Shown here: positions 1 to 64,000 of the stretch, in pieces
Numbering within the stretch: the first letter of the stretch is position 1
Layout of the letters: every line of letters begins with the position of its first letter
Position numbers and translations under genes: made by a program
From: an uncultured Candidatus Poseidoniales archaeon
GTDB lineage: Archaea > Thermoplasmatota > Poseidoniia > Poseidoniales > Thalassarchaeaceae
Direction: 5' to 3'
DNA: 64,000 nt
NCBI GenBank assembly: GCA_902625325.1
Contig: CACOAW010000006.1
Span: 1-64,000, forward strand
Notes under the pieces: generated by a model
What the model was told of the DNA's origin: nothing
The model's input: the letters and a program-made list of their open reading frames with translations, nothing else
Database searches by the model: none

Positions 1-334
1 TGACCTCCATGTGATCGAGGCCTCCTCTATCCGAGAGGATATGCTCCAGAGTGTGCGAGTAGGGGCCATGCCCGACATCGTGTAACATGGCTGCAACTTG
101 TAGGGTATCCTTGTCTAAATCGTCCATTGAAAGGGATTCTGCCATTCTTCCCGCGATGTGAGAGGCCCCCAGCGAGTGTTCAAACCGAGTGTGATGCGCT
201 CCCGGGAATACCAAATGAGCGAGCCCCAACTGCTTGATGTGACTGAGTTTATTCATCTCTGGGGTTGAAAGAAGGTCCTTCGTTACACCATCCAATTTGA
301 ATTGGCCGTGGATTGCATCATTGATGACTTTCAC
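1..334 (-). CDS. HD-domain phosphohydrolase (dGTPase/YfbR-like family), C-terminus cut by window edge
   Basis: Minus-strand translation from GTG at 334: VKVINDAIHGQFKLDGVTKDLLSTPEMNKLSHIKQLGLAHLVFPGAHHTRFEHSLGASHIAGRM...AAMLHDVGHGPYSHTLEH; HTRFEHS and HDVGHGPYSH are HD-domain motifs. Confidence 0.85.
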   Translation of the reverse strand, partial: MKVINDAIHGQFKLDGVTKDLLSTPEMNKLSHIKQLGLAHLVFPGAHHTRFEHSLGASHIAGRMAESLSMDDLDKDTLQVAAMLHDVGHGPYSHTLEHILSDRGGLDHMEV

Positions 335-414
335 AGTATCACAGGGAATGCCGGGCAGTCATGTGCCTTGAATCGCACGTTGCCAGATTGAAACGGGGGA
401 TTTCAACAAAGTCA

Positions 415-455
415 TTTTGTAATACAATTGCAATTCAATTGCAATACAATTATAT
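415..455. promoter_or_regulatory. Tandem 11-bp AT-rich repeats (ATACAATTGCA/ATTCAATTGCA/ATACAATTATA), candidate operator/promoter between divergent genes
   Basis: Three contiguous 11-bp units at 422-432, 433-443 and 444-454, each containing CAATT; located between the HD gene (minus) and the RHH regulator (plus). Confidence 0.55.
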
Positions 456-494
456 CCTGCACGTGCCTCTCGCAGTTTCAGGAGGGGCAAGTAG

Positions 495-860
495 GTGGCC
501 GGCAACAGTCCAATGGTCTCGCTAAGGATACCAGAGGATCACCTCCTGGAGCTAGACAGGCTGATTGGTTTCGATGGCATGAGGAACAGGTCTGATGTAA
601 TCCGAGAAGCTGTCAGGAGGATGCTCGCCAGCCCACTTCCTGGCAAGGGAGATAGGGTTGAGGTCGACTTAGGGCCGGATCTTACTATCAGGCTCAGGGA
701 CTACTGCAAGATAGTCGGGGAGCCAGCAGATGTGGTCCTGAGACAATCTGCTAGGGAAATGATCCGCAAGGAGATGATCGAGGGAGCCACTGTTGTGGAC
801 CTATTGAGGAGACGCATGGATGAGTTGCGCTCCAGACATGATGAAGATTCAAACATTTAG
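495..860 (+). CDS. Ribbon-helix-helix (CopG/NikR-like) transcriptional regulator; start may be the Met at 513
   Basis: MVSLRIPEDHLLELDRLIGFDGMRNRSDVIREAVRRML is a typical RHH N-terminus. Confidence 0.75.
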   Translation: MAGNSPMVSLRIPEDHLLELDRLIGFDGMRNRSDVIREAVRRMLASPLPGKGDRVEVDLGPDLTIRLRDYCKIVGEPADVVLRQSAREMIRKEMIEGATVVDLLRRRMDELRSRHDEDSNI

Positions 861-873
861 GAGTGAGAGAGAT

Positions 874-1068
874 ATGGACGATGTTGGGATGCACGTACAG
901 AAATCGGGGGAGCGGCACGTCCGCTCCCCCCACCACGAATCAAACGGAACCGGAAGGTTCGAGACCGGTCTGAGGAAAATCAGAGATAGGGCCAGGAGGC
1001 TAAGCAACGCAGTCGGATATGACTCCAAAGATGCCCCTAGAACGCAAAGGAAAGCAGAACAGAGATAG
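874..1068 (+). CDS. Possible small basic protein (64 aa); overlaps strong hairpins, coding status uncertain
   Basis: Internal ATG preceded by GGAGTGAG in ORF 820..1068; AGG/AGA-rich arginine usage resembles neighbouring genes. Confidence 0.3.
   Translation: MDDVGMHVQKSGERHVRSPHHESNGTGRFETGLRKIRDRARRLSNAVGYDSKDAPRTQRKAEQR
906..930. other. Perfect 10-bp inverted repeat GGGGGAGCGG-cacgt-CCGCTCCCCC
   Basis: Read directly from sequence. Confidence 0.8.
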
Positions 1069-1087
1069 AACTCAACACACACACCGT

Positions 1088-1106
1088 CCCGCACGCCTCG
1101 TGCGGG
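1088..1106. other. Perfect 8-bp inverted repeat CCCGCACG-cct-CGTGCGGG
   Basis: Read directly from sequence. Confidence 0.8.
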
Positions 1107-1137
1107 GCAACCCCACTCTGCCCGGATGAAATGCTGA

Positions 1138-3186
1138 TTGGGGATGCAAACTTATGGACGGTCAATACTCCAGAAGAATTCCATGTCGGAGGGAGATTTT
1201 GAGAATGGCGACCTATTCTTCGCGCACGAGTCTCCAAGAGAATCGCAGAAAGAGATGATAGCAGACGGAATAAACGCACTGAAAGACGGTCGTTTCTTAC
1301 TTGCTGCGGCCCCTACAGGGATAGGGAAGACGGCTGCAGCACTAGCGTCCGCGCTCAAGGTGGCTAACCTATACAGTACTAGTTCTGAGACTCCGAAGAT
1401 ACTTTTCCTCACTGGACGACAGTCGCAGCATAGGATAGTTGTCGATACAATCAGGGAGATCAACAGAAGGATACCTCAAGGATTCAACAGAGTGAAGTTG
1501 GTGGACATCATTGGTAGGGAAGGAATGTGCAAAAACGTTGACAAAACCACTGGAAAATGCAATTGTGAGGCCGGAGTAACAGAGTCAGAAAGAAGATTCC
1601 TAAGATCTGACCTAGAAGAGTATATCCACTCAGAACCTAGACACGTTGATCAAACCCTGAAACATGCTGAAAGGAGTGACGTTTGTGCTTGGGCCACCGC
1701 CAGAGATGCGGCTAAATCTACAAACATCATCGTTTGCGACTACAATCACGTTTTCGTAGAAGGGGTCAGGGAGGCATCTCTCCCGGTAATGGGTGTTGAA
1801 TTAGGCAACTCGATACTAATTGTCGATGAGGCACACAACCTTCCGGATAGAATTAGAAGTGGTTTGGAGAGGAGGATAACCGAGAGGGTCTTCCAGAGGG
1901 CTTTGACAGAAGTAGAAGAATACAAGGAAAATATGCAGAAGAACCAGAAGGAATTAGATATACCGGAATCTAGCCAACTTAGAGAAGCAATCTCATTAGA
2001 GAAGCAAATTAAGGCGTTAAAAGAAGACTCCAGTCTGGTAAAGTGGTTCGGAGACAAGAGGAGTGAAATTGGCAATTCTAAGAGTGATGATCTAAGGGTT
2101 GATACACAAGAATTCCTAGATGTTATCGCCGGAGCAATTGAAGGAGTTCTCGAACATGATTCGGACGATGGCATCCAAAGAATCAAGATGATGATATCGA
2201 GATTATTGTCTGTTGTGGTGGATGAGGATGAAGACCTCGATGATGAAGAGCAAAATGATTGTATAAGACTCGGTGAAATTCTAGAGATTTGTATAAGATA
2301 CAGGGGCAATTCTGCATTAGCCCTGGTATTCGATGAATTGATGGATCAACCGCGTGTCACAAGCCATCTTCTAGATCCGAGTTTTGTTGGTAAGCCAATC
2401 TTCAAGGAATGCATGGGTTCAATTCTCATGTCGGGGACATTATTTCCTCCAGAGATGTATGCTGATATTCTAGGAATTCCTAAGGAACTCACCAATTGTA
2501 TTGAGTACTCCTCGGGTTTTCCTCTTGGAAATAGGCCTGTTCTCATTGCCAGTGATGTAACTAGCAAATACACTGAGAGAGAGAATAGTTTTGACTCGAT
2601 AATAGAACACGTTAGATCAGTGATTGATAATACTCCGGGTAATATAGCAATCTTCGCTCCTAGCTATTCGATGCTTGAAAGAGTATATGGTGAGTTTTGC
2701 CCACCTAATTGGTGTTGTAAAACAATAATCAAAGAAGAGCAAAGAATGAGTAAAAAAAGAGTCGAGGAACTTGTTTCCAAGTTATATGAGCAGAGAGATA
2801 TGGGGGGGGTGGCTCTCTTCGGAGTTCTAAGCGGGAAGTTGTCCGAAGGGGTTGATTACTCTGACAATGTCCTGAGTGCATTGGTCTGTGTAGGACTGCC
2901 GCTTCCGCCCCCAAGTGCCAGACAGGATGCCCTATTGGAATACTACACTAAGAAATTCGACAGGAATAGGGCATGGAAATACGCCAGCCTCCAACCTGCA
3001 GTGAATAGCATACTGCAAGCACTTGGAAGGCCCATTCGGAAGAAGGAGGATAGGGCGATAATAGTCCTCTTAGAAAAAAGGCTTCTAGAAAACAGAGTCA
3101 TTAGATGTATGCCAGAAATGCAGAAGATGCAGACTTCGAATTCTCTCAGGACAGCTGAGAGAGTAAGCTCGTTCTTCCAGATGTGA
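1138..3186 (+). CDS. XPD/Rad3/DinG-family ATP-dependent DNA helicase (likely start 1183)
   Basis: Walker A AAPTGIGKTAAAL, DEAH box LIVDEAHNLPD, FeS-type cysteines between motifs I and II, C-terminal QALGRPIRKKEDRA. Confidence 0.9.
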   Translation: MGMQTYGRSILQKNSMSEGDFENGDLFFAHESPRESQKEMIADGINALKDGRFLLAAAPTGIGKTAAALASALKVANLYSTSSETPKILFLTGRQSQHRIVVDTIREINRRIPQGFNRVKLVDIIGREGMCKNVDKTTGKCNCEAGVTESERRFLRSDLEEYIHSEPRHVDQTLKHAERSDVCAWATARDAAKSTNIIVCDYNHVFVEGVREASLPVMGVELGNSILIVDEAHNLPDRIRSGLERRITERVFQRALTEVEEYKENMQKNQKELDIPESSQLREAISLEKQIKALKEDSSLVKWFGDKRSEIGNSKSDDLRVDTQEFLDVIAGAIEGVLEHDSDDGIQRIKMMISRLLSVVVDEDEDLDDEEQNDCIRLGEILEICIRYRGNSALALVFDELMDQPRVTSHLLDPSFVGKPIFKECMGSILMSGTLFPPEMYADILGIPKELTNCIEYSSGFPLGNRPVLIASDVTSKYTERENSFDSIIEHVRSVIDNTPGNIAIFAPSYSMLERVYGEFCPPNWCCKTIIKEEQRMSKKRVEELVSKLYEQRDMGGVALFGVLSGKLSEGVDYSDNVLSALVCVGLPLPPPSARQDALLEYYTKKFDRNRAWKYASLQPAVNSILQALGRPIRKKEDRAIIVLLEKRLLENRVIRCMPEMQKMQTSNSLRTAERVSSFFQM

Positions 3187-3226
3187 ACATCAATGGGTTC
3201 ATTCGGGTCGGATATCTGGGCATTGC

Positions 3227-3682
3227 ATGGAGTGGACGAGCATAGATGTCGAGTCGGGCAAAGATATCAGGGATGAGGTCGATGGATTGGCGGATCTCAA
3301 GGTCGGGCTTGACACCGATGCTGAGTCCATGCACCGGGAGTTCATGAGGGGCCTGCCTCACCTATCTGATGTACAAGAGATGCACTCATCCGTAGTTTCG
3401 GAAATAGAGTCTAGGGCACTAAACGATGAAGTCTCATCACTAGGGGATTTCCTATCGGAAATAGGTGGCGAATGGTCTGGCAATGACATCCATATCCCCC
3501 TCCCCTCTTTTCAGAGGGAAGGATTCTCCATCGGCACTAGAGAAGACGGAGACGCTCAGCTAGTCAGAATAATGTCAATTGAGAATTTTGGAGGAATGAT
3601 CAGGTCATTCCGCCTGCCGGAAGGAATGAGGGTCGAGGGAGCCAAGTGGGAAGGAGATATCGTCTCCATCAGGTTGGATTGA
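3227..3682 (+). CDS. Hypothetical protein; C-terminus weakly resembles Hsp20/alpha-crystallin fold
   Basis: 151-aa ORF in a gap; C-terminal FGGMIRSFRLPEGMRVEGAKWEGDIVSIRLD. Confidence 0.6.
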   Translation: MEWTSIDVESGKDIRDEVDGLADLKVGLDTDAESMHREFMRGLPHLSDVQEMHSSVVSEIESRALNDEVSSLGDFLSEIGGEWSGNDIHIPLPSFQREGFSIGTREDGDAQLVRIMSIENFGGMIRSFRLPEGMRVEGAKWEGDIVSIRLD

Positions 3683-3683
3683 G

Positions 3684-6600
3684 TCACTCTTCCATTTCGA
3701 ACTCGAGCGGACCTCTCTTCGGGATATCCTGCATCGCCTCGATCTCCTCAACTACTGAGGACAGGGCCAGTTGAGCGTTGTCCCTGTGGGCATCTCCTAG
3801 GACGTGGCTGGAGTACCGTGCTTCCTCGAAAATCCTGTCAAGCGAAACCAATGATGCCTCGCTAATGGGCAATGCGCCTCGGATGGCCATCTCGAACTCC
3901 CTGACGGTCTCGAAGTTACGGCGCAGGAACCCGCGTCGCGTGAGGACTGAGCATAGGTTCTCATAGCACAGGAAGATGGCTCTCCTGTACTCGTCACCGG
4001 ACGCTAGCATCTCAACCGTCTGTCCGAAAATGTTGGCTAGCTCCTTGATGGTGGACTTCCTCCTAGTGTTGATGGCCATGGCACCCATCGCTACTAGAAT
4101 GGCCCCCACAACAATAGCCCCAATGGCCACTATTGCCCTATCTAGGAAGGATTCCTCCTCTGGCTTCTCATAGGCGATTTGGATCCCTGAAGAAGGGAGC
4201 AGAGCCAAGCTACCTGGTTCGATGAATTCCGAGTCGGACATCAACAGAACGGCGAGCACCCCCCATCCCTCGGGAGGAGGGGATTGCGAGGACAGTGGAG
4301 GCAGGGGTGCCATTGACTTGAACTCGTATTCGAAGACCCCATCCGCCCCCGTCAGTTTGGATACGGAGAAGTGAGTGACGCTGCCGTTGGCGAGGCTAGC
4401 ACTCAGAGAGAGGCCTTCCAAAGGAGCTCCAGTGTCCCTTGCCGTGGCGTTCACTGAGCCCCTGATTATTCTCTGCCCATCGGATAGTTCTATTTCCGAG
4501 TATTCGAAGTCGACCTCGACCATGACAAGAATCCCAATCTCCTTGGACCCGCCGTTAAGGAAGCTTGCTTGATTCGGCTCCACAATAATCGTAACCATGT
4601 TATCTCCCGGTGTCATGAACTCCTGTGCCTTGGCTCTGATCTGGAAAACCCTAGTGTCGGGATTGCCCCAAGGTCCCGATGTCATGGGGAGTTCGGTTTC
4701 CCCCCAAACAAGAGACATGGAGAGATTATCGAAAATTTGTGACTCTCCGCCGACCTCCCTTATCAGGCCCTGGAGCATTATCGATCGTGAAGGGGAGGAG
4801 TCTCCCCTCACTATCGTATTTGTAATCGGTTGCATCTCTATAACGACGTCAGATAGGGCGAATACCTCTATTTGTGATTCAGCAGGAAGGTAAAGGAACT
4901 CTCCCTTGAATAGGAGCGTGAAGTTGTGAGAGCCCCTGTCTAGGGAGTACTGCACCCTGTGACTCAGTGTGAACAGTCCTCCCTCTTCTGTAGTTATGGT
5001 TTCTACATCTGAGCCGTCTAGCAGAACAGTGATTTCCCTACCTTCTAGACCTTGCTCGAAACCTGTGTCGGACTCGAAGAGTCTGCCGCTGAAGTTCCAA
5101 TATCCGCCGCGTGTTGCATAGCTACCCTCAACCTGCAGGGATATCTCGGTATGATACGATACGGTGAAGTTGGACTCTGAAGACCCCTGTCTGTAGAATC
5201 CTTGAGCAGGTGCAATTGCGGAAATGGAATGGTTTCCTATTTCTAGAGATTCCGAAACCACCCATTGCAGGCTCCAGTCACCATCCTGCTGACTGCTTGT
5301 AATGCCAATGAGGACCCCGTCCACGAAGACCTCGATAGTATGGCTTTCCAGCCAACCGTTCTCAAGATTATCCTTGACAGCACCGGATACTATTATTTCA
5401 TCCCCTACTGCAAGTGGTCCGAGGTCATCAATGGTGAGCGAGACGGGTGCGAAGACGGTGAATACCACGGTGGAGTTGGACGGGAGGATGAAGTCCTCAC
5501 CAAGGAACTCAACTCCGATGATTATGGGGCCTAGTGGCATATCGGATGGAATCGGCACCAGACCTACGAAGGATCCGTTGGAGTCTACGGAAATCGAGGT
5601 TGTTTCCTGCCCGTCCACTGAAAGGACGATATCTCTATTCGGAATGGGCCTCCCCACGCCGTCAGTGAGCATACCCTCAATAATGGCGACCTCGGTCCTG
5701 TCTATCTCAGTTGGGGAAGTTGAAATCACTACTTGTGAAGGCTGTGTCACGTTGAATGCCAGGGAGTCAAATGAGCCTAGGTAATACTCGGGATTAACTG
5801 AGTCCCCCTGTCCCATTGGGTCGACCCATGAGAATCCTCCTAGGAACTCGACTCTCGCTTGGTGTTGTCCAAAATCTATGTCAGAGGGAATCTGGTATGT
5901 TATCGACCACTGTCCCGTAGTAGCGTTTGAGAATGCGGTGTATGCTGGACCTACGTCCACTCCATCAATGTGCAAGTGAATCAGGCCCCCACTTAGGTTA
6001 CCGTCTTCTTTCAACATCTGTCCCCTCTCGTCTTGGAGGGAGCCGGTGAAGGTTACGGAGGACCCTGCGATTGAGGGAGAGGTTGCCTCTTTCAGAATTA
6101 GTTGAGTAGGTGCGAGGACGATGACCCTAGTCCATGTCTCGTCTCCTAAAAGGCCAATGGGTCCGCTGATTCCGGAGAAAGTTGCAGTGACCCTCATCGG
6201 CCCGGGATCTCTGTCTGGCTTGACCAAGATTGATGGCGAAGCGGCCCCATTAGAGTCAGTGAGCCCGCCCCACACGGTGATGTTGTCTACCTCGACAACA
6301 ACGGTTGCGGAGGAGACTGGTGTTCCTGAATTGTCGATGATTGACAGGGACATGTCGAAGGTGTCACCCCGGGTTGTCCTATTGTCGGGATCCAGGTCGT
6401 TCGGGCTTTCAATTGTTAGGACAGAGTAACCTCTGCTATTGAAGGTGGTGAAGGCAGAAGCGGCAGAGAAGTAGGTTACTTGAGGAGTGAATGAAATATC
6501 GATGCCATGAGGACCGCGAGGGAACGACAGATCCAGACGTATCTGGGCTGACCATGAACCATCAGAGTCGAATACAACTGATGGGACAGTGAAGTTTGCG

Positions 6601-9600
6601 GATTCCCCGTCTATCGAGAAAATCAGAGTAGGGTTTAGTGGGTTTCCATTGGTGTCTGACAGACCTGTCCCGTTACTGGAGGTGAGCGAACCCGTGACAT
6701 TGAATGGCTCTCCCGGCAGAGGGTTGGCTTGAATCGGGTCGATTAACATGCTGACGGGAGACCTTACGGTGATGGTGTTCAGAATCTGGACGGCGGGGTT
6801 GAGGTCACCAGAACCATTGAACACGAAGGTTACGTTAACGAGGCCTAGTGGATGGTCGTGTGGTATCTCGAATTCGAAGGAGGCGCTTCCGTCGGCAGCG
6901 GTGACCGAAGGGTCGAGCCAAGTGTCGTGGAAGAGCAAATGAACCTCGAATCCTGCAAGGGGTGCCTCGTTGTTGCTGAACTCGACAAGCCTAGTGGCCA
7001 TAGTGGCTGAGTCGCCCCTGTCGATGATTGTGTTGATGAATGGATTCGTATCAGTGAACTGGGGAACTCCCATGACGAGAATAGATGCATCCCCGTTTCC
7101 GGTTAGGTAGAATGGTGTCGAACCGTTGACTACGCTAACTACTACGGTTCTATCTCCTCTGGTCACTCCGTTTCCTAGGGCATCTGTGGGTACCGAGACA
7201 TTGAACCCTCCCAATGCATTGGTAGTGTGGTTCTCTATCAGTAGCTCGTCGGGCTCGTCCAAGAAGAAGACGTTGATTCCAACCGGTCCGGTTACTGTCC
7301 TGTTTGTATCTGCTGAGTCCATTACAGTCCCAACTATGTCGAAGGATTGGAGGGCAGTCACCTGGCTTTGGATAAACGTGATTTCGACAGTGCTACCCAC
7401 TTGGACTGTTAGATTTGCAAAGCTCTGATTGCCTAGCCACCTTCCTGCCCCAGGGGCCTCGAGAGTGTCAATTACATCATCTGGGGCATGTATCCTAATG
7501 TCATAGAACCCAGGAGGGGTGGAGGATGGTATGGTAGCATCGAAGGATGCTATTCCCTCGGAGTTTGTGCTGGAAGACTGGAGTATGGTCTGTAGAGGGC
7601 CCCCCCAGTCGAAGTACAAGTCAAGCTCTACTCCGGATAGCTCTGCACTCGGATCCTCGATGTCAGTAACAATGGCTTGGATTTCCAGCTGCTCCCCTGC
7701 TGTGACTATCAAAGATGTTGGATCCGATTGAACGACGAACTCTGTCTGGACTCCAATAGGAATTGTAGTCGGATCTGCAGCATTATAGTATGCCCCTCCA
7801 TCAGGGGGATTCGAAGAGAATCCCAGAGTGACCGAAATCTCGTAGACACCGGAGGGTATCCCTGATGGGATTTCGAATGATAGGTTGTAAGAACCAGTTA
7901 GGTTGTCCACCCATCCGCTGGCGATGTTGTATATGGTGGGTGCGGCAGGGAAACCACCGGGAGTTGTGGGGAGGTCGGATGGGACAAGGAGCTGTACCAG
8001 AACAGAGGAGTTGTTCTGTGTGACCGCATTCTGTAGAATCATGTCCCTTGCGATTCCAGAAATCCAGTTCGTGGAACCCCTGACAGACCAATCGCTGGAT
8101 AAGTTTGCAGTGGCGTTGGCTAATCCTCTTACTCTTAGGTCTCCCGAGGTTGAGTTTGCGCTAAGCCATGTAGATCCTGCATAGCTGAGGTTCCATTCAT
8201 AGTCACCGGGCACCATGTTGATTGCCGGGGTGAACGTTGGAGTTACCCTGCCTGCATCTGGGTCTGACTGGTTCCATTCGAGTACTCCGTCGAAGAGCAG
8301 AGTGTAGTCTCCTTCGAAAGATGAGAAAGAGGAGCCTGTATGATCTTCCAGCAAGACGTCCACGGAGTACTCCCTACCCCTGATTGCGAATGGGAGTTCG
8401 TAGTCGAATACCACGAAGCTACGAATTCCGAACGTATCGGAGAACTGTTCCTGATCGTTCGCATTTAGATTATCGGAGTCGAACTGGAATCTGACGTCAA
8501 CGGGACCTGCTGGTATTGGAACCTCAGCAGCAGAGAAAGGCCAAGTAATTGAGAATTCACCGGGGTTAGACCCCCAAGAAGAGTTGTTCAGGTACCAAGA
8601 GGAAAGTTCTACGAATGGCCCGGAAATGTCGGCCCTCCTCATTTCCAACATAAGTGTCCCGTTAAGTGGCGAAGGGGACGGGCCCCTGCTCAGGACAGTT
8701 CCATTAAGGTACACGTTGCTTCCAATTTCCAGAATTGAGTTGTTTGTCGACTGCGCCTCTAAGTCAACGGTCAGGTTAGGAGACAGAGTGATGTTGAGTT
8801 TGAAGGAATAGTTTCTAGGTCTGGCATGGTAGGATGGCGGTGTTTCGTTGTTGAGGTCATCAAAGTGCCAACCATCGAATGAAATTGCCGCATCCATCAG
8901 CCCAAGAGGCTCGGTCTCGTCTATCGGGACCATGAACTCATAGTAACCACCGCTGGAGACTCCTGATGTGATTGATACCTCTCCATCAACTTGGGATGAG
9001 TAGTTCAGAACAACCTGCATATCGTCTCTTATTGATGGATCAAGGAATGGGGAGCTAGCCCAAGATAGTTGCCCAGTGATAGACGAGTTCACACCTATTC
9101 CCAGCATAGGCTGATTGACGGGGATTGGATTAGTGATGGAGAGAGAGACGTTGTCTGAGATATTCAGTAACCACGCCATCGTTATTCCCTGAACTCCGAC
9201 ATAGCCTTTTTCAGAAGTCAGAATGACCAATGAACCGAACCCGGGCTGGATTACTTCCTGGGGTAATCCTGTTAGGTTGAATGTTCCATTGGAATCTGTC
9301 GAAACGCTGGAAACGACATGCTCAGGAATAGCTGCGCTGCCCGGGACGTTGTCAGATGATTCTGGGCCCACTAAGTAAAGAGACAGCGAGACGTTTTCTA
9401 CCGGTGTCTGATTTTCTGAGAATAATAGGGTCCCTTGTACCCATATTTCTTCTGAAATGGATATGTTCCTTTCTATCGAGGTTGGACCCCAAGATTCCAC
9501 ATTGACTGTTACTTCCGACATCGGGGGACATGCCTCGAACGGGATCCAACCCATATCCAATTCTCCTTGGTTCTGATTTGTCTGAAGGTGCACTTCCGCC

Positions 9601-12600
9601 CATCTCGTGAAGTCTTTCCCATACACATTGAAGGCCTTGCCATCCCAAGTCCCTCCTGCGAATCCGGTTACCTTCCTTGCAGGCATCCCGGCTATTCTCA
9701 ACATCGTAACGAAGACCGAAGTGAATTCGTCACAGTTTCCTTCTCGGGAAGAGTTCAGAATCCAGTGAGAAATGTCGCTATCACTCCCCATCCCATCGGG
9801 CCTTCCTGAGCCGAAATGGTTCCTTAGGAATGATATGGTCTCATTTCCATTGACAAGGAAGTCCTGAATTGCCTTGATTTTGTCCCATGCTGAAATTGCT
9901 CCGGACTGTTCCAGTATGTCCTGTGTCAGATTGACCACAAAATCTCCGTTATCAAGGAAGTTCTGAGGGAGGTCTTTGCCGTATTCTGAATCATCGAATG
10001 AAGTGGAGTTATCTGTAATCTCAGTACTAAAAATCACCTCTGGGGCATTCACGTAAAGTGCCTCAATTACAGCGGCGTCGACGATCACGTCTCTAGTATA
10101 GTTAGAGAAATTAAGTCCGGCGGTAAAGTCTACCCAGGTCGTGTAGTTGACTACATTGAATGGCTGTATTAACTCTTGGCCGGGCCCGATGTATCCAGCT
10201 TCATCGAAGATGATCTCCCATGAAAGAGGTCCTGAATGATTCCAGAAGGACTGGTCTGCAACTCCCTGTTCAACAGAGAATTCTGGCATAATCTGAGTGT
10301 TTCCGACAAGAGTGCTGTTCACTCCCCACGAGACTCCAGTGTAATAGTCGTAAGTGTGCCATCTCCAGTAGTGCCTTACAGACGGGTCAAGACCGTCTGA
10401 GGTGTTCGTCGCAGTGAATATTAGGGAGTTCTCCTGAATATCGTCAGAAGGATCGAAGGGATCGCTTGGAGAGCCGATACAGTCTAGCTCCCAGAAATCC
10501 TCTGGGCATTCTTCGCCGTCAGGCACTCCCCCTCCATCTGAGTCTGGATCTAACCAATCAGTACCGAGGTCCAACTCTATGGAATCAGGGATCCCATCAC
10601 CGTCCGTATCCAGGGGATTAATGTCATCATCGGGATTATCCTGGGGGTTTGTACCGTCAAGGTATTCTTGGCCGTCATCAACTCCTCCGGAGTCGGAGTC
10701 TGCTACGTTCCAAAGAGTGAACCAGACATCGCTAGTAAGATTACCACCAATACCGTAAATCATCGAGCACCCCGTAGAGTTCTCGAAGTAGTTGTTGAGG
10801 CCATCCCCATCTGAATCGAGAAGGTTGTCACAGGGCTCCCTTGGGTCTGTATCGTTCAGTATCTCCGAGAGGTCGTTCACGCCGTCTCCATCGGTATCGA
10901 ATAGATTAGGATCGGATAGGTAGCCCCAAGTTGCTGTCAATTCCTCCCAATCGGCCAGTCCGTCACCATCTGTGTCCTTGTAGTCATCATCACACCATGG
11001 GTCGTTAGTTGCGTTTGGAGAAGCATCCCAGCACCAAGAGCCGTTTGTAATCAGTATGGTATTGGAACCCGCTGGGGGTTCGACATCCACGCCCCTCATG
11101 AACACTGACTCCAAGGACGAGTAGCTGAAGGGTGTTTGAGTGCCGTTGGAAGAAATATAGTAAGCCATTGGAGGGCTTCCCCTCCAGTCTACGGGGTCCG
11201 GGTCGATTCCCTCTGAAGAGTTCAGAGTAAGTGTGTCCGCCTCTCCGTCCCATGCTATTACAGTGAAGACTAGATTGAGTGCTGAGGTGCAGGGATCGGT
11301 CTGTCCGGGAAAGCCTTCGTCTCCATCGTTTATGCCCCCTCCATCCGTATCAGCGACGTTCCAAAGGGTGCATGAGTTGTTCTCCTCCCAATTCTGAAGA
11401 CCGTCGCCATCAAAGTCCCCCTCGTCGTTTATCCTAGTCGGATCGGTCTCTCCAGTGTCAATCACTCCGTTTCCGTTAAGGTCCTCCTCCCCATCATCCA
11501 AATAGTCACCATCGGTGTTATTGTCACGTGGGTCTGAGCCTTGAGCGGGATCTCCGTAGGAGCCGTTATACTCGATTCCATCCAAAATCCCATCACCATC
11601 TGTGTCAGGAGAGGTTGGATCAGTAAGCAACACTAATCCCTCGAATGAGTCATTTAGGCCGTCGCCGTCAGTATCGTTGTTCTGTGGGTCTGTCTGCGTT
11701 ATTCCATCCACCTCTGCGGTGAATATCGCACATCCTCCTGGTCCCAGAGAGAGTATCGGGTTACATGGCGACTCAGTGATTGTCATGTTTATTGGCCCTG
11801 GTCTGAAATATTGGGTAGGGGGGAATGTTGAGCCGTTCCTAGTCCCCCAAGCAGGATTGACGTACTCGTAGATGTTAGCTAAACCATCGAAGTCTGGATC
11901 CCCGTATGTTCCGTCCTGATTTGAATTTGAAGTTGGATCCAAACCGTTTGCTATCTCCCAACCATCTGGCATGCCATCTCCATCGGTATCCCAGCCGTTG
12001 GGGTCTTCGTCGATTTCTCCGTCCCCATCGTCATCATCAGAGCTGCAATCTGCATCACCGTCGAAGTCATTGTCATTTGAGTCGACCATCCCATCGTGGT
12101 CGTTGTCGAAGGTGTCAGTGCAGATGTTTCCTACCGGATCCTCATCAGCACCATCGGATCCTGAGCCTTGAATTACTTGCATTGCACTCTCCTCGTCCCA
12201 ATTTGAAACTGGGATGGTCCCGTTCCACCAAACACCATTGTCAAGGACATTGGTAGTCGAGGGTTCGTCCCAGCCAGAGGGTATTCCGAATAGGTACTCG
12301 TTGAGATTTGTTAGGCCATCGGAATCTGGATCGCCAGTAGAACCGTTATCCCCCAATGAAGATAGTGGATCCAGGCCGTACTGCCACTCCCACCCATCTG
12401 GGAGGCCATCATTGTCAGAATCCCAATCTTGGGGTTGTGTGTTGATGATGAACTCGATACCGTATGGAAGACCGTCTGCATCCTGATCGTTGTTTGAAGC
12501 CGAAGCCTCGGATGCAGAAAAATGGATTGAAGCCGTACTCGATATTAGGAACAGGAATGTCAGGAGTGTGGCTGATCTCTTCTTTGATGATTCGAGATTA

Positions 12601-12695
12601 CCTCCGTAATTCGCAATTACGAACCTCATGCTATGTGTCACAGATTCTTGGCGATAACTTGGGGTCTTAAGCAGAATGGAGCGTCGTTCGTACAT
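3684..12695 (-). CDS. Giant (~3000 aa) secreted, membrane-anchored protein: DxDxDG (TSP3-like) repeats, transglutaminase-like domain, many Ig-like modules, C-terminal TM and DUF4129-like tail
   Basis: N-terminal hydrophobic SATLLTFLFLISSTASIHFSASEASA; repeated DTDGDGLxD; REGNCDEFTSVFVTMLRIAGMPARKVTGFAGG...WAEVHL...GWIPFEACPP; TM AIVAIGAIVVGAILVAMGAMAI; tail ...LTRRGFLRRNFETVREFEMAI...LDRIFEEARYSSH. Start may be the internal Met at 12629. Confidence 0.9.
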   Translation of the reverse strand: MYERRSILLKTPSYRQESVTHSMRFVIANYGGNLESSKKRSATLLTFLFLISSTASIHFSASEASASNNDQDADGLPYGIEFIINTQPQDWDSDNDGLPDGWEWQYGLDPLSSLGDNGSTGDPDSDGLTNLNEYLFGIPSGWDEPSTTNVLDNGVWWNGTIPVSNWDEESAMQVIQGSGSDGADEDPVGNICTDTFDNDHDGMVDSNDNDFDGDADCSSDDDDGDGEIDEDPNGWDTDGDGMPDGWEIANGLDPTSNSNQDGTYGDPDFDGLANIYEYVNPAWGTRNGSTFPPTQYFRPGPINMTITESPCNPILSLGPGGCAIFTAEVDGITQTDPQNNDTDGDGLNDSFEGLVLLTDPTSPDTDGDGILDGIEYNGSYGDPAQGSDPRDNNTDGDYLDDGEEDLNGNGVIDTGETDPTRINDEGDFDGDGLQNWEENNSCTLWNVADTDGGGINDGDEGFPGQTDPCTSALNLVFTVIAWDGEADTLTLNSSEGIDPDPVDWRGSPPMAYYISSNGTQTPFSYSSLESVFMRGVDVEPPAGSNTILITNGSWCWDASPNATNDPWCDDDYKDTDGDGLADWEELTATWGYLSDPNLFDTDGDGVNDLSEILNDTDPREPCDNLLDSDGDGLNNYFENSTGCSMIYGIGGNLTSDVWFTLWNVADSDSGGVDDGQEYLDGTNPQDNPDDDINPLDTDGDGIPDSIELDLGTDWLDPDSDGGGVPDGEECPEDFWELDCIGSPSDPFDPSDDIQENSLIFTATNTSDGLDPSVRHYWRWHTYDYYTGVSWGVNSTLVGNTQIMPEFSVEQGVADQSFWNHSGPLSWEIIFDEAGYIGPGQELIQPFNVVNYTTWVDFTAGLNFSNYTRDVIVDAAVIEALYVNAPEVIFSTEITDNSTSFDDSEYGKDLPQNFLDNGDFVVNLTQDILEQSGAISAWDKIKAIQDFLVNGNETISFLRNHFGSGRPDGMGSDSDISHWILNSSREGNCDEFTSVFVTMLRIAGMPARKVTGFAGGTWDGKAFNVYGKDFTRWAEVHLQTNQNQGELDMGWIPFEACPPMSEVTVNVESWGPTSIERNISISEEIWVQGTLLFSENQTPVENVSLSLYLVGPESSDNVPGSAAIPEHVVSSVSTDSNGTFNLTGLPQEVIQPGFGSLVILTSEKGYVGVQGITMAWLLNISDNVSLSITNPIPVNQPMLGIGVNSSITGQLSWASSPFLDPSIRDDMQVVLNYSSQVDGEVSITSGVSSGGYYEFMVPIDETEPLGLMDAAISFDGWHFDDLNNETPPSYHARPRNYSFKLNITLSPNLTVDLEAQSTNNSILEIGSNVYLNGTVLSRGPSPSPLNGTLMLEMRRADISGPFVELSSWYLNNSSWGSNPGEFSITWPFSAAEVPIPAGPVDVRFQFDSDNLNANDQEQFSDTFGIRSFVVFDYELPFAIRGREYSVDVLLEDHTGSSFSSFEGDYTLLFDGVLEWNQSDPDAGRVTPTFTPAINMVPGDYEWNLSYAGSTWLSANSTSGDLRVRGLANATANLSSDWSVRGSTNWISGIARDMILQNAVTQNNSSVLVQLLVPSDLPTTPGGFPAAPTIYNIASGWVDNLTGSYNLSFEIPSGIPSGVYEISVTLGFSSNPPDGGAYYNAADPTTIPIGVQTEFVVQSDPTSLIVTAGEQLEIQAIVTDIEDPSAELSGVELDLYFDWGGPLQTILQSSSTNSEGIASFDATIPSSTPPGFYDIRIHAPDDVIDTLEAPGAGRWLGNQSFANLTVQVGSTVEITFIQSQVTALQSFDIVGTVMDSADTNRTVTGPVGINVFFLDEPDELLIENHTTNALGGFNVSVPTDALGNGVTRGDRTVVVSVVNGSTPFYLTGNGDASILVMGVPQFTDTNPFINTIIDRGDSATMATRLVEFSNNEAPLAGFEVHLLFHDTWLDPSVTAADGSASFEFEIPHDHPLGLVNVTFVFNGSGDLNPAVQILNTITVRSPVSMLIDPIQANPLPGEPFNVTGSLTSSNGTGLSDTNGNPLNPTLIFSIDGESANFTVPSVVFDSDGSWSAQIRLDLSFPRGPHGIDISFTPQVTYFSAASAFTTFNSRGYSVLTIESPNDLDPDNRTTRGDTFDMSLSIIDNSGTPVSSATVVVEVDNITVWGGLTDSNGAASPSILVKPDRDPGPMRVTATFSGISGPIGLLGDETWTRVIVLAPTQLILKEATSPSIAGSSVTFTGSLQDERGQMLKEDGNLSGGLIHLHIDGVDVGPAYTAFSNATTGQWSITYQIPSDIDFGQHQARVEFLGGFSWVDPMGQGDSVNPEYYLGSFDSLAFNVTQPSQVVISTSPTEIDRTEVAIIEGMLTDGVGRPIPNRDIVLSVDGQETTSISVDSNGSFVGLVPIPSDMPLGPIIIGVEFLGEDFILPSNSTVVFTVFAPVSLTIDDLGPLAVGDEIIVSGAVKDNLENGWLESHTIEVFVDGVLIGITSSQQDGDWSLQWVVSESLEIGNHSISAIAPAQGFYRQGSSESNFTVSYHTEISLQVEGSYATRGGYWNFSGRLFESDTGFEQGLEGREITVLLDGSDVETITTEEGGLFTLSHRVQYSLDRGSHNFTLLFKGEFLYLPAESQIEVFALSDVVIEMQPITNTIVRGDSSPSRSIMLQGLIREVGGESQIFDNLSMSLVWGETELPMTSGPWGNPDTRVFQIRAKAQEFMTPGDNMVTIIVEPNQASFLNGGSKEIGILVMVEVDFEYSEIELSDGQRIIRGSVNATARDTGAPLEGLSLSASLANGSVTHFSVSKLTGADGVFEYEFKSMAPLPPLSSQSPPPEGWGVLAVLLMSDSEFIEPGSLALLPSSGIQIAYEKPEEESFLDRAIVAIGAIVVGAILVAMGAMAINTRRKSTIKELANIFGQTVEMLASGDEYRRAIFLCYENLCSVLTRRGFLRRNFETVREFEMAIRGALPISEASLVSLDRIFEEARYSSHVLGDAHRDNAQLALSSVVEEIEAMQDIPKRGPLEFEMEE

Positions 12696-12704
12696 TTGAA
12701 GTGC

Positions 12705-15659
12705 TCAAATAAGCTCGACATCTTCATCTTCGTATCTGTCCGCTGCTCTCGGAGATTCTTCCACCACTACTGGTGCTGGTATGTCAGGTACTTCAGACGG
12801 TACATCTTCATCTGATTCCGACAGGGATTCGAGCATCCGCATTTGTGCTGCCCATCTCCTTCTGTTTAGTCGGCTCTGGACTCCTGCAAACAAGAGTAAA
12901 ACGCTGACTGCGAAGAGTACCATTGAAATTGGCCTGGGATGAACAATCTCGTTCACCACTATCTTGGAAATTGATGAGATTTCGACAATCGCAACTAGAG
13001 TGAACTGGGCCTTCAATGAGTCTGCAAAGCTCTGCTCGGTATCTAGAGGGGTTGCAGTAATTGAAATCGGAACCGACTGTCCGTTATTTGCTGATCTTGG
13101 TACGGAAATCTCCACTGTAAAAGTAGCCTGATCAAATTGGTCTATCTCAATCAGTGGGGAGCCGGATAGGCCACCGATTGAGACTTCCCAGCTGCTTTCA
13201 TCGACATCAGCCTCAAGAAGAACCGTCATAGGACTATTCCCTTCGTTTTTGACAATCATTGTAATCGAGTAATCGTTACCTGGTGAGAACTTCTTGTTGG
13301 GCGATTCCTGAACTATCTCCAGCAACGGATCTACTGCGTCGACTTCGAATGTCATAGGTAGATCGAAATAGCGAGGATTATCTTCATTCACATCCTCCAC
13401 GATTCTTAGGAAAACTGTGTGATTGCCCGCATCTACCTGATTGGTCATAGTTACGCTAAGGAATACTTCAGTGAAGTCTCCTGGGCCGAGCGAAACACGA
13501 GGAACTGCCTCGCCGTCCGAGTTAGTTATCCTATACTCCCAATTTCCATATTTCGTATCTCTATCCAAATTCTCTTGAAGGCTTGCTGGATTCTTTAGCA
13601 ACCACCATGAGGCCGGGCCTAGTTCGGTATCGCTATTTGTGATTCTCGCTCTGAATTCCAGAACGGGCCTATCCTGTCCGGGAGCACACAGAGCGACCTC
13701 CATGTGACCCAGTGGGGTGCCGTCGCAGTCCTGAGAAATCTCAGCTCTTATCCCATAAGTTCTCTGAATGGTGAATGAGACCTTAGTGGACGTAGATGCG
13801 TTTCCACCGCTGATTACCTCAATCTCGATTTCTCCGATATCGTCGTCCTCTCTATCGAGGCTTGGCTTGATTCCCAGAATCAAAACTTGGGTGTTGTGCC
13901 TCTCAAGAAGGGAGGTGTGGAATGTACCATCTCCCTCATCCTGGAGTATCCGTTGACCGGTTAGATTGTCGTGTAGTTGGAATATTGACTTTGACCTCTT
14001 GAGGATGTCGATCCTAAAGGTATCGGCATCGAAGCCAGAGTTGAATATCTCTAGAATGAATGAGTTGAACTCTCCATACTCAGCGAATCTTGGTATCGTT
14101 GAGTCTAGGGCGTCTCCTCTCGAAGAGTTAGCAATGGGAATCTTGTGATCCTCTGACCAAATAGAAACTACTGGTGGTTGGTAGACATCGATTTTCTCGA
14201 CGTTTAGGACCAGAGTATCCTGATGAACAACGGAGATAACCCCATCAACATCTGCTTCGGCTATGGCTCTAATCTCTATCTTTTTGGGCATACCTGTGAG
14301 GTCATCTGGAGCTGTGAGTGTGACTGTAGGATTGAGAATAGAACCGCCCGAACTCATCTCGTACCCGGCTGGAGAATCGAACTCTACCAGCCATGAGCTT
14401 CCTAGATTTGTTAGGACTTCCAACTCTACGTTCATCGATTTTGTCGAGTCTCCCCTGTGCACTAGAACCATTGGCACGGGTGTTACCTTACCTGGTGCGA
14501 AATACTCTACGGGTCGATCGAATCTATGCTTCAATGAAACACCAAATTGGTGCATTTCGATTGGCTCGTGCTCTATCTCGATCTCATTACCTCCAACGTC
14601 TCTTACCTTGAGGATGACTGTGTATTCACCGGGGATTAGTCCGCTATTGTAGGTATGGAAATACTTGCCGAAGATCCCTGTACTAGAGTCCTCTATTTCT
14701 TCCATATCCCCAGTTATTCTTTGGTCTACCTCGTAATTACCATTTGGACCCCTCATCAGAATATCAACCCGTGATATATCGCTCCTTCCGAAAGCACTGA
14801 TTGCGTCCATAGAGAACTGCATCTTCCTGTCTTCGATTACATCGTTAGGATACCAATCTAATTCGGAGCCCTCGGCAATATTGGCTCCTTCCCTTTGAAC
14901 AACAATGATGCTATTCATCAGAGCATTACCGTTAGCCTCCATCTTTGAAAATTTATTTGGCTCATTGTCTATCCTGTTGAAGGCAACGTCAGCAGAGCAG
15001 TCGGAACCGCCGAACGGACTACCCCCCCCATCGCATCCAGACATACTAGCCCTTACTTTGACTATCAGCCTCTCACCTTTCCTCACATCGAAGGACTCCG
15101 ATGAGCCGATGCCGACGTCGATTATTTCATGATCAAAGTCGCAACTGCTACCAAACGAAGCAGTACAAACTGATCCGGAGTAAGTAGTAGAGCCAAGAGT
15201 CCTTTCTGTCGTCATAACGGTTACGGTCCAATCCACGTTAGAATTCTGAGGGCCCTCTGACTTGAGGAACAGTTCGACGGGAACGTAGTGTGTTTCATTG
15301 GCAAAGAATTTTCTTCCGAACAATTCCAGAGTTGACATCATAGATATTGACATGAACTGCACGTCGTCATCGAGTGCGCTAGCAGTTACCTGATCGGCAC
15401 TTGATGCTGGTGGTTGAGTGCTGATGAGTCCGTCCATGCCTGCCGTCTGGTTCTGTCCGGGCTCAACGAAGTAGAGTTTGTACAGATTTGCTGCTGGATC
15501 GCTTTCAGACGAGTCAGCCCTGTGGAAATTCGGTAGCCCATCTGCTTGTAGATTCATGTCCGTGGGCAATGCCACCAATATTACAAGAGTCAGGGAAACA
15601 AGGGCACTTCGGGCAACACTAGGGGATGAGTTCCAAATTGGCACATTACCGCGCCGCAT
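12705..15659 (-). CDS. Extracellular Ig-like/NEW3-like domain protein with C-terminal TM and acidic cytoplasmic tail
   Basis: N-terminal signal-like LVSLTLVILVALPTDMNLQA; beta-rich modules (NNGQSVPISITATPLDTEQSFADSLKAQFTLVAIV); TM PISMVLFAVSVLLLFAGVQSRLNRRRWAAQM; acidic tail. Confidence 0.8.
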   Translation of the reverse strand: MRRGNVPIWNSSPSVARSALVSLTLVILVALPTDMNLQADGLPNFHRADSSESDPAANLYKLYFVEPGQNQTAGMDGLISTQPPASSADQVTASALDDDVQFMSISMMSTLELFGRKFFANETHYVPVELFLKSEGPQNSNVDWTVTVMTTERTLGSTTYSGSVCTASFGSSCDFDHEIIDVGIGSSESFDVRKGERLIVKVRASMSGCDGGGSPFGGSDCSADVAFNRIDNEPNKFSKMEANGNALMNSIIVVQREGANIAEGSELDWYPNDVIEDRKMQFSMDAISAFGRSDISRVDILMRGPNGNYEVDQRITGDMEEIEDSSTGIFGKYFHTYNSGLIPGEYTVILKVRDVGGNEIEIEHEPIEMHQFGVSLKHRFDRPVEYFAPGKVTPVPMVLVHRGDSTKSMNVELEVLTNLGSSWLVEFDSPAGYEMSSGGSILNPTVTLTAPDDLTGMPKKIEIRAIAEADVDGVISVVHQDTLVLNVEKIDVYQPPVVSIWSEDHKIPIANSSRGDALDSTIPRFAEYGEFNSFILEIFNSGFDADTFRIDILKRSKSIFQLHDNLTGQRILQDEGDGTFHTSLLERHNTQVLILGIKPSLDREDDDIGEIEIEVISGGNASTSTKVSFTIQRTYGIRAEISQDCDGTPLGHMEVALCAPGQDRPVLEFRARITNSDTELGPASWWLLKNPASLQENLDRDTKYGNWEYRITNSDGEAVPRVSLGPGDFTEVFLSVTMTNQVDAGNHTVFLRIVEDVNEDNPRYFDLPMTFEVDAVDPLLEIVQESPNKKFSPGNDYSITMIVKNEGNSPMTVLLEADVDESSWEVSIGGLSGSPLIEIDQFDQATFTVEISVPRSANNGQSVPISITATPLDTEQSFADSLKAQFTLVAIVEISSISKIVVNEIVHPRPISMVLFAVSVLLLFAGVQSRLNRRRWAAQMRMLESLSESDEDVPSEVPDIPAPVVVEESPRAADRYEDEDVELI

Positions 15660-15761
15660 TCGAGATGTTAAAGAGTTCGGGAGATTGGAGTACCAAATGC
15701 ATCGGTTACAGGACGGTAATCGTCCGCTCGGTTGAAATTCAAAGTCGGTGCTCGTTGAACT

Positions 15762-15847
15762 GCAGGGGTACCCGAGTTGGTCAAAGGGGCCGGACTTAAG
15801 CTCCGGTGCTTAGTGCTTCATGGGTTCGAATCCCATCCCCTGCACCA
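15762..15847 (+). tRNA. tRNA-Leu (anticodon TAA), 3' CCA encoded
   Basis: Acceptor GCAGGGG/CCCCTGC, anticodon stem-loop CCGGA-CTTAAGC-TCCGG, T-arm TGGGTTCGAATCCCA, long variable arm (type II), followed by A-CCA. Confidence 0.95.
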
Positions 15848-16267
15848 TCAAGTCATTCGTCCGGATTTTACCTTGGTCATAGAGCATCCCAACTTGCCCT
15901 CGAAACCTGTGGGGGCTAGTTTGGTCAGGCAGACAACACCCGCTACTGCTTCCTCGGGCATTAAAATCTCCTCCAGTATTGAAGCTGCCAAGGTTTCCAA
16001 CAGAGAATGCCTAGTTGAAATTGCAGATTCTATCGAACTATGGAGATATTCATAGTCGAGTACTTCATTGATATCATCCCCAGCTGGTGATTCTGCCCCT
16101 TCTACCAAGACTTCTATGTCGAACCTGATCGGCTGCTTTACTCCTTTCTCGAAATCATGAGCTCCGATATCCAGCTGAATAACTACATCCTCCAATACAA
16201 TCGTTGTCCACCCACTTGTGTCGATTCGTGAAATTATCGAAGTTATGTGAGGGGTTGTTTTGCTCAA
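15848..16267 (-). CDS. folB: Dihydroneopterin aldolase (FolB-like)
   Basis: IVLEDVVIQLDIGAHDFEKGVKQPIRFDIEVLVEG...DYEYLHSSIESAIS...HSLLETLAASILEEIL matches FolB pattern. Confidence 0.85.
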   Translation of the reverse strand: MSKTTPHITSIISRIDTSGWTTIVLEDVVIQLDIGAHDFEKGVKQPIRFDIEVLVEGAESPAGDDINEVLDYEYLHSSIESAISTRHSLLETLAASILEEILMPEEAVAGVVCLTKLAPTGFEGKLGCSMTKVKSGRMT

Positions 16268-16269
16268 TT

Positions 16270-17022
16270 CTACTCACCCGTGTCAAGTGCAGGATCCTTC
16301 TTCATCTGTCTGAATCTCTCACCTGAATCGACAAAAATCGTTTGTCCGGTAATTGCTGGGGACTTTGCTAGGAACGCAACTGCCTCTGCAACGTCCCTAG
16401 CAGATGGCCCGAATCCGAGGGGGGACTCTGATTGGACTCTCTGCAGAGATTCTGCATCTAAGATGTCACTGGTAAGAACATGTCCCGGAGCAACCGAGTT
16501 TATTCTTATCTTAGGCGCTAAATCGAGTGCAAGAGCAGAAGTTAGGCCGTGCAAAGCAAATCTAGAACCCGTGTAAGAAAGATAGTCGGCGTTGGGCGAT
16601 TCCACCTTAAAGTCGAGAATGTTGACCACCCATGAGCCTTCGGCAGATGACTCGAAGAGGCCCTGAACTAGTAGTAATGGGGCCAAAGCGTTGACTTTCA
16701 TGTGCTCTACCCAAGTTTCCTCGGAAACATCCTCGATTCGGTCTAGTACGAACAGAGATGCGTTGTTCACAACTCCAACAACAGTCCCCAGCGAATCGGA
16801 AACATTCTTGATTAGTCCTTTCACGGAGTTTGAATCGTTCAAATCGCATTGGATAGTACATGCTTTTCCGCCTGCAGACTCGATCTCTTCTTGCAGGCCT
16901 CTGGCATCATCTCCCGAACTCCTGTAGTGTATGGCAATTTTGTATCCCTCTTCGGAGAGTTTCAAACATATCTCTCGTCCAATTCTAATTGCTCCTCCAG
17001 TTACTATCACCGCGTTGCTCAT
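16270..17022 (-). CDS. SDR-family oxidoreductase, pteridine reductase/FolM-like
   Basis: VIVTGGAIRIGREICLKLSEEGYKIAIHYRSS, NNAS, YxxxR in place of YxxxK (YTGSRFAL), PGHV; next to folB. Confidence 0.75.
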   Translation of the reverse strand: MSNAVIVTGGAIRIGREICLKLSEEGYKIAIHYRSSGDDARGLQEEIESAGGKACTIQCDLNDSNSVKGLIKNVSDSLGTVVGVVNNASLFVLDRIEDVSEETWVEHMKVNALAPLLLVQGLFESSAEGSWVVNILDFKVESPNADYLSYTGSRFALHGLTSALALDLAPKIRINSVAPGHVLTSDILDAESLQRVQSESPLGFGPSARDVAEAVAFLAKSPAITGQTIFVDSGERFRQMKKDPALDTGE

Positions 17023-17091
17023 GGCGACCGCAAGGGATGTCTATTTTACCAATTTCTCAAATTAAGTGGGACCGTCAGATGAGAACGGTTA

Positions 17092-18186
17092 ATGTCGTTC
17101 TTCTATTCGCTTATTCCGATGGAAAGGCGGTTGCCAATCATCGATGTCGAAAGGAATGGGGCTGGAGGCTGTGGAGTATCCGTCGAAATGAGCCCCCTAG
17201 AGAAGCGGAAATCGATGCGAAAGAGGCTACCGGATTGGTTCAAGACATCCCTCCCGACAGGAGTTGCACAGGCTAGATTCAATGGTACCAAGGGAAATGT
17301 CGTAGAACATGGCCTGAATACCGTGTGTGAGGAGGCTAGATGTCCAAACATACACGATTGCTGGGGAAGGGGCACTGCTACTTTCATGATTGCTGGGGAA
17401 GTTTGCACCAGGGGGTGCAGGTTCTGTGCGGTCGGTACGGTCAGAACGCCGCCTGACCTGGACCCTGATGAGCCCAGAGAGTTAGCGGATGCAGTGAAAA
17501 GAATGGGGCTTAGTTATGCGGTCATTACAGTTGTAAATAGAGACGATCTTTCTGATGGGGGGGCTTCTCATTACAAGGATTGCATCCTCAGAGTTTCTGA
17601 GACTAATCCGGGGGTTGGCCTAGAGCTTCTATGCTCGGATTTAGATGGGAACTTGAATTCCCTGGAAATGTTACTTGAAGGGCTGCCCCTGAAGGTTTTC
17701 GCTCACAATGTCGAGTGTGTGCCTCGATTAGATAGCGTCGTTAGGGACCGGCGTGCCTCATTTGAACAATCACTCAAAATACTCAGGCATGCAAAGGAGC
17801 TTCGCCCTGATCTAATGACGAAGACCAGCCTTATGGTCGGATTAGGAGAGACTGATGAAGAGATTTCGGAGGCAATGGAAATGGTGAGGGAAGCGGGAGT
17901 GGACATGATCACTCTAGGACAATACTTGCAACCAAGCACAAGGCACCTCCCTATTGACAGATTTCCTGAACCCGAAATCTTCGCAGACTGGGATGGGACT
18001 GCTAGGGGCCTAGGCTTCAGAGCCGTGGCTAGCGGCCCTCTGGTTAGGTCAAGCTATCGAGCGGGTCTACTGTGGGAGGAGGCAATGGGTGGTGAGCCTG
18101 TTGTCACAAGAGACTCAACAGGTTCTGCGGTAAGTCATATTTTTTCTGAAAAGCGTGGCATTTCGGCAAAGGTGGAGAATCCATGA
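17092..18186 (+). CDS. lipA: Lipoyl synthase (radical SAM); start probably 17113 or later
   Basis: EARCPNIHDCWGRGTATFMIAGEVCTRGCRFCAVGT, VITVVNRDDLSDGGASHY, TKTSLMVGLGETDEEI, GQYLQPSTRHLPI. Confidence 0.95.
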   Translation: MSFFYSLIPMERRLPIIDVERNGAGGCGVSVEMSPLEKRKSMRKRLPDWFKTSLPTGVAQARFNGTKGNVVEHGLNTVCEEARCPNIHDCWGRGTATFMIAGEVCTRGCRFCAVGTVRTPPDLDPDEPRELADAVKRMGLSYAVITVVNRDDLSDGGASHYKDCILRVSETNPGVGLELLCSDLDGNLNSLEMLLEGLPLKVFAHNVECVPRLDSVVRDRRASFEQSLKILRHAKELRPDLMTKTSLMVGLGETDEEISEAMEMVREAGVDMITLGQYLQPSTRHLPIDRFPEPEIFADWDGTARGLGFRAVASGPLVRSSYRAGLLWEEAMGGEPVVTRDSTGSAVSHIFSEKRGISAKVENP

Positions 18187-18201
18187 GTAGGAGGCGCGGT
18201 A

Positions 18202-19437
18202 ATGTCGTCAGACGATAGGAAGGGAAGCATACGAGTCCCGGATGCACCATTCAGGCCGGGAGATGAGGCTAGCTTCGATAGCTGGCCATGGAAGCCGGGC
18301 GATTTCTCTATGCCGGATCCGAAGACTTGCGAATTCAAAGATACCACAGATCTAGCTAACGGCTTGGTCAGGGTACTCGATGACGATGGTGTAGCCACGG
18401 GGGAATGGGACCCAGGACTCTCTGCCGAGGAGCTGCAAAACGGTTTGGAACATATGGTTAGGCTCAGGATATTTGATGATCGGATGATGAAGATGCAGAG
18501 GACTGGTTTGCTTTCGTTCTACATGAGGTCCCTGGGTGAGGAGGCGGTCGCTATCGCACAGACAATGGCCCTCCAAGAGCAAGACTGGATTTTCCCCACA
18601 TATAGACAGCCAGGGGCTCAGTTTGTTCGAGGAAGGGACATGGTCAGCATGATTTGTCATTGCATCGGTAATGAGGAAGACAACATCAAGGGCAGGCAGA
18701 TGCCAGTACACTACTCCTACAGGGAAGGTAGATTCATTTCTGTCTCGAGTCCCGTCGGGACTCAGTTCAGTCAGGCAGTTGGAGTGGCACTAGCATCCAG
18801 CTACAAGGGTCTTGACGAGGTGACCATAACGTGGATAGGGGACGGAGCCAGTGCGGAAGGAGACTACCACTACGCTCTCAATTTTGCTGGTGTTTTCAAT
18901 GCCCCTGTAATTCTGAATGTCGTTAACAATCAATGGGCAATTTCTACGCATGCCAACTTCGCAACTGGAATTGGTGATTTCGCTTCCCGAGGCTTGCCCT
19001 ATGGGCTACCCTCAATTAGGGTAGACGGTAATGACTTCTTGGCATTGTATTCGGTAACGAAATGGGCTAGAGAAAGGGCTGCTTCTGGAGCAGGTGCCAC
19101 TCATATCGAAGTGCTCACTTACAGAACAGGAGCCCACAGCAGTAGCGATGATCCCAGTAGGTACAGGCCCGGAGATGAACATACGAAGTGGCCAGGAGGT
19201 GATCCCGTGGTAAGACTCAAGGAGCACCTTATCAATACCGGAGTTTGGAGCGAGGAGAGTCATGCAGAACTTGAGGAAAAGATAGATTCAGAGGTTGTGG
19301 AAGCATACAAAGAGGCGGTAAAGTTTGGCGACCTAGCCAATGGGCCATACCCATCAGCAGATACTATTTTCACCGAAGTTTACGAAGAAGTTCCATGGCA
19401 CCTTCAAGAACAACATGATGAGATGATGGGTGGTTAA
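18202..19437 (+). CDS. 2-oxoacid (pyruvate/branched-chain) dehydrogenase E1 alpha subunit
   Basis: MVRLRIFDDRMMKMQRTG...GEEAVAIAQTMALQEQDWIFPTYRQPG; TPP motif GDGASAEGDYHYALNFAGVFNAPVILNVVNNQWAIS. Confidence 0.93.
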   Translation: MSSDDRKGSIRVPDAPFRPGDEASFDSWPWKPGDFSMPDPKTCEFKDTTDLANGLVRVLDDDGVATGEWDPGLSAEELQNGLEHMVRLRIFDDRMMKMQRTGLLSFYMRSLGEEAVAIAQTMALQEQDWIFPTYRQPGAQFVRGRDMVSMICHCIGNEEDNIKGRQMPVHYSYREGRFISVSSPVGTQFSQAVGVALASSYKGLDEVTITWIGDGASAEGDYHYALNFAGVFNAPVILNVVNNQWAISTHANFATGIGDFASRGLPYGLPSIRVDGNDFLALYSVTKWARERAASGAGATHIEVLTYRTGAHSSSDDPSRYRPGDEHTKWPGGDPVVRLKEHLINTGVWSEESHAELEEKIDSEVVEAYKEAVKFGDLANGPYPSADTIFTEVYEEVPWHLQEQHDEMMGG

Positions 19438-19439
19438 TC

Positions 19440-20450
19440 GTGACGAATATGAATATGATTCAGTCGCTGAACAGCGCTCTTGACATTATGCTAGATGGAG
19501 ATCCCGATGTCATTATCTTCGGAGAAGACGTTGGTTACTTCGGTGGAGTTTTTAGGACTACAGACGGTTTGCAAGAGAAGCATGGAGAGCATAGGGTATT
19601 CGATACGCCTCTGTCGGAAGGTGGAATCGCCGCAACCGCGTTTGGCATGGGTCTAAATGGGCTTAGACCGATTGTGGAGATTCAATTTGCTGACTATATA
19701 TTCCCAGCATACGATCAGATTGTGAATGAGATGGCCAAGATAAGACACAGGTCAGGTGGAGAATTCTGGTCACCAGTCACACTTCGAACCCCCGCTGGCG
19801 GTGGAATTAGAGGGGGGCACCATCACTCCCAATCCCCTGAGTCCCAATTTACCCACACCCCGGGGTTGAAGGTTGTCTACTGCTCAACCCCCTACAATGC
19901 CAAAGGCCTATTGATTAGCTCAGTGGAGTGCAACGATCCTGTTATCTTTTTCGAGCCCAAAAGGTGTTACAGGGGGCCATTCTATGGAGATCCACACAAA
20001 GTTCCAACCTGGTCTGGTCATCCGGAGGCTGAAGTTCCAGAAGGCGAGTACAGAATTCCACTCGGCCAGGCTAGAATGGCCTTGGAGGGAACCGAATGCA
20101 CCGTAATATCTTGGGGGGCCATGGTACACGTGTGTGAGCAGGCAATCAAAGATAGCGGATTCTCATGCGATCTCATAGACTTGCAAACTCTTGTCCCCTG
20201 GGACAAGGAAACCGTAGTTGGTTCGATAGAGAAGACTGGTAGGTGCGTGATTGCGCATGAGGCTCCAAAGACTAGCGGATTCGGAGCAGAGATGTCAGCA
20301 TCGATTCAGGAGAGGTGCTTCTACCACCTCGAAAGTCCCATCATTAGAGTAACTGGATGGGACACACCTTTCCCCCATACTACTGAATGGGATTACATGC
20401 CCGGACCGACTAGGATTGCCACGGCGATAGCGAAAACACAGGAGGACTAA
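19440..20450 (+). CDS. 2-oxoacid dehydrogenase E1 beta subunit
   Basis: FGEDVGYFGGVFRTTDGLQEKHGEHRVFDTPLSEGGIAATAFGMGLNGLRPIVEIQFADYIFPAYDQIVNEMAKI. Confidence 0.95.
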   Translation: MTNMNMIQSLNSALDIMLDGDPDVIIFGEDVGYFGGVFRTTDGLQEKHGEHRVFDTPLSEGGIAATAFGMGLNGLRPIVEIQFADYIFPAYDQIVNEMAKIRHRSGGEFWSPVTLRTPAGGGIRGGHHHSQSPESQFTHTPGLKVVYCSTPYNAKGLLISSVECNDPVIFFEPKRCYRGPFYGDPHKVPTWSGHPEAEVPEGEYRIPLGQARMALEGTECTVISWGAMVHVCEQAIKDSGFSCDLIDLQTLVPWDKETVVGSIEKTGRCVIAHEAPKTSGFGAEMSASIQERCFYHLESPIIRVTGWDTPFPHTTEWDYMPGPTRIATAIAKTQED

Positions 20451-20451
20451 G

Positions 20452-21729
20452 ATGGGAAATTTCGTTTTCAAGTTACCAGACATAGGTGAAGGAGTAGTCG
20501 AAGGGGAGGTTGTCCAGTGGCACGTCTCAGTAGGTGACTCAGTATCCGAGGATGATCCAATCGTGGATGTAATGACAGACAAGGCTACTGTGACTATTCC
20601 CTCCCCGGTAAGTGGAGTCATAAGTTCCCTGAGTGGAGATGTAGGAGACATGATTGCCGTTGGTTCTAGCCTTATGGAAATCGATTCTGAAGGCGAGGGA
20701 GGGGGCCCAACGGCAGAAGATACTGAGGTGCAAGAACCGGTTTCGGAACCTGATCCGCCCAACGCACCCGAGCCCTCTCCAGCTCCCAAGGCACCCGAGC
20801 CCTCTCCAGCTCCCAAGGCACCCGAGCCTGCCCCTTCCGAAATCCAAACCCAAACAAGAAGGGTTCTCGCCAGTCCTGCAGTAAGAAAGAGAGCCCGAGA
20901 GAATGATGTAGACCTATCCAACGTAAGAGGGTCGGGGCCAGCGGGCAGAATCAGACATGCAGATCTTGACGCATTTATCGCTGCTGGAGGGGCAGTCTCT
21001 GGTGCACCGCCTATGGCATATTCGCTAAAGAGGACAGAAGTGACGCCAGTGAAAGTTGTGGGCCTAAGAAGAAAGATCTCAGAGCAGATGAGTCTGTCAA
21101 AGAGCAGGATTCCCCATTTCTCATATTTCGAGGAAGTGGATATCACAGAAATGGAGAATCTGAGACAGATTCTAAATTCCACGAGGGACCAAACCCAGCC
21201 TAAGTTAACTTATCTGCCGTTCATAATGATAGCATTGGCAAAAATAATGCCCGATCACCCAGAGTGCAATGCTCACTTCGATGATGAGGCCGGAGTGGTA
21301 AACAGGAATGCCGCAGTAAATCTGGGAATAGCCACGCAAACTGATAGAGGCCTGTATGTCCCCGTGGTTAAGCACGTCGAGTCCATGGATATTTGGAAGA
21401 CGGCATCTGAAATGCAGAGGGTCTCTGGCTCTGCAAGAGACGGAACTGCGAGCTTGGACGAATTGACAGGATCCACATTTACAATAACAAGTCTTGGGAG
21501 AGAAGGAGGATTGGGGGCCACCCCCATCATCAACCATCCGGAAGTTGCAATCCTTGGAGTGCACAAGGCCAGAGAGATGCCGGTAGCCCGTAATGGTGCA
21601 GTAGTGATTCGCCGGATTATGAACCTATCAAGCGCCTTCGACCATAGAGTAGTTGATGGTGCGGATGGTGCATCACTCATTCAGCACCTAAAGAGAATGC
21701 TGGAGAACCCGGCACTCATATTCATGTGA
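20452..21729 (+). CDS. Dihydrolipoamide acyltransferase E2 (lipoyl, E3-binding and catalytic domains)
   Basis: Lipoyl domain VMTDKATVTIPSPVSG; peripheral-subunit-binding ASPAVRKRARENDVDLSNVRGSGPAGRIRHADL; catalytic DHRVVDGADGASLIQHLK. Confidence 0.95.
   Translation: MGNFVFKLPDIGEGVVEGEVVQWHVSVGDSVSEDDPIVDVMTDKATVTIPSPVSGVISSLSGDVGDMIAVGSSLMEIDSEGEGGGPTAEDTEVQEPVSEPDPPNAPEPSPAPKAPEPSPAPKAPEPAPSEIQTQTRRVLASPAVRKRARENDVDLSNVRGSGPAGRIRHADLDAFIAAGGAVSGAPPMAYSLKRTEVTPVKVVGLRRKISEQMSLSKSRIPHFSYFEEVDITEMENLRQILNSTRDQTQPKLTYLPFIMIALAKIMPDHPECNAHFDDEAGVVNRNAAVNLGIATQTDRGLYVPVVKHVESMDIWKTASEMQRVSGSARDGTASLDELTGSTFTITSLGREGGLGATPIINHPEVAILGVHKAREMPVARNGAVVIRRIMNLSSAFDHRVVDGADGASLIQHLKRMLENPALIFM
20764..20828 (+). 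repeat. 27-bp perfect tandem duplication (plus 11-bp partial third copy) in E2 linker
   Basis: GCACCCGAGCCCTCTCCAGCTCCCAAG at 20764-20790 and 20791-20817, then GCACCCGAGCC; encodes APEPSPAPK. Confidence 0.95.
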
Positions 21730-21736
21730 GGTTCTT

Positions 21737-23170
21737 ATGGTCGAATCAAGAAAATGCCAAGTCTTGGTGGTAGGCGCAGGTCCGGGAGGATATGTGGCTG
21801 GGATCAGGGCTGCCCAGTTAGGCCTTGATACCGTGATAGTCGAGGGCGACAAGGCTGGTGGTACCTGCCTTATTCGGGGATGTATCCCAAGCAAGGCAAT
21901 TATTCATGCTGCTGAGAGGTTCGAGAATCTTCGACTTCACTCAGAAGGAGGGCACATGGGACTTTCTGTTTCTGGTAAGCCCGAAGTTGATATGATGGCC
22001 CTGGTATCTTGGAAGGACTCCATCGTTGATAGGCTGAACAAAGGAGTTGAAGGACTCCTGAAGGCGGCAGGTGCAGAGTTAGTCCGGGGTTGGGCAAAGT
22101 TCGACGGCCCCAAGATTTGTACCGTGGAAAATGATGGGAAATCAGTAAAAATCGAAGCTGAAAACGTAATCATCGCGACGGGCTCCAGTCACATCGACCT
22201 CCCGTTTATGCCATGTGACGAGGAGTTTATCCTATCGTCTACAGGGGCTCTAGATATGGATTCCCTACCTAGTAGCGTTGCAATAATTGGAGGGGGGTAC
22301 ATAGGTCTAGAACTGGGTTGCGCCCTTTCAAAACTCGGTACCGAAGTAACAGTTATCGAAGGCATGGAAAATATTCTCGCAATAATGGATAAGGAAATAC
22401 GCAGGCCATTAGATCTATGGCTGAAGAAAAACAACGTGACGGTTCATACCGAATCTTTAGCCAGGGGTGCTGAAATTAAAGGCAAAGGTGCATCCAGGAA
22501 GGTCGAGGTAACATTCGAGAAAGATGGCTCTGAACAGACCTTGAAAGTGGACAAGGTACTAGTTACTGTTGGAAGGAAACCCAACACGAAGGGTTGGGGC
22601 CTGGAGAACATCGGAGCCAGGATGGATGGTTCAGGTACGTTCATCAGAACTGATAGGCAATGCAGAACATCAGTACCAGGAGTTTACGCGATTGGGGATG
22701 TATCTGGGGAGCCGATGCTAGCTCACAAGGCCAGTGCCGAGGGAGAGATGGTCGCGGAGATTATTGCTGGACACAAGAGGGAGTTCGACAAAGTCGCAAT
22801 TCCTGAAATTGTTTTCACTGAGCCTGAGATTGTTTCAGTAGGGCTGACTCCCGAAGAAGCCAAAGAGAGGGGAGAGGAAATCATAGTTGGAAAATTCCCT
22901 CTTGCTGCTAATGGAAGAGCCTTGAGTCTTGAAGCGGAAAAGACTGGGGGGTTCATCAGAGTGACTGCTAGGGAGTCCGACCATGTCATCCTAGGTGTTC
23001 AGGCCGTCGGCAGCCACATAGCCGAGTTACACTCAGAATTCGTTCTCGCATTAGAGATGGGCGCATTACTGGAGGACGTGGCGGGGACGGTCCATGCCCA
23101 TCCCACCATGTCGGAGGCATTCCATGAGAGCGTTCTCAAGACATTAGGCCATGCTATCCACATAAGTTGA
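21737..23170 (+). CDS. lpdA: Dihydrolipoamide dehydrogenase (E3)
   Basis: VVGAGPGGYVAGIRAAQLG; redox-active disulfide GGTCLIRGCIPSK; GDVSGEPMLAHKASAEG; HAHPTMSEAFHE. Confidence 0.95.
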   Translation: MVESRKCQVLVVGAGPGGYVAGIRAAQLGLDTVIVEGDKAGGTCLIRGCIPSKAIIHAAERFENLRLHSEGGHMGLSVSGKPEVDMMALVSWKDSIVDRLNKGVEGLLKAAGAELVRGWAKFDGPKICTVENDGKSVKIEAENVIIATGSSHIDLPFMPCDEEFILSSTGALDMDSLPSSVAIIGGGYIGLELGCALSKLGTEVTVIEGMENILAIMDKEIRRPLDLWLKKNNVTVHTESLARGAEIKGKGASRKVEVTFEKDGSEQTLKVDKVLVTVGRKPNTKGWGLENIGARMDGSGTFIRTDRQCRTSVPGVYAIGDVSGEPMLAHKASAEGEMVAEIIAGHKREFDKVAIPEIVFTEPEIVSVGLTPEEAKERGEEIIVGKFPLAANGRALSLEAEKTGGFIRVTARESDHVILGVQAVGSHIAELHSEFVLALEMGALLEDVAGTVHAHPTMSEAFHESVLKTLGHAIHIS

Positions 23171-23832
23171 GGTATCTGATGGGAAGAGTCGCCGTACTAA
23201 GGTGTGGAATCGTGGAATACCACGTAATTTTTGATTTGATGAAGGACCTCCAAAAGAAGAGGATTGCAGGGAAGATAGAAGACACGCTAATATTTGTTCA
23301 GCATCCAGAAGTAGTCACTATCGGCCCAAAGGCTGCTAGAGAAGAGGTCTCGATTGAAGGCTATCCAACTATTGAGACCGATAGGGGAGGAGGAGTGACT
23401 TGGCACGGACCGGGGCAACTAGTCGTTTATCCGATAATAAAGTGGAGGGTCCAAGAGCAGAGTGTAAGAGGGGTAATAGGGAGCTTAGAGGATTGGGCTA
23501 TAGAGGCGCTAGAGGAGTGTGGGATAACTTCCTACAAAGACCCAGAGATGCAGGGAGCTTGGGTTGACGGGCACAAGGTCTGCTCGATCGGGCTGTCTTT
23601 CCTCCACTGGGTTAGCAGGCATGGAATGTCGATAAACATCGATACCCCGGACAATCGAGTTGAGCGGATAGAATGCTGTGGAATTCCTGCAGGAAAGCAC
23701 ACTAGTCTGTCAAAGTTAGGATACGACGTAGACATAAACAGGATTGAGAGGTGCCTTATCGAGACCTGTGAAGAGGTTCTCGGCAGGACTCCCATGGAAC
23801 CTGTTGATTGGTTTCCGGAGATGGTGATTTGA
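23167..23832 (+). CDS. lipB: Lipoyl/octanoyl transferase (start likely 23179)
   Basis: DRGGGVTWHGPGQLVVYPI, GAWVDGHKVCSIGL, ECCGIPAGKHTSLSKLG. Confidence 0.95.
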   Translation: MRYLMGRVAVLRCGIVEYHVIFDLMKDLQKKRIAGKIEDTLIFVQHPEVVTIGPKAAREEVSIEGYPTIETDRGGGVTWHGPGQLVVYPIIKWRVQEQSVRGVIGSLEDWAIEALEECGITSYKDPEMQGAWVDGHKVCSIGLSFLHWVSRHGMSINIDTPDNRVERIECCGIPAGKHTSLSKLGYDVDINRIERCLIETCEEVLGRTPMEPVDWFPEMVI

Positions 23833-25019
23833 ACAGACCCAGAAAGGGAGATTTAGCCAGACACTGGATTCTTGATTCCGAAACCTGCTTCCTAAACCAC
23901 GGTTCTTTCGGAGCAACTCCAGTATCTGTACTTGAGGAGCAGAGCAGACTCAGGAACCTAATCGAGAGTGACCCGGTTAGATTCTTCGAGAGAGATTACA
24001 TCCCCCTGATGAAGGGAGCCGTGGGTAAACTATCGGATTTCATCAACGCCAATCCAGAAGGCCTTGTATTCGTAAAAAACACGACAGAAGGTGTAAACAC
24101 TGTGCTGAGGAGCCTGAATTTGAAGCCGGGTGACGAGATTATCGTTACCAATCACAGCTACCAAGCTTGTTGGAATGCTGTCGACTTCGTAACCGAAAGG
24201 TCGGATGCAAAGACCGTCGTGGTGGATATTCCGTTCAGAGTGAAGAACGAGGGAGAGGTGGTCGATTTGATTATGGACAAAATAACTGGAAAGACCGTTC
24301 TCGCGATGATTGATACGGTAACGAGTGCGACCGGACTTAGAATGCCATTCGAGAAACTAGTACGGGATATTCAGGGTGTCGGGGTAGACGTGCTCCTGGA
24401 TGCTGCACACGGCCCTGGGATAGTCCCGCTCGATCTCATTGCAATGGATGCAGCATATTGCACTGGAAACTGCCACAAATGGATATGCACCCCAAAGGGC
24501 TCTGCATTTCTACATATAAGAGAAGATAGGAAAAGTCTGGTGAGGCCATTAAGTATCAGCCACGGATACAGCTTCGAGGGCACGGATCAGGAGAAATTCG
24601 AGTATGAGTTCGGATGGCCTGGAACGCAAGACCCTACTGCCTGGCTCTGCATTCCTCACGCAATAGAATTCCTTGGGAGCCTACTAGATGGGGGATGGCA
24701 GGAAATAATGGATCATAACAGGGCACTCGCCATACAAGGGAGGAGGATTCTTTGCAGAGCATTAGGTACTAGTCCACCTGTACCCGACTCAATGGTGTCC
24801 TCTATTGCAGCCGTTGAGATGCCGGGTGAAGGGGATGTGGGGCCAATGAGTCTGGAGGGGGATCCTTATCACAACTTTCTGCTGGATGAGTTCGGAATCC
24901 AGGTTCCAGTTTTCCCATGGAGGCATCACAACAAGAAGTACATCAGAATATCCGCACAACTGTACAATCACGTGGAAGAGTACGAGTTCCTGGCTGACTG
25001 TCTGAGTAGGTCTCTCTGA
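23808..25019 (+). CDS. Class V aminotransferase-fold PLP enzyme, isopenicillin-N-epimerase-like (start possibly TTG 23829)
   Basis: FLNHGSFGATPVSVLEEQ...RDYIPLMKGAVGKLSDFINANPEGLVFVKNTTEGVNTVLRSL; Lys in GNCHKWICTPKGSAFL. Confidence 0.85.
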   Translation: MVSGDGDLNRPRKGDLARHWILDSETCFLNHGSFGATPVSVLEEQSRLRNLIESDPVRFFERDYIPLMKGAVGKLSDFINANPEGLVFVKNTTEGVNTVLRSLNLKPGDEIIVTNHSYQACWNAVDFVTERSDAKTVVVDIPFRVKNEGEVVDLIMDKITGKTVLAMIDTVTSATGLRMPFEKLVRDIQGVGVDVLLDAAHGPGIVPLDLIAMDAAYCTGNCHKWICTPKGSAFLHIREDRKSLVRPLSISHGYSFEGTDQEKFEYEFGWPGTQDPTAWLCIPHAIEFLGSLLDGGWQEIMDHNRALAIQGRRILCRALGTSPPVPDSMVSSIAAVEMPGEGDVGPMSLEGDPYHNFLLDEFGIQVPVFPWRHHNKKYIRISAQLYNHVEEYEFLADCLSRSL

Positions 25020-25040
25020 TTATGGAAAGCAAACCATTGA

Positions 25041-25646
25041 ATGGAGGGTGGCGTACCCAGACCCATGCCTGAGGTGGTTGTGGCCCTTACCGGAGCGTCC
25101 GGAGCGAAGTACTGCGTGAGACTCATTGAAGCCTTAGTTGAACACAAATGGTCTGTGAGGCTAATAGTGACCGGCACTGGTGCAATTAACCTCGATTTGG
25201 AGTGCTCTATGACTCCTACTGATTTGGCATCTATGGACGGAGTCATACTAGAGGACAATGGCAATTTAGCCGCGAAATCCGCTTCTGGGTCCGCTAGGTT
25301 CGATGCCTACGTCGTCTGCCCTGCAAGTGGCACCACAATAGGTAAAATCGCGGCTGGAATTAGTGATAATCTTGCAACCAGGAGCGCACTGGTGGCTATG
25401 AAGGAGAGGAGGAAATTGATAATTGTCCCAAGAGAGGCGCCATACTCAACTCCTCATCTCAAGGCGATGTTCAATCTGTCTGAATGGGGGGCTGTAATCT
25501 TGCCTGCTAGTCCTGGATTCTACAACTCTCCTGAAAGTATCGATGATTTAGTTGACTTCGTTGTGGCTAGGATTCTAGACCAATTGGATATTGATCACTC
25601 CATCGGTAGAAGATGGTCGGGAGAAGAGGTCCCATTGGAAGACTGA
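25041..25646 (+). CDS. ubiX: UbiX-like flavin prenyltransferase
   Basis: VVALTGASGAKYCVRLIEAL, VCPASGTTIGKIAAGISDNLATRSALVAMKERRKLIIVPREAPYSTPHLKAM, PASPGFYN. Confidence 0.92.
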   Translation: MEGGVPRPMPEVVVALTGASGAKYCVRLIEALVEHKWSVRLIVTGTGAINLDLECSMTPTDLASMDGVILEDNGNLAAKSASGSARFDAYVVCPASGTTIGKIAAGISDNLATRSALVAMKERRKLIIVPREAPYSTPHLKAMFNLSEWGAVILPASPGFYNSPESIDDLVDFVVARILDQLDIDHSIGRRWSGEEVPLED

Positions 25647-27262
25647 CTCCTGCCATGTACTATATTGGAATGGGTTCAATAGTGTTGGAAAGTACTGAGC
25701 CACGGAACATGAAGGAATGGCTGCGGGGTCTCAATAGGCCGTCATCAACGGTACTGGTTGCTGGAATTCTAGTACTTGGGACGGCAGGAGGCGGGCTATT
25801 GTATGGGGAAGAGATTTCGAACTGGGTTGGTGGGGACACTAAATACGAACTTATCGACTTTGACTCAAACCAAACCAGAGCCTATGCCCAAGGACTTGTG
25901 AATCTAGGGGATCCAGTCTGGGGAGGGAGGCTTTCAGGTACCGTCGAAGAAGAGAACGCCGCTCAATCCATTAAGACCAACTTCTCAAACAGCGGGCTTC
26001 CTTCCACTCTAGAGGAGTTTGAGGTCCCGTTGTACTACATGGGAAATTCATTCGAACTAATGATTTGTAACTCCGGTACCCTTGGAGGGGTTTTCGGGGG
26101 ACCGACCCCATGTACGGTTGCCGATATTAATCGAGAAGAGACGAACTTCCAGCATACCGTGGACTTCGTTGTTCAGGGATACAGCGGAAGCGTAGATATT
26201 CCTGCCAGCAGTAATGTTGAGGTCGTAGATCTTGGAATGGGGAATGCATCTGAGGACTGGGACGCCGCAATCAACGGGGTTGGCTTGGTATGGATTCGTG
26301 ATGGGGAGGATGGTCAGGCTGGAACGGAAAGCAACACGGTCCTGATGAAGAGGGCTCAGGAAAACGGCCTCAGAGGATTGATCACTGTAAATTCTAGGCA
26401 GAACTGCGAAGATTTGGTAGCCGGAGATTGCATCCCCTACTCGAAATCCCTGGATATTACTCAGTTCGAGGAGAGGCCCTACGATATTGGCTTCGTGATG
26501 GTATCTAGAAGCGTCGGGGAGAAGATTTCAGAGCAGGTTGTAAATTCTGGCGGTATGCTTGGATTCCAAGTCGATGTGGACAACCAGAACAATGGGAACA
26601 TACATGTTCCCTGCGGAATCCTAGAGGGGGAGACTGACCAATTGATTGTAATCGGCGCTCATCACGATACGGTGTATAATGGCCAAGGAGCAGTGGACAA
26701 CACCGCAGGAACAGCAACTGTAATGGAGATAGCTAGGCAATTTGGGATTCTTCATTCGGAACTCGGTGACCCGAAGATGACGGTGTACTTCTGCACATGG
26801 GGTGGCGAAGAGGAAGGCCTGTGGGGTTCTAAGGAGTGGGTGGACAAGCATAGGGATAACCTCGCTGAAAACCTCAGGTTATACATCAATCTAGATATGA
26901 ACCACGTTGATGCTGAGAGGAACTCAGGGGTTATCCTCCAAGGCAATAGCAAAACTGACGTTCGCCATATCAAAGGCATAGTGGAAGAGTTCTCATCTTC
27001 CCACCCAGAGCTTTACGAAAAGTATAGCATTACGGTTAGAGAACTAGAGTCAGAGCAGATGCCCTACAATTCAGATCATGCCCCATTCGTTTATGAAGTG
27101 CATCAAAAGGAGGGCGAGTTTGGCAAGGCGATGCTCTGCTATGGTTCTGGATCGTTGGAGTACCACACCTACTTAGACAACATGGACAGATTCAACGAAG
27201 AGAGCTTAGCTGTATCTGGCATTATCTATGGGTCCCTAATAAGGCACCTAGCCTGGAACTAA
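25613..27262 (+). CDS. Membrane-anchored/secreted M28-family aminopeptidase with PA-like insert (start uncertain, e.g. 25652 or 25712)
   Basis: VIGAHHDTVYNGQGAVDNTAGTATVMEIAR, WGGEEEGLWGSKEWV, YINLDMNHVD, YNSDHAPFV; N-terminal hydrophobic segment. Confidence 0.9.
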   Translation: MVGRRGPIGRLTPAMYYIGMGSIVLESTEPRNMKEWLRGLNRPSSTVLVAGILVLGTAGGGLLYGEEISNWVGGDTKYELIDFDSNQTRAYAQGLVNLGDPVWGGRLSGTVEEENAAQSIKTNFSNSGLPSTLEEFEVPLYYMGNSFELMICNSGTLGGVFGGPTPCTVADINREETNFQHTVDFVVQGYSGSVDIPASSNVEVVDLGMGNASEDWDAAINGVGLVWIRDGEDGQAGTESNTVLMKRAQENGLRGLITVNSRQNCEDLVAGDCIPYSKSLDITQFEERPYDIGFVMVSRSVGEKISEQVVNSGGMLGFQVDVDNQNNGNIHVPCGILEGETDQLIVIGAHHDTVYNGQGAVDNTAGTATVMEIARQFGILHSELGDPKMTVYFCTWGGEEEGLWGSKEWVDKHRDNLAENLRLYINLDMNHVDAERNSGVILQGNSKTDVRHIKGIVEEFSSSHPELYEKYSITVRELESEQMPYNSDHAPFVYEVHQKEGEFGKAMLCYGSGSLEYHTYLDNMDRFNEESLAVSGIIYGSLIRHLAWN

Positions 27263-27723
27263 GCGGAGCAGAAAGAGACAATCTCTTCGTAATCCGGCTC
27301 AACTCCTGGGTTTTCTGCTACCCAACGATACTGAACCGTCCCCTCACTATCAATAATTATGACCACTCGATTGGCGCTGACGTAGCCCTCAATACCCCCC
27401 AATCCGATGAATTTTGCATCATATGCCTCCACGACGACTCTATCCAAATCCGATAGTAGTTCGAATTCTAGGTTGTATCTTCTGGAGAATTCCGCATTAG
27501 CCCACGGGGAGTCGACGCTTATCCCCAATACGGTTGCATTACAATTGTTTAGCTTGGCAAGATTTTCCTGGAATGAGCACATCTCTTGGTCACAAACGCC
27601 CGTAAAGGCTCCCGGATAAAATGCTAGAATCACAGTCTTTCCATGATTTTCAGACAGTGTTACTGCTTCCTTGGAGGTGTTCTTCAGTGTGAAATCGGGC
27701 GCCGTATCGCCTACTTTTACCAT
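27259..27723 (-). CDS. Peroxiredoxin (AhpC/TSA, BCP-like)
   Basis: GDTAPDFTLKN, FYPGAFTGVCDQEMCSF, VLGISVDSPWANAEF. Confidence 0.92.
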   Translation of the reverse strand: MVKVGDTAPDFTLKNTSKEAVTLSENHGKTVILAFYPGAFTGVCDQEMCSFQENLAKLNNCNATVLGISVDSPWANAEFSRRYNLEFELLSDLDRVVVEAYDAKFIGLGGIEGYVSANRVVIIIDSEGTVQYRWVAENPGVEPDYEEIVSFCSA

Positions 27724-27762
27724 GTTGGGGCTAGGGGGTCTGTAATTTGAAGGTGCCTAGAT

Positions 27763-29532
27763 TCACATTCTCTCCGGGACATTGATCCCCATCATTTCCA
27801 ACCCCAGTTTCAGTTCTCTGGAGGTGACTTCGCAAAGAGCAAGACGTCTCTGAGAAACTGCTTCAATATCCTCCTTGAGTATTCCGCAATTCTCGTAAAA
27901 GGAAGCAAAAGATGATGCTATTGAATGCAGATGCTTGCAGAGCTTATGGGGGCTGAAAGTTGAAACTGAGTCATCTAAGATCGAAGGGAATTCCACTAGT
28001 CTTCTGGAAAGTAAAATCTCCTCATCCCTGAGGTTGCTAAATTCGCTATCCATTAGAGATTCGAAACTCGTTGTTAGAGATTGCCTATCGCCCCCCCACT
28101 TCCTAAAGATACTGGATATTCTGGCGTATGCGTATTGAAGATATGGAGCAGTATTTCCCTCGAATGATAGCATCTTCTCCCAGTCGAAAACGTAATCCTT
28201 GGTCCTCTCGGTTGATAGGTCGGCGTACTTCACGGCACCGATTCCCACCGCTCGAGCGACTTCTTCCCTTTCCTTGCCTAGTAAATCTGGATTCTTGTCA
28301 TCTATAGACTGCTCAGCACGCCATATTGCTTCTTCAAGAAGGTCATGGAGCTTTATCACCTCACCCTCTCTACTCTTCAGAACCTTGCCGTCAGTATCCA
28401 AAACAGATCCGAAGTTTACGTGCACAGCTTGATGATTATGACTCATGAAACCGGCTTTCTTTGCTACTTGGAATACCATCTCGAAATGCTGTTTCTGAGG
28501 GGTCCCGACAACATACAGGAATCCATCACAGCCCAGTCTCTCAACCCTGTCTATTATGCACGCCAAATCTGAAGTGCTGTAGTTGTAACCACCATCTGCC
28601 TTCCTAATTATCATTGGAAGGGGTTCTCCTTCTCGATTAACCCAACCTCCCGGGAAAACGACATCTGCGCCATCGCTCTGCTCGAGGTCTCCGGATTCTC
28701 TGAGTCTGTCTACTACCTCTGGTAGCAGTTCTTGATAACTGGACTCGCCTCTAATATCGTCGTCGGTAAGCATGACTCCGAGCATTGAGTAAACTTCGTT
28801 GAAGTACCTCATTGACTCGTTCACTAGAATGCGCCACAAACGGAGCGTCTCAGCATCCCCTCCCTGTAGTAGTACTACACGGCTCCTCGAACGATTAGCG
28901 AATTCTTCATCCGAGACGAACTTTGATCTGGCTTGCTTGTAGAAGGAATCCAGGTCTCCTACTCCTAATTCGTCTGCAGCGCGGTCTTCCCCTAAATCTA
29001 GGAGATGCTCTATCAACATACCGAATGGAGTACCCCAGTCTCCTACGTGATTCTCTCTAATGACGTTGTGCCCCTTGAATTCCAGCATCCTTACTATCGT
29101 GTCTCCGATAACTGTTGATCTAAGGTGTCCCACATGCATCTCTTTGGCGACATTCGGAGCAGAGTAGTCCACGACGAAGGTTTTCTTCTGGTCAACACTA
29201 ACTCCAAGCCTAGGATCCGCAAGTAATATGCATATTCGATTCGACAGCCATTCTGGTTTGGCTGTAATATTAACAAAGCCACTCATAGATGAAACGATGG
29301 CGATTGATTGCAAATCAGACGCGACGAGTTCGGAAATCTGTTTGGCTATTTCCTGAGGTGCCTTTTTCAGAATTCCAGCTAGAGAGTGGCACGGAAGAGC
29401 CACATCCCCGTGATCCTCAACAGTTGCCTTTCCGAGAAGGGGGAGCCATATTGATTCGGGTACGTCCAGTGAATTCATGGCATTAGAGAATATGGGTTTC
29501 AATTGGTTAATCAATTCCTTAATCCGAACCAC
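27763..29532 (-). CDS. argS: Arginyl-tRNA synthetase
   Basis: DYSAPNVAKEMHVGHLRSTVIGD; YVVGTPQKQHF; FGSVLDTDGKVLKSREGEVIKLHDLL; C-terminal anticodon-binding domain. Confidence 0.96.
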   Translation of the reverse strand: MVRIKELINQLKPIFSNAMNSLDVPESIWLPLLGKATVEDHGDVALPCHSLAGILKKAPQEIAKQISELVASDLQSIAIVSSMSGFVNITAKPEWLSNRICILLADPRLGVSVDQKKTFVVDYSAPNVAKEMHVGHLRSTVIGDTIVRMLEFKGHNVIRENHVGDWGTPFGMLIEHLLDLGEDRAADELGVGDLDSFYKQARSKFVSDEEFANRSRSRVVLLQGGDAETLRLWRILVNESMRYFNEVYSMLGVMLTDDDIRGESSYQELLPEVVDRLRESGDLEQSDGADVVFPGGWVNREGEPLPMIIRKADGGYNYSTSDLACIIDRVERLGCDGFLYVVGTPQKQHFEMVFQVAKKAGFMSHNHQAVHVNFGSVLDTDGKVLKSREGEVIKLHDLLEEAIWRAEQSIDDKNPDLLGKEREEVARAVGIGAVKYADLSTERTKDYVFDWEKMLSFEGNTAPYLQYAYARISSIFRKWGGDRQSLTTSFESLMDSEFSNLRDEEILLSRRLVEFPSILDDSVSTFSPHKLCKHLHSIASSFASFYENCGILKEDIEAVSQRRLALCEVTSRELKLGLEMMGINVPERM

Positions 29533-29533
29533 C

Positions 29534-30781
29534 TCACGAAATTGCGTACCTCAAAAGTGCTGCTATGCCCCCAAAAGCAGTGTTCAGAGTAGCCCCCTCT
29601 TCGGTATCGAGAGAAATTATTCGCACCTTTGCCGAAGTGTGACCGGCCAGAACAGTCAGTTCATCTATCAATTCCATCGAGTTTTCATCGTCTTCGAAGA
29701 CTTTGTCTGACCCACATTCCGGGCAATTCGGTGGTGCAGAGAATTTGTCATGTGATGTTTTCCAAGAATTCTTGCACTCTTTGCAAATCCATTGCACCCT
29801 TCTCTTTGTTACTGCCTCTGAGATCAAAAGAGTCTCTACTGCTCCTTGGTCTAGTGCTGAGCGGATCATCACTTCCCCATACGTTGCCTTGGGATTTGCC
29901 TGCATCACCTCTCGTAGGAACCTATCAACTATAGTTCTCTCAACATCTAACTCTATCTGATCCATTGTAGATCCGGCGCGTTGGACCAATTCCCTCAATC
30001 CGCTTTCGTTGGAGTAACCTACGTCGAAGAAGGGCTCTGCAATTAGTTTCTTTATTTCGTGGTGAAAATAGTCATTCTTCACTACGAAGTCCTTTGTTGC
30101 CCCAGGACCGCCAATGATTATTCCCTTCAAGTCATTTACCATCGGAAGCCAGTAATTGCATGCTCTCTCTGTGGCTTTCTTGAAGAAGTTATGAGCGGCT
30201 TCTTCGATAAGACGCTCGAATCTCTGAGCAGACTGGCCCCCTCTCCCGTGTTTTGAGGGGACCAGGGAGGTGATGTGCTCCTGGAAATGCAGCCTTTTCC
30301 CGGATGCCAGTCCATAGGCGGCCTCGGACCTGTCAATTACGAACAACCCGTAAGAAGTTCGATCAATTAGCATCTCTTCTAGCTGGCTGATCTCGAAGGT
30401 TGAGTCGCATCTGTATCTGAAAGATGAAAATGGCTCAGGCGGATTATCGATTACTGTTGATGTCAATCTTGTCTTGTTATTTCCCACGATGACGTGTCCA
30501 ACAAAAATGGCAATTCCCCCTTCTCCCGGAGTCTTATACCTGTTGAGTGAGGAAATTGCTGATTCCAAAGCGTCCGTAACATGTTTCTTTGTTGATTTTG
30601 ACTTGATATTAGCAGCCTGACCCATCTCGTTTCCTAGTTGATGCCGAACATCGCTAATCATCTTCTCAGGAGGGATGACTACCGTGACTAGTTCTGTCCC
30701 CATGCCTTTCATCTCAGACAGTTCCTTGAGGCTCTTCTTTAGCCGTAGTCGGCGCTGCTGTAGTTCCAAATCCTCGGACAT
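29534..30781 (-). CDS. prf1: Archaeal peptide chain release factor aRF1
   Basis: NIKS (ANIKSKSTKKHVTDALESAI) and GGQ (KHGRGGQSAQRFERL) motifs; zinc-finger CxxC pairs near C-terminus. Confidence 0.96.
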   Translation of the reverse strand: MSEDLELQQRRLRLKKSLKELSEMKGMGTELVTVVIPPEKMISDVRHQLGNEMGQAANIKSKSTKKHVTDALESAISSLNRYKTPGEGGIAIFVGHVIVGNNKTRLTSTVIDNPPEPFSSFRYRCDSTFEISQLEEMLIDRTSYGLFVIDRSEAAYGLASGKRLHFQEHITSLVPSKHGRGGQSAQRFERLIEEAAHNFFKKATERACNYWLPMVNDLKGIIIGGPGATKDFVVKNDYFHHEIKKLIAEPFFDVGYSNESGLRELVQRAGSTMDQIELDVERTIVDRFLREVMQANPKATYGEVMIRSALDQGAVETLLISEAVTKRRVQWICKECKNSWKTSHDKFSAPPNCPECGSDKVFEDDENSMELIDELTVLAGHTSAKVRIISLDTEEGATLNTAFGGIAALLRYAIS

Positions 30782-30877
30782 GCTCCTCCTCCGTGTTCAG
30801 CCACGAAGGCCGGCATTTCAACCCTTCAGCGCTGCAAGAGCATACGTATTGAAAGGCAAGGTGCCAACCAATGGACG

Positions 30878-31579
30878 ATGACGACGGTTGTTGTTGCTCT
30901 TGGGGGGAGCCTTCTGAGACCGGAAGTGGAGGAGCGTCACAAATGGCTGGAAGATATGGTTGAAGTGGTGAAGAATAGCGTAAAACCCGGCGTTAAACTA
31001 GCATTAGTAGTTGGAGGGGGTGCTCCTGCTCGGGAAGGCATAGATCTGGCCAGACCGGTAATCCACGACATATCTCGTCTTGATAGAATAGGAATTACAG
31101 CTACCAGGCTGAATGCAACAATAGTCAGAGAAGCCATTGCAGAAGGAGGAGTCGAGGTTTCAGGGAATATTCCGAAAAGCATCGATGAGGCAGTTGATGA
31201 ATTGTCGGATTTCCCAGTAGTTGTAATGGGAGGGACGGTTCCAGGCCATACCACTGATGCAGTAGCAATCAAATTGGCAGTACAATTCGAAGCCGACAAG
31301 TGCATAATAGCAACGAATGTTGCAAAGGTTCACTCTGAAGACCCAAGGGAGAATCCGGGTGCAGAATCCTTTGACAAGTTGACTCTGGATGAATTACAAC
31401 AAATCGTAGGTCCGCCTGATCATTCAGATGCGGGTTCTTCGAAGGTTGTTGACCCCGTTGGCGTTGGGGAGGCTAGGGAGAATGGACTCTCCCTAGATAT
31501 CCTCGATGGAAGGGACCCTCGAAGAATATCCTCCTCCATAAATGGGGAAAATTTCGAAGGAACGATGGTGACCCCATAA
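30878..31579 (+). CDS. pyrH: Archaeal-type UMP kinase
   Basis: VVALGGSLLRPE, LVVGGGAPAREGIDLARPV, VVMGGTVPGHTTDAVAIKLA. Confidence 0.88.
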   Translation: MTTVVVALGGSLLRPEVEERHKWLEDMVEVVKNSVKPGVKLALVVGGGAPAREGIDLARPVIHDISRLDRIGITATRLNATIVREAIAEGGVEVSGNIPKSIDEAVDELSDFPVVVMGGTVPGHTTDAVAIKLAVQFEADKCIIATNVAKVHSEDPRENPGAESFDKLTLDELQQIVGPPDHSDAGSSKVVDPVGVGEARENGLSLDILDGRDPRRISSSINGENFEGTMVTP

Positions 31580-31887
31580 TGGCCAGTAGAAAGGATACAA
31601 TACTGAAAGCCGCACAGAGGACGGCGAAACAGGCTCATTCCGCTGCGACCCAGAGAAGGAAAAAGCCATCATCCAGAGTCAAAGTGGATCCACATAGACA
31701 TTGCTCGGTTTGCTGGAAACCAATTTTCCTGGAAAGCGACCCCCCGATCTGTGGAGACGGTGAGTGCATTAGGATGTACGAAAGGAGGGAGAAGTCGAGG
31801 AAGCGATTCTCTTTCATAATGTATCTCGGTATTGCTGTTTTCCTAGGAATGCTAGTAGTTCAGATCTACATGGGGGCGTCGGGTTGA
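31579..31887 (+). CDS. DUF2116-like zinc-ribbon protein with C-terminal TM helix
   Basis: HCSVCWKPIFLESDPPICGDGECIRMYERREKSRKRFSFIMYLGIAVFLGMLVVQIYMG. Confidence 0.8.
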   Translation: MASRKDTILKAAQRTAKQAHSAATQRRKKPSSRVKVDPHRHCSVCWKPIFLESDPPICGDGECIRMYERREKSRKRFSFIMYLGIAVFLGMLVVQIYMGASG

Positions 31888-31915
31888 ACAGTGGAGATTT
31901 AGGAGTGAAGTTACC

Positions 31916-32500
31916 ATGATGGTCAGAATCCTCTCTCTGCTGCCTATGTTATGTGGATTACTATGCGCCTTGATTGTGGTTTTGAGTCTGTTTGGATACC
32001 AAGCTCCGACCACAACCAGCGAGGCCCCAATTGTTCCATGCTCTGACGGAGATGAGGGGTGCAATGTGGCAATGAATCTGGAAGATATGGAAGTTCCAAC
32101 GGCATTCGCCCTACTTGATATTACATTGGAGATAGAATGGAAAGAGCCTGAAAGAGGGTGGTTGGGAGTGGTAGACGCATCTGCGGCCGAAGAATGCCCT
32201 CCTGATTCGTCCACACGACTTACCACCTGTACCGAGGCGGAGATAACGAAGTATCTCATAGTAGGAGGGCCAGATAATGGTGGTTTGATGACATTCAGGT
32301 TGGAACCCGGAGAATACAGATTCGTGACGGGAGGATACGAGGGTTCTGGACTCTCCATGCAGGATGTGGACATGGACGCGAGTATCCACTTGGACAATTA
32401 CGTCGAGATAGTTCTCGCAGCGACCGCTGCCCTTCTATTATTAGGGGCAGGAGAGATGGCTTTTCCCGTTCGAAACCTGCTCAATCGCTTTAGACGCTAA
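31916..32500 (+). CDS. Hypothetical membrane protein (two TM segments)
   Basis: N-terminal TM LLPMLCGLLCALIVVLSLFGY and C-terminal TM IVLAATAALLLLGAGEMAF. Confidence 0.7.
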   Translation: MMVRILSLLPMLCGLLCALIVVLSLFGYQAPTTTSEAPIVPCSDGDEGCNVAMNLEDMEVPTAFALLDITLEIEWKEPERGWLGVVDASAAEECPPDSSTRLTTCTEAEITKYLIVGGPDNGGLMTFRLEPGEYRFVTGGYEGSGLSMQDVDMDASIHLDNYVEIVLAATAALLLLGAGEMAFPVRNLLNRFRR

Positions 32501-32551
32501 GTGTAAGCCATACTCAGTATCGTTGAATAACCCCTTCGGATTGGGTTAAAC

Positions 32552-32668
32552 ATGCGCGTAACGAAGTGCCCAAATTGCGGTTCGGAGGTAGACGTTTCCG
32601 GGATATCCGCCTCATACGGAGGTCACGACTTCTATTGCGTAATCTGCGGCCATTCATGGCACGTCTAG
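32552..32668 (+). CDS. 38-aa zinc-ribbon microprotein, not in supplied ORF track
   Basis: MRVTKCPNCGSEVDVSGISASYGGHDFYCVICGHSWHV*; two CxxCG knuckles. Confidence 0.75.
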   Translation: MRVTKCPNCGSEVDVSGISASYGGHDFYCVICGHSWHV

Positions 32669-33715
32669 ATCGAAGTCCTCTCTTGCTTCATCCTCTCTAG
32701 GCCAGTTCTCAGGAAGTTTCAATGGATCTTCCACCCTGTCCGCATCGATAATCCCAATCAGATCAGAACGCAGATCCTCAAGCCCATGCCCTGTTACTGA
32801 ACTAATCCTATGGTCATCTGCAGAGTGTTCTTCTTCGGTTATATCGAACTTGGATGAAACTAGTAGGACTCTCCTATCGGAGAGAAGGCCTCTCACCTCC
32901 ATCAGGAGTCTCTCCTGCTCTGAAATGGGAGTTGTAGACTCTGAAGATCTGTCTATCAAGAAGAGAAGTATATCGCCTAGGTGCTCTAGGGCGGCAATGG
33001 CCTGCATCTCAATTTGGTTCCTCTCGTCCATCGGCCGGTCCAGAAGTCCTGGAGTATCCACCATCTGGTATACCCTCCTCCGGTGCGTGAAGTGACCCAC
33101 GTGCAATTGCTTGGTGGTGAATGGGTAAGATGCAACTTGTGGCTCTCCGCTGGATAGTGCCCCGATAAGAGCAGATTTTCCAACATTAGGAGAGCCAGCT
33201 ACCACGATACAGGGTTCACTTGGGTCGATTGAGGGTAGTTTTCTCAGGATATTCCTGGCATCTCCTAGCCAAATGATCTGGGGGGAAATCTGATCAATTA
33301 CCGAGGAAAGTCTCCCGTACGCGTGTCTCCTTGCCTTGTGAAAACCATCAATGTCCCTTAGCCTCAAAATCTTCGCCTGGGCCTCTCCAGAAATTCTCTG
33401 AGACCTCTCTGCAGCCCATTGTAGGGAAGCCAGATTTCTCTTGTAGTCATCACATCCTACTGCTGCGTCCACAAGAGATCGGTCAAATTCTGTTAGTGCA
33501 TTCAGGCTAGGCCACCTATCAACGTACGAGTTCAGAGTCTTTGTCGCCACATCGCATGCAGACTGAACCATTCGGTTCATCTGCTTCCTAACTCTGTGGT
33601 ATTTGTCTGGATCCTCGACCAAATCCGCCTGACTGCTCGCCCTTCCGAATGCTTTGTCAAGAATTTCTTGAGGATAGAGCACGGTCGGAATTGACCTCCA
33701 TTCAACCGATGCCAT
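32654..33715 (-). CDS. nog1: NOG1-family GTPase
   Basis: GSPNVGKSALIGALSSGEPQVASYPFTTKQLHVGHF...VDTPGLLDRPMDERNQIEMQAIAALEHL; start trimmed to Met at 33715 (MASVEWRSIPTVLYPQEILDKAF). Confidence 0.92.
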   Translation of the reverse strand: MASVEWRSIPTVLYPQEILDKAFGRASSQADLVEDPDKYHRVRKQMNRMVQSACDVATKTLNSYVDRWPSLNALTEFDRSLVDAAVGCDDYKRNLASLQWAAERSQRISGEAQAKILRLRDIDGFHKARRHAYGRLSSVIDQISPQIIWLGDARNILRKLPSIDPSEPCIVVAGSPNVGKSALIGALSSGEPQVASYPFTTKQLHVGHFTHRRRVYQMVDTPGLLDRPMDERNQIEMQAIAALEHLGDILLFLIDRSSESTTPISEQERLLMEVRGLLSDRRVLLVSSKFDITEEEHSADDHRISSVTGHGLEDLRSDLIGIIDADRVEDPLKLPENWPREDEAREDFDLDVP

Positions 33716-33831
33716 GGCACTGCCTCCGTCGACTCCGCCACGATATTGCACTTCAATTATTAGCAAAGTTGAGGAGAAAAAGAAAATGTTGTGACCCGCT
33801 TGTTTTTTTATGACCTCCGAAACGTAGGGAC

Positions 33832-34284
33832 ATGTCGGACGCAACGGGCGGAGGTGACGACGGCACCCTGCCACAGTGGGCCATGAGTTTCTTCGAGGAA
33901 TATGGTTCACCGGATCGCGGTGAATTGGGCGATGTTTTTCATGGGCCTCTTCTAGACAGGAAGTACGGCCTTAGGAAAGATGACCTGGTAGAGATTCTTC
34001 TCGATAGTAGGATGCTTCCTGAAGGAAGGGATCCTTGGATAAAGGGGATGATGGTAGGGGGGAGGAGTTCTTCCATCGATATCCTGGACGAAGACAGAGG
34101 TTTCAGGTCTATATCACGAGATGCAATCGTGGAGATAAGGCTAGTTACACACCTAAGGAAGTCCTATATAGAAGATGAAGAGTTACTAAAGTTCGAGAAG
34201 GAAGACATGAAGAGACGGTCCGAGGTTCACGAGATGGCGGAGAAAACCAGTGAGGGGCATGGAAATAATCTGTCTTGGGGGTGA
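33832..34284 (+). CDS. Hypothetical protein
   Basis: 150-aa ORF in operon-like context, overlaps next gene by a few bases. Confidence 0.6.
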   Translation: MSDATGGGDDGTLPQWAMSFFEEYGSPDRGELGDVFHGPLLDRKYGLRKDDLVEILLDSRMLPEGRDPWIKGMMVGGRSSSIDILDEDRGFRSISRDAIVEIRLVTHLRKSYIEDEELLKFEKEDMKRRSEVHEMAEKTSEGHGNNLSWG

Positions 34285-34622
34285 GTTTTTTGGATAATTT
34301 ATCAGATATGGAGTGTATTCCCTGCAAAGGCGGAGTTCCGCCGCTAAGTGAAGAGGAGTCGAGTGCTTTCCTATCTCAGATTCATGATGATTGGGAGGTA
34401 GTGGAGAACCATCACCTAACTCGTACATGGTCATTCCCAGACTTCGCGTCGGCTCTGGAATTTACCAATCAGTTGGGAGAGGTATGTGAGCAGCAGAATC
34501 ACCATGCTGACTTCGAATTAGGATGGGGGAGGGTTGTTTCGGTTATCTATACCCACAAGATTGACGGCCTCACTGAGTCTGACTTTGTGCTGGCGGCCAA
34601 GTTCGACACCATCCAACGGTGA
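34275..34622 (+). CDS. phhB: Pterin-4a-carbinolamine dehydratase-like
   Basis: WEVVENHHLTRTWSFPDFASALEFTNQLGEVCEQQNHHADFELGWGRVVSVIYTHKIDGLTESDFVLAAKFD. Confidence 0.9.
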   Translation: MGVSFLDNLSDMECIPCKGGVPPLSEEESSAFLSQIHDDWEVVENHHLTRTWSFPDFASALEFTNQLGEVCEQQNHHADFELGWGRVVSVIYTHKIDGLTESDFVLAAKFDTIQR

Positions 34623-35194
34623 GAAGGATGGGTGGCATTCAGGAAGCATTGACCTCCAGACGAACAGTTTACAGGTTCAAGCGAAAAAAGGTTCCTGATC
34701 GGACTCTTGAGAGTGCGTTCGAGGCTGCCAGTAATGCGCCCTGTCACAAGAATACGCATCCATGGAAATTCTACGTGATGGGCGAGAAGACCAGGAAATC
34801 GCTGATACCTGAGGTCGAGAAGCTGGCGAAGAAAAAATCGACAGATGGAGAAGAATTAGAGGCCGGAATCTCCAAGGCCATTGAGAAAATTATCTCCCCT
34901 CCTCTGCTGATATGTGTCACTAGCGCCAAAAGTCCTCAGGACCCATTCAGGGAAGAAGAAGACTATGCTGCGACGGCATGTGCAATCCAGAACATGACCC
35001 TATCACTATGGGGCAATGGGGTTGGCTCTCAGTGGAGTACAGGAGCAATAACTCGATCCGATGCTGCATATTCGGCAATCGGCGTATCCAGGGAAAAGGA
35101 GCGGATTGTTGGATTCATCAAGGCGGGATATCCGAAGAAAATTCCATCAATTTCTAAGAAGGCAGTTGAGGAGATAAGGGCATATCTGCCTTAG
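34619..35194 (+). CDS. Nitroreductase-family protein
   Basis: ALTSRRTVYRFKRKKVPDRTLESAFEAASNAPCHKNTHPWKFYV; EEDYAATACAIQNMTLSLWGNGVGSQWSTG. Confidence 0.85.
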   Translation: MRRMGGIQEALTSRRTVYRFKRKKVPDRTLESAFEAASNAPCHKNTHPWKFYVMGEKTRKSLIPEVEKLAKKKSTDGEELEAGISKAIEKIISPPLLICVTSAKSPQDPFREEEDYAATACAIQNMTLSLWGNGVGSQWSTGAITRSDAAYSAIGVSREKERIVGFIKAGYPKKIPSISKKAVEEIRAYLP

Positions 35195-35226
35195 TTTGGT
35201 TCGAATTTGGAAAAGGGATTGGAAAA

Positions 35227-36249
35227 TTGAGGAAGATAGTGTATCCCAGAGCAGGTGGTGTCGAAACCATACAGATAGTAGATGCAGAGGAACCATCGCC
35301 CGCGAGGGGAGAGGTTTGCGTGAGAGTTCACCGTGCGGGAGTGAACTTCGCAGAGCTGATGATGAGGCAGGGCTTGTATGGCTCAAGTCCTGACTACCCT
35401 TTCACTCCAGGATACGAAACAGCGGGTGAGGTGATAGGCTTGGGAGGAGGGGTTGATTCTCTGAAGAAGGGAGACCGGGTCCTCGCTATGACTGGATTTG
35501 GGGGGTATGCTGAGAAGGTCTGTCTGGATGCAAGAAGAGCGGTAAAGATTCCCGACTCTGTCTCTTTCGACCAAGCGGCAGCTATTCCGGTGACCTACGG
35601 AACCTCATATCACATGCTAGTTCATCTAGGAAGAATAGCCCGGGGAGAAACCGTGCTAATCCACCATGCGGCGGGAGGGGTTGGGACTGCGGTTGCACAA
35701 ATCTGCAATGCCCTAGGTGCGTCCCTGGTAATTGGAACTGCTTCGGCACCGAAGAGGGATTTCGTTGAGTCGTTAGGAATGAGGTTCGTGGACAGGGGAG
35801 AGGAGGATTTCGTTGATGTCTGCAAGAGCATGACAGAAGGAAAAGGAGTCCATCATGCAATAGACCCGGTAGGTGGCAAACACCTACTTCGTTCATACAA
35901 GTCGCTAAGGAAGGGAGGTAAATTGTACTACTTCGGGGCATCTGCTGCGGTGAAGGGCAACAGGAGATCAAGGATTTCTGAGTTCAGGATGTGGTGGGGG
36001 ATGCCAAGATTCGATCCATTAAAGCTGATGTCCTCTAACAAGGCAGTTTTTGGGGTCCACATGGGATTGCTAGAGGACGAGTCAGTTTTCAAAGGCCATC
36101 TAAATGATCTGTCGAGGATGCTCAGTGACGGGAAAATTGATCCTGTAATAGATGGAGTTTGGAGATTCGAGGATGTGGCCGATGCCCAGATGCATATGCA
36201 CGATAGGAAGAACAAGGGGAAGGTTCTGCTAGACTTCTCCCCACAGTGA
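35227..36249 (+). CDS. MDR-superfamily quinone oxidoreductase/VAT-1-like dehydrogenase (TTG start possible)
   Basis: HRAGVNFAELMMRQGLYGSSPDYPFTPGYETAGEVIGLG...GGYAEKV...LIHHAAGGVGTAVAQICNALGA. Confidence 0.9.
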   Translation: MRKIVYPRAGGVETIQIVDAEEPSPARGEVCVRVHRAGVNFAELMMRQGLYGSSPDYPFTPGYETAGEVIGLGGGVDSLKKGDRVLAMTGFGGYAEKVCLDARRAVKIPDSVSFDQAAAIPVTYGTSYHMLVHLGRIARGETVLIHHAAGGVGTAVAQICNALGASLVIGTASAPKRDFVESLGMRFVDRGEEDFVDVCKSMTEGKGVHHAIDPVGGKHLLRSYKSLRKGGKLYYFGASAAVKGNRRSRISEFRMWWGMPRFDPLKLMSSNKAVFGVHMGLLEDESVFKGHLNDLSRMLSDGKIDPVIDGVWRFEDVADAQMHMHDRKNKGKVLLDFSPQ

Positions 36250-36681
36250 CTAGAGTCTGACCGGACGTGTTGCTCCACAAGCTTGGCACTTCAGAAGGGT
36301 AGTCCTATCCTCCCTAACGAACCGAGTGTCGGGAGCCTTGCATTCTCCGCATAGAATGAAGGCCTTAACGTACGAGACAATCTTCTCTTTGATTCTCTTA
36401 GGGGGAACCTTCCCCTTCAGCATGATTCTGAATTGCTCTCTGCTACCAGAAGTACCAAGTTCGTTAAGCAGATATTGGAACACATGATTCGCATCCCTGT
36501 CCATGGAGTCAACGATTTCGGAGAAGTTCCTAAGAATGGTCTGGCTACCCTCGATCATGATGTCTGGTTGTGGCATTGTCCACCTAGACCTCTCACTGAT
36601 GTCCTTGGGAATTCTATCTCTGGCCCGTTCCAATAGTTCTTCGTAGTCGTGGTTGGTCACGGCTATGCGAGAATAGTGCAC
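36250..36681 (-). CDS. eif2b: Translation initiation factor aIF2 subunit beta
   Basis: NFSEIVDSMDRDANHVFQYLLNELGTSGSREQ; zinc ribbon CGECKAPDTRFVREDRTTLLKCQACGATRPV. Confidence 0.93.
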   Translation of the reverse strand: MHYSRIAVTNHDYEELLERARDRIPKDISERSRWTMPQPDIMIEGSQTILRNFSEIVDSMDRDANHVFQYLLNELGTSGSREQFRIMLKGKVPPKRIKEKIVSYVKAFILCGECKAPDTRFVREDRTTLLKCQACGATRPVRL

Positions 36682-36740
36682 CTTTTCACCCCACCGGGAG
36701 TTTTGCGAACGGTCAAGGACCTGTTCTTACTCGGCCTGCT

Positions 36741-37190
36741 ATGGGAGAATCTCCGGTTGTGAAGGTTGCAAGGACCGATCACAATGCCAGAATGCCAACG
36801 AAAGGAAGCGAGTATGCTGCTGGATGGGACCTTTATTGCTTGGAGGATACTAAGGTAAATTTCCGCTCTAGCGTCAAGCTCAGAACGGGTTTGAGAGTGG
36901 CAATTCCGGAGGGTTTCGAAGGGCAAGTGAGGGCAAGGTCATCTCTTGGATCAAAGGGTCTCATCCTCCCTCACAGCATCGGGACGATTGATGCAGACTA
37001 CAGGGGCGAACTGTTCGTGTTAATGACATGGATCGGGGAGGGCGAGTCATACGAAGTAAAATCTGGAGAAAGAATTGCCCAACTGGTAATTGCCCCGATT
37101 CCGGATGTTCAGTTCACCGAGGTCGATGAGGGGGATCTAGGTGAAACCAAAAGGGGAGACGGGGGTTTTGGTAGCACCGGAAGATTCTGA
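36741..37190 (+). CDS. dut: dUTPase (trimeric type)
   Basis: GSEYAAGWDLYCLED, RARSSLGSKGLILPHSIGTIDADYRGEL, SGERIAQLVIAPI, GDGGFGSTGRF. Confidence 0.95.
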   Translation: MGESPVVKVARTDHNARMPTKGSEYAAGWDLYCLEDTKVNFRSSVKLRTGLRVAIPEGFEGQVRARSSLGSKGLILPHSIGTIDADYRGELFVLMTWIGEGESYEVKSGERIAQLVIAPIPDVQFTEVDEGDLGETKRGDGGFGSTGRF

Positions 37191-37259
37191 CCATACGAAA
37201 TTCAAGATTTCCCATAGTTTAGTCCCGGTGGATTCATATCGCTCCAACGTTGGGAAGGT

Positions 37260-37844
37260 TTGATGCACCTAAGTGTGGATGAGTTGCGAGGCAAGGTCGA
37301 AGAGTTCAGAGAAAGAGGACTGAACACCCAACAAATTGCGGATGAGCTATCCTTGTCCCAGACCACAGTACAATGGCTGTCTGCCAGTGACTACGAAGTG
37401 GATGAAAAGCCTCTGGATGTGAAAGTTGGATGGAGGTCAATAGCTGTAAAGGGAGAAAGAATAGAGGCAGTCTCGTATATTTTCTGCGACATAATCGAGG
37501 AGATGGTTGGAGATGAAGTTGACACGATTGTTGGAGTGAGCATTAATGGCATAGCTTTCGCACAAGCCATATCTTCTACCTTGGACCTGGAGATGTCAGT
37601 CGTTAGGAGCATCAACGAGGACGTTGGTGGGCACCTGTCTGAGGTTTACGCGAGCGTTGAAGGAAAGAGGGTGATCATCATAGACGACGTATACTCCAGC
37701 GGGAGAACAATGCAGAAAACTGCTTCCGATCTCAGTGCCGCAGGTGCGGACGTCAAGATGTGCATGGTCTTAGTCAACAAATCTTGGGACGATGACGTAG
37801 ACGGGGTCCCATTGAGGGCTTTGATCAGAGCAGCGACGGTCTGA
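37260..37844 (+). CDS. gfcR: PyrE-like transcriptional regulator with N-terminal HTH (GfcR family)
   Basis: HTH GLNTQQIADELSLSQTTVQWL fused to PRTase motif VIIIDDVYSSGRTMQKTASDLSAAGA. Confidence 0.85.
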   Translation: MMHLSVDELRGKVEEFRERGLNTQQIADELSLSQTTVQWLSASDYEVDEKPLDVKVGWRSIAVKGERIEAVSYIFCDIIEEMVGDEVDTIVGVSINGIAFAQAISSTLDLEMSVVRSINEDVGGHLSEVYASVEGKRVIIIDDVYSSGRTMQKTASDLSAAGADVKMCMVLVNKSWDDDVDGVPLRALIRAATV

Positions 37845-37852
37845 GGTGTCAT

Positions 37853-39427
37853 ATGCACTGGGCGGATTATACCGCACAAAGGCTCATGGAGCGAGGAGGC
37901 AAACAGGTCTCCGCTTCAGGAATAACTCCATCTGGAGAATTCCATATCGGTCACCTGAGGGAGATTCTCTCGGCCGAAATGATTCACAGAGCCTGCCTGG
38001 ATGCAGGACTAAATTCGAAATACATATTCATTGTAGACTCTATGGACCCTTTGAGAAGAGTCTACGACTTCCTCTCTCCAGAATACGAGAAGTTCATCGG
38101 TTGTCCCTTAGCATACATCCCTGCTCCTGAGGAGGACGGGAGACCAGGAGATGGGAGCGTTACCTATGCCAATCACTTCCTCTCTCCATTCCTTGAAGCT
38201 CTTGAACAAATTGGAGTCAGGCCGGAAGTGGTCATGAATCACGAGACCTACGAGAAAGGGCTATTCGCGGAATATATCGACTCAGCTATCACAAATAGAG
38301 AAGAGATAAGGGGGATAATTCAGCAAATCTCGGGAAGGGAGTTGCCCTCTGACTGGTTTCCCTACAATCCAATGGGCTCTGGCGGCAGTATGGACGGAGT
38401 GACCGTAACAGGATACGAGAAGCCATACGTGATTTGGAGAGATTCCTCGGGAATTGAGGGAAAATCGGACATAAGTAAGGCGCATGGCAAGATGCCTTGG
38501 AGGGTCGATTGGGCTGCCAGGTGGGTGATTCATGGGATAACCTGCGAGCCAGCAGGCAAGGACCACGGAGCAGCTGGAGGGAGTTATGACACCGGGATCC
38601 CGATATGCAGATTACTTGGTGGGGACCCGCCGGACAAAATTGTCTATGAGTGGATCCAACTGAAGGGAATGGGTCCCATGTCAAGCTCCTCTGGCCTAAC
38701 GATTGGACCCATGGAAGCTCTGTCTCTGGTTCCTCCGGAGATACTCCGCTACGTCATTGCAAGAAGCAAGATCAACCGGCACATTGAGTTCGATACCGGG
38801 AGTGCGCTTTTCCAGACTGCTGACGAGTACGAGAGATTGGTTGCCAACCCCATTCAGGATGAGAAAGAAATGAGCAAACGCCAATTGGTAGCGGCTGAGA
38901 CTCAACGTGGAGCAATCAGACTAAGCCAAGTCAACCCTGAGTCGGACCCTATTGATTCCGTAGGAGGGGTTTCTTTCAGACATCTCTCTATGCTAGCTCA
39001 GATTAAGTCGTCAGATGAAGATGTTTGGTCGTCACTAAATAGATCCGGGCATATCGAAGGAGATCCTAGCGATTCCCTCAGGGTGAGGCTTGCCCGGATG
39101 AGAAGTTGGATAGAAGGGCCCCACTTCCCTGAGGATGCAAAGCTGGAGATTCAAAGCGAAATCGGGGATGATGCAAGGGCCGAGATTGGCAGGGATGGCA
39201 TCGCCTTCCTCAGAAAACTATCGGACCTACTTTCCGAGTGCGAATGGACCGATGCAGGAATCGGAGAGTCGATATCGAAAGCATGCGATTCCACTGGAAT
39301 CTCTAGAAAGGAGGGTTTTGCATCCATATACTGGGCAATAATTGGCAGAAGACATGGCCCTAAAGCCTCATCACTACTGTTCGAAATAGATAGGGGAGAC
39401 GTTGTATCCCTTATTGGAAGTTCATAG
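37853..39427 (+). CDS. lysS: Class I lysyl-tRNA synthetase
   Basis: HIGHLREILSAEMI; GPMSSSSGLTIGP; PPEILRYVIARSKINRHIEFDTGSALFQTADEYERL. Confidence 0.92.
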   Translation: MHWADYTAQRLMERGGKQVSASGITPSGEFHIGHLREILSAEMIHRACLDAGLNSKYIFIVDSMDPLRRVYDFLSPEYEKFIGCPLAYIPAPEEDGRPGDGSVTYANHFLSPFLEALEQIGVRPEVVMNHETYEKGLFAEYIDSAITNREEIRGIIQQISGRELPSDWFPYNPMGSGGSMDGVTVTGYEKPYVIWRDSSGIEGKSDISKAHGKMPWRVDWAARWVIHGITCEPAGKDHGAAGGSYDTGIPICRLLGGDPPDKIVYEWIQLKGMGPMSSSSGLTIGPMEALSLVPPEILRYVIARSKINRHIEFDTGSALFQTADEYERLVANPIQDEKEMSKRQLVAAETQRGAIRLSQVNPESDPIDSVGGVSFRHLSMLAQIKSSDEDVWSSLNRSGHIEGDPSDSLRVRLARMRSWIEGPHFPEDAKLEIQSEIGDDARAEIGRDGIAFLRKLSDLLSECEWTDAGIGESISKACDSTGISRKEGFASIYWAIIGRRHGPKASSLLFEIDRGDVVSLIGSS

Positions 39428-39432
39428 TTCGA

Positions 39433-39801
39433 ATGGGAAACTGTGAAATCGTAACTGACCGGCGAGCAGACATGGCAGTCTACGAACTACTAATGAGGTC
39501 AATGGAAGAGAGAAACGCAGAGCATTACATCGAGGCATTGCACGATGACTACGAATTCGTGCGACACCAATCTGGAACAACCATGGATAAGGAGCAAGTA
39601 AGTGAGATGATGAGGGGGATGATGGCAAATTCAGATGTCGTGATAGATGAGCCTAGATGCATCTATGAGAATGATGAGATTCTTGTGGAGCACTCAATGA
39701 TGGACTTCCCAGATGGAACTCGAGAAGCAGTAATGGCAGTGCATACAATCAAAGACGGGAAAATCATTCGTACAGAAACGGGTGCAACGCTAATTCAGTG
39801 A
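39433..39801 (+). CDS. SnoaL/NTF2-like small protein
   Basis: YELLMRSMEERNAEHYIEALHDDYEFVRHQSGTTMDKEQVSEMM...HTIKDGKIIRTETGATLIQ. Confidence 0.65.
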   Translation: MGNCEIVTDRRADMAVYELLMRSMEERNAEHYIEALHDDYEFVRHQSGTTMDKEQVSEMMRGMMANSDVVIDEPRCIYENDEILVEHSMMDFPDGTREAVMAVHTIKDGKIIRTETGATLIQ

Positions 39802-42800
39802 TTTGATTTCTAGAAGTCTTGGCTCAGGGATACCGTCTAAGGCTTCCTTGATTGCTTCGACTTCCATCCTTGCTCCTGCCATTGTTGTCACGAACGGGAT
39901 GTTCAGCTCGACTGCAAGTCTCCTCATCATGTTCCCGTCTAGAACTGCCCCTCCGGTAGACCTTGGAGTATTGATTACAAGTTGTATCTTACCCTGCCTC
40001 ATTAGGTCTAGAGCGTCTGGAGACCGCCCCTCGGCGATTCTGTAACATGTTTTGACCTCAAGCTCACCCGCGCTTCGGAGAACCCTGGATGTCCCTCTTG
40101 TTGCGTATATGGTGAATCCCATGGCTTTCAGTTTCTCTGCTAGAGGAATCATCGAGTATTTGTCTTCGTCCTTTACTGTGATATAGACGCCACCTTGAGT
40201 TGGAACCGGGATTTCAGTGGCCAGTCTGGCCTTTAGGTAGGCAGCTGATGCCCTTAGGTGTGATCCCATTACCTCTCCTGTGGACTTCATCTCCGGACCC
40301 GGTGCTGGATCTAGCCCCCTTAGTTTGATGAACGGGAAAACCGGGGCTTTTACGCACACTGCATCATTCTGGGGATCGGGAATATCGAGATCGTACAGCC
40401 TCTCCCCGAGAGCTACCCTAGCCGCAATCCTAGCCAAGGGGATTCCAGTTGATTTTGCGACGAATGGAAAGGTTCTGGAGCCTCTGGGGTTGACCTCCAA
40501 TACGTACAGGAGATCGTCATGAATTGCGAACTGGATATTATAGCATCCGCGAACTCCCAATTCCAGTCCGATTACCCTAGTCCAGTCCTCTACCTGTTCC
40601 AGAATCTCATCGGGCACGTTTTGTGGTGGAATGAAGCAAGTGGAGTCCCCAGAATGAATTCCTGCCTCTTCCAAATGCTCCATAATCGCACCTATTAGGA
40701 CGTCCTCACCATCGCACACTGCGTCAACATCTAGCTCCATTGCGTTACCTAGGTACTTGTCGATCAGGAGAGGTCGATCTGAGGAGAGATATGCGTCCCT
40801 CATGTAAGACTCTAACTGCTTGTAATTTGCTAGGATTTCCATCCCCCTTCCCCCCAAGACGTATGAGGGACGAACTAGGACGGGATAGCCAATCTCGTTT
40901 GCTGCGTGCCTGACTCCCTCCGGCGTGGTTGCCGTCGCCCCATCAGGCATCCTCAACCCGCATCTAAGTGCGAATTCCTCGAATCTCTCTCTATCGCTGG
41001 CTTCATCAATGGACTCTGGTGATGTCCCCTCCATCATCAACTCCAGACCCATGGTCGATAGATGAGGCAGTTCGTTTGCGAGTGGGATTGCTAGATTTAT
41101 GGCAGTCTGGCCCCCGAACTGGAGAAGTATCCCATTGGCATCCTCGCGTAGGAGTATCTCAGATACTGACTCTAGCGTTAGCGGGTCGAAGTACAGCCTA
41201 TCACTTGTGTCGAAGTCTGTAGAAACTGTCTCTGGGTTGTTGTTGATTATGATGGCCTCATGACCTAAATCTTGGATTGCACCGGCAGCATGGACGCAGC
41301 CATAATCGAACTCAATGCCCTGTCCGATCCTAATTGGGCCTGATCCGACTACTGCAATCTTCTGCTTCACCGATGAGGAGAGCCCGGGGACGTAGTCTAC
41401 CCCTGACTCAGCGGAGCCGCCTTCGTAAGTCGAGTAATAGTACGGGGTGACAGCAGCAAATTCTGCGGCACAAGAGTCGACCATCCTGTAACGTGGATGG
41501 ACTCGTAATTCGTGCCTCCTCATCCTAAGAGCAGTCTCGTCCTGACCAGTTGGAAGGTTCTTGAATCCCGACTCTGGGAAGCCGCACAGAGCGTCAGCAA
41601 TGTGTAGATCTGTGAATCCTGCCCCCTTCCAAGACCGCATCTCTGACTCCGGTATTCCAGCCGGCCTCATTCCTATCTCTCCTGCAGCCCTTATCTCAGT
41701 CTCTATTGCGGCAAGTTTCTCGAACCTCCTGAGGAACCAACGAGTTATCCCCCCAGTAAGGTCCCTAACGTCCTCAATCGAATATCCCCTTCGGAAAGCC
41801 TCGATTACCGCACCCATCCTCCTGTCGGTAGGGATTCTGAGCCAGTCTTCTAGAAGTGCAGTTGGGAGCTTCTCAGAGGCCCTCTCATCCATAGTCTCCC
41901 CATCAGAAGCGTCGGACATTGTGAGTGGCCGAGGATGGGGCTTTCCGTACTCTAGGCTGGCCCATGCCTTCAAGCACGCCTCCTCGAAAGAGCGCCCGAT
42001 AGCCATAACCTCCCCTGTCGACTTCATAGAGGTGCCAATCTTCCTATCTGCAGTTCGGAACTTATCGAACGGCCAACGTGGAATCTTGACCACACAGTAG
42101 TCAAGTGTGGGTTCGAAGGCTGCCGTGGTGCCCTCACCAGTGATTGGGTTTGGCAATTCATCCAAGGTGTACCCTACCGCGATTAGTGCGGCCATCCTTG
42201 CTATTGGGTAGCCAGTGGCCTTAGATGCTAGAGCAGATGATCTGGATACCCTTGGGTTTACCTCGATTACTCTGTAGTCGCCAGTTGATTGCTCAACTGC
42301 GAACTGTACATTACAACCACCCTTAATGTTCAGTCTTCTGATTAGCTTCAGTGCTGCATCCCTCAGACCCTGGTGGTCACTATCCGATAGCGTCTGCTGA
42401 GGTGCGACGACGATTGACTCTCCAGTGTGAACGCCCATTGGGTCGATATTTTCCATTGTGCACACGATTATCGCGTTGTCCGAGCCATCCCTCATCACCT
42501 CATACTCGTGCTCCTGCCATCCGAGTATGCTTTCTTCGATTAGTACCTGACCTATAGCAGAGTGTAGAATCCCCTGGCTTGCGATCTCTACCAATTCGCC
42601 CATATTGAAAGCGGTTCCACCGCCCAAGCCACCCAGTGTAAATGCGGGTCTGATAAGCAGGGGGAAGGAGCCTAGTTCTTCTGCTGCAGCGATAACTTCG
42701 TCGATTGAGTCACAGGCTAGGGCCTTGCAAACTGGCAGGTCAATCTCCTCGCAGACCTTCTTGAACAGGTCTCTGTCTTCTGCCTCGTCAATAGCTGCGA

Positions 42801-43158
42801 GATTGCACCCGATTAACTCGACGCCCAACTCATCGAGGGTGCCGTCCTTGGCAAGCGCGGATGCTATGTTCAATGCGGTCTGCCCACCCATCCCAGCAAG
42901 AAGGGCATCTGGCTTCTCTGATTCCATAATTCTCTTGACCACCTCAGGTAGCAATGGCTCGATATATATCCTATCTGCCATCTCAGGATCGTTCTGGATA
43001 GTTGCTGGATTGGAGTTGACCAGGATTACTTCGTAACCATCTGAGCGGAGAGCTCTGCATGCCTGAGAACCCGAGAAATCGAATTCCGCTGCCTGTCCTA
43101 TCCTGATGGGTCCACTGCCGAGAATGAGGATTCTCTTCAGATCATCACGACGAGGCAT
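39790..43158 (-). CDS. carB: Carbamoyl-phosphate synthase large subunit
   Basis: ILGSGPIRIGQAAEFDFSGSQACRALRSDGYEVILVNSNPATI; second ATP-grasp half VVGSGPIRIGQGIEFDYGCVHA; C-terminal MGS-like domain. Confidence 0.97.
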   Translation of the reverse strand: MPRRDDLKRILILGSGPIRIGQAAEFDFSGSQACRALRSDGYEVILVNSNPATIQNDPEMADRIYIEPLLPEVVKRIMESEKPDALLAGMGGQTALNIASALAKDGTLDELGVELIGCNLAAIDEAEDRDLFKKVCEEIDLPVCKALACDSIDEVIAAAEELGSFPLLIRPAFTLGGLGGGTAFNMGELVEIASQGILHSAIGQVLIEESILGWQEHEYEVMRDGSDNAIIVCTMENIDPMGVHTGESIVVAPQQTLSDSDHQGLRDAALKLIRRLNIKGGCNVQFAVEQSTGDYRVIEVNPRVSRSSALASKATGYPIARMAALIAVGYTLDELPNPITGEGTTAAFEPTLDYCVVKIPRWPFDKFRTADRKIGTSMKSTGEVMAIGRSFEEACLKAWASLEYGKPHPRPLTMSDASDGETMDERASEKLPTALLEDWLRIPTDRRMGAVIEAFRRGYSIEDVRDLTGGITRWFLRRFEKLAAIETEIRAAGEIGMRPAGIPESEMRSWKGAGFTDLHIADALCGFPESGFKNLPTGQDETALRMRRHELRVHPRYRMVDSCAAEFAAVTPYYYSTYEGGSAESGVDYVPGLSSSVKQKIAVVGSGPIRIGQGIEFDYGCVHAAGAIQDLGHEAIIINNNPETVSTDFDTSDRLYFDPLTLESVSEILLREDANGILLQFGGQTAINLAIPLANELPHLSTMGLELMMEGTSPESIDEASDRERFEEFALRCGLRMPDGATATTPEGVRHAANEIGYPVLVRPSYVLGGRGMEILANYKQLESYMRDAYLSSDRPLLIDKYLGNAMELDVDAVCDGEDVLIGAIMEHLEEAGIHSGDSTCFIPPQNVPDEILEQVEDWTRVIGLELGVRGCYNIQFAIHDDLLYVLEVNPRGSRTFPFVAKSTGIPLARIAARVALGERLYDLDIPDPQNDAVCVKAPVFPFIKLRGLDPAPGPEMKSTGEVMGSHLRASAAYLKARLATEIPVPTQGGVYITVKDEDKYSMIPLAEKLKAMGFTIYATRGTSRVLRSAGELEVKTCYRIAEGRSPDALDLMRQGKIQLVINTPRSTGGAVLDGNMMRRLAVELNIPFVTTMAGARMEVEAIKEALDGIPEPRLLEIKSLN

Positions 43159-44552
43159 CAGGCACCGCCGTCCTTTGTTACAATCTCTGCCCCTGTTCTA
43201 CTCAGGTGCTCTGCCACCATCTTCTGGAATCTATCGAAAAGTGGGGATGCGTCATGAGGGCCGGGGCAAGCCTCAGGATGGAACTGGATTGTGAATGCTG
43301 GTTTGTCCAGAAGATCAAGCCCTTCTACGGTCCCGTCATTGGAGTTGACATGTCTGACTTTGAATTCGGCCCCCAGAACATTGTCTGCCACCTCTGAGCA
43401 TGCACCGCTGGGGTGTGGTGCCAGCATTCCCTGGATGGGGTCCTCGACAGCAAATCCGTGGTTCTGGCTAGTGATGTGGACTCTTCTGGTTTCTAGGTCC
43501 ATCACAGGTTGATTTGAACCTCGATGCCCATATCGTAGCTTGTAAGTTCTCAGACCGGCTGCCAGTCCCATCAGTTGATGTCCTAGGCAAATCCCCATCA
43601 CCGGCATACCTTGGCGGACCGCGGCTGCTAGAGTCTTACGGGCGTCGGTCGCTGCTCCCGGATGGGCCGGGTCTCCAGGCCCATTTGAGGCGAATAGTGC
43701 GTCAGGGGACCAATCCCTGATAATCTCCTCCAGAGTCATGCTCGCTGGACACCAGACAACCTCGAATCTTCTGCACAATTCCCTCAGGATATTATGCTTG
43801 ACTCCGCAATCTATAGCGGCGAGACGAGGGAGTGATTCCCCTTTTTCATCTGTGGCTCCGGGATTCAGAAGTCTTGGTTCGCCGCAAGTTACCTCGGCAA
43901 CCAAATCGTCTGCATCCGGAGGAGTCATCTCTTTGAGAATGACCTCCATTTCATCGGTCCTTTCGGCTGGGCCGAAAACGCATAGCAAGGTCCCATGCTC
44001 CCTGACTCTCCGAGTAAGTGCCCTGGTATCGATTCCTTCTATCCCGGGTATGTTATGCGCCACTAGTAAATCATGCACGCTCCCAACAGAGTCCCTATGA
44101 TCGGGGAAATCCATATGTTGTTTGCATACCACCCCTCTAGGATGAACTGAGGAGGACTCTGAGACGCCCGGATGGACCCCATAGTTACCCAATAGAGGAT
44201 AAGTGAAAGTCAGAACCTGGCCAGCGAAGGATGGGTCTGTGAGGCTCTCCTGGTACCCGCACATACCAGTTGTGAACACGAGTTCCCCCTCTGCTATTTC
44301 TTCTGTGCCGAATAGGGTCCCCTCGAAGCGGGTTCCATCGGCTAGCAGAAGTACTCCTTTCGAACCGCTGGGCTGTTCTGATCCAGGAGAGTTGAGAAGC
44401 GAATCCGCGGCGTCCGGGAAGGTTGGCGGGTGTTCAACGCCACGAATTCCAGCCCCGGGGCAGAAGCCCCCGTGCTCTGAAGTCTCCGACATCAGCAACG
44501 CTGCCCAAGTACGATTCTTAATGGTTGACAGAGATGTGGAGAATTTAGCCAT
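43158..44552 (-). CDS. carA: Carbamoyl-phosphate synthase small subunit (start may be downstream of 44552)
   Basis: MCGYQESLTDPSFAGQVLTFTYPLLGNYG; GICLGHQLMGLAAG; TSQNHGFAVE; FHPEACPGPHD. Confidence 0.96.
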   Translation of the reverse strand: MAKFSTSLSTIKNRTWAALLMSETSEHGGFCPGAGIRGVEHPPTFPDAADSLLNSPGSEQPSGSKGVLLLADGTRFEGTLFGTEEIAEGELVFTTGMCGYQESLTDPSFAGQVLTFTYPLLGNYGVHPGVSESSSVHPRGVVCKQHMDFPDHRDSVGSVHDLLVAHNIPGIEGIDTRALTRRVREHGTLLCVFGPAERTDEMEVILKEMTPPDADDLVAEVTCGEPRLLNPGATDEKGESLPRLAAIDCGVKHNILRELCRRFEVVWCPASMTLEEIIRDWSPDALFASNGPGDPAHPGAATDARKTLAAAVRQGMPVMGICLGHQLMGLAAGLRTYKLRYGHRGSNQPVMDLETRRVHITSQNHGFAVEDPIQGMLAPHPSGACSEVADNVLGAEFKVRHVNSNDGTVEGLDLLDKPAFTIQFHPEACPGPHDASPLFDRFQKMVAEHLSRTGAEIVTKDGGA

Positions 44553-44558
44553 GCAATT

Positions 44559-45113
44559 TTACTCTTCATCGTCATTGACTACTATCTTTCCCCTGGCGGA
44601 CGGGAGTACTTTGATCTGGGCTCCTTCGAACATCGATTTTGAGTCAAGGGGACCCAGCCACGAGTCCATGAATACGGCGAGAGCGGCTACTTCTGAGTGA
44701 GGTTGGTTTCCCACGGAGATGTTGTAATCCGACAAATGGAATACCTCTGAGGGAACCTTTGTACCCCCCACTACGACAACAGCTGGCTTGTCAGTAGGGA
44801 TTGAGGGGGTTGCATCCCTCCAGGCCTCGCCATACATAGTCAGGTGAACTATAGTTGCTTCACCGGACTTGGAGATACGTCGGAGCCACGAAAGTGGGCT
44901 CTCCTCGAATCTGCTCTCGAAGTTCCCGCCAAATCTTTCAGTAACAGAATCCCATGTTTCCAGAGCTGACGGATCTCTGTCTCCGGCGAGGACTACCTCG
45001 TCTGCACCGAATGCCCTGGCTGTCAGCCCTAGATGCGACGTTATTCTCTTGTCCCTGTCTCGACGATGGCCCAGTCGAAGAACGGATAGCCTGGGAGGGG
45101 CATCACGACCCAT
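44559..45113 (-). CDS. trm56: Archaeal tRNA (cytidine-56 2'-O)-methyltransferase Trm56
   Basis: VLRLGHRRDRDKRITSHLGLTARAFGAD...HLTMYGE...VVVGGTKVPSEVFHLSDYNISVGNQPHSEVAALAVFMD. Confidence 0.93.
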   Translation of the reverse strand: MGRDAPPRLSVLRLGHRRDRDKRITSHLGLTARAFGADEVVLAGDRDPSALETWDSVTERFGGNFESRFEESPLSWLRRISKSGEATIVHLTMYGEAWRDATPSIPTDKPAVVVVGGTKVPSEVFHLSDYNISVGNQPHSEVAALAVFMDSWLGPLDSKSMFEGAQIKVLPSARGKIVVNDDEE

Positions 45114-45116
45114 GGC

Positions 45117-45764
45117 TCATGCGTAAGGGGGTGACTCATCAGCATGACCCTCTACGGGGTCGGCTCCGGCCGAGGGAAAAACATCGACCCCCATGTTCAA
45201 CATGCTGGCTCTAACCCACTGAAGCAGTAGTGCATCAAACATCATGTGAGAGGCAAAACCAACCATAACTGCGAGGACGAGGACCCTTCCGGTCGCGAAC
45301 AACGCATCCCCCTCCAGTTCTCCAAAGTGCATCATTGCTGGTTCGAGTATGTAGAATGCTGCTAGAACGCCAAGCCCCCCTCCGATTAGGTTCATTGTGG
45401 CATTCCCCCTCTCCCTCCCTATGCCCGTGAAAAGAGTAGCCACTATGATCAGGAGAGGGACAATCAGGCTGACTGTTCCGAAGTCGAACGATCCCAGCGT
45501 TGATTTGGGTATCAGTGAGTCGTCCACTTGGTCTGACCCTTCGCTAATAGCGATCCACCACCACAATGCGCTTGAAATGAACAGAGCGCCTGAAGTCCTC
45601 GCCCGTTCTGTAATCATGTCCCTGACGTGGTGAGCGTCACGGGGCTTCAGCCTCTGGACTATGGAGTCCAAAATGAATAGCGTCTCAGGATCGTGAGAAT
45701 CCCCTGGGTCCGCTGCGGAATGAGGCTCAGAGGCCTCTAGAGAAGCATCATCTCCCAGAGCCAT
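45117..45764 (-). CDS. Hypothetical multi-TM membrane protein
   Basis: Several hydrophobic segments (TVSLIVPLLIIVATLFTGIG; NLIGGGLGVLAAFYILEPAMM). Confidence 0.65.
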   Translation of the reverse strand: MALGDDASLEASEPHSAADPGDSHDPETLFILDSIVQRLKPRDAHHVRDMITERARTSGALFISSALWWWIAISEGSDQVDDSLIPKSTLGSFDFGTVSLIVPLLIIVATLFTGIGRERGNATMNLIGGGLGVLAAFYILEPAMMHFGELEGDALFATGRVLVLAVMVGFASHMMFDALLLQWVRASMLNMGVDVFPSAGADPVEGHADESPPYA

Positions 45765-45818
45765 CGTCCGATTGCCCCTCCGTCACATCATAAAGCAATC
45801 GTCGTTTGGAGGGTTCAT

Positions 45819-46652
45819 ATGGCCGACTGGCGACCCATGCTAAAACGCCGAGAAGACGGTTTTCCCCGTATTATGGGAGTAGTGAACGTCACTCCGGACT
45901 CTTTTCACGCACGTTCCAGATCCTCTGGCATCAATCATGCAGTAGAAGCCGCGATGAAGATGGCATCGGAAGGTGCGGACTGGATCGATGTAGGAGGGGA
46001 GTCAACTAGGCCGGGAGCCAGTCCAGTGACAATTGAGGACGAGCTTTCCAGGGTCATCCCTGCAATAGAAGCAATCAGGTCTCAACTTCCAGATGCCTGC
46101 ATATCAATAGATACCAGGAGGTCCGAGGTGGCAAAACAGGCCCTGAATTCAGGAGCCGATATGGTGAACGACGTCTCTGCAATGAGCGACCCGGGAATGC
46201 TGAGTGTCGTTTCAGAGCACGATTGCCCCGTTTGCATTATGCACATGCGAGGTTTACCTGAGAACATGCAGAATGACCCGAGCTACGACGACGTTGTCAG
46301 TGAGGTTAGGGGATACCTTGGCAAGGTTGCTGGGTTGCTAGTGGATCAAGGTGTGAAACCGAGACAAATCGTAGCGGATCCTGGAATTGGGTTCGGTAAA
46401 ACGCTGGAGCACAACATCGCCCTACTATCTTCAGGAAGATCAATAGTCCCCGATGAAAGGATGGGCCTGATGTGGGGGGTAAGCAGAAAGAGCATGTTCC
46501 TGGACCTCCTGGGGAGGGAGGACAGTGAGGATAGGCTAGCAGGGACTCTGGGCGTCGCTGCGATATCTCCGGAGAAGGAAGTGGATATAATCCGAGTCCA
46601 CGATGTGGCTGAGCACTCGGACTCGTTCAAGGCGATGAAGGCAATACGGTGA
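45819..46652 (+). CDS. folP: Dihydropteroate synthase
   Basis: GVVNVTPDSFHARSRSSG, ADWIDVGGESTRPGASPV, ISIDTRRSEVAKQALNSGADMVNDVSA, IMHMRGLPENMQNDPSYDDV, VADPGIGFGKTLEHN. Confidence 0.96.
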   Translation: MADWRPMLKRREDGFPRIMGVVNVTPDSFHARSRSSGINHAVEAAMKMASEGADWIDVGGESTRPGASPVTIEDELSRVIPAIEAIRSQLPDACISIDTRRSEVAKQALNSGADMVNDVSAMSDPGMLSVVSEHDCPVCIMHMRGLPENMQNDPSYDDVVSEVRGYLGKVAGLLVDQGVKPRQIVADPGIGFGKTLEHNIALLSSGRSIVPDERMGLMWGVSRKSMFLDLLGREDSEDRLAGTLGVAAISPEKEVDIIRVHDVAEHSDSFKAMKAIR

Positions 46653-46656
46653 TCGG

Positions 46657-47817
46657 ATGAGTGTAAACAATATTATCGAAATTGATGACCGGCTGAGAAT
46701 CCTAGGGACCGCACATGTCAGCAGCGAGTCAGTGGAACTGGTTCGAAATCAAATAGAGGAGTGGGGGCCTGACTTGGTTGCAGTGGAGCTATGCCCTTCC
46801 AGGATGGCTGCATTGACCGAACCGGAGTCACTGGACTCGGAGGACCTCCTGAAGATAATCAAGGAGGGGCGGTCAGCCATGATACTCCTACAGTCAGCTC
46901 TTGCCGCTCAGCAAAGAAGGATGGGGGTGTCCTCTGGAGAGAAACCTGGAGCGGAACTCCTAGCCGCGGTAAACGCAGCTGAGGAGTCGGGCATCCCGGT
47001 GGAGATGATCGACAGGGACGTCGTAATCACGCTAAGAAGAGCATGGAGGAAGATGGGCATGATTGAGAAATGGAGGATACTCAATGCACTCCTGTGGGAG
47101 GAAGAAGATGAAGATGTCTCGATAGACGAGGTCCTAGGCGACTCCGATCTCCTGAGCAACATGATGGAGGAGGCCAGAGAGCTCGCCCCCAGAGCTGGCG
47201 AGGTTCTCATCGACGAGAGGGACTCATTCCTGGCTGGCAGGATACAGCAGATTCGAGGGAAGGGGCGGGTACTGGCAGTAATTGGAGCTGGCCATCTCAG
47301 CGGAGTTGTCCAAAACCTCGGAGAGCCTGCAATGGAGACTACCTCGAGGCTAGCAGAGCTATCTGAGGAGCCGCCCAAGTCTGTTTGGCCTATCGTACTG
47401 ATGGCGGCCATACCCGTCTTCCTCCTGGGGACCGTGGGGTGGATGGCCTACAACGGGGAAATGGAGGAGCTCAAGCAGACCGCTCAAACCTGGCTCGCCC
47501 TCAATGCCCTACTTGCTGGACTGGGCGTTCTCATTGCAAGGGGCCACCCGCTCTCCATACTGGTCGGCGCGGTAGCCTCACCAATCACCTCCCTCAATCC
47601 GACCTTGGCAGCTGGCTGGTTTGCGGGCTACACCCAGCTGAAGGTAGCCTCCCCGACTGGTAAGGACGCACAGGACTTCCTGAAGCTGGACGAGACCTCT
47701 CTATTCTGGAAAAACAGAGTGGGGAGGGTGCTACTTGTGACTGCACTTGGCAATGTTGGCTCGATGGTTGGCGCTTGGCTGGCGGGAGCATCGATTCTTG
47801 GCATGCTAATTAGTTGA
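46657..47817 (+). CDS. TraB/PrgY-family membrane protein
   Basis: ILGTAHVSSESVELVRNQIEEWGPDLVAVELCPSRMAAL; ELLAAVNAAEESGIPVEMIDRDVVITLRRAWRKM; C-terminal TM helices. Confidence 0.88.
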   Translation: MSVNNIIEIDDRLRILGTAHVSSESVELVRNQIEEWGPDLVAVELCPSRMAALTEPESLDSEDLLKIIKEGRSAMILLQSALAAQQRRMGVSSGEKPGAELLAAVNAAEESGIPVEMIDRDVVITLRRAWRKMGMIEKWRILNALLWEEEDEDVSIDEVLGDSDLLSNMMEEARELAPRAGEVLIDERDSFLAGRIQQIRGKGRVLAVIGAGHLSGVVQNLGEPAMETTSRLAELSEEPPKSVWPIVLMAAIPVFLLGTVGWMAYNGEMEELKQTAQTWLALNALLAGLGVLIARGHPLSILVGAVASPITSLNPTLAAGWFAGYTQLKVASPTGKDAQDFLKLDETSLFWKNRVGRVLLVTALGNVGSMVGAWLAGASILGMLIS

Positions 47818-47830
47818 CTGGGGCAGAAAT

Positions 47831-48844
47831 ATGGGAGAGGCTGGAAAAATTTCCCCACAGAGGGATGGTTTGAATCGAGGAATTGCCCTTTCGATAATAC
47901 TAGGGGCGATTGCATATTTGCTTGATGATTGGCTACGATCTAGTGATTTATTCAGTCTCGGAACGGGGACACTGGCGTTTATTTTCGGAGGGATCTGTGC
48001 ACAATTGACTACTGGGGTAAAGACAGGTGGTGATTGGGTTGTAAAAAGGATACTTCCAATTACAATAATTTGTCTGGGTTTCGGACTTGACCTGACCTTA
48101 CTCTTCGGTGACGCAGAAGGCAGAGTAGGCCTGATGATCGGGGTGACATCTGCTTTTTTTTGCATTGTTTCTAGTGTTTTCATCGGCAGAGCGCTCGGAA
48201 TGACAACCGAGTCATCATTGGCCATTGGTTGTGGAGGCGCAATATGCGGTAATAGCGCCGTTGTTGCCGTTTCCTCATCCTTAAGAATAAGACAAGACGT
48301 TCTTGCCATTATTCTCGCAACGATAAATATCCTCGGAGTTGTGACGTTCATTTCCATACCGATATTCTCCGCAGTACTGGGCTTAGAAGAGGCTAGTGCG
48401 GGCATTTGGGCCGGGTCGACAATTCATGCGGTCCCACAAGCGATTTCCGCTGGAGAAGCCATTGGAGAGGAAGGGACGATCATGGCTACTACCATTAAAC
48501 TCTCCAGAGTGGCTTTGCTCATCGTAGTAATTCCGTTGTGCGCAATAGTCGGTGGCACTTCGGAGAAGAGGAATCAGTTGGATAATCCACTATCTAAAAT
48601 CCCGTACTTCTTACCTGGATTCATATTAGCCGCGGTTTTAGCGACCTGGTTGGTACCAGAGGATTATTCTGATAAATTGGCTATTCTCGCTAAAATTAGC
48701 TTGGCACCAATAATGGCTTCCATCGGATTTTTCCTCTCTATCGAAGGAGTTGGGGATGAAGGTAGGAAAATCTTCGCAATCGGGGCTATCTCATCGGCAG
48801 CGATGGTATTTTTCAGCCTAATTTCGATATACTTGTTCCTCTGA
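47831..48844 (+). CDS. YeiH/UPF0324-type putative sulfate exporter family membrane protein
   Basis: LPITIICLGFGLDLTLLFG, GCGGAICGNSAVVAVSSSLR, WAGSTIHAVPQAISAGEAIGEEGTIMATTIKLSRVALL. Confidence 0.88.
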   Translation: MGEAGKISPQRDGLNRGIALSIILGAIAYLLDDWLRSSDLFSLGTGTLAFIFGGICAQLTTGVKTGGDWVVKRILPITIICLGFGLDLTLLFGDAEGRVGLMIGVTSAFFCIVSSVFIGRALGMTTESSLAIGCGGAICGNSAVVAVSSSLRIRQDVLAIILATINILGVVTFISIPIFSAVLGLEEASAGIWAGSTIHAVPQAISAGEAIGEEGTIMATTIKLSRVALLIVVIPLCAIVGGTSEKRNQLDNPLSKIPYFLPGFILAAVLATWLVPEDYSDKLAILAKISLAPIMASIGFFLSIEGVGDEGRKIFAIGAISSAAMVFFSLISIYLFL

Positions 48845-48884
48845 AAGGACAATATAGGATCCATCGAGCGTGATGGAGTTAATC

Positions 48885-49115
48885 TCACACTGCGGGAGTC
48901 TCTTCTGCAACGCCCCACTCGACGGCTTCCCAAGCCCTCTCATGGAAGTAGTAGAACCCCATCTTCAATGGGAACTCGATAACGATGAACCATCCCGCCG
49001 TCTCTATCTCTCCTGTAAGGAGTCCTGCAACCGCCGCGCCGGTTAAAGTCGCAATTATTCTCCAAGCGAATGTCTTCGCAAGGACTCGTTCTCTAGTGTA
49101 CATTCCCATCGCCAT
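48885..49115 (-). CDS. DUF2061-family small membrane protein
   Basis: LAKTFAWRIIATLTGAAVAGLLTG...IEFPLKMGFYYFHERAWEAVEWG. Confidence 0.85.
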   Translation of the reverse strand: MAMGMYTRERVLAKTFAWRIIATLTGAAVAGLLTGEIETAGWFIVIEFPLKMGFYYFHERAWEAVEWGVAEETPAV

Positions 49116-49228
49116 AGGAAGTTGGTCTCATTAATGAGCAAATAACATGCACGGTATCGGCTGACTGCCGAACAGCAATTAGTATAGGTTTGGGATTTCG
49201 CCGATTAGGCTGCTGAATAGTTCAATTC

Positions 49229-49720
49229 TCAGTGAGCAGGGCTGAAGTCTGGGGCATCCGGATCATCAAGGCCCCAGTCCGAGGCACTCCATGCTCTCTC
49301 ATGGAGGTAGTAGAGTAACATCTTGGTGAAGATTTCGATGATTCCGATGGAAAAGCCCGCCGTCCAGCTACCGGTGATGTACCTGGAGATGAGTATTGTA
49401 TCGGTAGTTGCGATTCCCCTCCAGGAGAATGTCTTTGTTACGCTTCGCTTCCTGTTTGCATGGCCTTCGCCTGGCAATCCCTCTTTCCCATCCACCTCAC
49501 CCAAGCCCCAGTCGGATGCGCTCCAAGCCCTCTCATGGAAGTAGTAGAGTACCATCTTCGTCAAGACTTCGGTAAAGCCGATTGCTAGACCCTTTGCAAA
49601 GCTTCCAGTAATGAAAAAGGAGATGAGAATTGTATCTGTTGTGGCGATTCCCCTCCAGAGGAAGGTCTTCGCAAGACTGCGTTTCCTGTTAGCATGGCCC
49701 CCTCCTGCTACAGTTGACAT
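49229..49720 (-). CDS. Tandem (two-copy) DUF2061 membrane protein
   Basis: SLAKTFLWRGIATTDTILISFFITGS...MVLYYFHERAWSASDWGL and SVTKTFSWRGIATTDTILISRYITGS...MLLYYLHERAWSASDWGL. Confidence 0.9.
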   Translation of the reverse strand: MSTVAGGGHANRKRSLAKTFLWRGIATTDTILISFFITGSFAKGLAIGFTEVLTKMVLYYFHERAWSASDWGLGEVDGKEGLPGEGHANRKRSVTKTFSWRGIATTDTILISRYITGSWTAGFSIGIIEIFTKMLLYYLHERAWSASDWGLDDPDAPDFSPAH

Positions 49721-49774
49721 GAACCACTCAAGGGCTTATTTTTGATAATCTCTCCGTATGGAGGCTTACCCATC

Positions 49775-51007
49775 TTAGATAGACTCAATCACGATTGCGA
49801 TTCCTTGTCCACCACCGATACAGGCTGTTGCCACCCCGTACCTAGAACCCGTTTCTTTGAGTTGGTGAGATAATGTGAGTACAAGTCGGGTACCAGTAGC
49901 TGCGAGCGGATGGCCGATGCCCACAGCGCCACCGTTGACATTGACGATGTCATAGGATATCCCAAGATCCTTGATACAGGCCACTGCCTGTCCTGCGAAG
50001 GCTTCGTTTATCTCCCAAAGATCAATGTCTGACACAGAAAGTCCTGCCTTCTCTATCGCCTTTAGGCTGGATGGCACCGGCCCGTATGCCATGATGCTCG
50101 GCTCCAGGCCCACTACTCCCCAAGAGACGATTCTCGAAAGAGGCTCGTCCCCATCAGCCTCGGCTCTGGATGCTGACTTGACCACCACCGCGGCAGCACC
50201 GTCCACCACTCCGGATGCATTTCCTGCTGTGACCAGAGATTTTGGGCCGAAGTGAGTCCTGAGGCCTGAAAGAGTCTCCAAGGTGGTTCCAAGAACTACG
50301 TGATCCTCATGAGTGTGATCGACAGTGGCATCGGCGGTCTCAACCGGTACGACCTCCTTCTCCCAGGTTCCCGATGAGACACTGGACTCTGTTCTCTGGT
50401 GGCTCATTGCCGCATACTCGTCTGCTTGCTCGCGCTCTACCCCCTTCCTTCTGCACAGCTCATCACTGGTTTGTGCCATGAACATGCCACTTACCCCATC
50501 CACGAGGTTGGTGAACAGGTAGTCCTCCATATCCTGTGCTAACTCCTCTCCTGCCGAAGGGGGCCTCCCGAGTTTGTACGTGTCCCTCATACCCCTCAAG
50601 ACGTGAGGTGCCTGGCTGAGGTTCTCCATTCCGCCGGCCACCACTACATCGGCCTCCCCGAGCATTATCATCTGGGTGGCACTGATAATCGACTGGGCTC
50701 CGCTCCCACAGAGCCTGTTCAGCGTGAGCATCGGGACCTCCTCGGGAATTCCCGACCTCAGTCCAGCATGTCTAGCTCCGAAGATTGCTTGCCCGGAGGT
50801 CTGCAGGGCGTGCCCCATCACCACGTGTTCCACACTTTCGGGGTCTGTCCCGGTCTTCTCCATGGCTCCCTTGATTGCAACAGTGCCGAGTTGTTCTGCT
50901 GAAACGGATGCCAACCTTCCACCGGGGCCTCCATCGCCTCTCTTGCCTCCTAACCACTCGCAGAAGGGCGTCCTCGCCCCACCTACGACAACCGCACCCT
51001 CGGTCAT
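49775..51007 (-). CDS. Acetyl-CoA acetyltransferase (thiolase)
   Basis: LNRLCGSGAQSIISATQMI (nucleophile Cys), NEAFAGQAVACIKDLG, NVNGGAVGIGHPLAATGTRLVLTL, CIGGGQGIAIVIE. Confidence 0.95.
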   Translation of the reverse strand: MTEGAVVVGGARTPFCEWLGGKRGDGGPGGRLASVSAEQLGTVAIKGAMEKTGTDPESVEHVVMGHALQTSGQAIFGARHAGLRSGIPEEVPMLTLNRLCGSGAQSIISATQMIMLGEADVVVAGGMENLSQAPHVLRGMRDTYKLGRPPSAGEELAQDMEDYLFTNLVDGVSGMFMAQTSDELCRRKGVEREQADEYAAMSHQRTESSVSSGTWEKEVVPVETADATVDHTHEDHVVLGTTLETLSGLRTHFGPKSLVTAGNASGVVDGAAAVVVKSASRAEADGDEPLSRIVSWGVVGLEPSIMAYGPVPSSLKAIEKAGLSVSDIDLWEINEAFAGQAVACIKDLGISYDIVNVNGGAVGIGHPLAATGTRLVLTLSHQLKETGSRYGVATACIGGGQGIAIVIESI

Positions 51008-51024
51008 CTGGATACATCCTTCGT

Positions 51025-52443
51025 TCAGGACTCGTCTGACTCTTCCGTCATCGAGCCAAGGTAGTCTGGTAGTTCGACACCCGACATCTTCGCGACGTCG
51101 TGTATCGGAGGCAGGCTCTGTACTAGGCTGCTGACGAAGTTGCTAGTTGCAGAGTTTCCGTCTTTGTCGTTTCCGCTGTCCCATACTGTGATCTTGTCTA
51201 TCTTCAGGTTACGGATTGCCTCGGTCTGAGCCGATACCATGGCCTCTATCTTCTCCACCATGAGTAGAGTTGCCGCGGCCTTCGGATCTCCTGACGCGCT
51301 TGTGACCAGGTTGCTGTATCCCTGAGCCTTTGCGTCCAGGACCTGCTTAACACCCTCGGCCTCTGCCTCGTATCTCGCGAGGATGGCGTCTGCCTCACCG
51401 CGGGCGATCCTCCTCTGCCTCTCTGCCTCGGCCTCAGCTGCTATCTCTACCTGCTGTTTGGCGACCGTTTCCCTAGCTATCTCGCTAGCTCTGAGAGATT
51501 GTTCTTCCTCGTCGTATTTCGCCTTGGCGATCTCGGCCTCGGCTTGAGCCGTGGCCACGTCGGCTCTTTGCTTGGCCGATGCCTCTGCCTCAGCGAGGTC
51601 GGCGTTTGCCCTAGCGATCTCTGCCTGAGCAGCGTTCTCACCGCCAACTGCCATGGCCTCCTGTTGCTCTACGTAGACACGCTGGTCGGCCTGTGCTGCC
51701 TTCCTTCCCTTCTCTGCCTCCGCGTTGTTCTGAGCTACCTGAATCTCTCTGGTTCGGTCGGCCTCTGCCTTACCGATGGCTCCGTCCCTCTCTGCGTTGG
51801 CGACATCGACCCTAGCCTGCTCGACTGCAGTGGATGCGGCTTTCTTACCGATGCTCTCGATGTAGTCTGACTCGTCTGTGATGTCAGCAATGTTAACGTT
51901 GATCAGGTACAGTCCGACCTTCCTCATCTCCTGTCCGACGTTCTTCTGAATCAGCTCTAGGAAGGAGTCCCTGTCCTGGTTGATCTGCTCGATTGTCAGA
52001 GTGGCAACTGTGAGACGTAGCTGACCGAAAATTATCTCCTTCGCCATCTCCTCTATGTCCTCTACCCTGAAGCCGAGGAGACGCTCGGCTGCGTTAGCCA
52101 TTATCGAAGGCTCCGTCGAGACACCTATGGTGAATGTGCTGGGAACGTTAATCCTGATGTTCTGCAGGGAAAGAGCCCCCCTCAGGTCAATGTTGATTGT
52201 CATTGGCTTGAGAGATATGTATGCGTAATCTTGGATAAGAGGCCACACTAACGAAGCGCCTCCATGGAGGGTCTTGGATGGTTTCGGGCGTCCGTCTGCT
52301 GTCCTCTCCGTCCTACCGTAGATGACCATTATCTGGTCCGGCGGGCATCTCTTGTAGCGCTGTGCGAAAAACATCACAGCGGCTACGAGAATCAATACGA
52401 CTGCAAAAATCATTATTCCTAGTATCTCATTCGCGTCTGCCAT
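51025..52443 (-). CDS. Flotillin-like SPFH-domain protein
   Basis: N-terminal TM, SPFH region, AE-rich coiled coil (AEAEAEIAKAKYDEEEQSLRASEIARETVAKQQVEIAAEAEAERQRRIARGEADAILARYEAEAEG). Confidence 0.92.
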   Translation of the reverse strand: MADANEILGIMIFAVVLILVAAVMFFAQRYKRCPPDQIMVIYGRTERTADGRPKPSKTLHGGASLVWPLIQDYAYISLKPMTINIDLRGALSLQNIRINVPSTFTIGVSTEPSIMANAAERLLGFRVEDIEEMAKEIIFGQLRLTVATLTIEQINQDRDSFLELIQKNVGQEMRKVGLYLINVNIADITDESDYIESIGKKAASTAVEQARVDVANAERDGAIGKAEADRTREIQVAQNNAEAEKGRKAAQADQRVYVEQQEAMAVGGENAAQAEIARANADLAEAEASAKQRADVATAQAEAEIAKAKYDEEEQSLRASEIARETVAKQQVEIAAEAEAERQRRIARGEADAILARYEAEAEGVKQVLDAKAQGYSNLVTSASGDPKAAATLLMVEKIEAMVSAQTEAIRNLKIDKITVWDSGNDKDGNSATSNFVSSLVQSLPPIHDVAKMSGVELPDYLGSMTEESDES

Positions 52444-52536
52444 TGGCTCAACTCGTTACATAAGAAAATGCAGTCACCTATGAATGCTTACCCGCCGCGC
52501 GTGCGCATTCAATTCGTGAAGCCTATATTTTACGGC

Positions 52537-53124
52537 TTAGATCCTCTTAACCACTAGGACCTCGCCTATTGTGTCAACAACCTCGATGAAGTCACCCGTG
52601 GCAATGTTCGTTCCGTCCTCGGACTTAGCGTTGAAGGTCCTCTGCGCCTCGTTTACCTCCACGGTAACCTGTCCGACACCCTCGTCTCCAATCCTCAGGT
52701 AGACTTGTCCTTTTGCCCCTATGGCCTCGGACAGTTCGACCGTCCCATCCTGCTGGAGGTTGACGAATAGCTCGAACAGCTTCCCGGTCGCGTACATCGA
52801 AAGGCCGCCGGCTGCGCCGCCGGCGAGAATCGCTGGAGAAGGCCCTCCGCCCGACTTGGTGACGTAAAGTCCGGCCAAACCGAAGAACATCAGGAATGCC
52901 ATTATGCCCTGGAAAGTGAGAGCCTTGAACGATGCATCCGCACCCATATCGACGTCTATTCCGAACAGCCCGTCGAATATGTCCGTGGCAATTCCGCCTA
53001 TCATGAGCAGGAAGAAGTACAGAGTGAACAGAATCCCCCCAACCAAGGCGCTTGCCGCGAATAGCATGTCAATTCCTGTGACGTCTCCAAGCCCTACCAA
53101 ATCGAACAAACTGAACTCGACCAT
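52537..53124 (-). CDS. NfeD-like membrane protein with C-terminal OB-fold-like domain
   Basis: TM segments followed by AIGAKGQVYLRIGDEGVGQVTVEVNEAQRTFNAKSEDGTNIATGDFIEVVDTIGEVLVVKRI; adjacent to flotillin. Confidence 0.8.
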   Translation of the reverse strand: MVEFSLFDLVGLGDVTGIDMLFAASALVGGILFTLYFFLLMIGGIATDIFDGLFGIDVDMGADASFKALTFQGIMAFLMFFGLAGLYVTKSGGGPSPAILAGGAAGGLSMYATGKLFELFVNLQQDGTVELSEAIGAKGQVYLRIGDEGVGQVTVEVNEAQRTFNAKSEDGTNIATGDFIEVVDTIGEVLVVKRI

Positions 53125-53183
53125 TATTCCACCGTGTAATGACTGAGTTTTGACTTATTCGGCGGAAATTGCCCTTATGATTA

Positions 53184-53462
53184 TTATTTCTTGGAAAGCA
53201 AGATGCCCAAGTATCGCTCTAGGTTGAGGATTGGCCCGAGCGAGAGTCCTACAACAACGAATGAGATGGTCAGTATGGTATCACCGCTCATGTTGGTGAG
53301 GGAGTCCAGGACCGAGTAGGTGAACAGCCCAGTAAGGAAGAGAATAACCGGTATCGCAGCCCTTCTGAAGAAGATGTGGTATCCGAATAGTTGGTCGAAG
53401 GCAGGATTTCCGATGGCCTTGTCCACGATGTTTTCCTTGTCCTCAGGGGGCATATTACTCAA
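53184..53462 (-). CDS. Small hypothetical membrane protein
   Basis: Hydrophobic segments AIPVILFLTGLFTYSVLDSL and ILTISFVVVGLSLGPIL; in flotillin locus. Confidence 0.6.
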   Translation of the reverse strand: MSNMPPEDKENIVDKAIGNPAFDQLFGYHIFFRRAAIPVILFLTGLFTYSVLDSLTNMSGDTILTISFVVVGLSLGPILNLERYLGILLSKK

Positions 53463-53477
53463 CCCAGATTGCCGCTA

Positions 53478-53828
53478 TCAAAGTGTTGCTAGCCATTGGA
53501 ACATTCCGAAGATCGTAATCACGACGGGTATGGAATACCATGCTGCTTTCACGGGTTTGGAGGAGTCGTCCACGAGCTTCTTCCTCCCGGTGGCAGGATC
53601 GGTAGTCAGGATGGTCTTCTCAGCCTTGCTGTACAGTTCCGTGAATTCGGATTCGTTCCTGGCTAGGAACAAAAGGAAGTAGAGCCCAAGCGCCATGGTC
53701 CCCCCTCCTGTCCCCTGAATCATGTATGCAATCCAATCGGCGGTGCCCTCATCTGCCAACAGGGCGTTGCCGATTAGAAGTTGGGCTATTCCCATCATGA
53801 ACCACATGAGAGAGTCTCTTCGTGCCAT
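53478..53828 (-). CDS. Small hypothetical membrane protein
   Basis: TM segments MWFMMGIAQLLIGNALL, GTGGGTMALGLYFLLFLA and WYSIPVVITIFGMFQWLA. Confidence 0.6.
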   Translation of the reverse strand: MARRDSLMWFMMGIAQLLIGNALLADEGTADWIAYMIQGTGGGTMALGLYFLLFLARNESEFTELYSKAEKTILTTDPATGRKKLVDDSSKPVKAAWYSIPVVITIFGMFQWLATL

Positions 53829-53880
53829 GGCCAGTTGAGGAGAAACCCCCTCTTGAATATGACCCCTGCATGACTCTGAA

Positions 53881-54300
53881 TCAACCGCCTCTGCTCTTCG
53901 GCCTTTTCTCCCAGATGGCCCATGTTCCTTTGGCTGTGGCCGCTATTTTGCCGTCCCCTGTGACGAGTCTGCCCTCGATATGCGCGAGGTTACGACCCCT
54001 CCTGACGACCTCTGCTGTCGCGATTAGGTGGTCCCCATTGTCAACCGCGTTCAGGTAGGATATGTCCAGTTGTGCTGTGGCGCACCACTCCTCTTTGGAA
54101 ATCAATGATACGAGCGTGCCGCCCATTGCCGTGTCCAGGAGCGTGGCATGTACTCCGCCGTGGGCCATTCCTCCCATGTTCAGATGCTTTTCGCCGACGG
54201 CCAGTTCCACCACGCAGGAGCCCTCGCTGAAGTCAGTTATCTCCATGCCAAGCGACTCTGCTAGGTTGTTCAGTCGGGGTATTTTGCCATCCTCCGTCAT
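53881..54300 (-). CDS. PaaI-type hotdog-fold thioesterase
   Basis: [31 protein letters not shown]...[38 protein letters not shown]. Confidence 0.9.
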
Positions 54301-56066
54301 TCCGATGCCTCCCCTGTCTGGACTGCCCAGAGCCTCGCATACAGGCCTTCCTGGGAGACAAGTTCGTCGTGGCTGCCCATCTCCGTTATCTGGCCCTTCT
54401 CCATCACCGCTATGGCATCGGCGCCCCTGATGGTGGAGAGCCTGTGAGCGATGATCAGGGTGGTTCTGTCGCGGGAGATCCTGTCTATCGACCTCTGAAG
54501 CGCTGCTTCTGTCTCATTGTCGACGTTGCTTGTTGCCTCATCCAGGACAAGGACGGGAGCGTCCTTCAGAACCGCGCGTGCGATGGCTATCCTCTGCCGC
54601 TGGCCTCCCGAGAGCCGATGCCCGTCCTCCCCGATGTTGGTGTCCCAACCCTCGGGAAGCTCGTCGATGAATCCTGTTGCCTCTGCAATGCGTGCGGCCT
54701 CGACCATCTCCTCGTCCGATGCGTCTGGCCTACCGTAGAGTACGTTGTCCCTCACTGTCCCCGGGAACAGGGTGGTGGTCTGGCTGACTAAGGAGATGGA
54801 ACTCCTCAGTGAGTCGAGTTTGAGTGTCCTGACGTCATGCCCATCCAGCGATACCTTGCCCTCTAGGGGGTCGTGGAACCTCAGCAGGAGTCTGACCAGG
54901 GTGGTCTTGCCTGATCCCGTGGCTCCGACCAGTCCTACGGTCTTCCCGGCAGGGACCTCGAGGTCGATTCCCCTGAGGACGTCCTCCCTTCCCGGGTACG
55001 TGAAACGGATGTCCTCGAACCTGATGTCCCCTTCGACTTCCTCGATGCTGGTGTCGCCCTCAACCACTCCAACCTCCGTGTCGAGCAGGTCAAGCACCCT
55101 GGTGGTCGATGCTAGGGCCCTCTGGTAGAGGTCGAAGGTCTCGCCGAGCCTGGTGAGCGGCCAGAGGAGCCTCTGGGTGATGAAGACGATAACGGAGTAT
55201 TCGCCGAGGCCTATCTTGCCTTCGAGGGCGTACTTCCCGCCAACCAGGAGGTTGGCTGTGAACGCGAAGAGGATGGCCATCCTGATCAGTGGCACAAAGG
55301 ATGCGGAGAGCCTGATGGCGGATCTGTTGGCGTCTCGGTATGACTGGGATGCGTCGCTGACCCTCTTGGCCTCCCTCTCCTCGGCGGTGAACGACTTGAT
55401 CGTGGTGATCCCCTGGAGGTTGTTGTTCAGGATGGCATTCAGCTCTGCCACCTCCTTTCGGACCTCTGAGTACCTGACTCCTATCCTCCTCTGGTACAGG
55501 AAGGACCCGCCGACTATCACGGGGACGGGGATGATTGCGAGGAGCGCGACCTCTGGGGCGAGGAAGAACATGATGCCGCTGACCACTATCACGGTGGTAC
55601 CCACCTGCAGCAGGTCGTTCGCCCCGTGGTCGAGGAACCTCTCGAGTTGGTTCACGTCGTCGTTCATTATCGCCATCAGGCCACCAGTGCTCTGTTCGGA
55701 GAACCACTGCATCTCGAGGTCCTGGATGTGCCTGTATGCATCCATCCTGAGCTCGTGCTGGGCGGTCTGGGCCAGGTTCCTCCACAGGACCCCGTAGAAG
55801 TACTGGAACAGCGACTCGAGGACCCATACCGCCACGGTGATCCCGGCCAGGACCTGCAGCTGCACCCATGGATCGGTGTACCCATAGTCAGCTAGGAAGG
55901 ACTCCTCCTGCTGGTGGACCACGTCTATGGCCATCCCTATCAGCACCGGGGGGGCGAGGTCCCAGATCTTGTTCAGGACCGAGCATATCGATGCAAGGAT
56001 GATGGCTCCCCTCTGGTCCCTCATTTGATTGAGGAGGCGCGAGAGCGGGTGACGCGCATCTGACAC
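54297..56066 (-). CDS. ABC exporter, fused permease and ATPase
   Basis: Walker [21 protein letters not shown], signature [16 protein letters not shown], Walker [16 protein letters not shown]-loop [11 protein letters not shown]. Confidence 0.95.
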
Positions 56067-56105
56067 GCCCTCCGCTAGAACTGTTCGTCTTCAACCCTGC
56101 CCACA

Positions 56106-57170
56106 ATGGATTTTTGGAGGGGACGCGCCTGCAATAGCATGGCGACTCGTGCCCTGGTGGCGGTGCTGTTTCTCTCAGCGAGCATGTCAGGCTGCCTGAT
56201 GGGGGGAAGCGGCGAATCGGGGAACAAGGACGGGTTGGTCGTGGACGATACGCCGCCATTCACCGAGGACGGGATATTCAACTGCATCGACCACGACAAC
56301 CTGACGAGGTGCTGGCAGGTCCACGTGCCCGACAATCTAGACCCCAACGCTACGGTGCCCCTAATCATCGACATGCACGGGTACGCCTCGAACTCGATCG
56401 AGCACAGGAAGCTATCCTCCTTCGATGACATAGCCGACGAGGTGGGGGCCATAGTGGTCTACCCTGACGGGGTCGCGGGCTACAACATGCAGTGGGACAT
56501 AGAGGAGAACCAGGCCTGGAACTCCGGATGGTGCTGCGCGCACTCCACTCGCGACAAGATAGACGACGTCGGCTTCATCGAGAGGGTCGTTAACATCTCG
56601 CTGGGGATGTACAACGTCGACGAGGACAGGGTCTACGCCTCCGGGTGGTCCAACGGGTGCTCGATGTCGCAGAGGCTGGCCATGGAGTCCAGCCACATCT
56701 TCGCAGCTGTGGGGTGCATGGCGTTCTACCTCATTACGGAGCCGGTGGACGGCTACTCGCCGATCCCCGTGATGGAGGTCCACGGGTTTCTGGACAACGT
56801 GGTCCTCTACGAGTCCACCGTCCTCAGCGTGCCGTTCAACGAGGAGCTCTGGACGAACACGGAGGCCTACGACACGGGCGCCATAGAGAACATGGTCGAG
56901 TGGGGGGGCCACAACAACTGCTCGGGCCCTCTGGAGACCTACGAGCTAAACGCGCTGTATACGATACAAGGCTACGACGGGTGCGAGAACGACGCATCGG
57001 TGCGGCTGATGACGATATACGCGGCTCAGCACAACCCGTACGAGAAGGACTTCGAGGACGACACCCTCATCGGCAGCACGTTCCTCGGCACCCAAGGGCT
57101 TGTGATGTCCAGCCACATAGTCTGGGACTTCATCAGCCAGTACTCCAAAGAAGTCGTGCTGGAAGAGTAG
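56106..57170 (+). CDS. Secreted lipoprotein esterase, PHB-depolymerase/LpqC-like alpha/beta hydrolase (start likely 56142)
   Basis: Lipobox-like LSASMSGC; PLIIDMHGYASNSIEHRKLS; nucleophile elbow GWSNG. Confidence 0.85.
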   Translation: MDFWRGRACNSMATRALVAVLFLSASMSGCLMGGSGESGNKDGLVVDDTPPFTEDGIFNCIDHDNLTRCWQVHVPDNLDPNATVPLIIDMHGYASNSIEHRKLSSFDDIADEVGAIVVYPDGVAGYNMQWDIEENQAWNSGWCCAHSTRDKIDDVGFIERVVNISLGMYNVDEDRVYASGWSNGCSMSQRLAMESSHIFAAVGCMAFYLITEPVDGYSPIPVMEVHGFLDNVVLYESTVLSVPFNEELWTNTEAYDTGAIENMVEWGGHNNCSGPLETYELNALYTIQGYDGCENDASVRLMTIYAAQHNPYEKDFEDDTLIGSTFLGTQGLVMSSHIVWDFISQYSKEVVLEE

Positions 57171-57214
57171 GATACCCGAGAGAGGTTCAAATTCGCAGGG
57201 CGGCTTCACGGCAC

Positions 57215-58156
57215 GTGGCAGAGGAACCCACTGCGGGCGGGAAGAATTGGCAGACCACGGCAGGGGAGCAGTTCCGCAACCTGAAGGAGAAGATGGCAGC
57301 GGCCACAGACTTCACGGGGAAGAAGGCAAAGGAAGCGGCCCAGGTCGCATCGGGAGGGCTGGACAAGGCGATCGCAAGATGGACCCCTCTCCCGCTGTCC
57401 CCGGAGGAGATAGAGCGCCTTAGCGAGCTCAGGGAGTCACTGCCGCCCGCCCCGGACATCCCCTCGCTCGACGAGCTCGTCCAGTCGAAGGGGAACGTGA
57501 TGATCCCGGCTGAGGAGTACGAGAAGCTGGTCGAGGCATTCAGGGCCAATGAGGAGATGAGGAAGGAGCAAGGGGAGATGCTGGTCGAGTCGCTCGCCAT
57601 AACCCAGAGGCTGATGGAGACCGAGAAGTCGCTTGAGGAGGTCAGGATAGTGGCCTCCGAACTGGAGAAGAGGAAGGACAAGCGTCCCGTCCAGGACCAG
57701 GGCCTGTCCGAGATTATGGGGACCTCGATATCCGAGAGCGTCATGCTGCTGGGTTTCTCGGTGGTATGGCTGGCATCCCTTATTGGTGCCACTATCTACG
57801 TGGAGCCCAAAGGCTGGGTGGTGGGGGACTACTCCGTCGACCTGTTCATCTGGTCCATCGGCACGGGCGTGTGGTCACTGGTCCTCCTGCAGAGGCTGGA
57901 CGCGGTGAGGACCGTCCTCGCCATGCCCCTCGGGATGAGGATACAGACCTCCGCGGGAGTGGGGCTCGTCACCGCGATGGCCCTGCTGCTCTCGAAGGAG
58001 GAGTTCACGGCGATAGGGACGGTGTGGGGGTGGACCGCGACGATAGCGCTGGCAGCCCTCCTCCTATCTGGACTCGGTAGGGGAGTGTTCAACTCGTCCA
58101 AACAGGCATTCGGCCTGAGGGCCATCAAGGAAGTAAGGGCCAAGAATAAGAAGTGA
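57215..58156 (+). CDS. Hypothetical protein with N-terminal coiled coil and C-terminal TM helices (GTG start)
   Basis: Trimmed from ORF 56645..58156: VAEEPTAGGKNWQTTAGEQFRNLKEKMAAAT...; hydrophobic C-terminal half. Confidence 0.75.
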   Translation: MAEEPTAGGKNWQTTAGEQFRNLKEKMAAATDFTGKKAKEAAQVASGGLDKAIARWTPLPLSPEEIERLSELRESLPPAPDIPSLDELVQSKGNVMIPAEEYEKLVEAFRANEEMRKEQGEMLVESLAITQRLMETEKSLEEVRIVASELEKRKDKRPVQDQGLSEIMGTSISESVMLLGFSVVWLASLIGATIYVEPKGWVVGDYSVDLFIWSIGTGVWSLVLLQRLDAVRTVLAMPLGMRIQTSAGVGLVTAMALLLSKEEFTAIGTVWGWTATIALAALLLSGLGRGVFNSSKQAFGLRAIKEVRAKNKK

Positions 58157-58200
58157 CAAATACAACATAGATTCAAGACCGGTTTTCAACTCCTGCATAT

Positions 58201-58713
58201 GTGAGAATTCAACGCATGCTCAGGAGGCTTCCTGTATCCAACTTGGCTGACTTCGAGGTATCGGCCGAGAGGCTGTGGGAGGCGATCAGCGAGCCTGGCA
58301 ACCTCAACGACTCCCACCCCTTCTGCGATTCGAACGAGGTCATCAGCTGGGAGGACGGGAATCGCTCGGACCGGTTGGTCTACCTGAGTGGCTTGAACTA
58401 CGTCAGGAGGTTCAAGACCTGGGAGGAGGGTGTTGGATATACCCTAGTGATTGGCGAAGAGGAGGGGCCGCAGTCTTACGTGGAGTGGGAGATAGACCCC
58501 CTGGGCCAGGACCAATCGAGGCTCACCATCACAGTCTATCCCTACCTCTTGGCCAGACTACCTAGGCTGCTTGCTATCTTACCCCATGCGTTCTGGGTTA
58601 AACCCAGACTACAGGCATACCTGAACTCGGTCGTCTCCGGATTTCGCTACCACCTAGAGGAGGGGGATAGAGTCCCACGAAACCACTTCGGCAAGCATCC
58701 TTGGTTTTCGTAG
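58201..58713 (+). CDS. SRPBCC (polyketide cyclase/START-like) family protein, GTG start
   Basis: DFEVSAERLWEAISEPGNLNDSHPFCDSNEVISWE...YVEWEIDPLGQDQSRLTITVYPYL. Confidence 0.65.
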   Translation: MRIQRMLRRLPVSNLADFEVSAERLWEAISEPGNLNDSHPFCDSNEVISWEDGNRSDRLVYLSGLNYVRRFKTWEEGVGYTLVIGEEEGPQSYVEWEIDPLGQDQSRLTITVYPYLLARLPRLLAILPHAFWVKPRLQAYLNSVVSGFRYHLEEGDRVPRNHFGKHPWFS

Positions 58714-58765
58714 AGGCGGTATTGACGGCTCCGGTTTGAATATCGATCTCTTCACAGCAAGATGA

Positions 58766-59038
58766 CTACGGTCGTTGAATTGGCGAAATCGAGAACATTT
58801 CCCTCTTCTCCACCACTGCATTAACCTTCTCAATTACGTCTAGGTCTTCGAGCCTCTTAGCCATCTCCTCCGGATCGAAATCGAATCGAAATATGATAGC
58901 GGTTTGGCTGTTGGCCTTGCCGTACACTATTTTCCCCTCTTCGACTTCCTTTTTGTTGTCGTAGAAACTCAACATCATCTCTTCCCACTCTTCGTAGGTC
59001 TTTCCTTCTTTGATATGAACAAGCATTGCGGCATCCAT
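58766..59038 (-). CDS. Small hypothetical protein (90 aa)
   Basis: Trimmed to MDAAMLVHIKEGKTYEEWEEMMLSFYDNKKEVEEGKIVYGKANSQTAIIFRFDFDPEEMAKRLED...; listed N-terminal extension runs through an AT-rich divergent promoter region. Confidence 0.7.
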   Translation of the reverse strand: MDAAMLVHIKEGKTYEEWEEMMLSFYDNKKEVEEGKIVYGKANSQTAIIFRFDFDPEEMAKRLEDLDVIEKVNAVVEKREMFSISPIQRP

Positions 59039-59120
59039 AGTAAAACCATTTCTTGGATATTTATGATGTTTGTTTAGCGTAATTGTCAATGACATGCCCA
59101 ACTTGCGAATGGTAACTGTG

Positions 59121-59131
59121 CGGTTATATGG
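59121..59131 (+). promoter_or_regulatory. Candidate TATA box (GGTTATATGG) for the downstream PLP enzyme gene
   Basis: TTATAT at 59124-59129, about 30 nt before ATG 59159, as expected for a leaderless archaeal transcript. Confidence 0.4.
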
Positions 59132-59158
59132 CACCACACCGTCTGAGGTTCTGGCAGA

Positions 59159-60376
59159 ATGGGAAAACGGGGCGATAATGGTGACGACTGGGATATGCCG
59201 ACGAAGTCGGTGCATGCTGGCGAGATGCACGATGCCTCTGGCTCGCATATCGACCCCGTCCACATGACGTCGACATACGTCTTCGAGGACTCGGAGGCTA
59301 TCAGAGACTGGGCTTCCGGGGAGTCCGGGGCACATGTTTACTCAAGGGTCGGCAACCCAAACAGGGAGGCTCTCGCCCGGAAGCTCTCGGCACTGGAGGG
59401 CTTTGGCATGGAGGAGCCGGTATTCGCCGAGATATTCTCCTCGGGGATGGGCGCTGTCAGCTCCGCGCTCCTGGGCCTCACTGGGTCGGGAGACCACATC
59501 ATCGCACAGTCGGTCCTCTACGGGACGACGAACCACCTGGTCAACGAGGTCCTCCCGAAGTACGGCATCACGAACTCTAGGGTCCCCCTGCTGCAGGGCG
59601 ACCTGCTCGAGCAGGAGCTGGCATCCAATCCGAACACGAAGGTTGTCTACATCGAGACCCCGGCCAACCCCACGATGTCGGTTATCGACATCGCGAGCAC
59701 CACCGAGATCGCCCACGCACACGGGGCGAGGGTCGTGGTCGACAACACGTTCGCCACCCCCGTGCTGCAGCGGCCCCTGGCCCTTGGCGCGGACGTCGTC
59801 ATCCACAGCACTACGAAGTTCATCAACGGCCACGGCACGGTCATCGGCGGAGCCCTGGTCTGCAGGGACCCCGACTTCATGGAGAACGGCGGAGGGGCCC
59901 TCGTCCGCTACATCGGAGCGGTCCCGAGCGCGATGGACTGCTGGCTGACCAGCATCGGGTTGAAGACGCTCCCGCTAAGGATGAGGGAGCACTGCGCCAA
60001 CGCACGTGCCCTTGCGGAGTTCCTGGACTCGAACGACAGGGTCGCCCGGACCCACTGGCCCGGGCTGGAGAGCCACCCCCAGCACGAGATAGCCGCGAGG
60101 CAGATGGACGACTTCGGTGCTATGATCTCCATCGACATGGGCGACTTTGATTCCGCAACCCGCCTGATGGACGGGCTAACGATGTGCTCACTGGCGGTTA
60201 GCCTTGGCAACGTGGACACCCTGGTTCAGCACCCAGCATCGATGACCCACAGGCTGATGTCCGAGGAGGACAGGCTGTCCGTTGGCATCACGAACGGGAT
60301 GATCAGGATCTCAGCTGGCATAGAGTCCGCCAAGGACATCATCGCGGACTTCGACAGGGCGATATCCGGACTGTGA
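59159..60376 (+). CDS. Cys/Met-metabolism PLP enzyme (cystathionine gamma-synthase / methionine gamma-lyase family)
   Basis: YSRVGNPNREALARKLSALEG, FSSGMGAVSSALLGL, ETPANPTMSVIDI, VVDNTFATPVLQRPLALGADVVIHSTTKFINGHGTVIGG. Confidence 0.95.
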   Translation: MGKRGDNGDDWDMPTKSVHAGEMHDASGSHIDPVHMTSTYVFEDSEAIRDWASGESGAHVYSRVGNPNREALARKLSALEGFGMEEPVFAEIFSSGMGAVSSALLGLTGSGDHIIAQSVLYGTTNHLVNEVLPKYGITNSRVPLLQGDLLEQELASNPNTKVVYIETPANPTMSVIDIASTTEIAHAHGARVVVDNTFATPVLQRPLALGADVVIHSTTKFINGHGTVIGGALVCRDPDFMENGGGALVRYIGAVPSAMDCWLTSIGLKTLPLRMREHCANARALAEFLDSNDRVARTHWPGLESHPQHEIAARQMDDFGAMISIDMGDFDSATRLMDGLTMCSLAVSLGNVDTLVQHPASMTHRLMSEEDRLSVGITNGMIRISAGIESAKDIIADFDRAISGL

Positions 60377-60510
60377 CGAGCTTAGTAGACACAGTCACTA
60401 CCCAATCAACTGTTTCATTTTCCGGAATTATCTGGATTCTCTTACTTTGCCTGCTTCTGCTTTGCTAGCTTTGGGTGCCAGAAGGAGTTGACCATCAGTT
60501 CGCCGGTCAC

Positions 60511-60780
60511 TCAATCACCCCTGCTTACGGCTGGCGTGAGGTCCCTGGGGTCCCTGGAGCGACCGAGTACCGAGAAGATGAACCACCCAATCGAGAGGAT
60601 GGGGGTTGAGACGAAGAGCACGAGGCAGAACCAGACGAACACCATGCCGTCTGCGAGGGGCCATGCCCAGATTGATGCGCAGCCGATGGTAACCAGGAAG
60701 AGTATCCTGGATGCCTCGCTCGGCGTCTCCGTGCCTCTGTGGTTCCTCCTGGGTGAGAGAAGGTAGTCAGCGGCCCCCAT
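60511..60780 (-). CDS. Small hypothetical membrane protein
   Basis: MGAADYLLSPRRNHRGTETPSEASRILFLVTIGCASIWAWPLADGMVFVWFCLVLFVSTPILSIGWFIFSVLG. Confidence 0.65.
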   Translation of the reverse strand: MGAADYLLSPRRNHRGTETPSEASRILFLVTIGCASIWAWPLADGMVFVWFCLVLFVSTPILSIGWFIFSVLGRSRDPRDLTPAVSRGD

Positions 60781-60784
60781 GATC

Positions 60785-60916
60785 TCACTTCCTCGCCCTG
60801 ATGGCGACTGTCGTCGTGACCTCGTCATCCAGGGACCACTGCTCGAACACGCACTCCTTCGACACTATCCTGAGCAGCAGGAGGTCGGCCTTGTCGTTCG
60901 CGCTGTCCCTGGCTAT
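60785..60916 (-). CDS. Coding-like segment lacking a canonical ATG; possible frameshifted C-terminus of the upstream lipoprotein or small ORF with a non-canonical start
   Basis: Translation (ATA)ARDSANDKADLLLLRIVSKECVFEQWSLDDEVTTTVAIRARK*; codons almost all end in G/C like flanking genes. Confidence 0.4.
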   Translation of the reverse strand: MARDSANDKADLLLLRIVSKECVFEQWSLDDEVTTTVAIRARK

Positions 60917-61509
60917 GCGATCACCCCCACAATCTCCTCAACGACGGAGAAGTCGGGGTAGTAGGTCCTGCTCTGCCAGACCAGCTGGCCCTCTGAGTCG
61001 AGGACCTGGAGCGTCGGGGTGACGGGGTTGTTGAACGCCTCGGCGAGGGGTACCTCGCTCTGTTCGCCAGTCGTCGCGTCCCATGCGGTCGCGCCATCCA
61101 CCGGCATCAGCACCGGCCATGGGCTGTAGTAGTCGGAGGAGGAGTTGCCGTAGGTGTTGTTGACGTAGGTTGTCATCTCGAACCTCGGGTACCTGTGCAC
61201 CGTCACTATGTTCGAGTCCTCGGGGATGGTGCCGTTGTCCACGCACTCCCTGATCATCTGAGTCCACTGGTGGCAGCCCTTGCACCCCGCTGCTGCCCAC
61301 AGTATCAGGGTGCTGTTGTTCCCGGACTCCCCCAGGAGGTCGTACGTCGGTGCTACGTCGACGTCCCTGCCGAGGGTCTGGGCTACTATGTTCAGCCCCT
61401 GTAGCTCGTTGTCTTCGCTCTGCGACACGCTCGAGTCTACGGCACTGTCCTCCGTCACGCAACCAGGTAGTAGCAATACTGCCACTAGCACGACAACTGC
61501 CCTGTTCAT
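60913..61509 (-). CDS. Thioredoxin-fold lipoprotein
   Basis: Lipobox VAVLLLPGC; LILWAAAGCKGCHQWTQMIREC (CxxC); NPVTPTLQVLDSEGQLVWQSRTYYPD. Confidence 0.8.
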   Translation of the reverse strand: MNRAVVVLVAVLLLPGCVTEDSAVDSSVSQSEDNELQGLNIVAQTLGRDVDVAPTYDLLGESGNNSTLILWAAAGCKGCHQWTQMIRECVDNGTIPEDSNIVTVHRYPRFEMTTYVNNTYGNSSSDYYSPWPVLMPVDGATAWDATTGEQSEVPLAEAFNNPVTPTLQVLDSEGQLVWQSRTYYPDFSVVEEIVGVIA

Positions 61510-61583
61510 ACTCCGTCGTATTGTCGTATCAGAAATAAAAGGTTGTTCGGCGGGTCCCAGCGTCCGCGGCGGCACGAGGCGCC

Positions 61584-61973
61584 TCAGTACGTCAGTTGTA
61601 CGTCCGAGTCCGTGGCCAGGGCGATGACGCCTGGCGGTCCGCTCCACTCTATCTGGTCATCGGGGACGATGAGGGCCCCATCACCCTCGCCGACGCCAAG
61701 CGTGGCATCGACCGAGGCGAACGAGCAGTACAGCTTAGCGGAGGAGATCAGCGACTCCATGAAGCCGGACACCATCTTTGAGTCAGGCCCCATTTCGGCG
61801 TCAACCCCTCTGATGAAATCGGGGTCCAGGAGCCTTGTGCCGGATGCAGCGAAGAACACGCTAACCTCGTGCCCGTCCGCCACGGCCTGTGCCGCGCAGG
61901 CAAGGCCGACTATCGATTTCAGCGTGTCATTTCTCGGTTCTGATACGAACTTCACGAAGACTTTCTTCTCCAT
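61584..61973 (-). CDS. DsrE/DsrF-like family protein
   Basis: MEKKVFVKFVSEPRNDTLKSIVGLACAAQAVADGHEVSVFFAASGTRLLDPDF...SLISSAKLYCSFAS. Confidence 0.75.
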   Translation of the reverse strand: MEKKVFVKFVSEPRNDTLKSIVGLACAAQAVADGHEVSVFFAASGTRLLDPDFIRGVDAEMGPDSKMVSGFMESLISSAKLYCSFASVDATLGVGEGDGALIVPDDQIEWSGPPGVIALATDSDVQLTY

Positions 61974-62026
61974 GCGGCATGGTCCGCCGGTGAGCACTTC
62001 ATCTATTCGCCTGGGTCGTCAGCGCC

Positions 62027-62569
62027 CTAGTTACCATTCGCGAAGGAGACCAGCCTGTCGATGGGCAGGTGGTCCACTGTGTCCCTGCAGTAGTGGGCCT
62101 CTACCACGACGCCCTCCTCGTCGATCAGTACGTCCACCGGCATGGTGGAGAGCTTCGACATGGACATGGTCATCGGGACATACCCGCGCATCATCGCCTC
62201 CAGCGTGGTCAGCGGTGCCCTCAGGGGAGCCAACATCAGCCCGGCCACGGACTTGGAGACCCCGTTCTGCAGGAAGGTCTCGTAGCTCTCGTCGGCCACT
62301 ATCGTGAACTTGGGCTCGTGCTTGGCCATCCTCTTGGCGAGGTCCGACACCTCCGCGTCGAAGACCCCTACCATGACCGCGTCATCCGGGAACTCGCCCC
62401 ACCTCTTCATTATCCGGTTGATCCTGATGTTGCAGAAGGGGCACGAGGAGAACCGGAAGAAGGTCAGGATGACCCTCCGGCCCTTCATTGAGGACAGCTC
62501 GAAGGTGGAGCCGTCGATGGCTGGCAGTGAGATGTCCGGTGCGGGGTCGCCTTTCTTGAGTCTGGTCAT
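62027..62569 (-). CDS. AhpC/TSA-type peroxiredoxin-like protein
   Basis: KGDPAPDISLPAIDGSTFELSSMKGRRVILTFFRFSSCPFCNIRINRI. Confidence 0.88.
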   Translation of the reverse strand: MTRLKKGDPAPDISLPAIDGSTFELSSMKGRRVILTFFRFSSCPFCNIRINRIMKRWGEFPDDAVMVGVFDAEVSDLAKRMAKHEPKFTIVADESYETFLQNGVSKSVAGLMLAPLRAPLTTLEAMMRGYVPMTMSMSKLSTMPVDVLIDEEGVVVEAHYCRDTVDHLPIDRLVSFANGN

Positions 62570-62622
62570 GGCACACGGCCGGATATGCGGCGTAAAAACT
62601 GCACACCGAGTGGTTCTCGCCC

Positions 62623-63960
62623 CTAGTTCCTGGGCTTGGCCCTCTTGGGACCGCCACGGGAGCGGTTGTTCCTCTTCCCCCTGCCCTTCCTTCTCCCGTT
62701 CCTGCGGTTCGAGCCCTGCTTGAAAGACCTGTACGTTGAGCTCTTCCTGGACCTGCGTGCCCTCTTCTTGTTGCTCTGGCCCTTCCTAGCCTTCCCATGG
62801 AACTTCGCCTTCTCCGAGGGGGCCCGAACGAACTCCCTCTCCTCGAGGGCCTCCGGCTCCGGCTCGGTCATCTTGCACCTTATCCCCACCTCCTCCTGAA
62901 TCCGCTTGTACTGCCTGTTCTGGGACCTCAGGACCAGTGAAACGACGGTGCCGGTGGATCCTGCCCTGGCAGTCCTACCGCTCCTGTGCTTGTACGCCTT
63001 GCCGTCATCGGGCGGGTCGAAGTGTATCACGCAGTTGACGTCGTCCACGTCTATCCCCCTCGATGCTACGTCGGTGGCTATCATGACCCTGGCCTGCCCC
63101 GCGTTGAACTTGTGCATGGACCTGTCACGCTGCTTCTGCTTCATGCCGCCATGGAGGGTGGTGAACGAGAGGTCCATCTCGCTCATCTCGTCGCCTAGCC
63201 TGTTGACCCCTGCCCTGGTCCGGCAGAAGATGATGCTGCGCCCGCACTTCTCCGCGATGTACGAGGCCAGTTCGGCCTTGCCCCTGGAGTTGATCTTCCA
63301 GAAGTAGTGCTGCATGCTGTCCATGCTCACCTCCTCGGGCCCTATCCCGACTCTGAGCGGGTCATGCTGGTATGACTCGACGATCTCGGAGACTTCCTCG
63401 TCGAGGGTCGCGCTGAACAGGATCGTCTGCCTGTCCTGCTTGCACTTGTCCAGGATGGAGCGAACGGGTTGCATGAACCCCATGTCCGCCATCCTGTCGG
63501 CCTCGTCGAGGACGACTATGCCGACGTCATCGAGGCGCAGCGCCCCCTTCTCGAGTAGGTCGATCAGCCTGCCAGGGCACGCCACCAGGATCTCCACTCC
63601 CTTGTTGAGCCTCCTGTACTGGCCCTTGTACGGAGTCCCGCCGTAGACGGATGCTGTCCGGAGGCCTATCGAGTCGGCCAGCGGCCTCAGTACCCCCCTG
63701 ATCTGCTCCGCCAGTTCCCTGGTCGGAGTCAAGATTAGTGATGTGGGCCTCTTCGGCTCTGCCTTGGGCGACATCAGGACCAGGGGAATCCCGAACGCGA
63801 GCGTCTTCCCGGAGCCCGTTGGAGCCCTGCAGCAGACGTCCCTACCCTCCAGGGCCCCCGGGATAGTTCTCGTCTGGACCTCGAAGGGCTCCTCTATGCC
63901 TCCGTCACACAGAACGTCAGCCAAAGTCGGCTCGACCCCCAAATCCGTAAATCGAACCAA
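62623..63960 (-). CDS. DEAD-box RNA helicase with basic C-terminal tail
   Basis: APTGSGKTLAFGIPLVLM, PTRELAEQI, VLDEADRMADMGF, FSATLDEEVSEI, HRSGRTARAGSTG; tail SNRRNGRRKGRGKRNNRSRGGPKRAKPRN. Confidence 0.95.
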   Translation of the reverse strand: MVRFTDLGVEPTLADVLCDGGIEEPFEVQTRTIPGALEGRDVCCRAPTGSGKTLAFGIPLVLMSPKAEPKRPTSLILTPTRELAEQIRGVLRPLADSIGLRTASVYGGTPYKGQYRRLNKGVEILVACPGRLIDLLEKGALRLDDVGIVVLDEADRMADMGFMQPVRSILDKCKQDRQTILFSATLDEEVSEIVESYQHDPLRVGIGPEEVSMDSMQHYFWKINSRGKAELASYIAEKCGRSIIFCRTRAGVNRLGDEMSEMDLSFTTLHGGMKQKQRDRSMHKFNAGQARVMIATDVASRGIDVDDVNCVIHFDPPDDGKAYKHRSGRTARAGSTGTVVSLVLRSQNRQYKRIQEEVGIRCKMTEPEPEALEEREFVRAPSEKAKFHGKARKGQSNKKRARRSRKSSTYRSFKQGSNRRNGRRKGRGKRNNRSRGGPKRAKPRN

Positions 63961-64000
63961 GCCGAGCCTCTTTGGGAGCCCGCCTACCTGCCCTATTTAG

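Follow-up and report, generated by a model that had tools for sequence, protein, structure and literature searches.

The window, that is, the whole stretch of 64,000 nucleotides of Poseidoniales DNA that was analysed, carries a single uninterrupted open reading frame for a giant surface protein (Table 1). At the local GC content the chance of an ORF of this length is about 10^-58, and this value, together with the orthologues found in relatives, rules out a chance or artefactual reading frame. The protein is composed, in order, of a signal segment, an array of TSP3-type DxDxDG repeats, a TgpA-like transglutaminase fold, about 16 Ig/macroglobulin (MG)-like modules (a number that is an extrapolation), one transmembrane (TM) helix and a DUF4129 tail. 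Its gene follows that of a 984-aa membrane protein, and the two form a conserved tandem arrangement that had escaped the preliminary description of this DNA; wherever a Poseidoniales locus has enough flanking sequence, the 984-aa gene adjoins that of the giant. No description of this giant protein was found in the literature searched.

Table 1. Features of the giant gene and of its neighbours in the window.
Feature	Position	Strand	Evidence
Whole ORF, 3003-aa giant surface protein	3684..12695	-	ORF reading; orthologues in 59/60 relatives
Putative signal segment, hydrophobic, at the N-terminus (residues about 40-67)	12495..12578	-	Sequence inspection
Acidic region of TSP3-type DxDxDG repeats with three Cys pairs (residues 70-480)	11256..12488	-	Pfam; motif/Cys scan; ortholog conservation
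Beta-rich insert, one cysteine pair, residues about 480-570	10986..11258	-	AF2 strands; motif/Cys scan
Second block of TSP3-type repeats with two Cys pairs (residues 570-740)	10476..10988	-	Pfam; motif/Cys scan
Putative TgpA-type beta domain (residues 755-900) that contains a YWRxxTYDxYTGxSW motif	9996..10433	-	Sub-threshold TgpA_N match; outgroup homology; Foldseek 6g49
Transglutaminase-like core, residues 915-1060	9516..9953	-	Pfam PF01841; AF2; Foldseek; dN/dS 0.03-0.04
Cys988, catalytic nucleophile position	9732..9734	-	Cys in 119/119 orthologues
Thr1030, catalytic His position	9606..9608	-	No His in any of 119 orthologues
Cys1056, a second invariant Cys peculiar to this lineage, in place of the Thr that is normal for the fold and usual in outgroups	9528..9530	-	Cys in 119/119 orthologues
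Stalk of Ig/MG-like beta-sandwich modules, residues 1090-2840	4176..9428	-	Pfam CarboxypepD_reg, Big_1, MG2; AF2 of 1960-3003; Foldseek
TM helix, residues about 2851-2880	4056..4145	-	Hydropathy; AF2 helix
Predicted cytoplasmic four-helix DUF4129 tail, residues 2900-2990	3726..3998	-	Pfam PF13559; AF2; median 68% identity across orthologues
Tandem partner, 984 aa, secreted Ig/NEW3-like, C-terminal TM; 9-nt gap to giant	12705..15659	-	ORF; Pfam; synteny
Convergent neighbour, 151 aa, without Pfam match, syntenic in many Poseidoniales	3227..3682	+	Synteny
Helicase-like neighbour, 682 aa	1138..3186	+	Sequence features; synteny

The intact ORF and the series of domains read from it in the preliminary description were borne out, and the segment-wise AlphaFold models and domain searches proposed there support both the transglutaminase and the DUF4129 regions. 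The Transglut_core profile (PF01841) matches residues 959-1055 with an E-value of 3e-12 and 47 bits against a gathering cut-off of 23, and DUF4129 (PF13559) matches residues 2910-2977, after the TM helix, with an E-value of 3e-6 and 27.6 bits against a cut-off of 24.8 (35 bits when the genome is searched with the profile). In the rest of the protein, CarboxypepD_reg exceeds its gathering cut-off, while Big_1, MG2 and six TSP3_bac repeats score slightly under theirs. The ectodomain contains 21 DxDxDG-type motifs within residues 70-721, and 78 N-x-S/T sequons occur in the giant. The transglutaminase region was modelled by AF2 with a mean pLDDT of about 90, and its top Foldseek match is the periplasmic domain of TgpA (PDB 6g49, E 2.5e-13), which is likewise the top PDB match by HMM comparison. 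The TgpA_N match at residues 752-792 is sub-threshold, but the Foldseek match to 6g49 spans that region, and the homologous region in outgroups gives matches that are sub-threshold too, yet stronger. Hydropathy reveals a single TM helix, at about residues 2850-2878, apart from the signal segment, with no N-terminal multi-TM segment as found in the TgpA family. For residues 1960-3003, AF2 predicts a row of beta-sandwiches, a long helix holding the TM segment and then the four helices of the tail.

A survey of this architecture across Poseidoniales, which had been suggested beforehand, found the same layout in practically all members of the order (Marine Group II) examined, with one copy per genome. 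The orthologues are 2955-3098 aa long and colinear over their whole length, and no expansion of stalk repeats from species to species was seen. Deviations from this picture are G006, whose genome is 63% complete, and G255, at 90%, both with only a second giant, as well as G149 and G371, in which the core is missing or marginal but fragments of the giant gene are present at contig ends. Across orthologues the TSP3-type repeat region of residues 70-480 is the best-conserved part; median identity is 78% for TSP3, 68% for the DUF4129 tail, 62% for the core, 51% for the stalk and 28% for the TM helix. The core is under strong purifying selection, with dN/dS of 0.03-0.04 versus 0.10 in the stalk (two close pairs; dS was unsaturated in only two of five comparisons), and these values rule out a recent decay of the transglutaminase-like domain.

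The protein had been proposed to be an ectoenzyme on a stalk that crosslinks or cleaves proteins, and this part of the preliminary description is unsupported. The assumption of an active site from the Pfam match alone was dropped once the alignment columns were read. The position of the catalytic His, Thr1030 in the giant, is occupied by T, S, A, G, R or N and by His in none of 119 orthologues, 41 of which came from the full-length search; TgpA has His at this position, and outgroups show H-A-W. In addition, there is no invariant His within the domain across these 119 orthologues that could act as a substitute. H1036, the closest His, was considered as a stand-in, but 23 of them have R, Q, N or K at this position. 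The third, acidic triad position is E in 95, D in 17, N in five and Q in two, and outgroups carrying both Cys and His also have D/E there.

The nucleophile Cys988 is itself invariant, as is Cys1056, and in nearly all orthologues these are the sole cysteines of the transglutaminase-like domain. Judging from their distribution, the cysteines of the ectodomain all behave as if paired in disulfides: of the 102 ectodomains that are nearly complete, 81 share an identical set of 14 cysteines, a further 20 carry additional ones in even number, mostly as pairs that recur, and in the remaining one the number of additional cysteines is odd. Thus, Cys988 is probably locked in a disulfide with Cys1056, which would tie up the nucleophile. 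An active enzyme, in which Cys988 would crosslink, deamidate or cleave surface or particle proteins with another residue in place of His, would be in accordance with the invariance of this Cys, with the intact and strongly constrained fold and with the in vitro transglutaminase activity of TgpA (PMC3507681). However, given the lost His, the variable acidic position, the apparent pairing of the two cysteines and the fact that relatives often lose the Cys instead, we consider such an enzyme improbable, although Cys988 might still act through some chemistry that needs no triad. The domain is probably catalytically dead, and as it lacks a catalytic residue in Poseidoniales, it probably serves for structure or binding.

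The preliminary description also took the giant arrangement to be unusual. This is only half right: the arrangement is fixed across Poseidoniales, and the same set of TSP3, transglutaminase, Ig, TM and DUF4129 domains, in varied order and size, exists in large proteins (1000-2850 aa) of other Thermoplasmatota (e.g. at loci L173, L177, L178, L179 and L183), several of which adjoin the same helicase-like gene as the Poseidoniales giant. These relatives differ in that the TSP3 repeats are often C-terminal of the core, and in that the catalytic His is kept while the Cys is lost in 11 of the 19 sampled; they have no counterpart of Cys1056. Moreover, in most outgroup loci with enough flanking sequence the giant is adjacent to DUF4350/MoxR/DUF58 genes: it is followed by DUF4350 and MoxR/DUF58 in L173/L195, L176, L177, L179, L182, L183 and L186 and by MoxR-DUF58 in L184 and L187, and L199 and L200 are further loci with this linkage. 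In contrast, no MoxR/DUF58 operon was found within the window or adjacent to the giant at other Poseidoniales loci, and in these genomes DUF4350-MoxR-DUF58 and DUF4350-DUF58 loci sit elsewhere (L036, L037). DUF58 is present in 60 of 60 relatives, with two genes in most Poseidoniales genomes, the same number as that of DUF4129-tailed giants per genome. As the Poseidoniales giant no longer lies beside DUF58/MoxR, a functional link there would be based on ancestry and copy number. Some outgroups hint that each giant goes strictly with its own DUF58 set, but this is contradicted by L195 and L199, where MoxR-type sets go with both giants; the pairing is inconsistent between lineages.

Taken together, these data lead us to favour, by a small measure, the view that the giant is the form that a TgpA/DUF4129-type membrane protein takes in Poseidoniales, and that it spans the membrane as a tether or receptor headed by a pseudo-transglutaminase. 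The signal-targeted ectodomain would present a Ca2+-stabilised TSP3 head and the TgpA-like domain at the tip of the Ig/MG stalk, and the single TM helix would couple it to the cytoplasmic tail. With the base His lost and the nucleophile probably tied to a newly gained Cys, the presumably dead domain may have been retained for binding or structure. As tip and tail are conserved while stalk and TM helix drift, the protein would most likely act from the outside in, its tail contacting cytoplasmic or membrane partners of the DUF4350-MoxR-DUF58 set, perhaps together with the 984-aa partner.

The TSP3 repeats, Ig modules and many sequons would also suit an adhesin or surface-coat component, which would attach to particles or neighbouring cells through its glycosylated stalk and Ca2+ head, or be part of the cell envelope, and whose tail is only an anchor, and widespread thrombospondin genes of Poseidoniales have been linked to adhesion by Rinke et al. 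(PMC6461757). We regard this as rather unlikely, though worth keeping in mind, since a tail that is among the best-conserved parts would be odd in a simple anchor, and fixed length and module order throughout the order are unlike variable adhesins. It has also been described that MoxR AAA+ proteins act as chaperones assembling protein complexes (PMC8430577). With the near-universal single copy, this would fit an envelope-biogenesis scaffold, a chaperone machine in which the giant would work with the 984-aa partner and the MoxR/DUF58 set to fold or insert other surface proteins; nevertheless, there is no direct evidence of clients and a stalk of 1700 residues would be superfluous for a membrane-proximal chaperone, and we give this little credence.

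Poseidoniales are abundant, uncultured archaea of the surface ocean whose envelope is poorly described. A single-copy 9-kb gene that is practically universal in the order, constant in length and conserved at its ends makes a strong candidate for a core component of this envelope. The MoxR/DUF58 membrane system is widespread and also poorly understood. As the catalytic residues were lost repeatedly, His in Poseidoniales and Cys elsewhere, it becomes testable whether the transglutaminase-like domain of the TgpA/DUF4129-MoxR-DUF58 system is a binding module or an enzyme. As far as the literature was searched, this repeated loss and the order-wide fixity of the giant are new. It can be tentatively proposed that a TgpA-type transglutaminase became a recognition head without catalysis, locked by a disulfide and carried by a transmembrane receptor of about 3000 residues with order-wide fixed length, and that relatives killed the same domain by another route, in which case the function of the TgpA/DUF4129-MoxR-DUF58 system in this phylum would need no catalysis.

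Among known systems, the closest profile and fold match is TgpA of Pseudomonas aeruginosa (PA2873; PDB 6g49) and the TgpA-like proteins with TgpA_N, Transglut_core and DUF4129. TgpA and the giant appear to share a YWR/DxYxG beta domain, which is followed by the transglutaminase core, and they have in common an extracytoplasmic transglutaminase fold and a cytoplasmic C-terminus, the last two as predicted for the giant. However, TgpA has six TM helices, an intact Cys-His-Asp triad and measured activity (PMC3507681), whereas the giant, with a single TM helix, combines a TSP3 head with a huge Ig stalk and lacks the catalytic His. The PFNA operon of bifidobacteria (pkb2, fn3, aaa-atp MoxR, duf58 and tgm) likewise brings a large Ig/FN3-type surface protein, a transglutaminase-like membrane protein, MoxR and DUF58 into one system (PMC8430577), but in bifidobacteria separate genes encode the transglutaminase and the FN3 protein, while the giant carries stalk and transglutaminase fold on one polypeptide. 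Finally, in EPB42, FBXO21 and Rad4 the triad does not work, yet the transglutaminase fold has been retained for roles in scaffolding or binding (PMC10318531), although these proteins are eukaryotic and intracellular and lost the triad in another way.

The giant, a 3003-aa protein, is encoded by one uninterrupted 9-kb ORF, as the preliminary description held, and chance origin is not tenable for an open stretch of this length. The description of its sequence was also right. Both the transglutaminase core (residues 959-1055) and DUF4129 (2910-2977) exceed their curated Pfam cut-offs; Pfam also gives six TSP3_bac repeats and Ig-like matches (CarboxypepD_reg over the cut-off, Big_1/MG2 slightly under). 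The whole protein has a net charge of -340; its acidic ectodomain holds most of the 78 sequons, and 21 DxDxDG-type motifs fall within residues 70-721. In AF2 models covering residues 480-1180 and 1960-3003, the transglutaminase region is predicted with confidence (pLDDT about 90), and there are successive beta-sandwich modules and a long helix followed by a four-helix tail. The top Foldseek match was the periplasmic domain of P. aeruginosa TgpA (6g49, E 2.5e-13), and the stalk resembled macroglobulin and titin-like modules.

Judged by its residues, the transglutaminase-like domain of the Poseidoniales giant is not a normal enzyme. The nucleophile position, Cys988, is invariant in 119 orthologues, including 41 from the full-length search. 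In the same 119, again including those 41, the catalytic-His column, two residues N-terminal to the invariant Trp1032, holds T, S, A, G, R or N and never His, and no substitute invariant His occurs anywhere in the domain. Profile alignment places the H-A-W His of TgpA (6g49) and of homologues from other Thermoplasmatota in exactly this column. Thus, the earlier proposal of a stalked ectoenzyme is probably wrong. A second cysteine, Cys1056, is invariant in the orthologues, and nearly all outgroups (other Thermoplasmatota with the same domain set) have Thr or Ser there; as 80 loci of the set were fetched by a pattern containing Cys1056 and genomes overlap with the first set, the 41-sequence set alone is unbiased for this residue.

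The cysteine pattern of 102 near-complete ectodomains is the one expected of fully paired cysteines: 81 have an identical 14, 20 have an even number of extra ones, mostly recurring as pairs (176/183, 287/296, 2668/2671, 2770/2817), and one has an odd number. Since most orthologues have no cysteine other than Cys988 and Cys1056 from residue 740 up to the TM helix, these two probably form a disulfide with each other.

Among the 19 outgroup proteins of a tree built on 130 columns, whose deep order is weak, Ser or Ala occupies the Cys position in 11, through at least three changes, and His is kept in 18. The Poseidoniales clade (support 100/99) lost the His and kept the Cys, and its core is under purifying selection (dN/dS 0.03-0.04 in two close pairs). 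This repeated loss of catalytic residues by differing routes, together with the order-wide fixity of the giant, is what makes this family noteworthy.

The gene was found, whole or in pieces, in 59 of 60 relatives; the other, a 63%-complete genome, has only the second giant, a DUF4129-tailed protein of ~2640 aa without a recognisable transglutaminase domain. In a phylum-wide search the giant was single-copy in almost every Poseidoniales genome. Of three exceptions inspected, two carry contig-end fragments of the gene and one (G255, 90% complete) has the second giant only. Complete copies align end to end, with identities ranging from 96% to 38%; the 99 full-length frames are 2955-3098 aa long. 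The architecture had been considered unusual; it is not unique, belonging to a Thermoplasmatota family, and its Poseidoniales variant is near order-wide at this length. Named records carrying it are Marine Group II / Poseidoniales, many of them Thalassarchaeaceae. One Poseidoniales-type giant (L142, 57% identity) lies on PBAZ01000027.1, titled Chloroflexi bacterium, probably a mislabelled record or mixed bin.

Coordinates of the giant, its neighbours and related loci
Feature	Location	Strand	Description
Giant ORF	window 3684-12695	minus	3003 aa, no break
Tandem protein	window 12705-15659		984 aa, secreted NEW3/Ig-like membrane protein
2-Oxoacid dehydrogenase run	window 17092-23832		lipoyl synthase, pyruvate/2-oxoacid dehydrogenase E1 alpha and beta, E2, E3, lipoate ligase, single run
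Second giant	L038:5549-13468 (same genome, contig C2)		2639 aa, acidic DxD-repeat, Ig-like, DUF4129-tailed; upstream of ribosomal-protein genes
Apparent split version	L199:7375-16286		neighbouring TSP3 and stalk-TM-DUF4129 genes, ahead of DUF4350-MoxR-DUF58
Apparent split version	L200:7428-16362		as for L199

In every Poseidoniales locus with enough flank, the 984-aa protein lies directly upstream of the giant, in tandem; it was not detected in outgroups. On the opposite side there is usually the same helicase and a small ORF, and this helicase also neighbours the outgroup gene in loci L177, L179, L180, L190 and L191. The distant genome G037 (L041) has, close to its giant, a lipoyl synthase/2-oxoacid dehydrogenase run similar to that of the window. 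Downstream of the outgroup gene lie DUF4350 plus MoxR, DUF58 or both in L173/L195, L176, L177, L179, L182, L183 and L186; L184 and L187 have MoxR-DUF58 in this position. The window's genome has DUF4350-MoxR-DUF58 and DUF4350-DUF58 loci away from the giant. DUF58 genes number exactly two in most Poseidoniales genomes, and two DUF4129-tailed giants are present in nearly all; counterparts of the second giant measured ~2600-2740 aa in nearly all Poseidoniales searched. In two genomes of the same class and another family, possibly Marine Group III, a 974/982-aa TSP3 protein precedes a 2020/1976-aa stalk-TM-DUF4129 protein, an arrangement resembling the window's giant split into two genes.

Median identity across orthologues is 78% in the TSP3 outer tip, 68% in the DUF4129 inner tail, 51% in the stalk and 28% in the TM. 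Because tip and tail are conserved, stalk and TM drift, and the gene is operon-linked in relatives, we infer that the giant is most likely a transmembrane tether or receptor. Its outer end would be a head stabilised by Ca2+ and bearing a binding domain of pseudo-transglutaminase type, the stalk may serve as a long spacer, and the DUF4129 tail would engage DUF58/MoxR-type partners.

Widespread Poseidoniales thrombospondin genes have been tied to adhesion by Rinke et al., who did not describe the giant itself (PMC6461757), and eukaryotes are known to have inactive transglutaminase-like domains that serve as scaffolds (PMC10318531). TgpA is reported both to act as a transglutaminase and to be required for viability (PMC3507681). 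In a bifidobacterial operon, the genes for a transglutaminase-like protein, MoxR and DUF58 accompany that for a large FN3 protein (PMC8430577). The giant is the Poseidoniales variant of a Thermoplasmatota family within this TgpA/DUF4129-MoxR-DUF58 realm.
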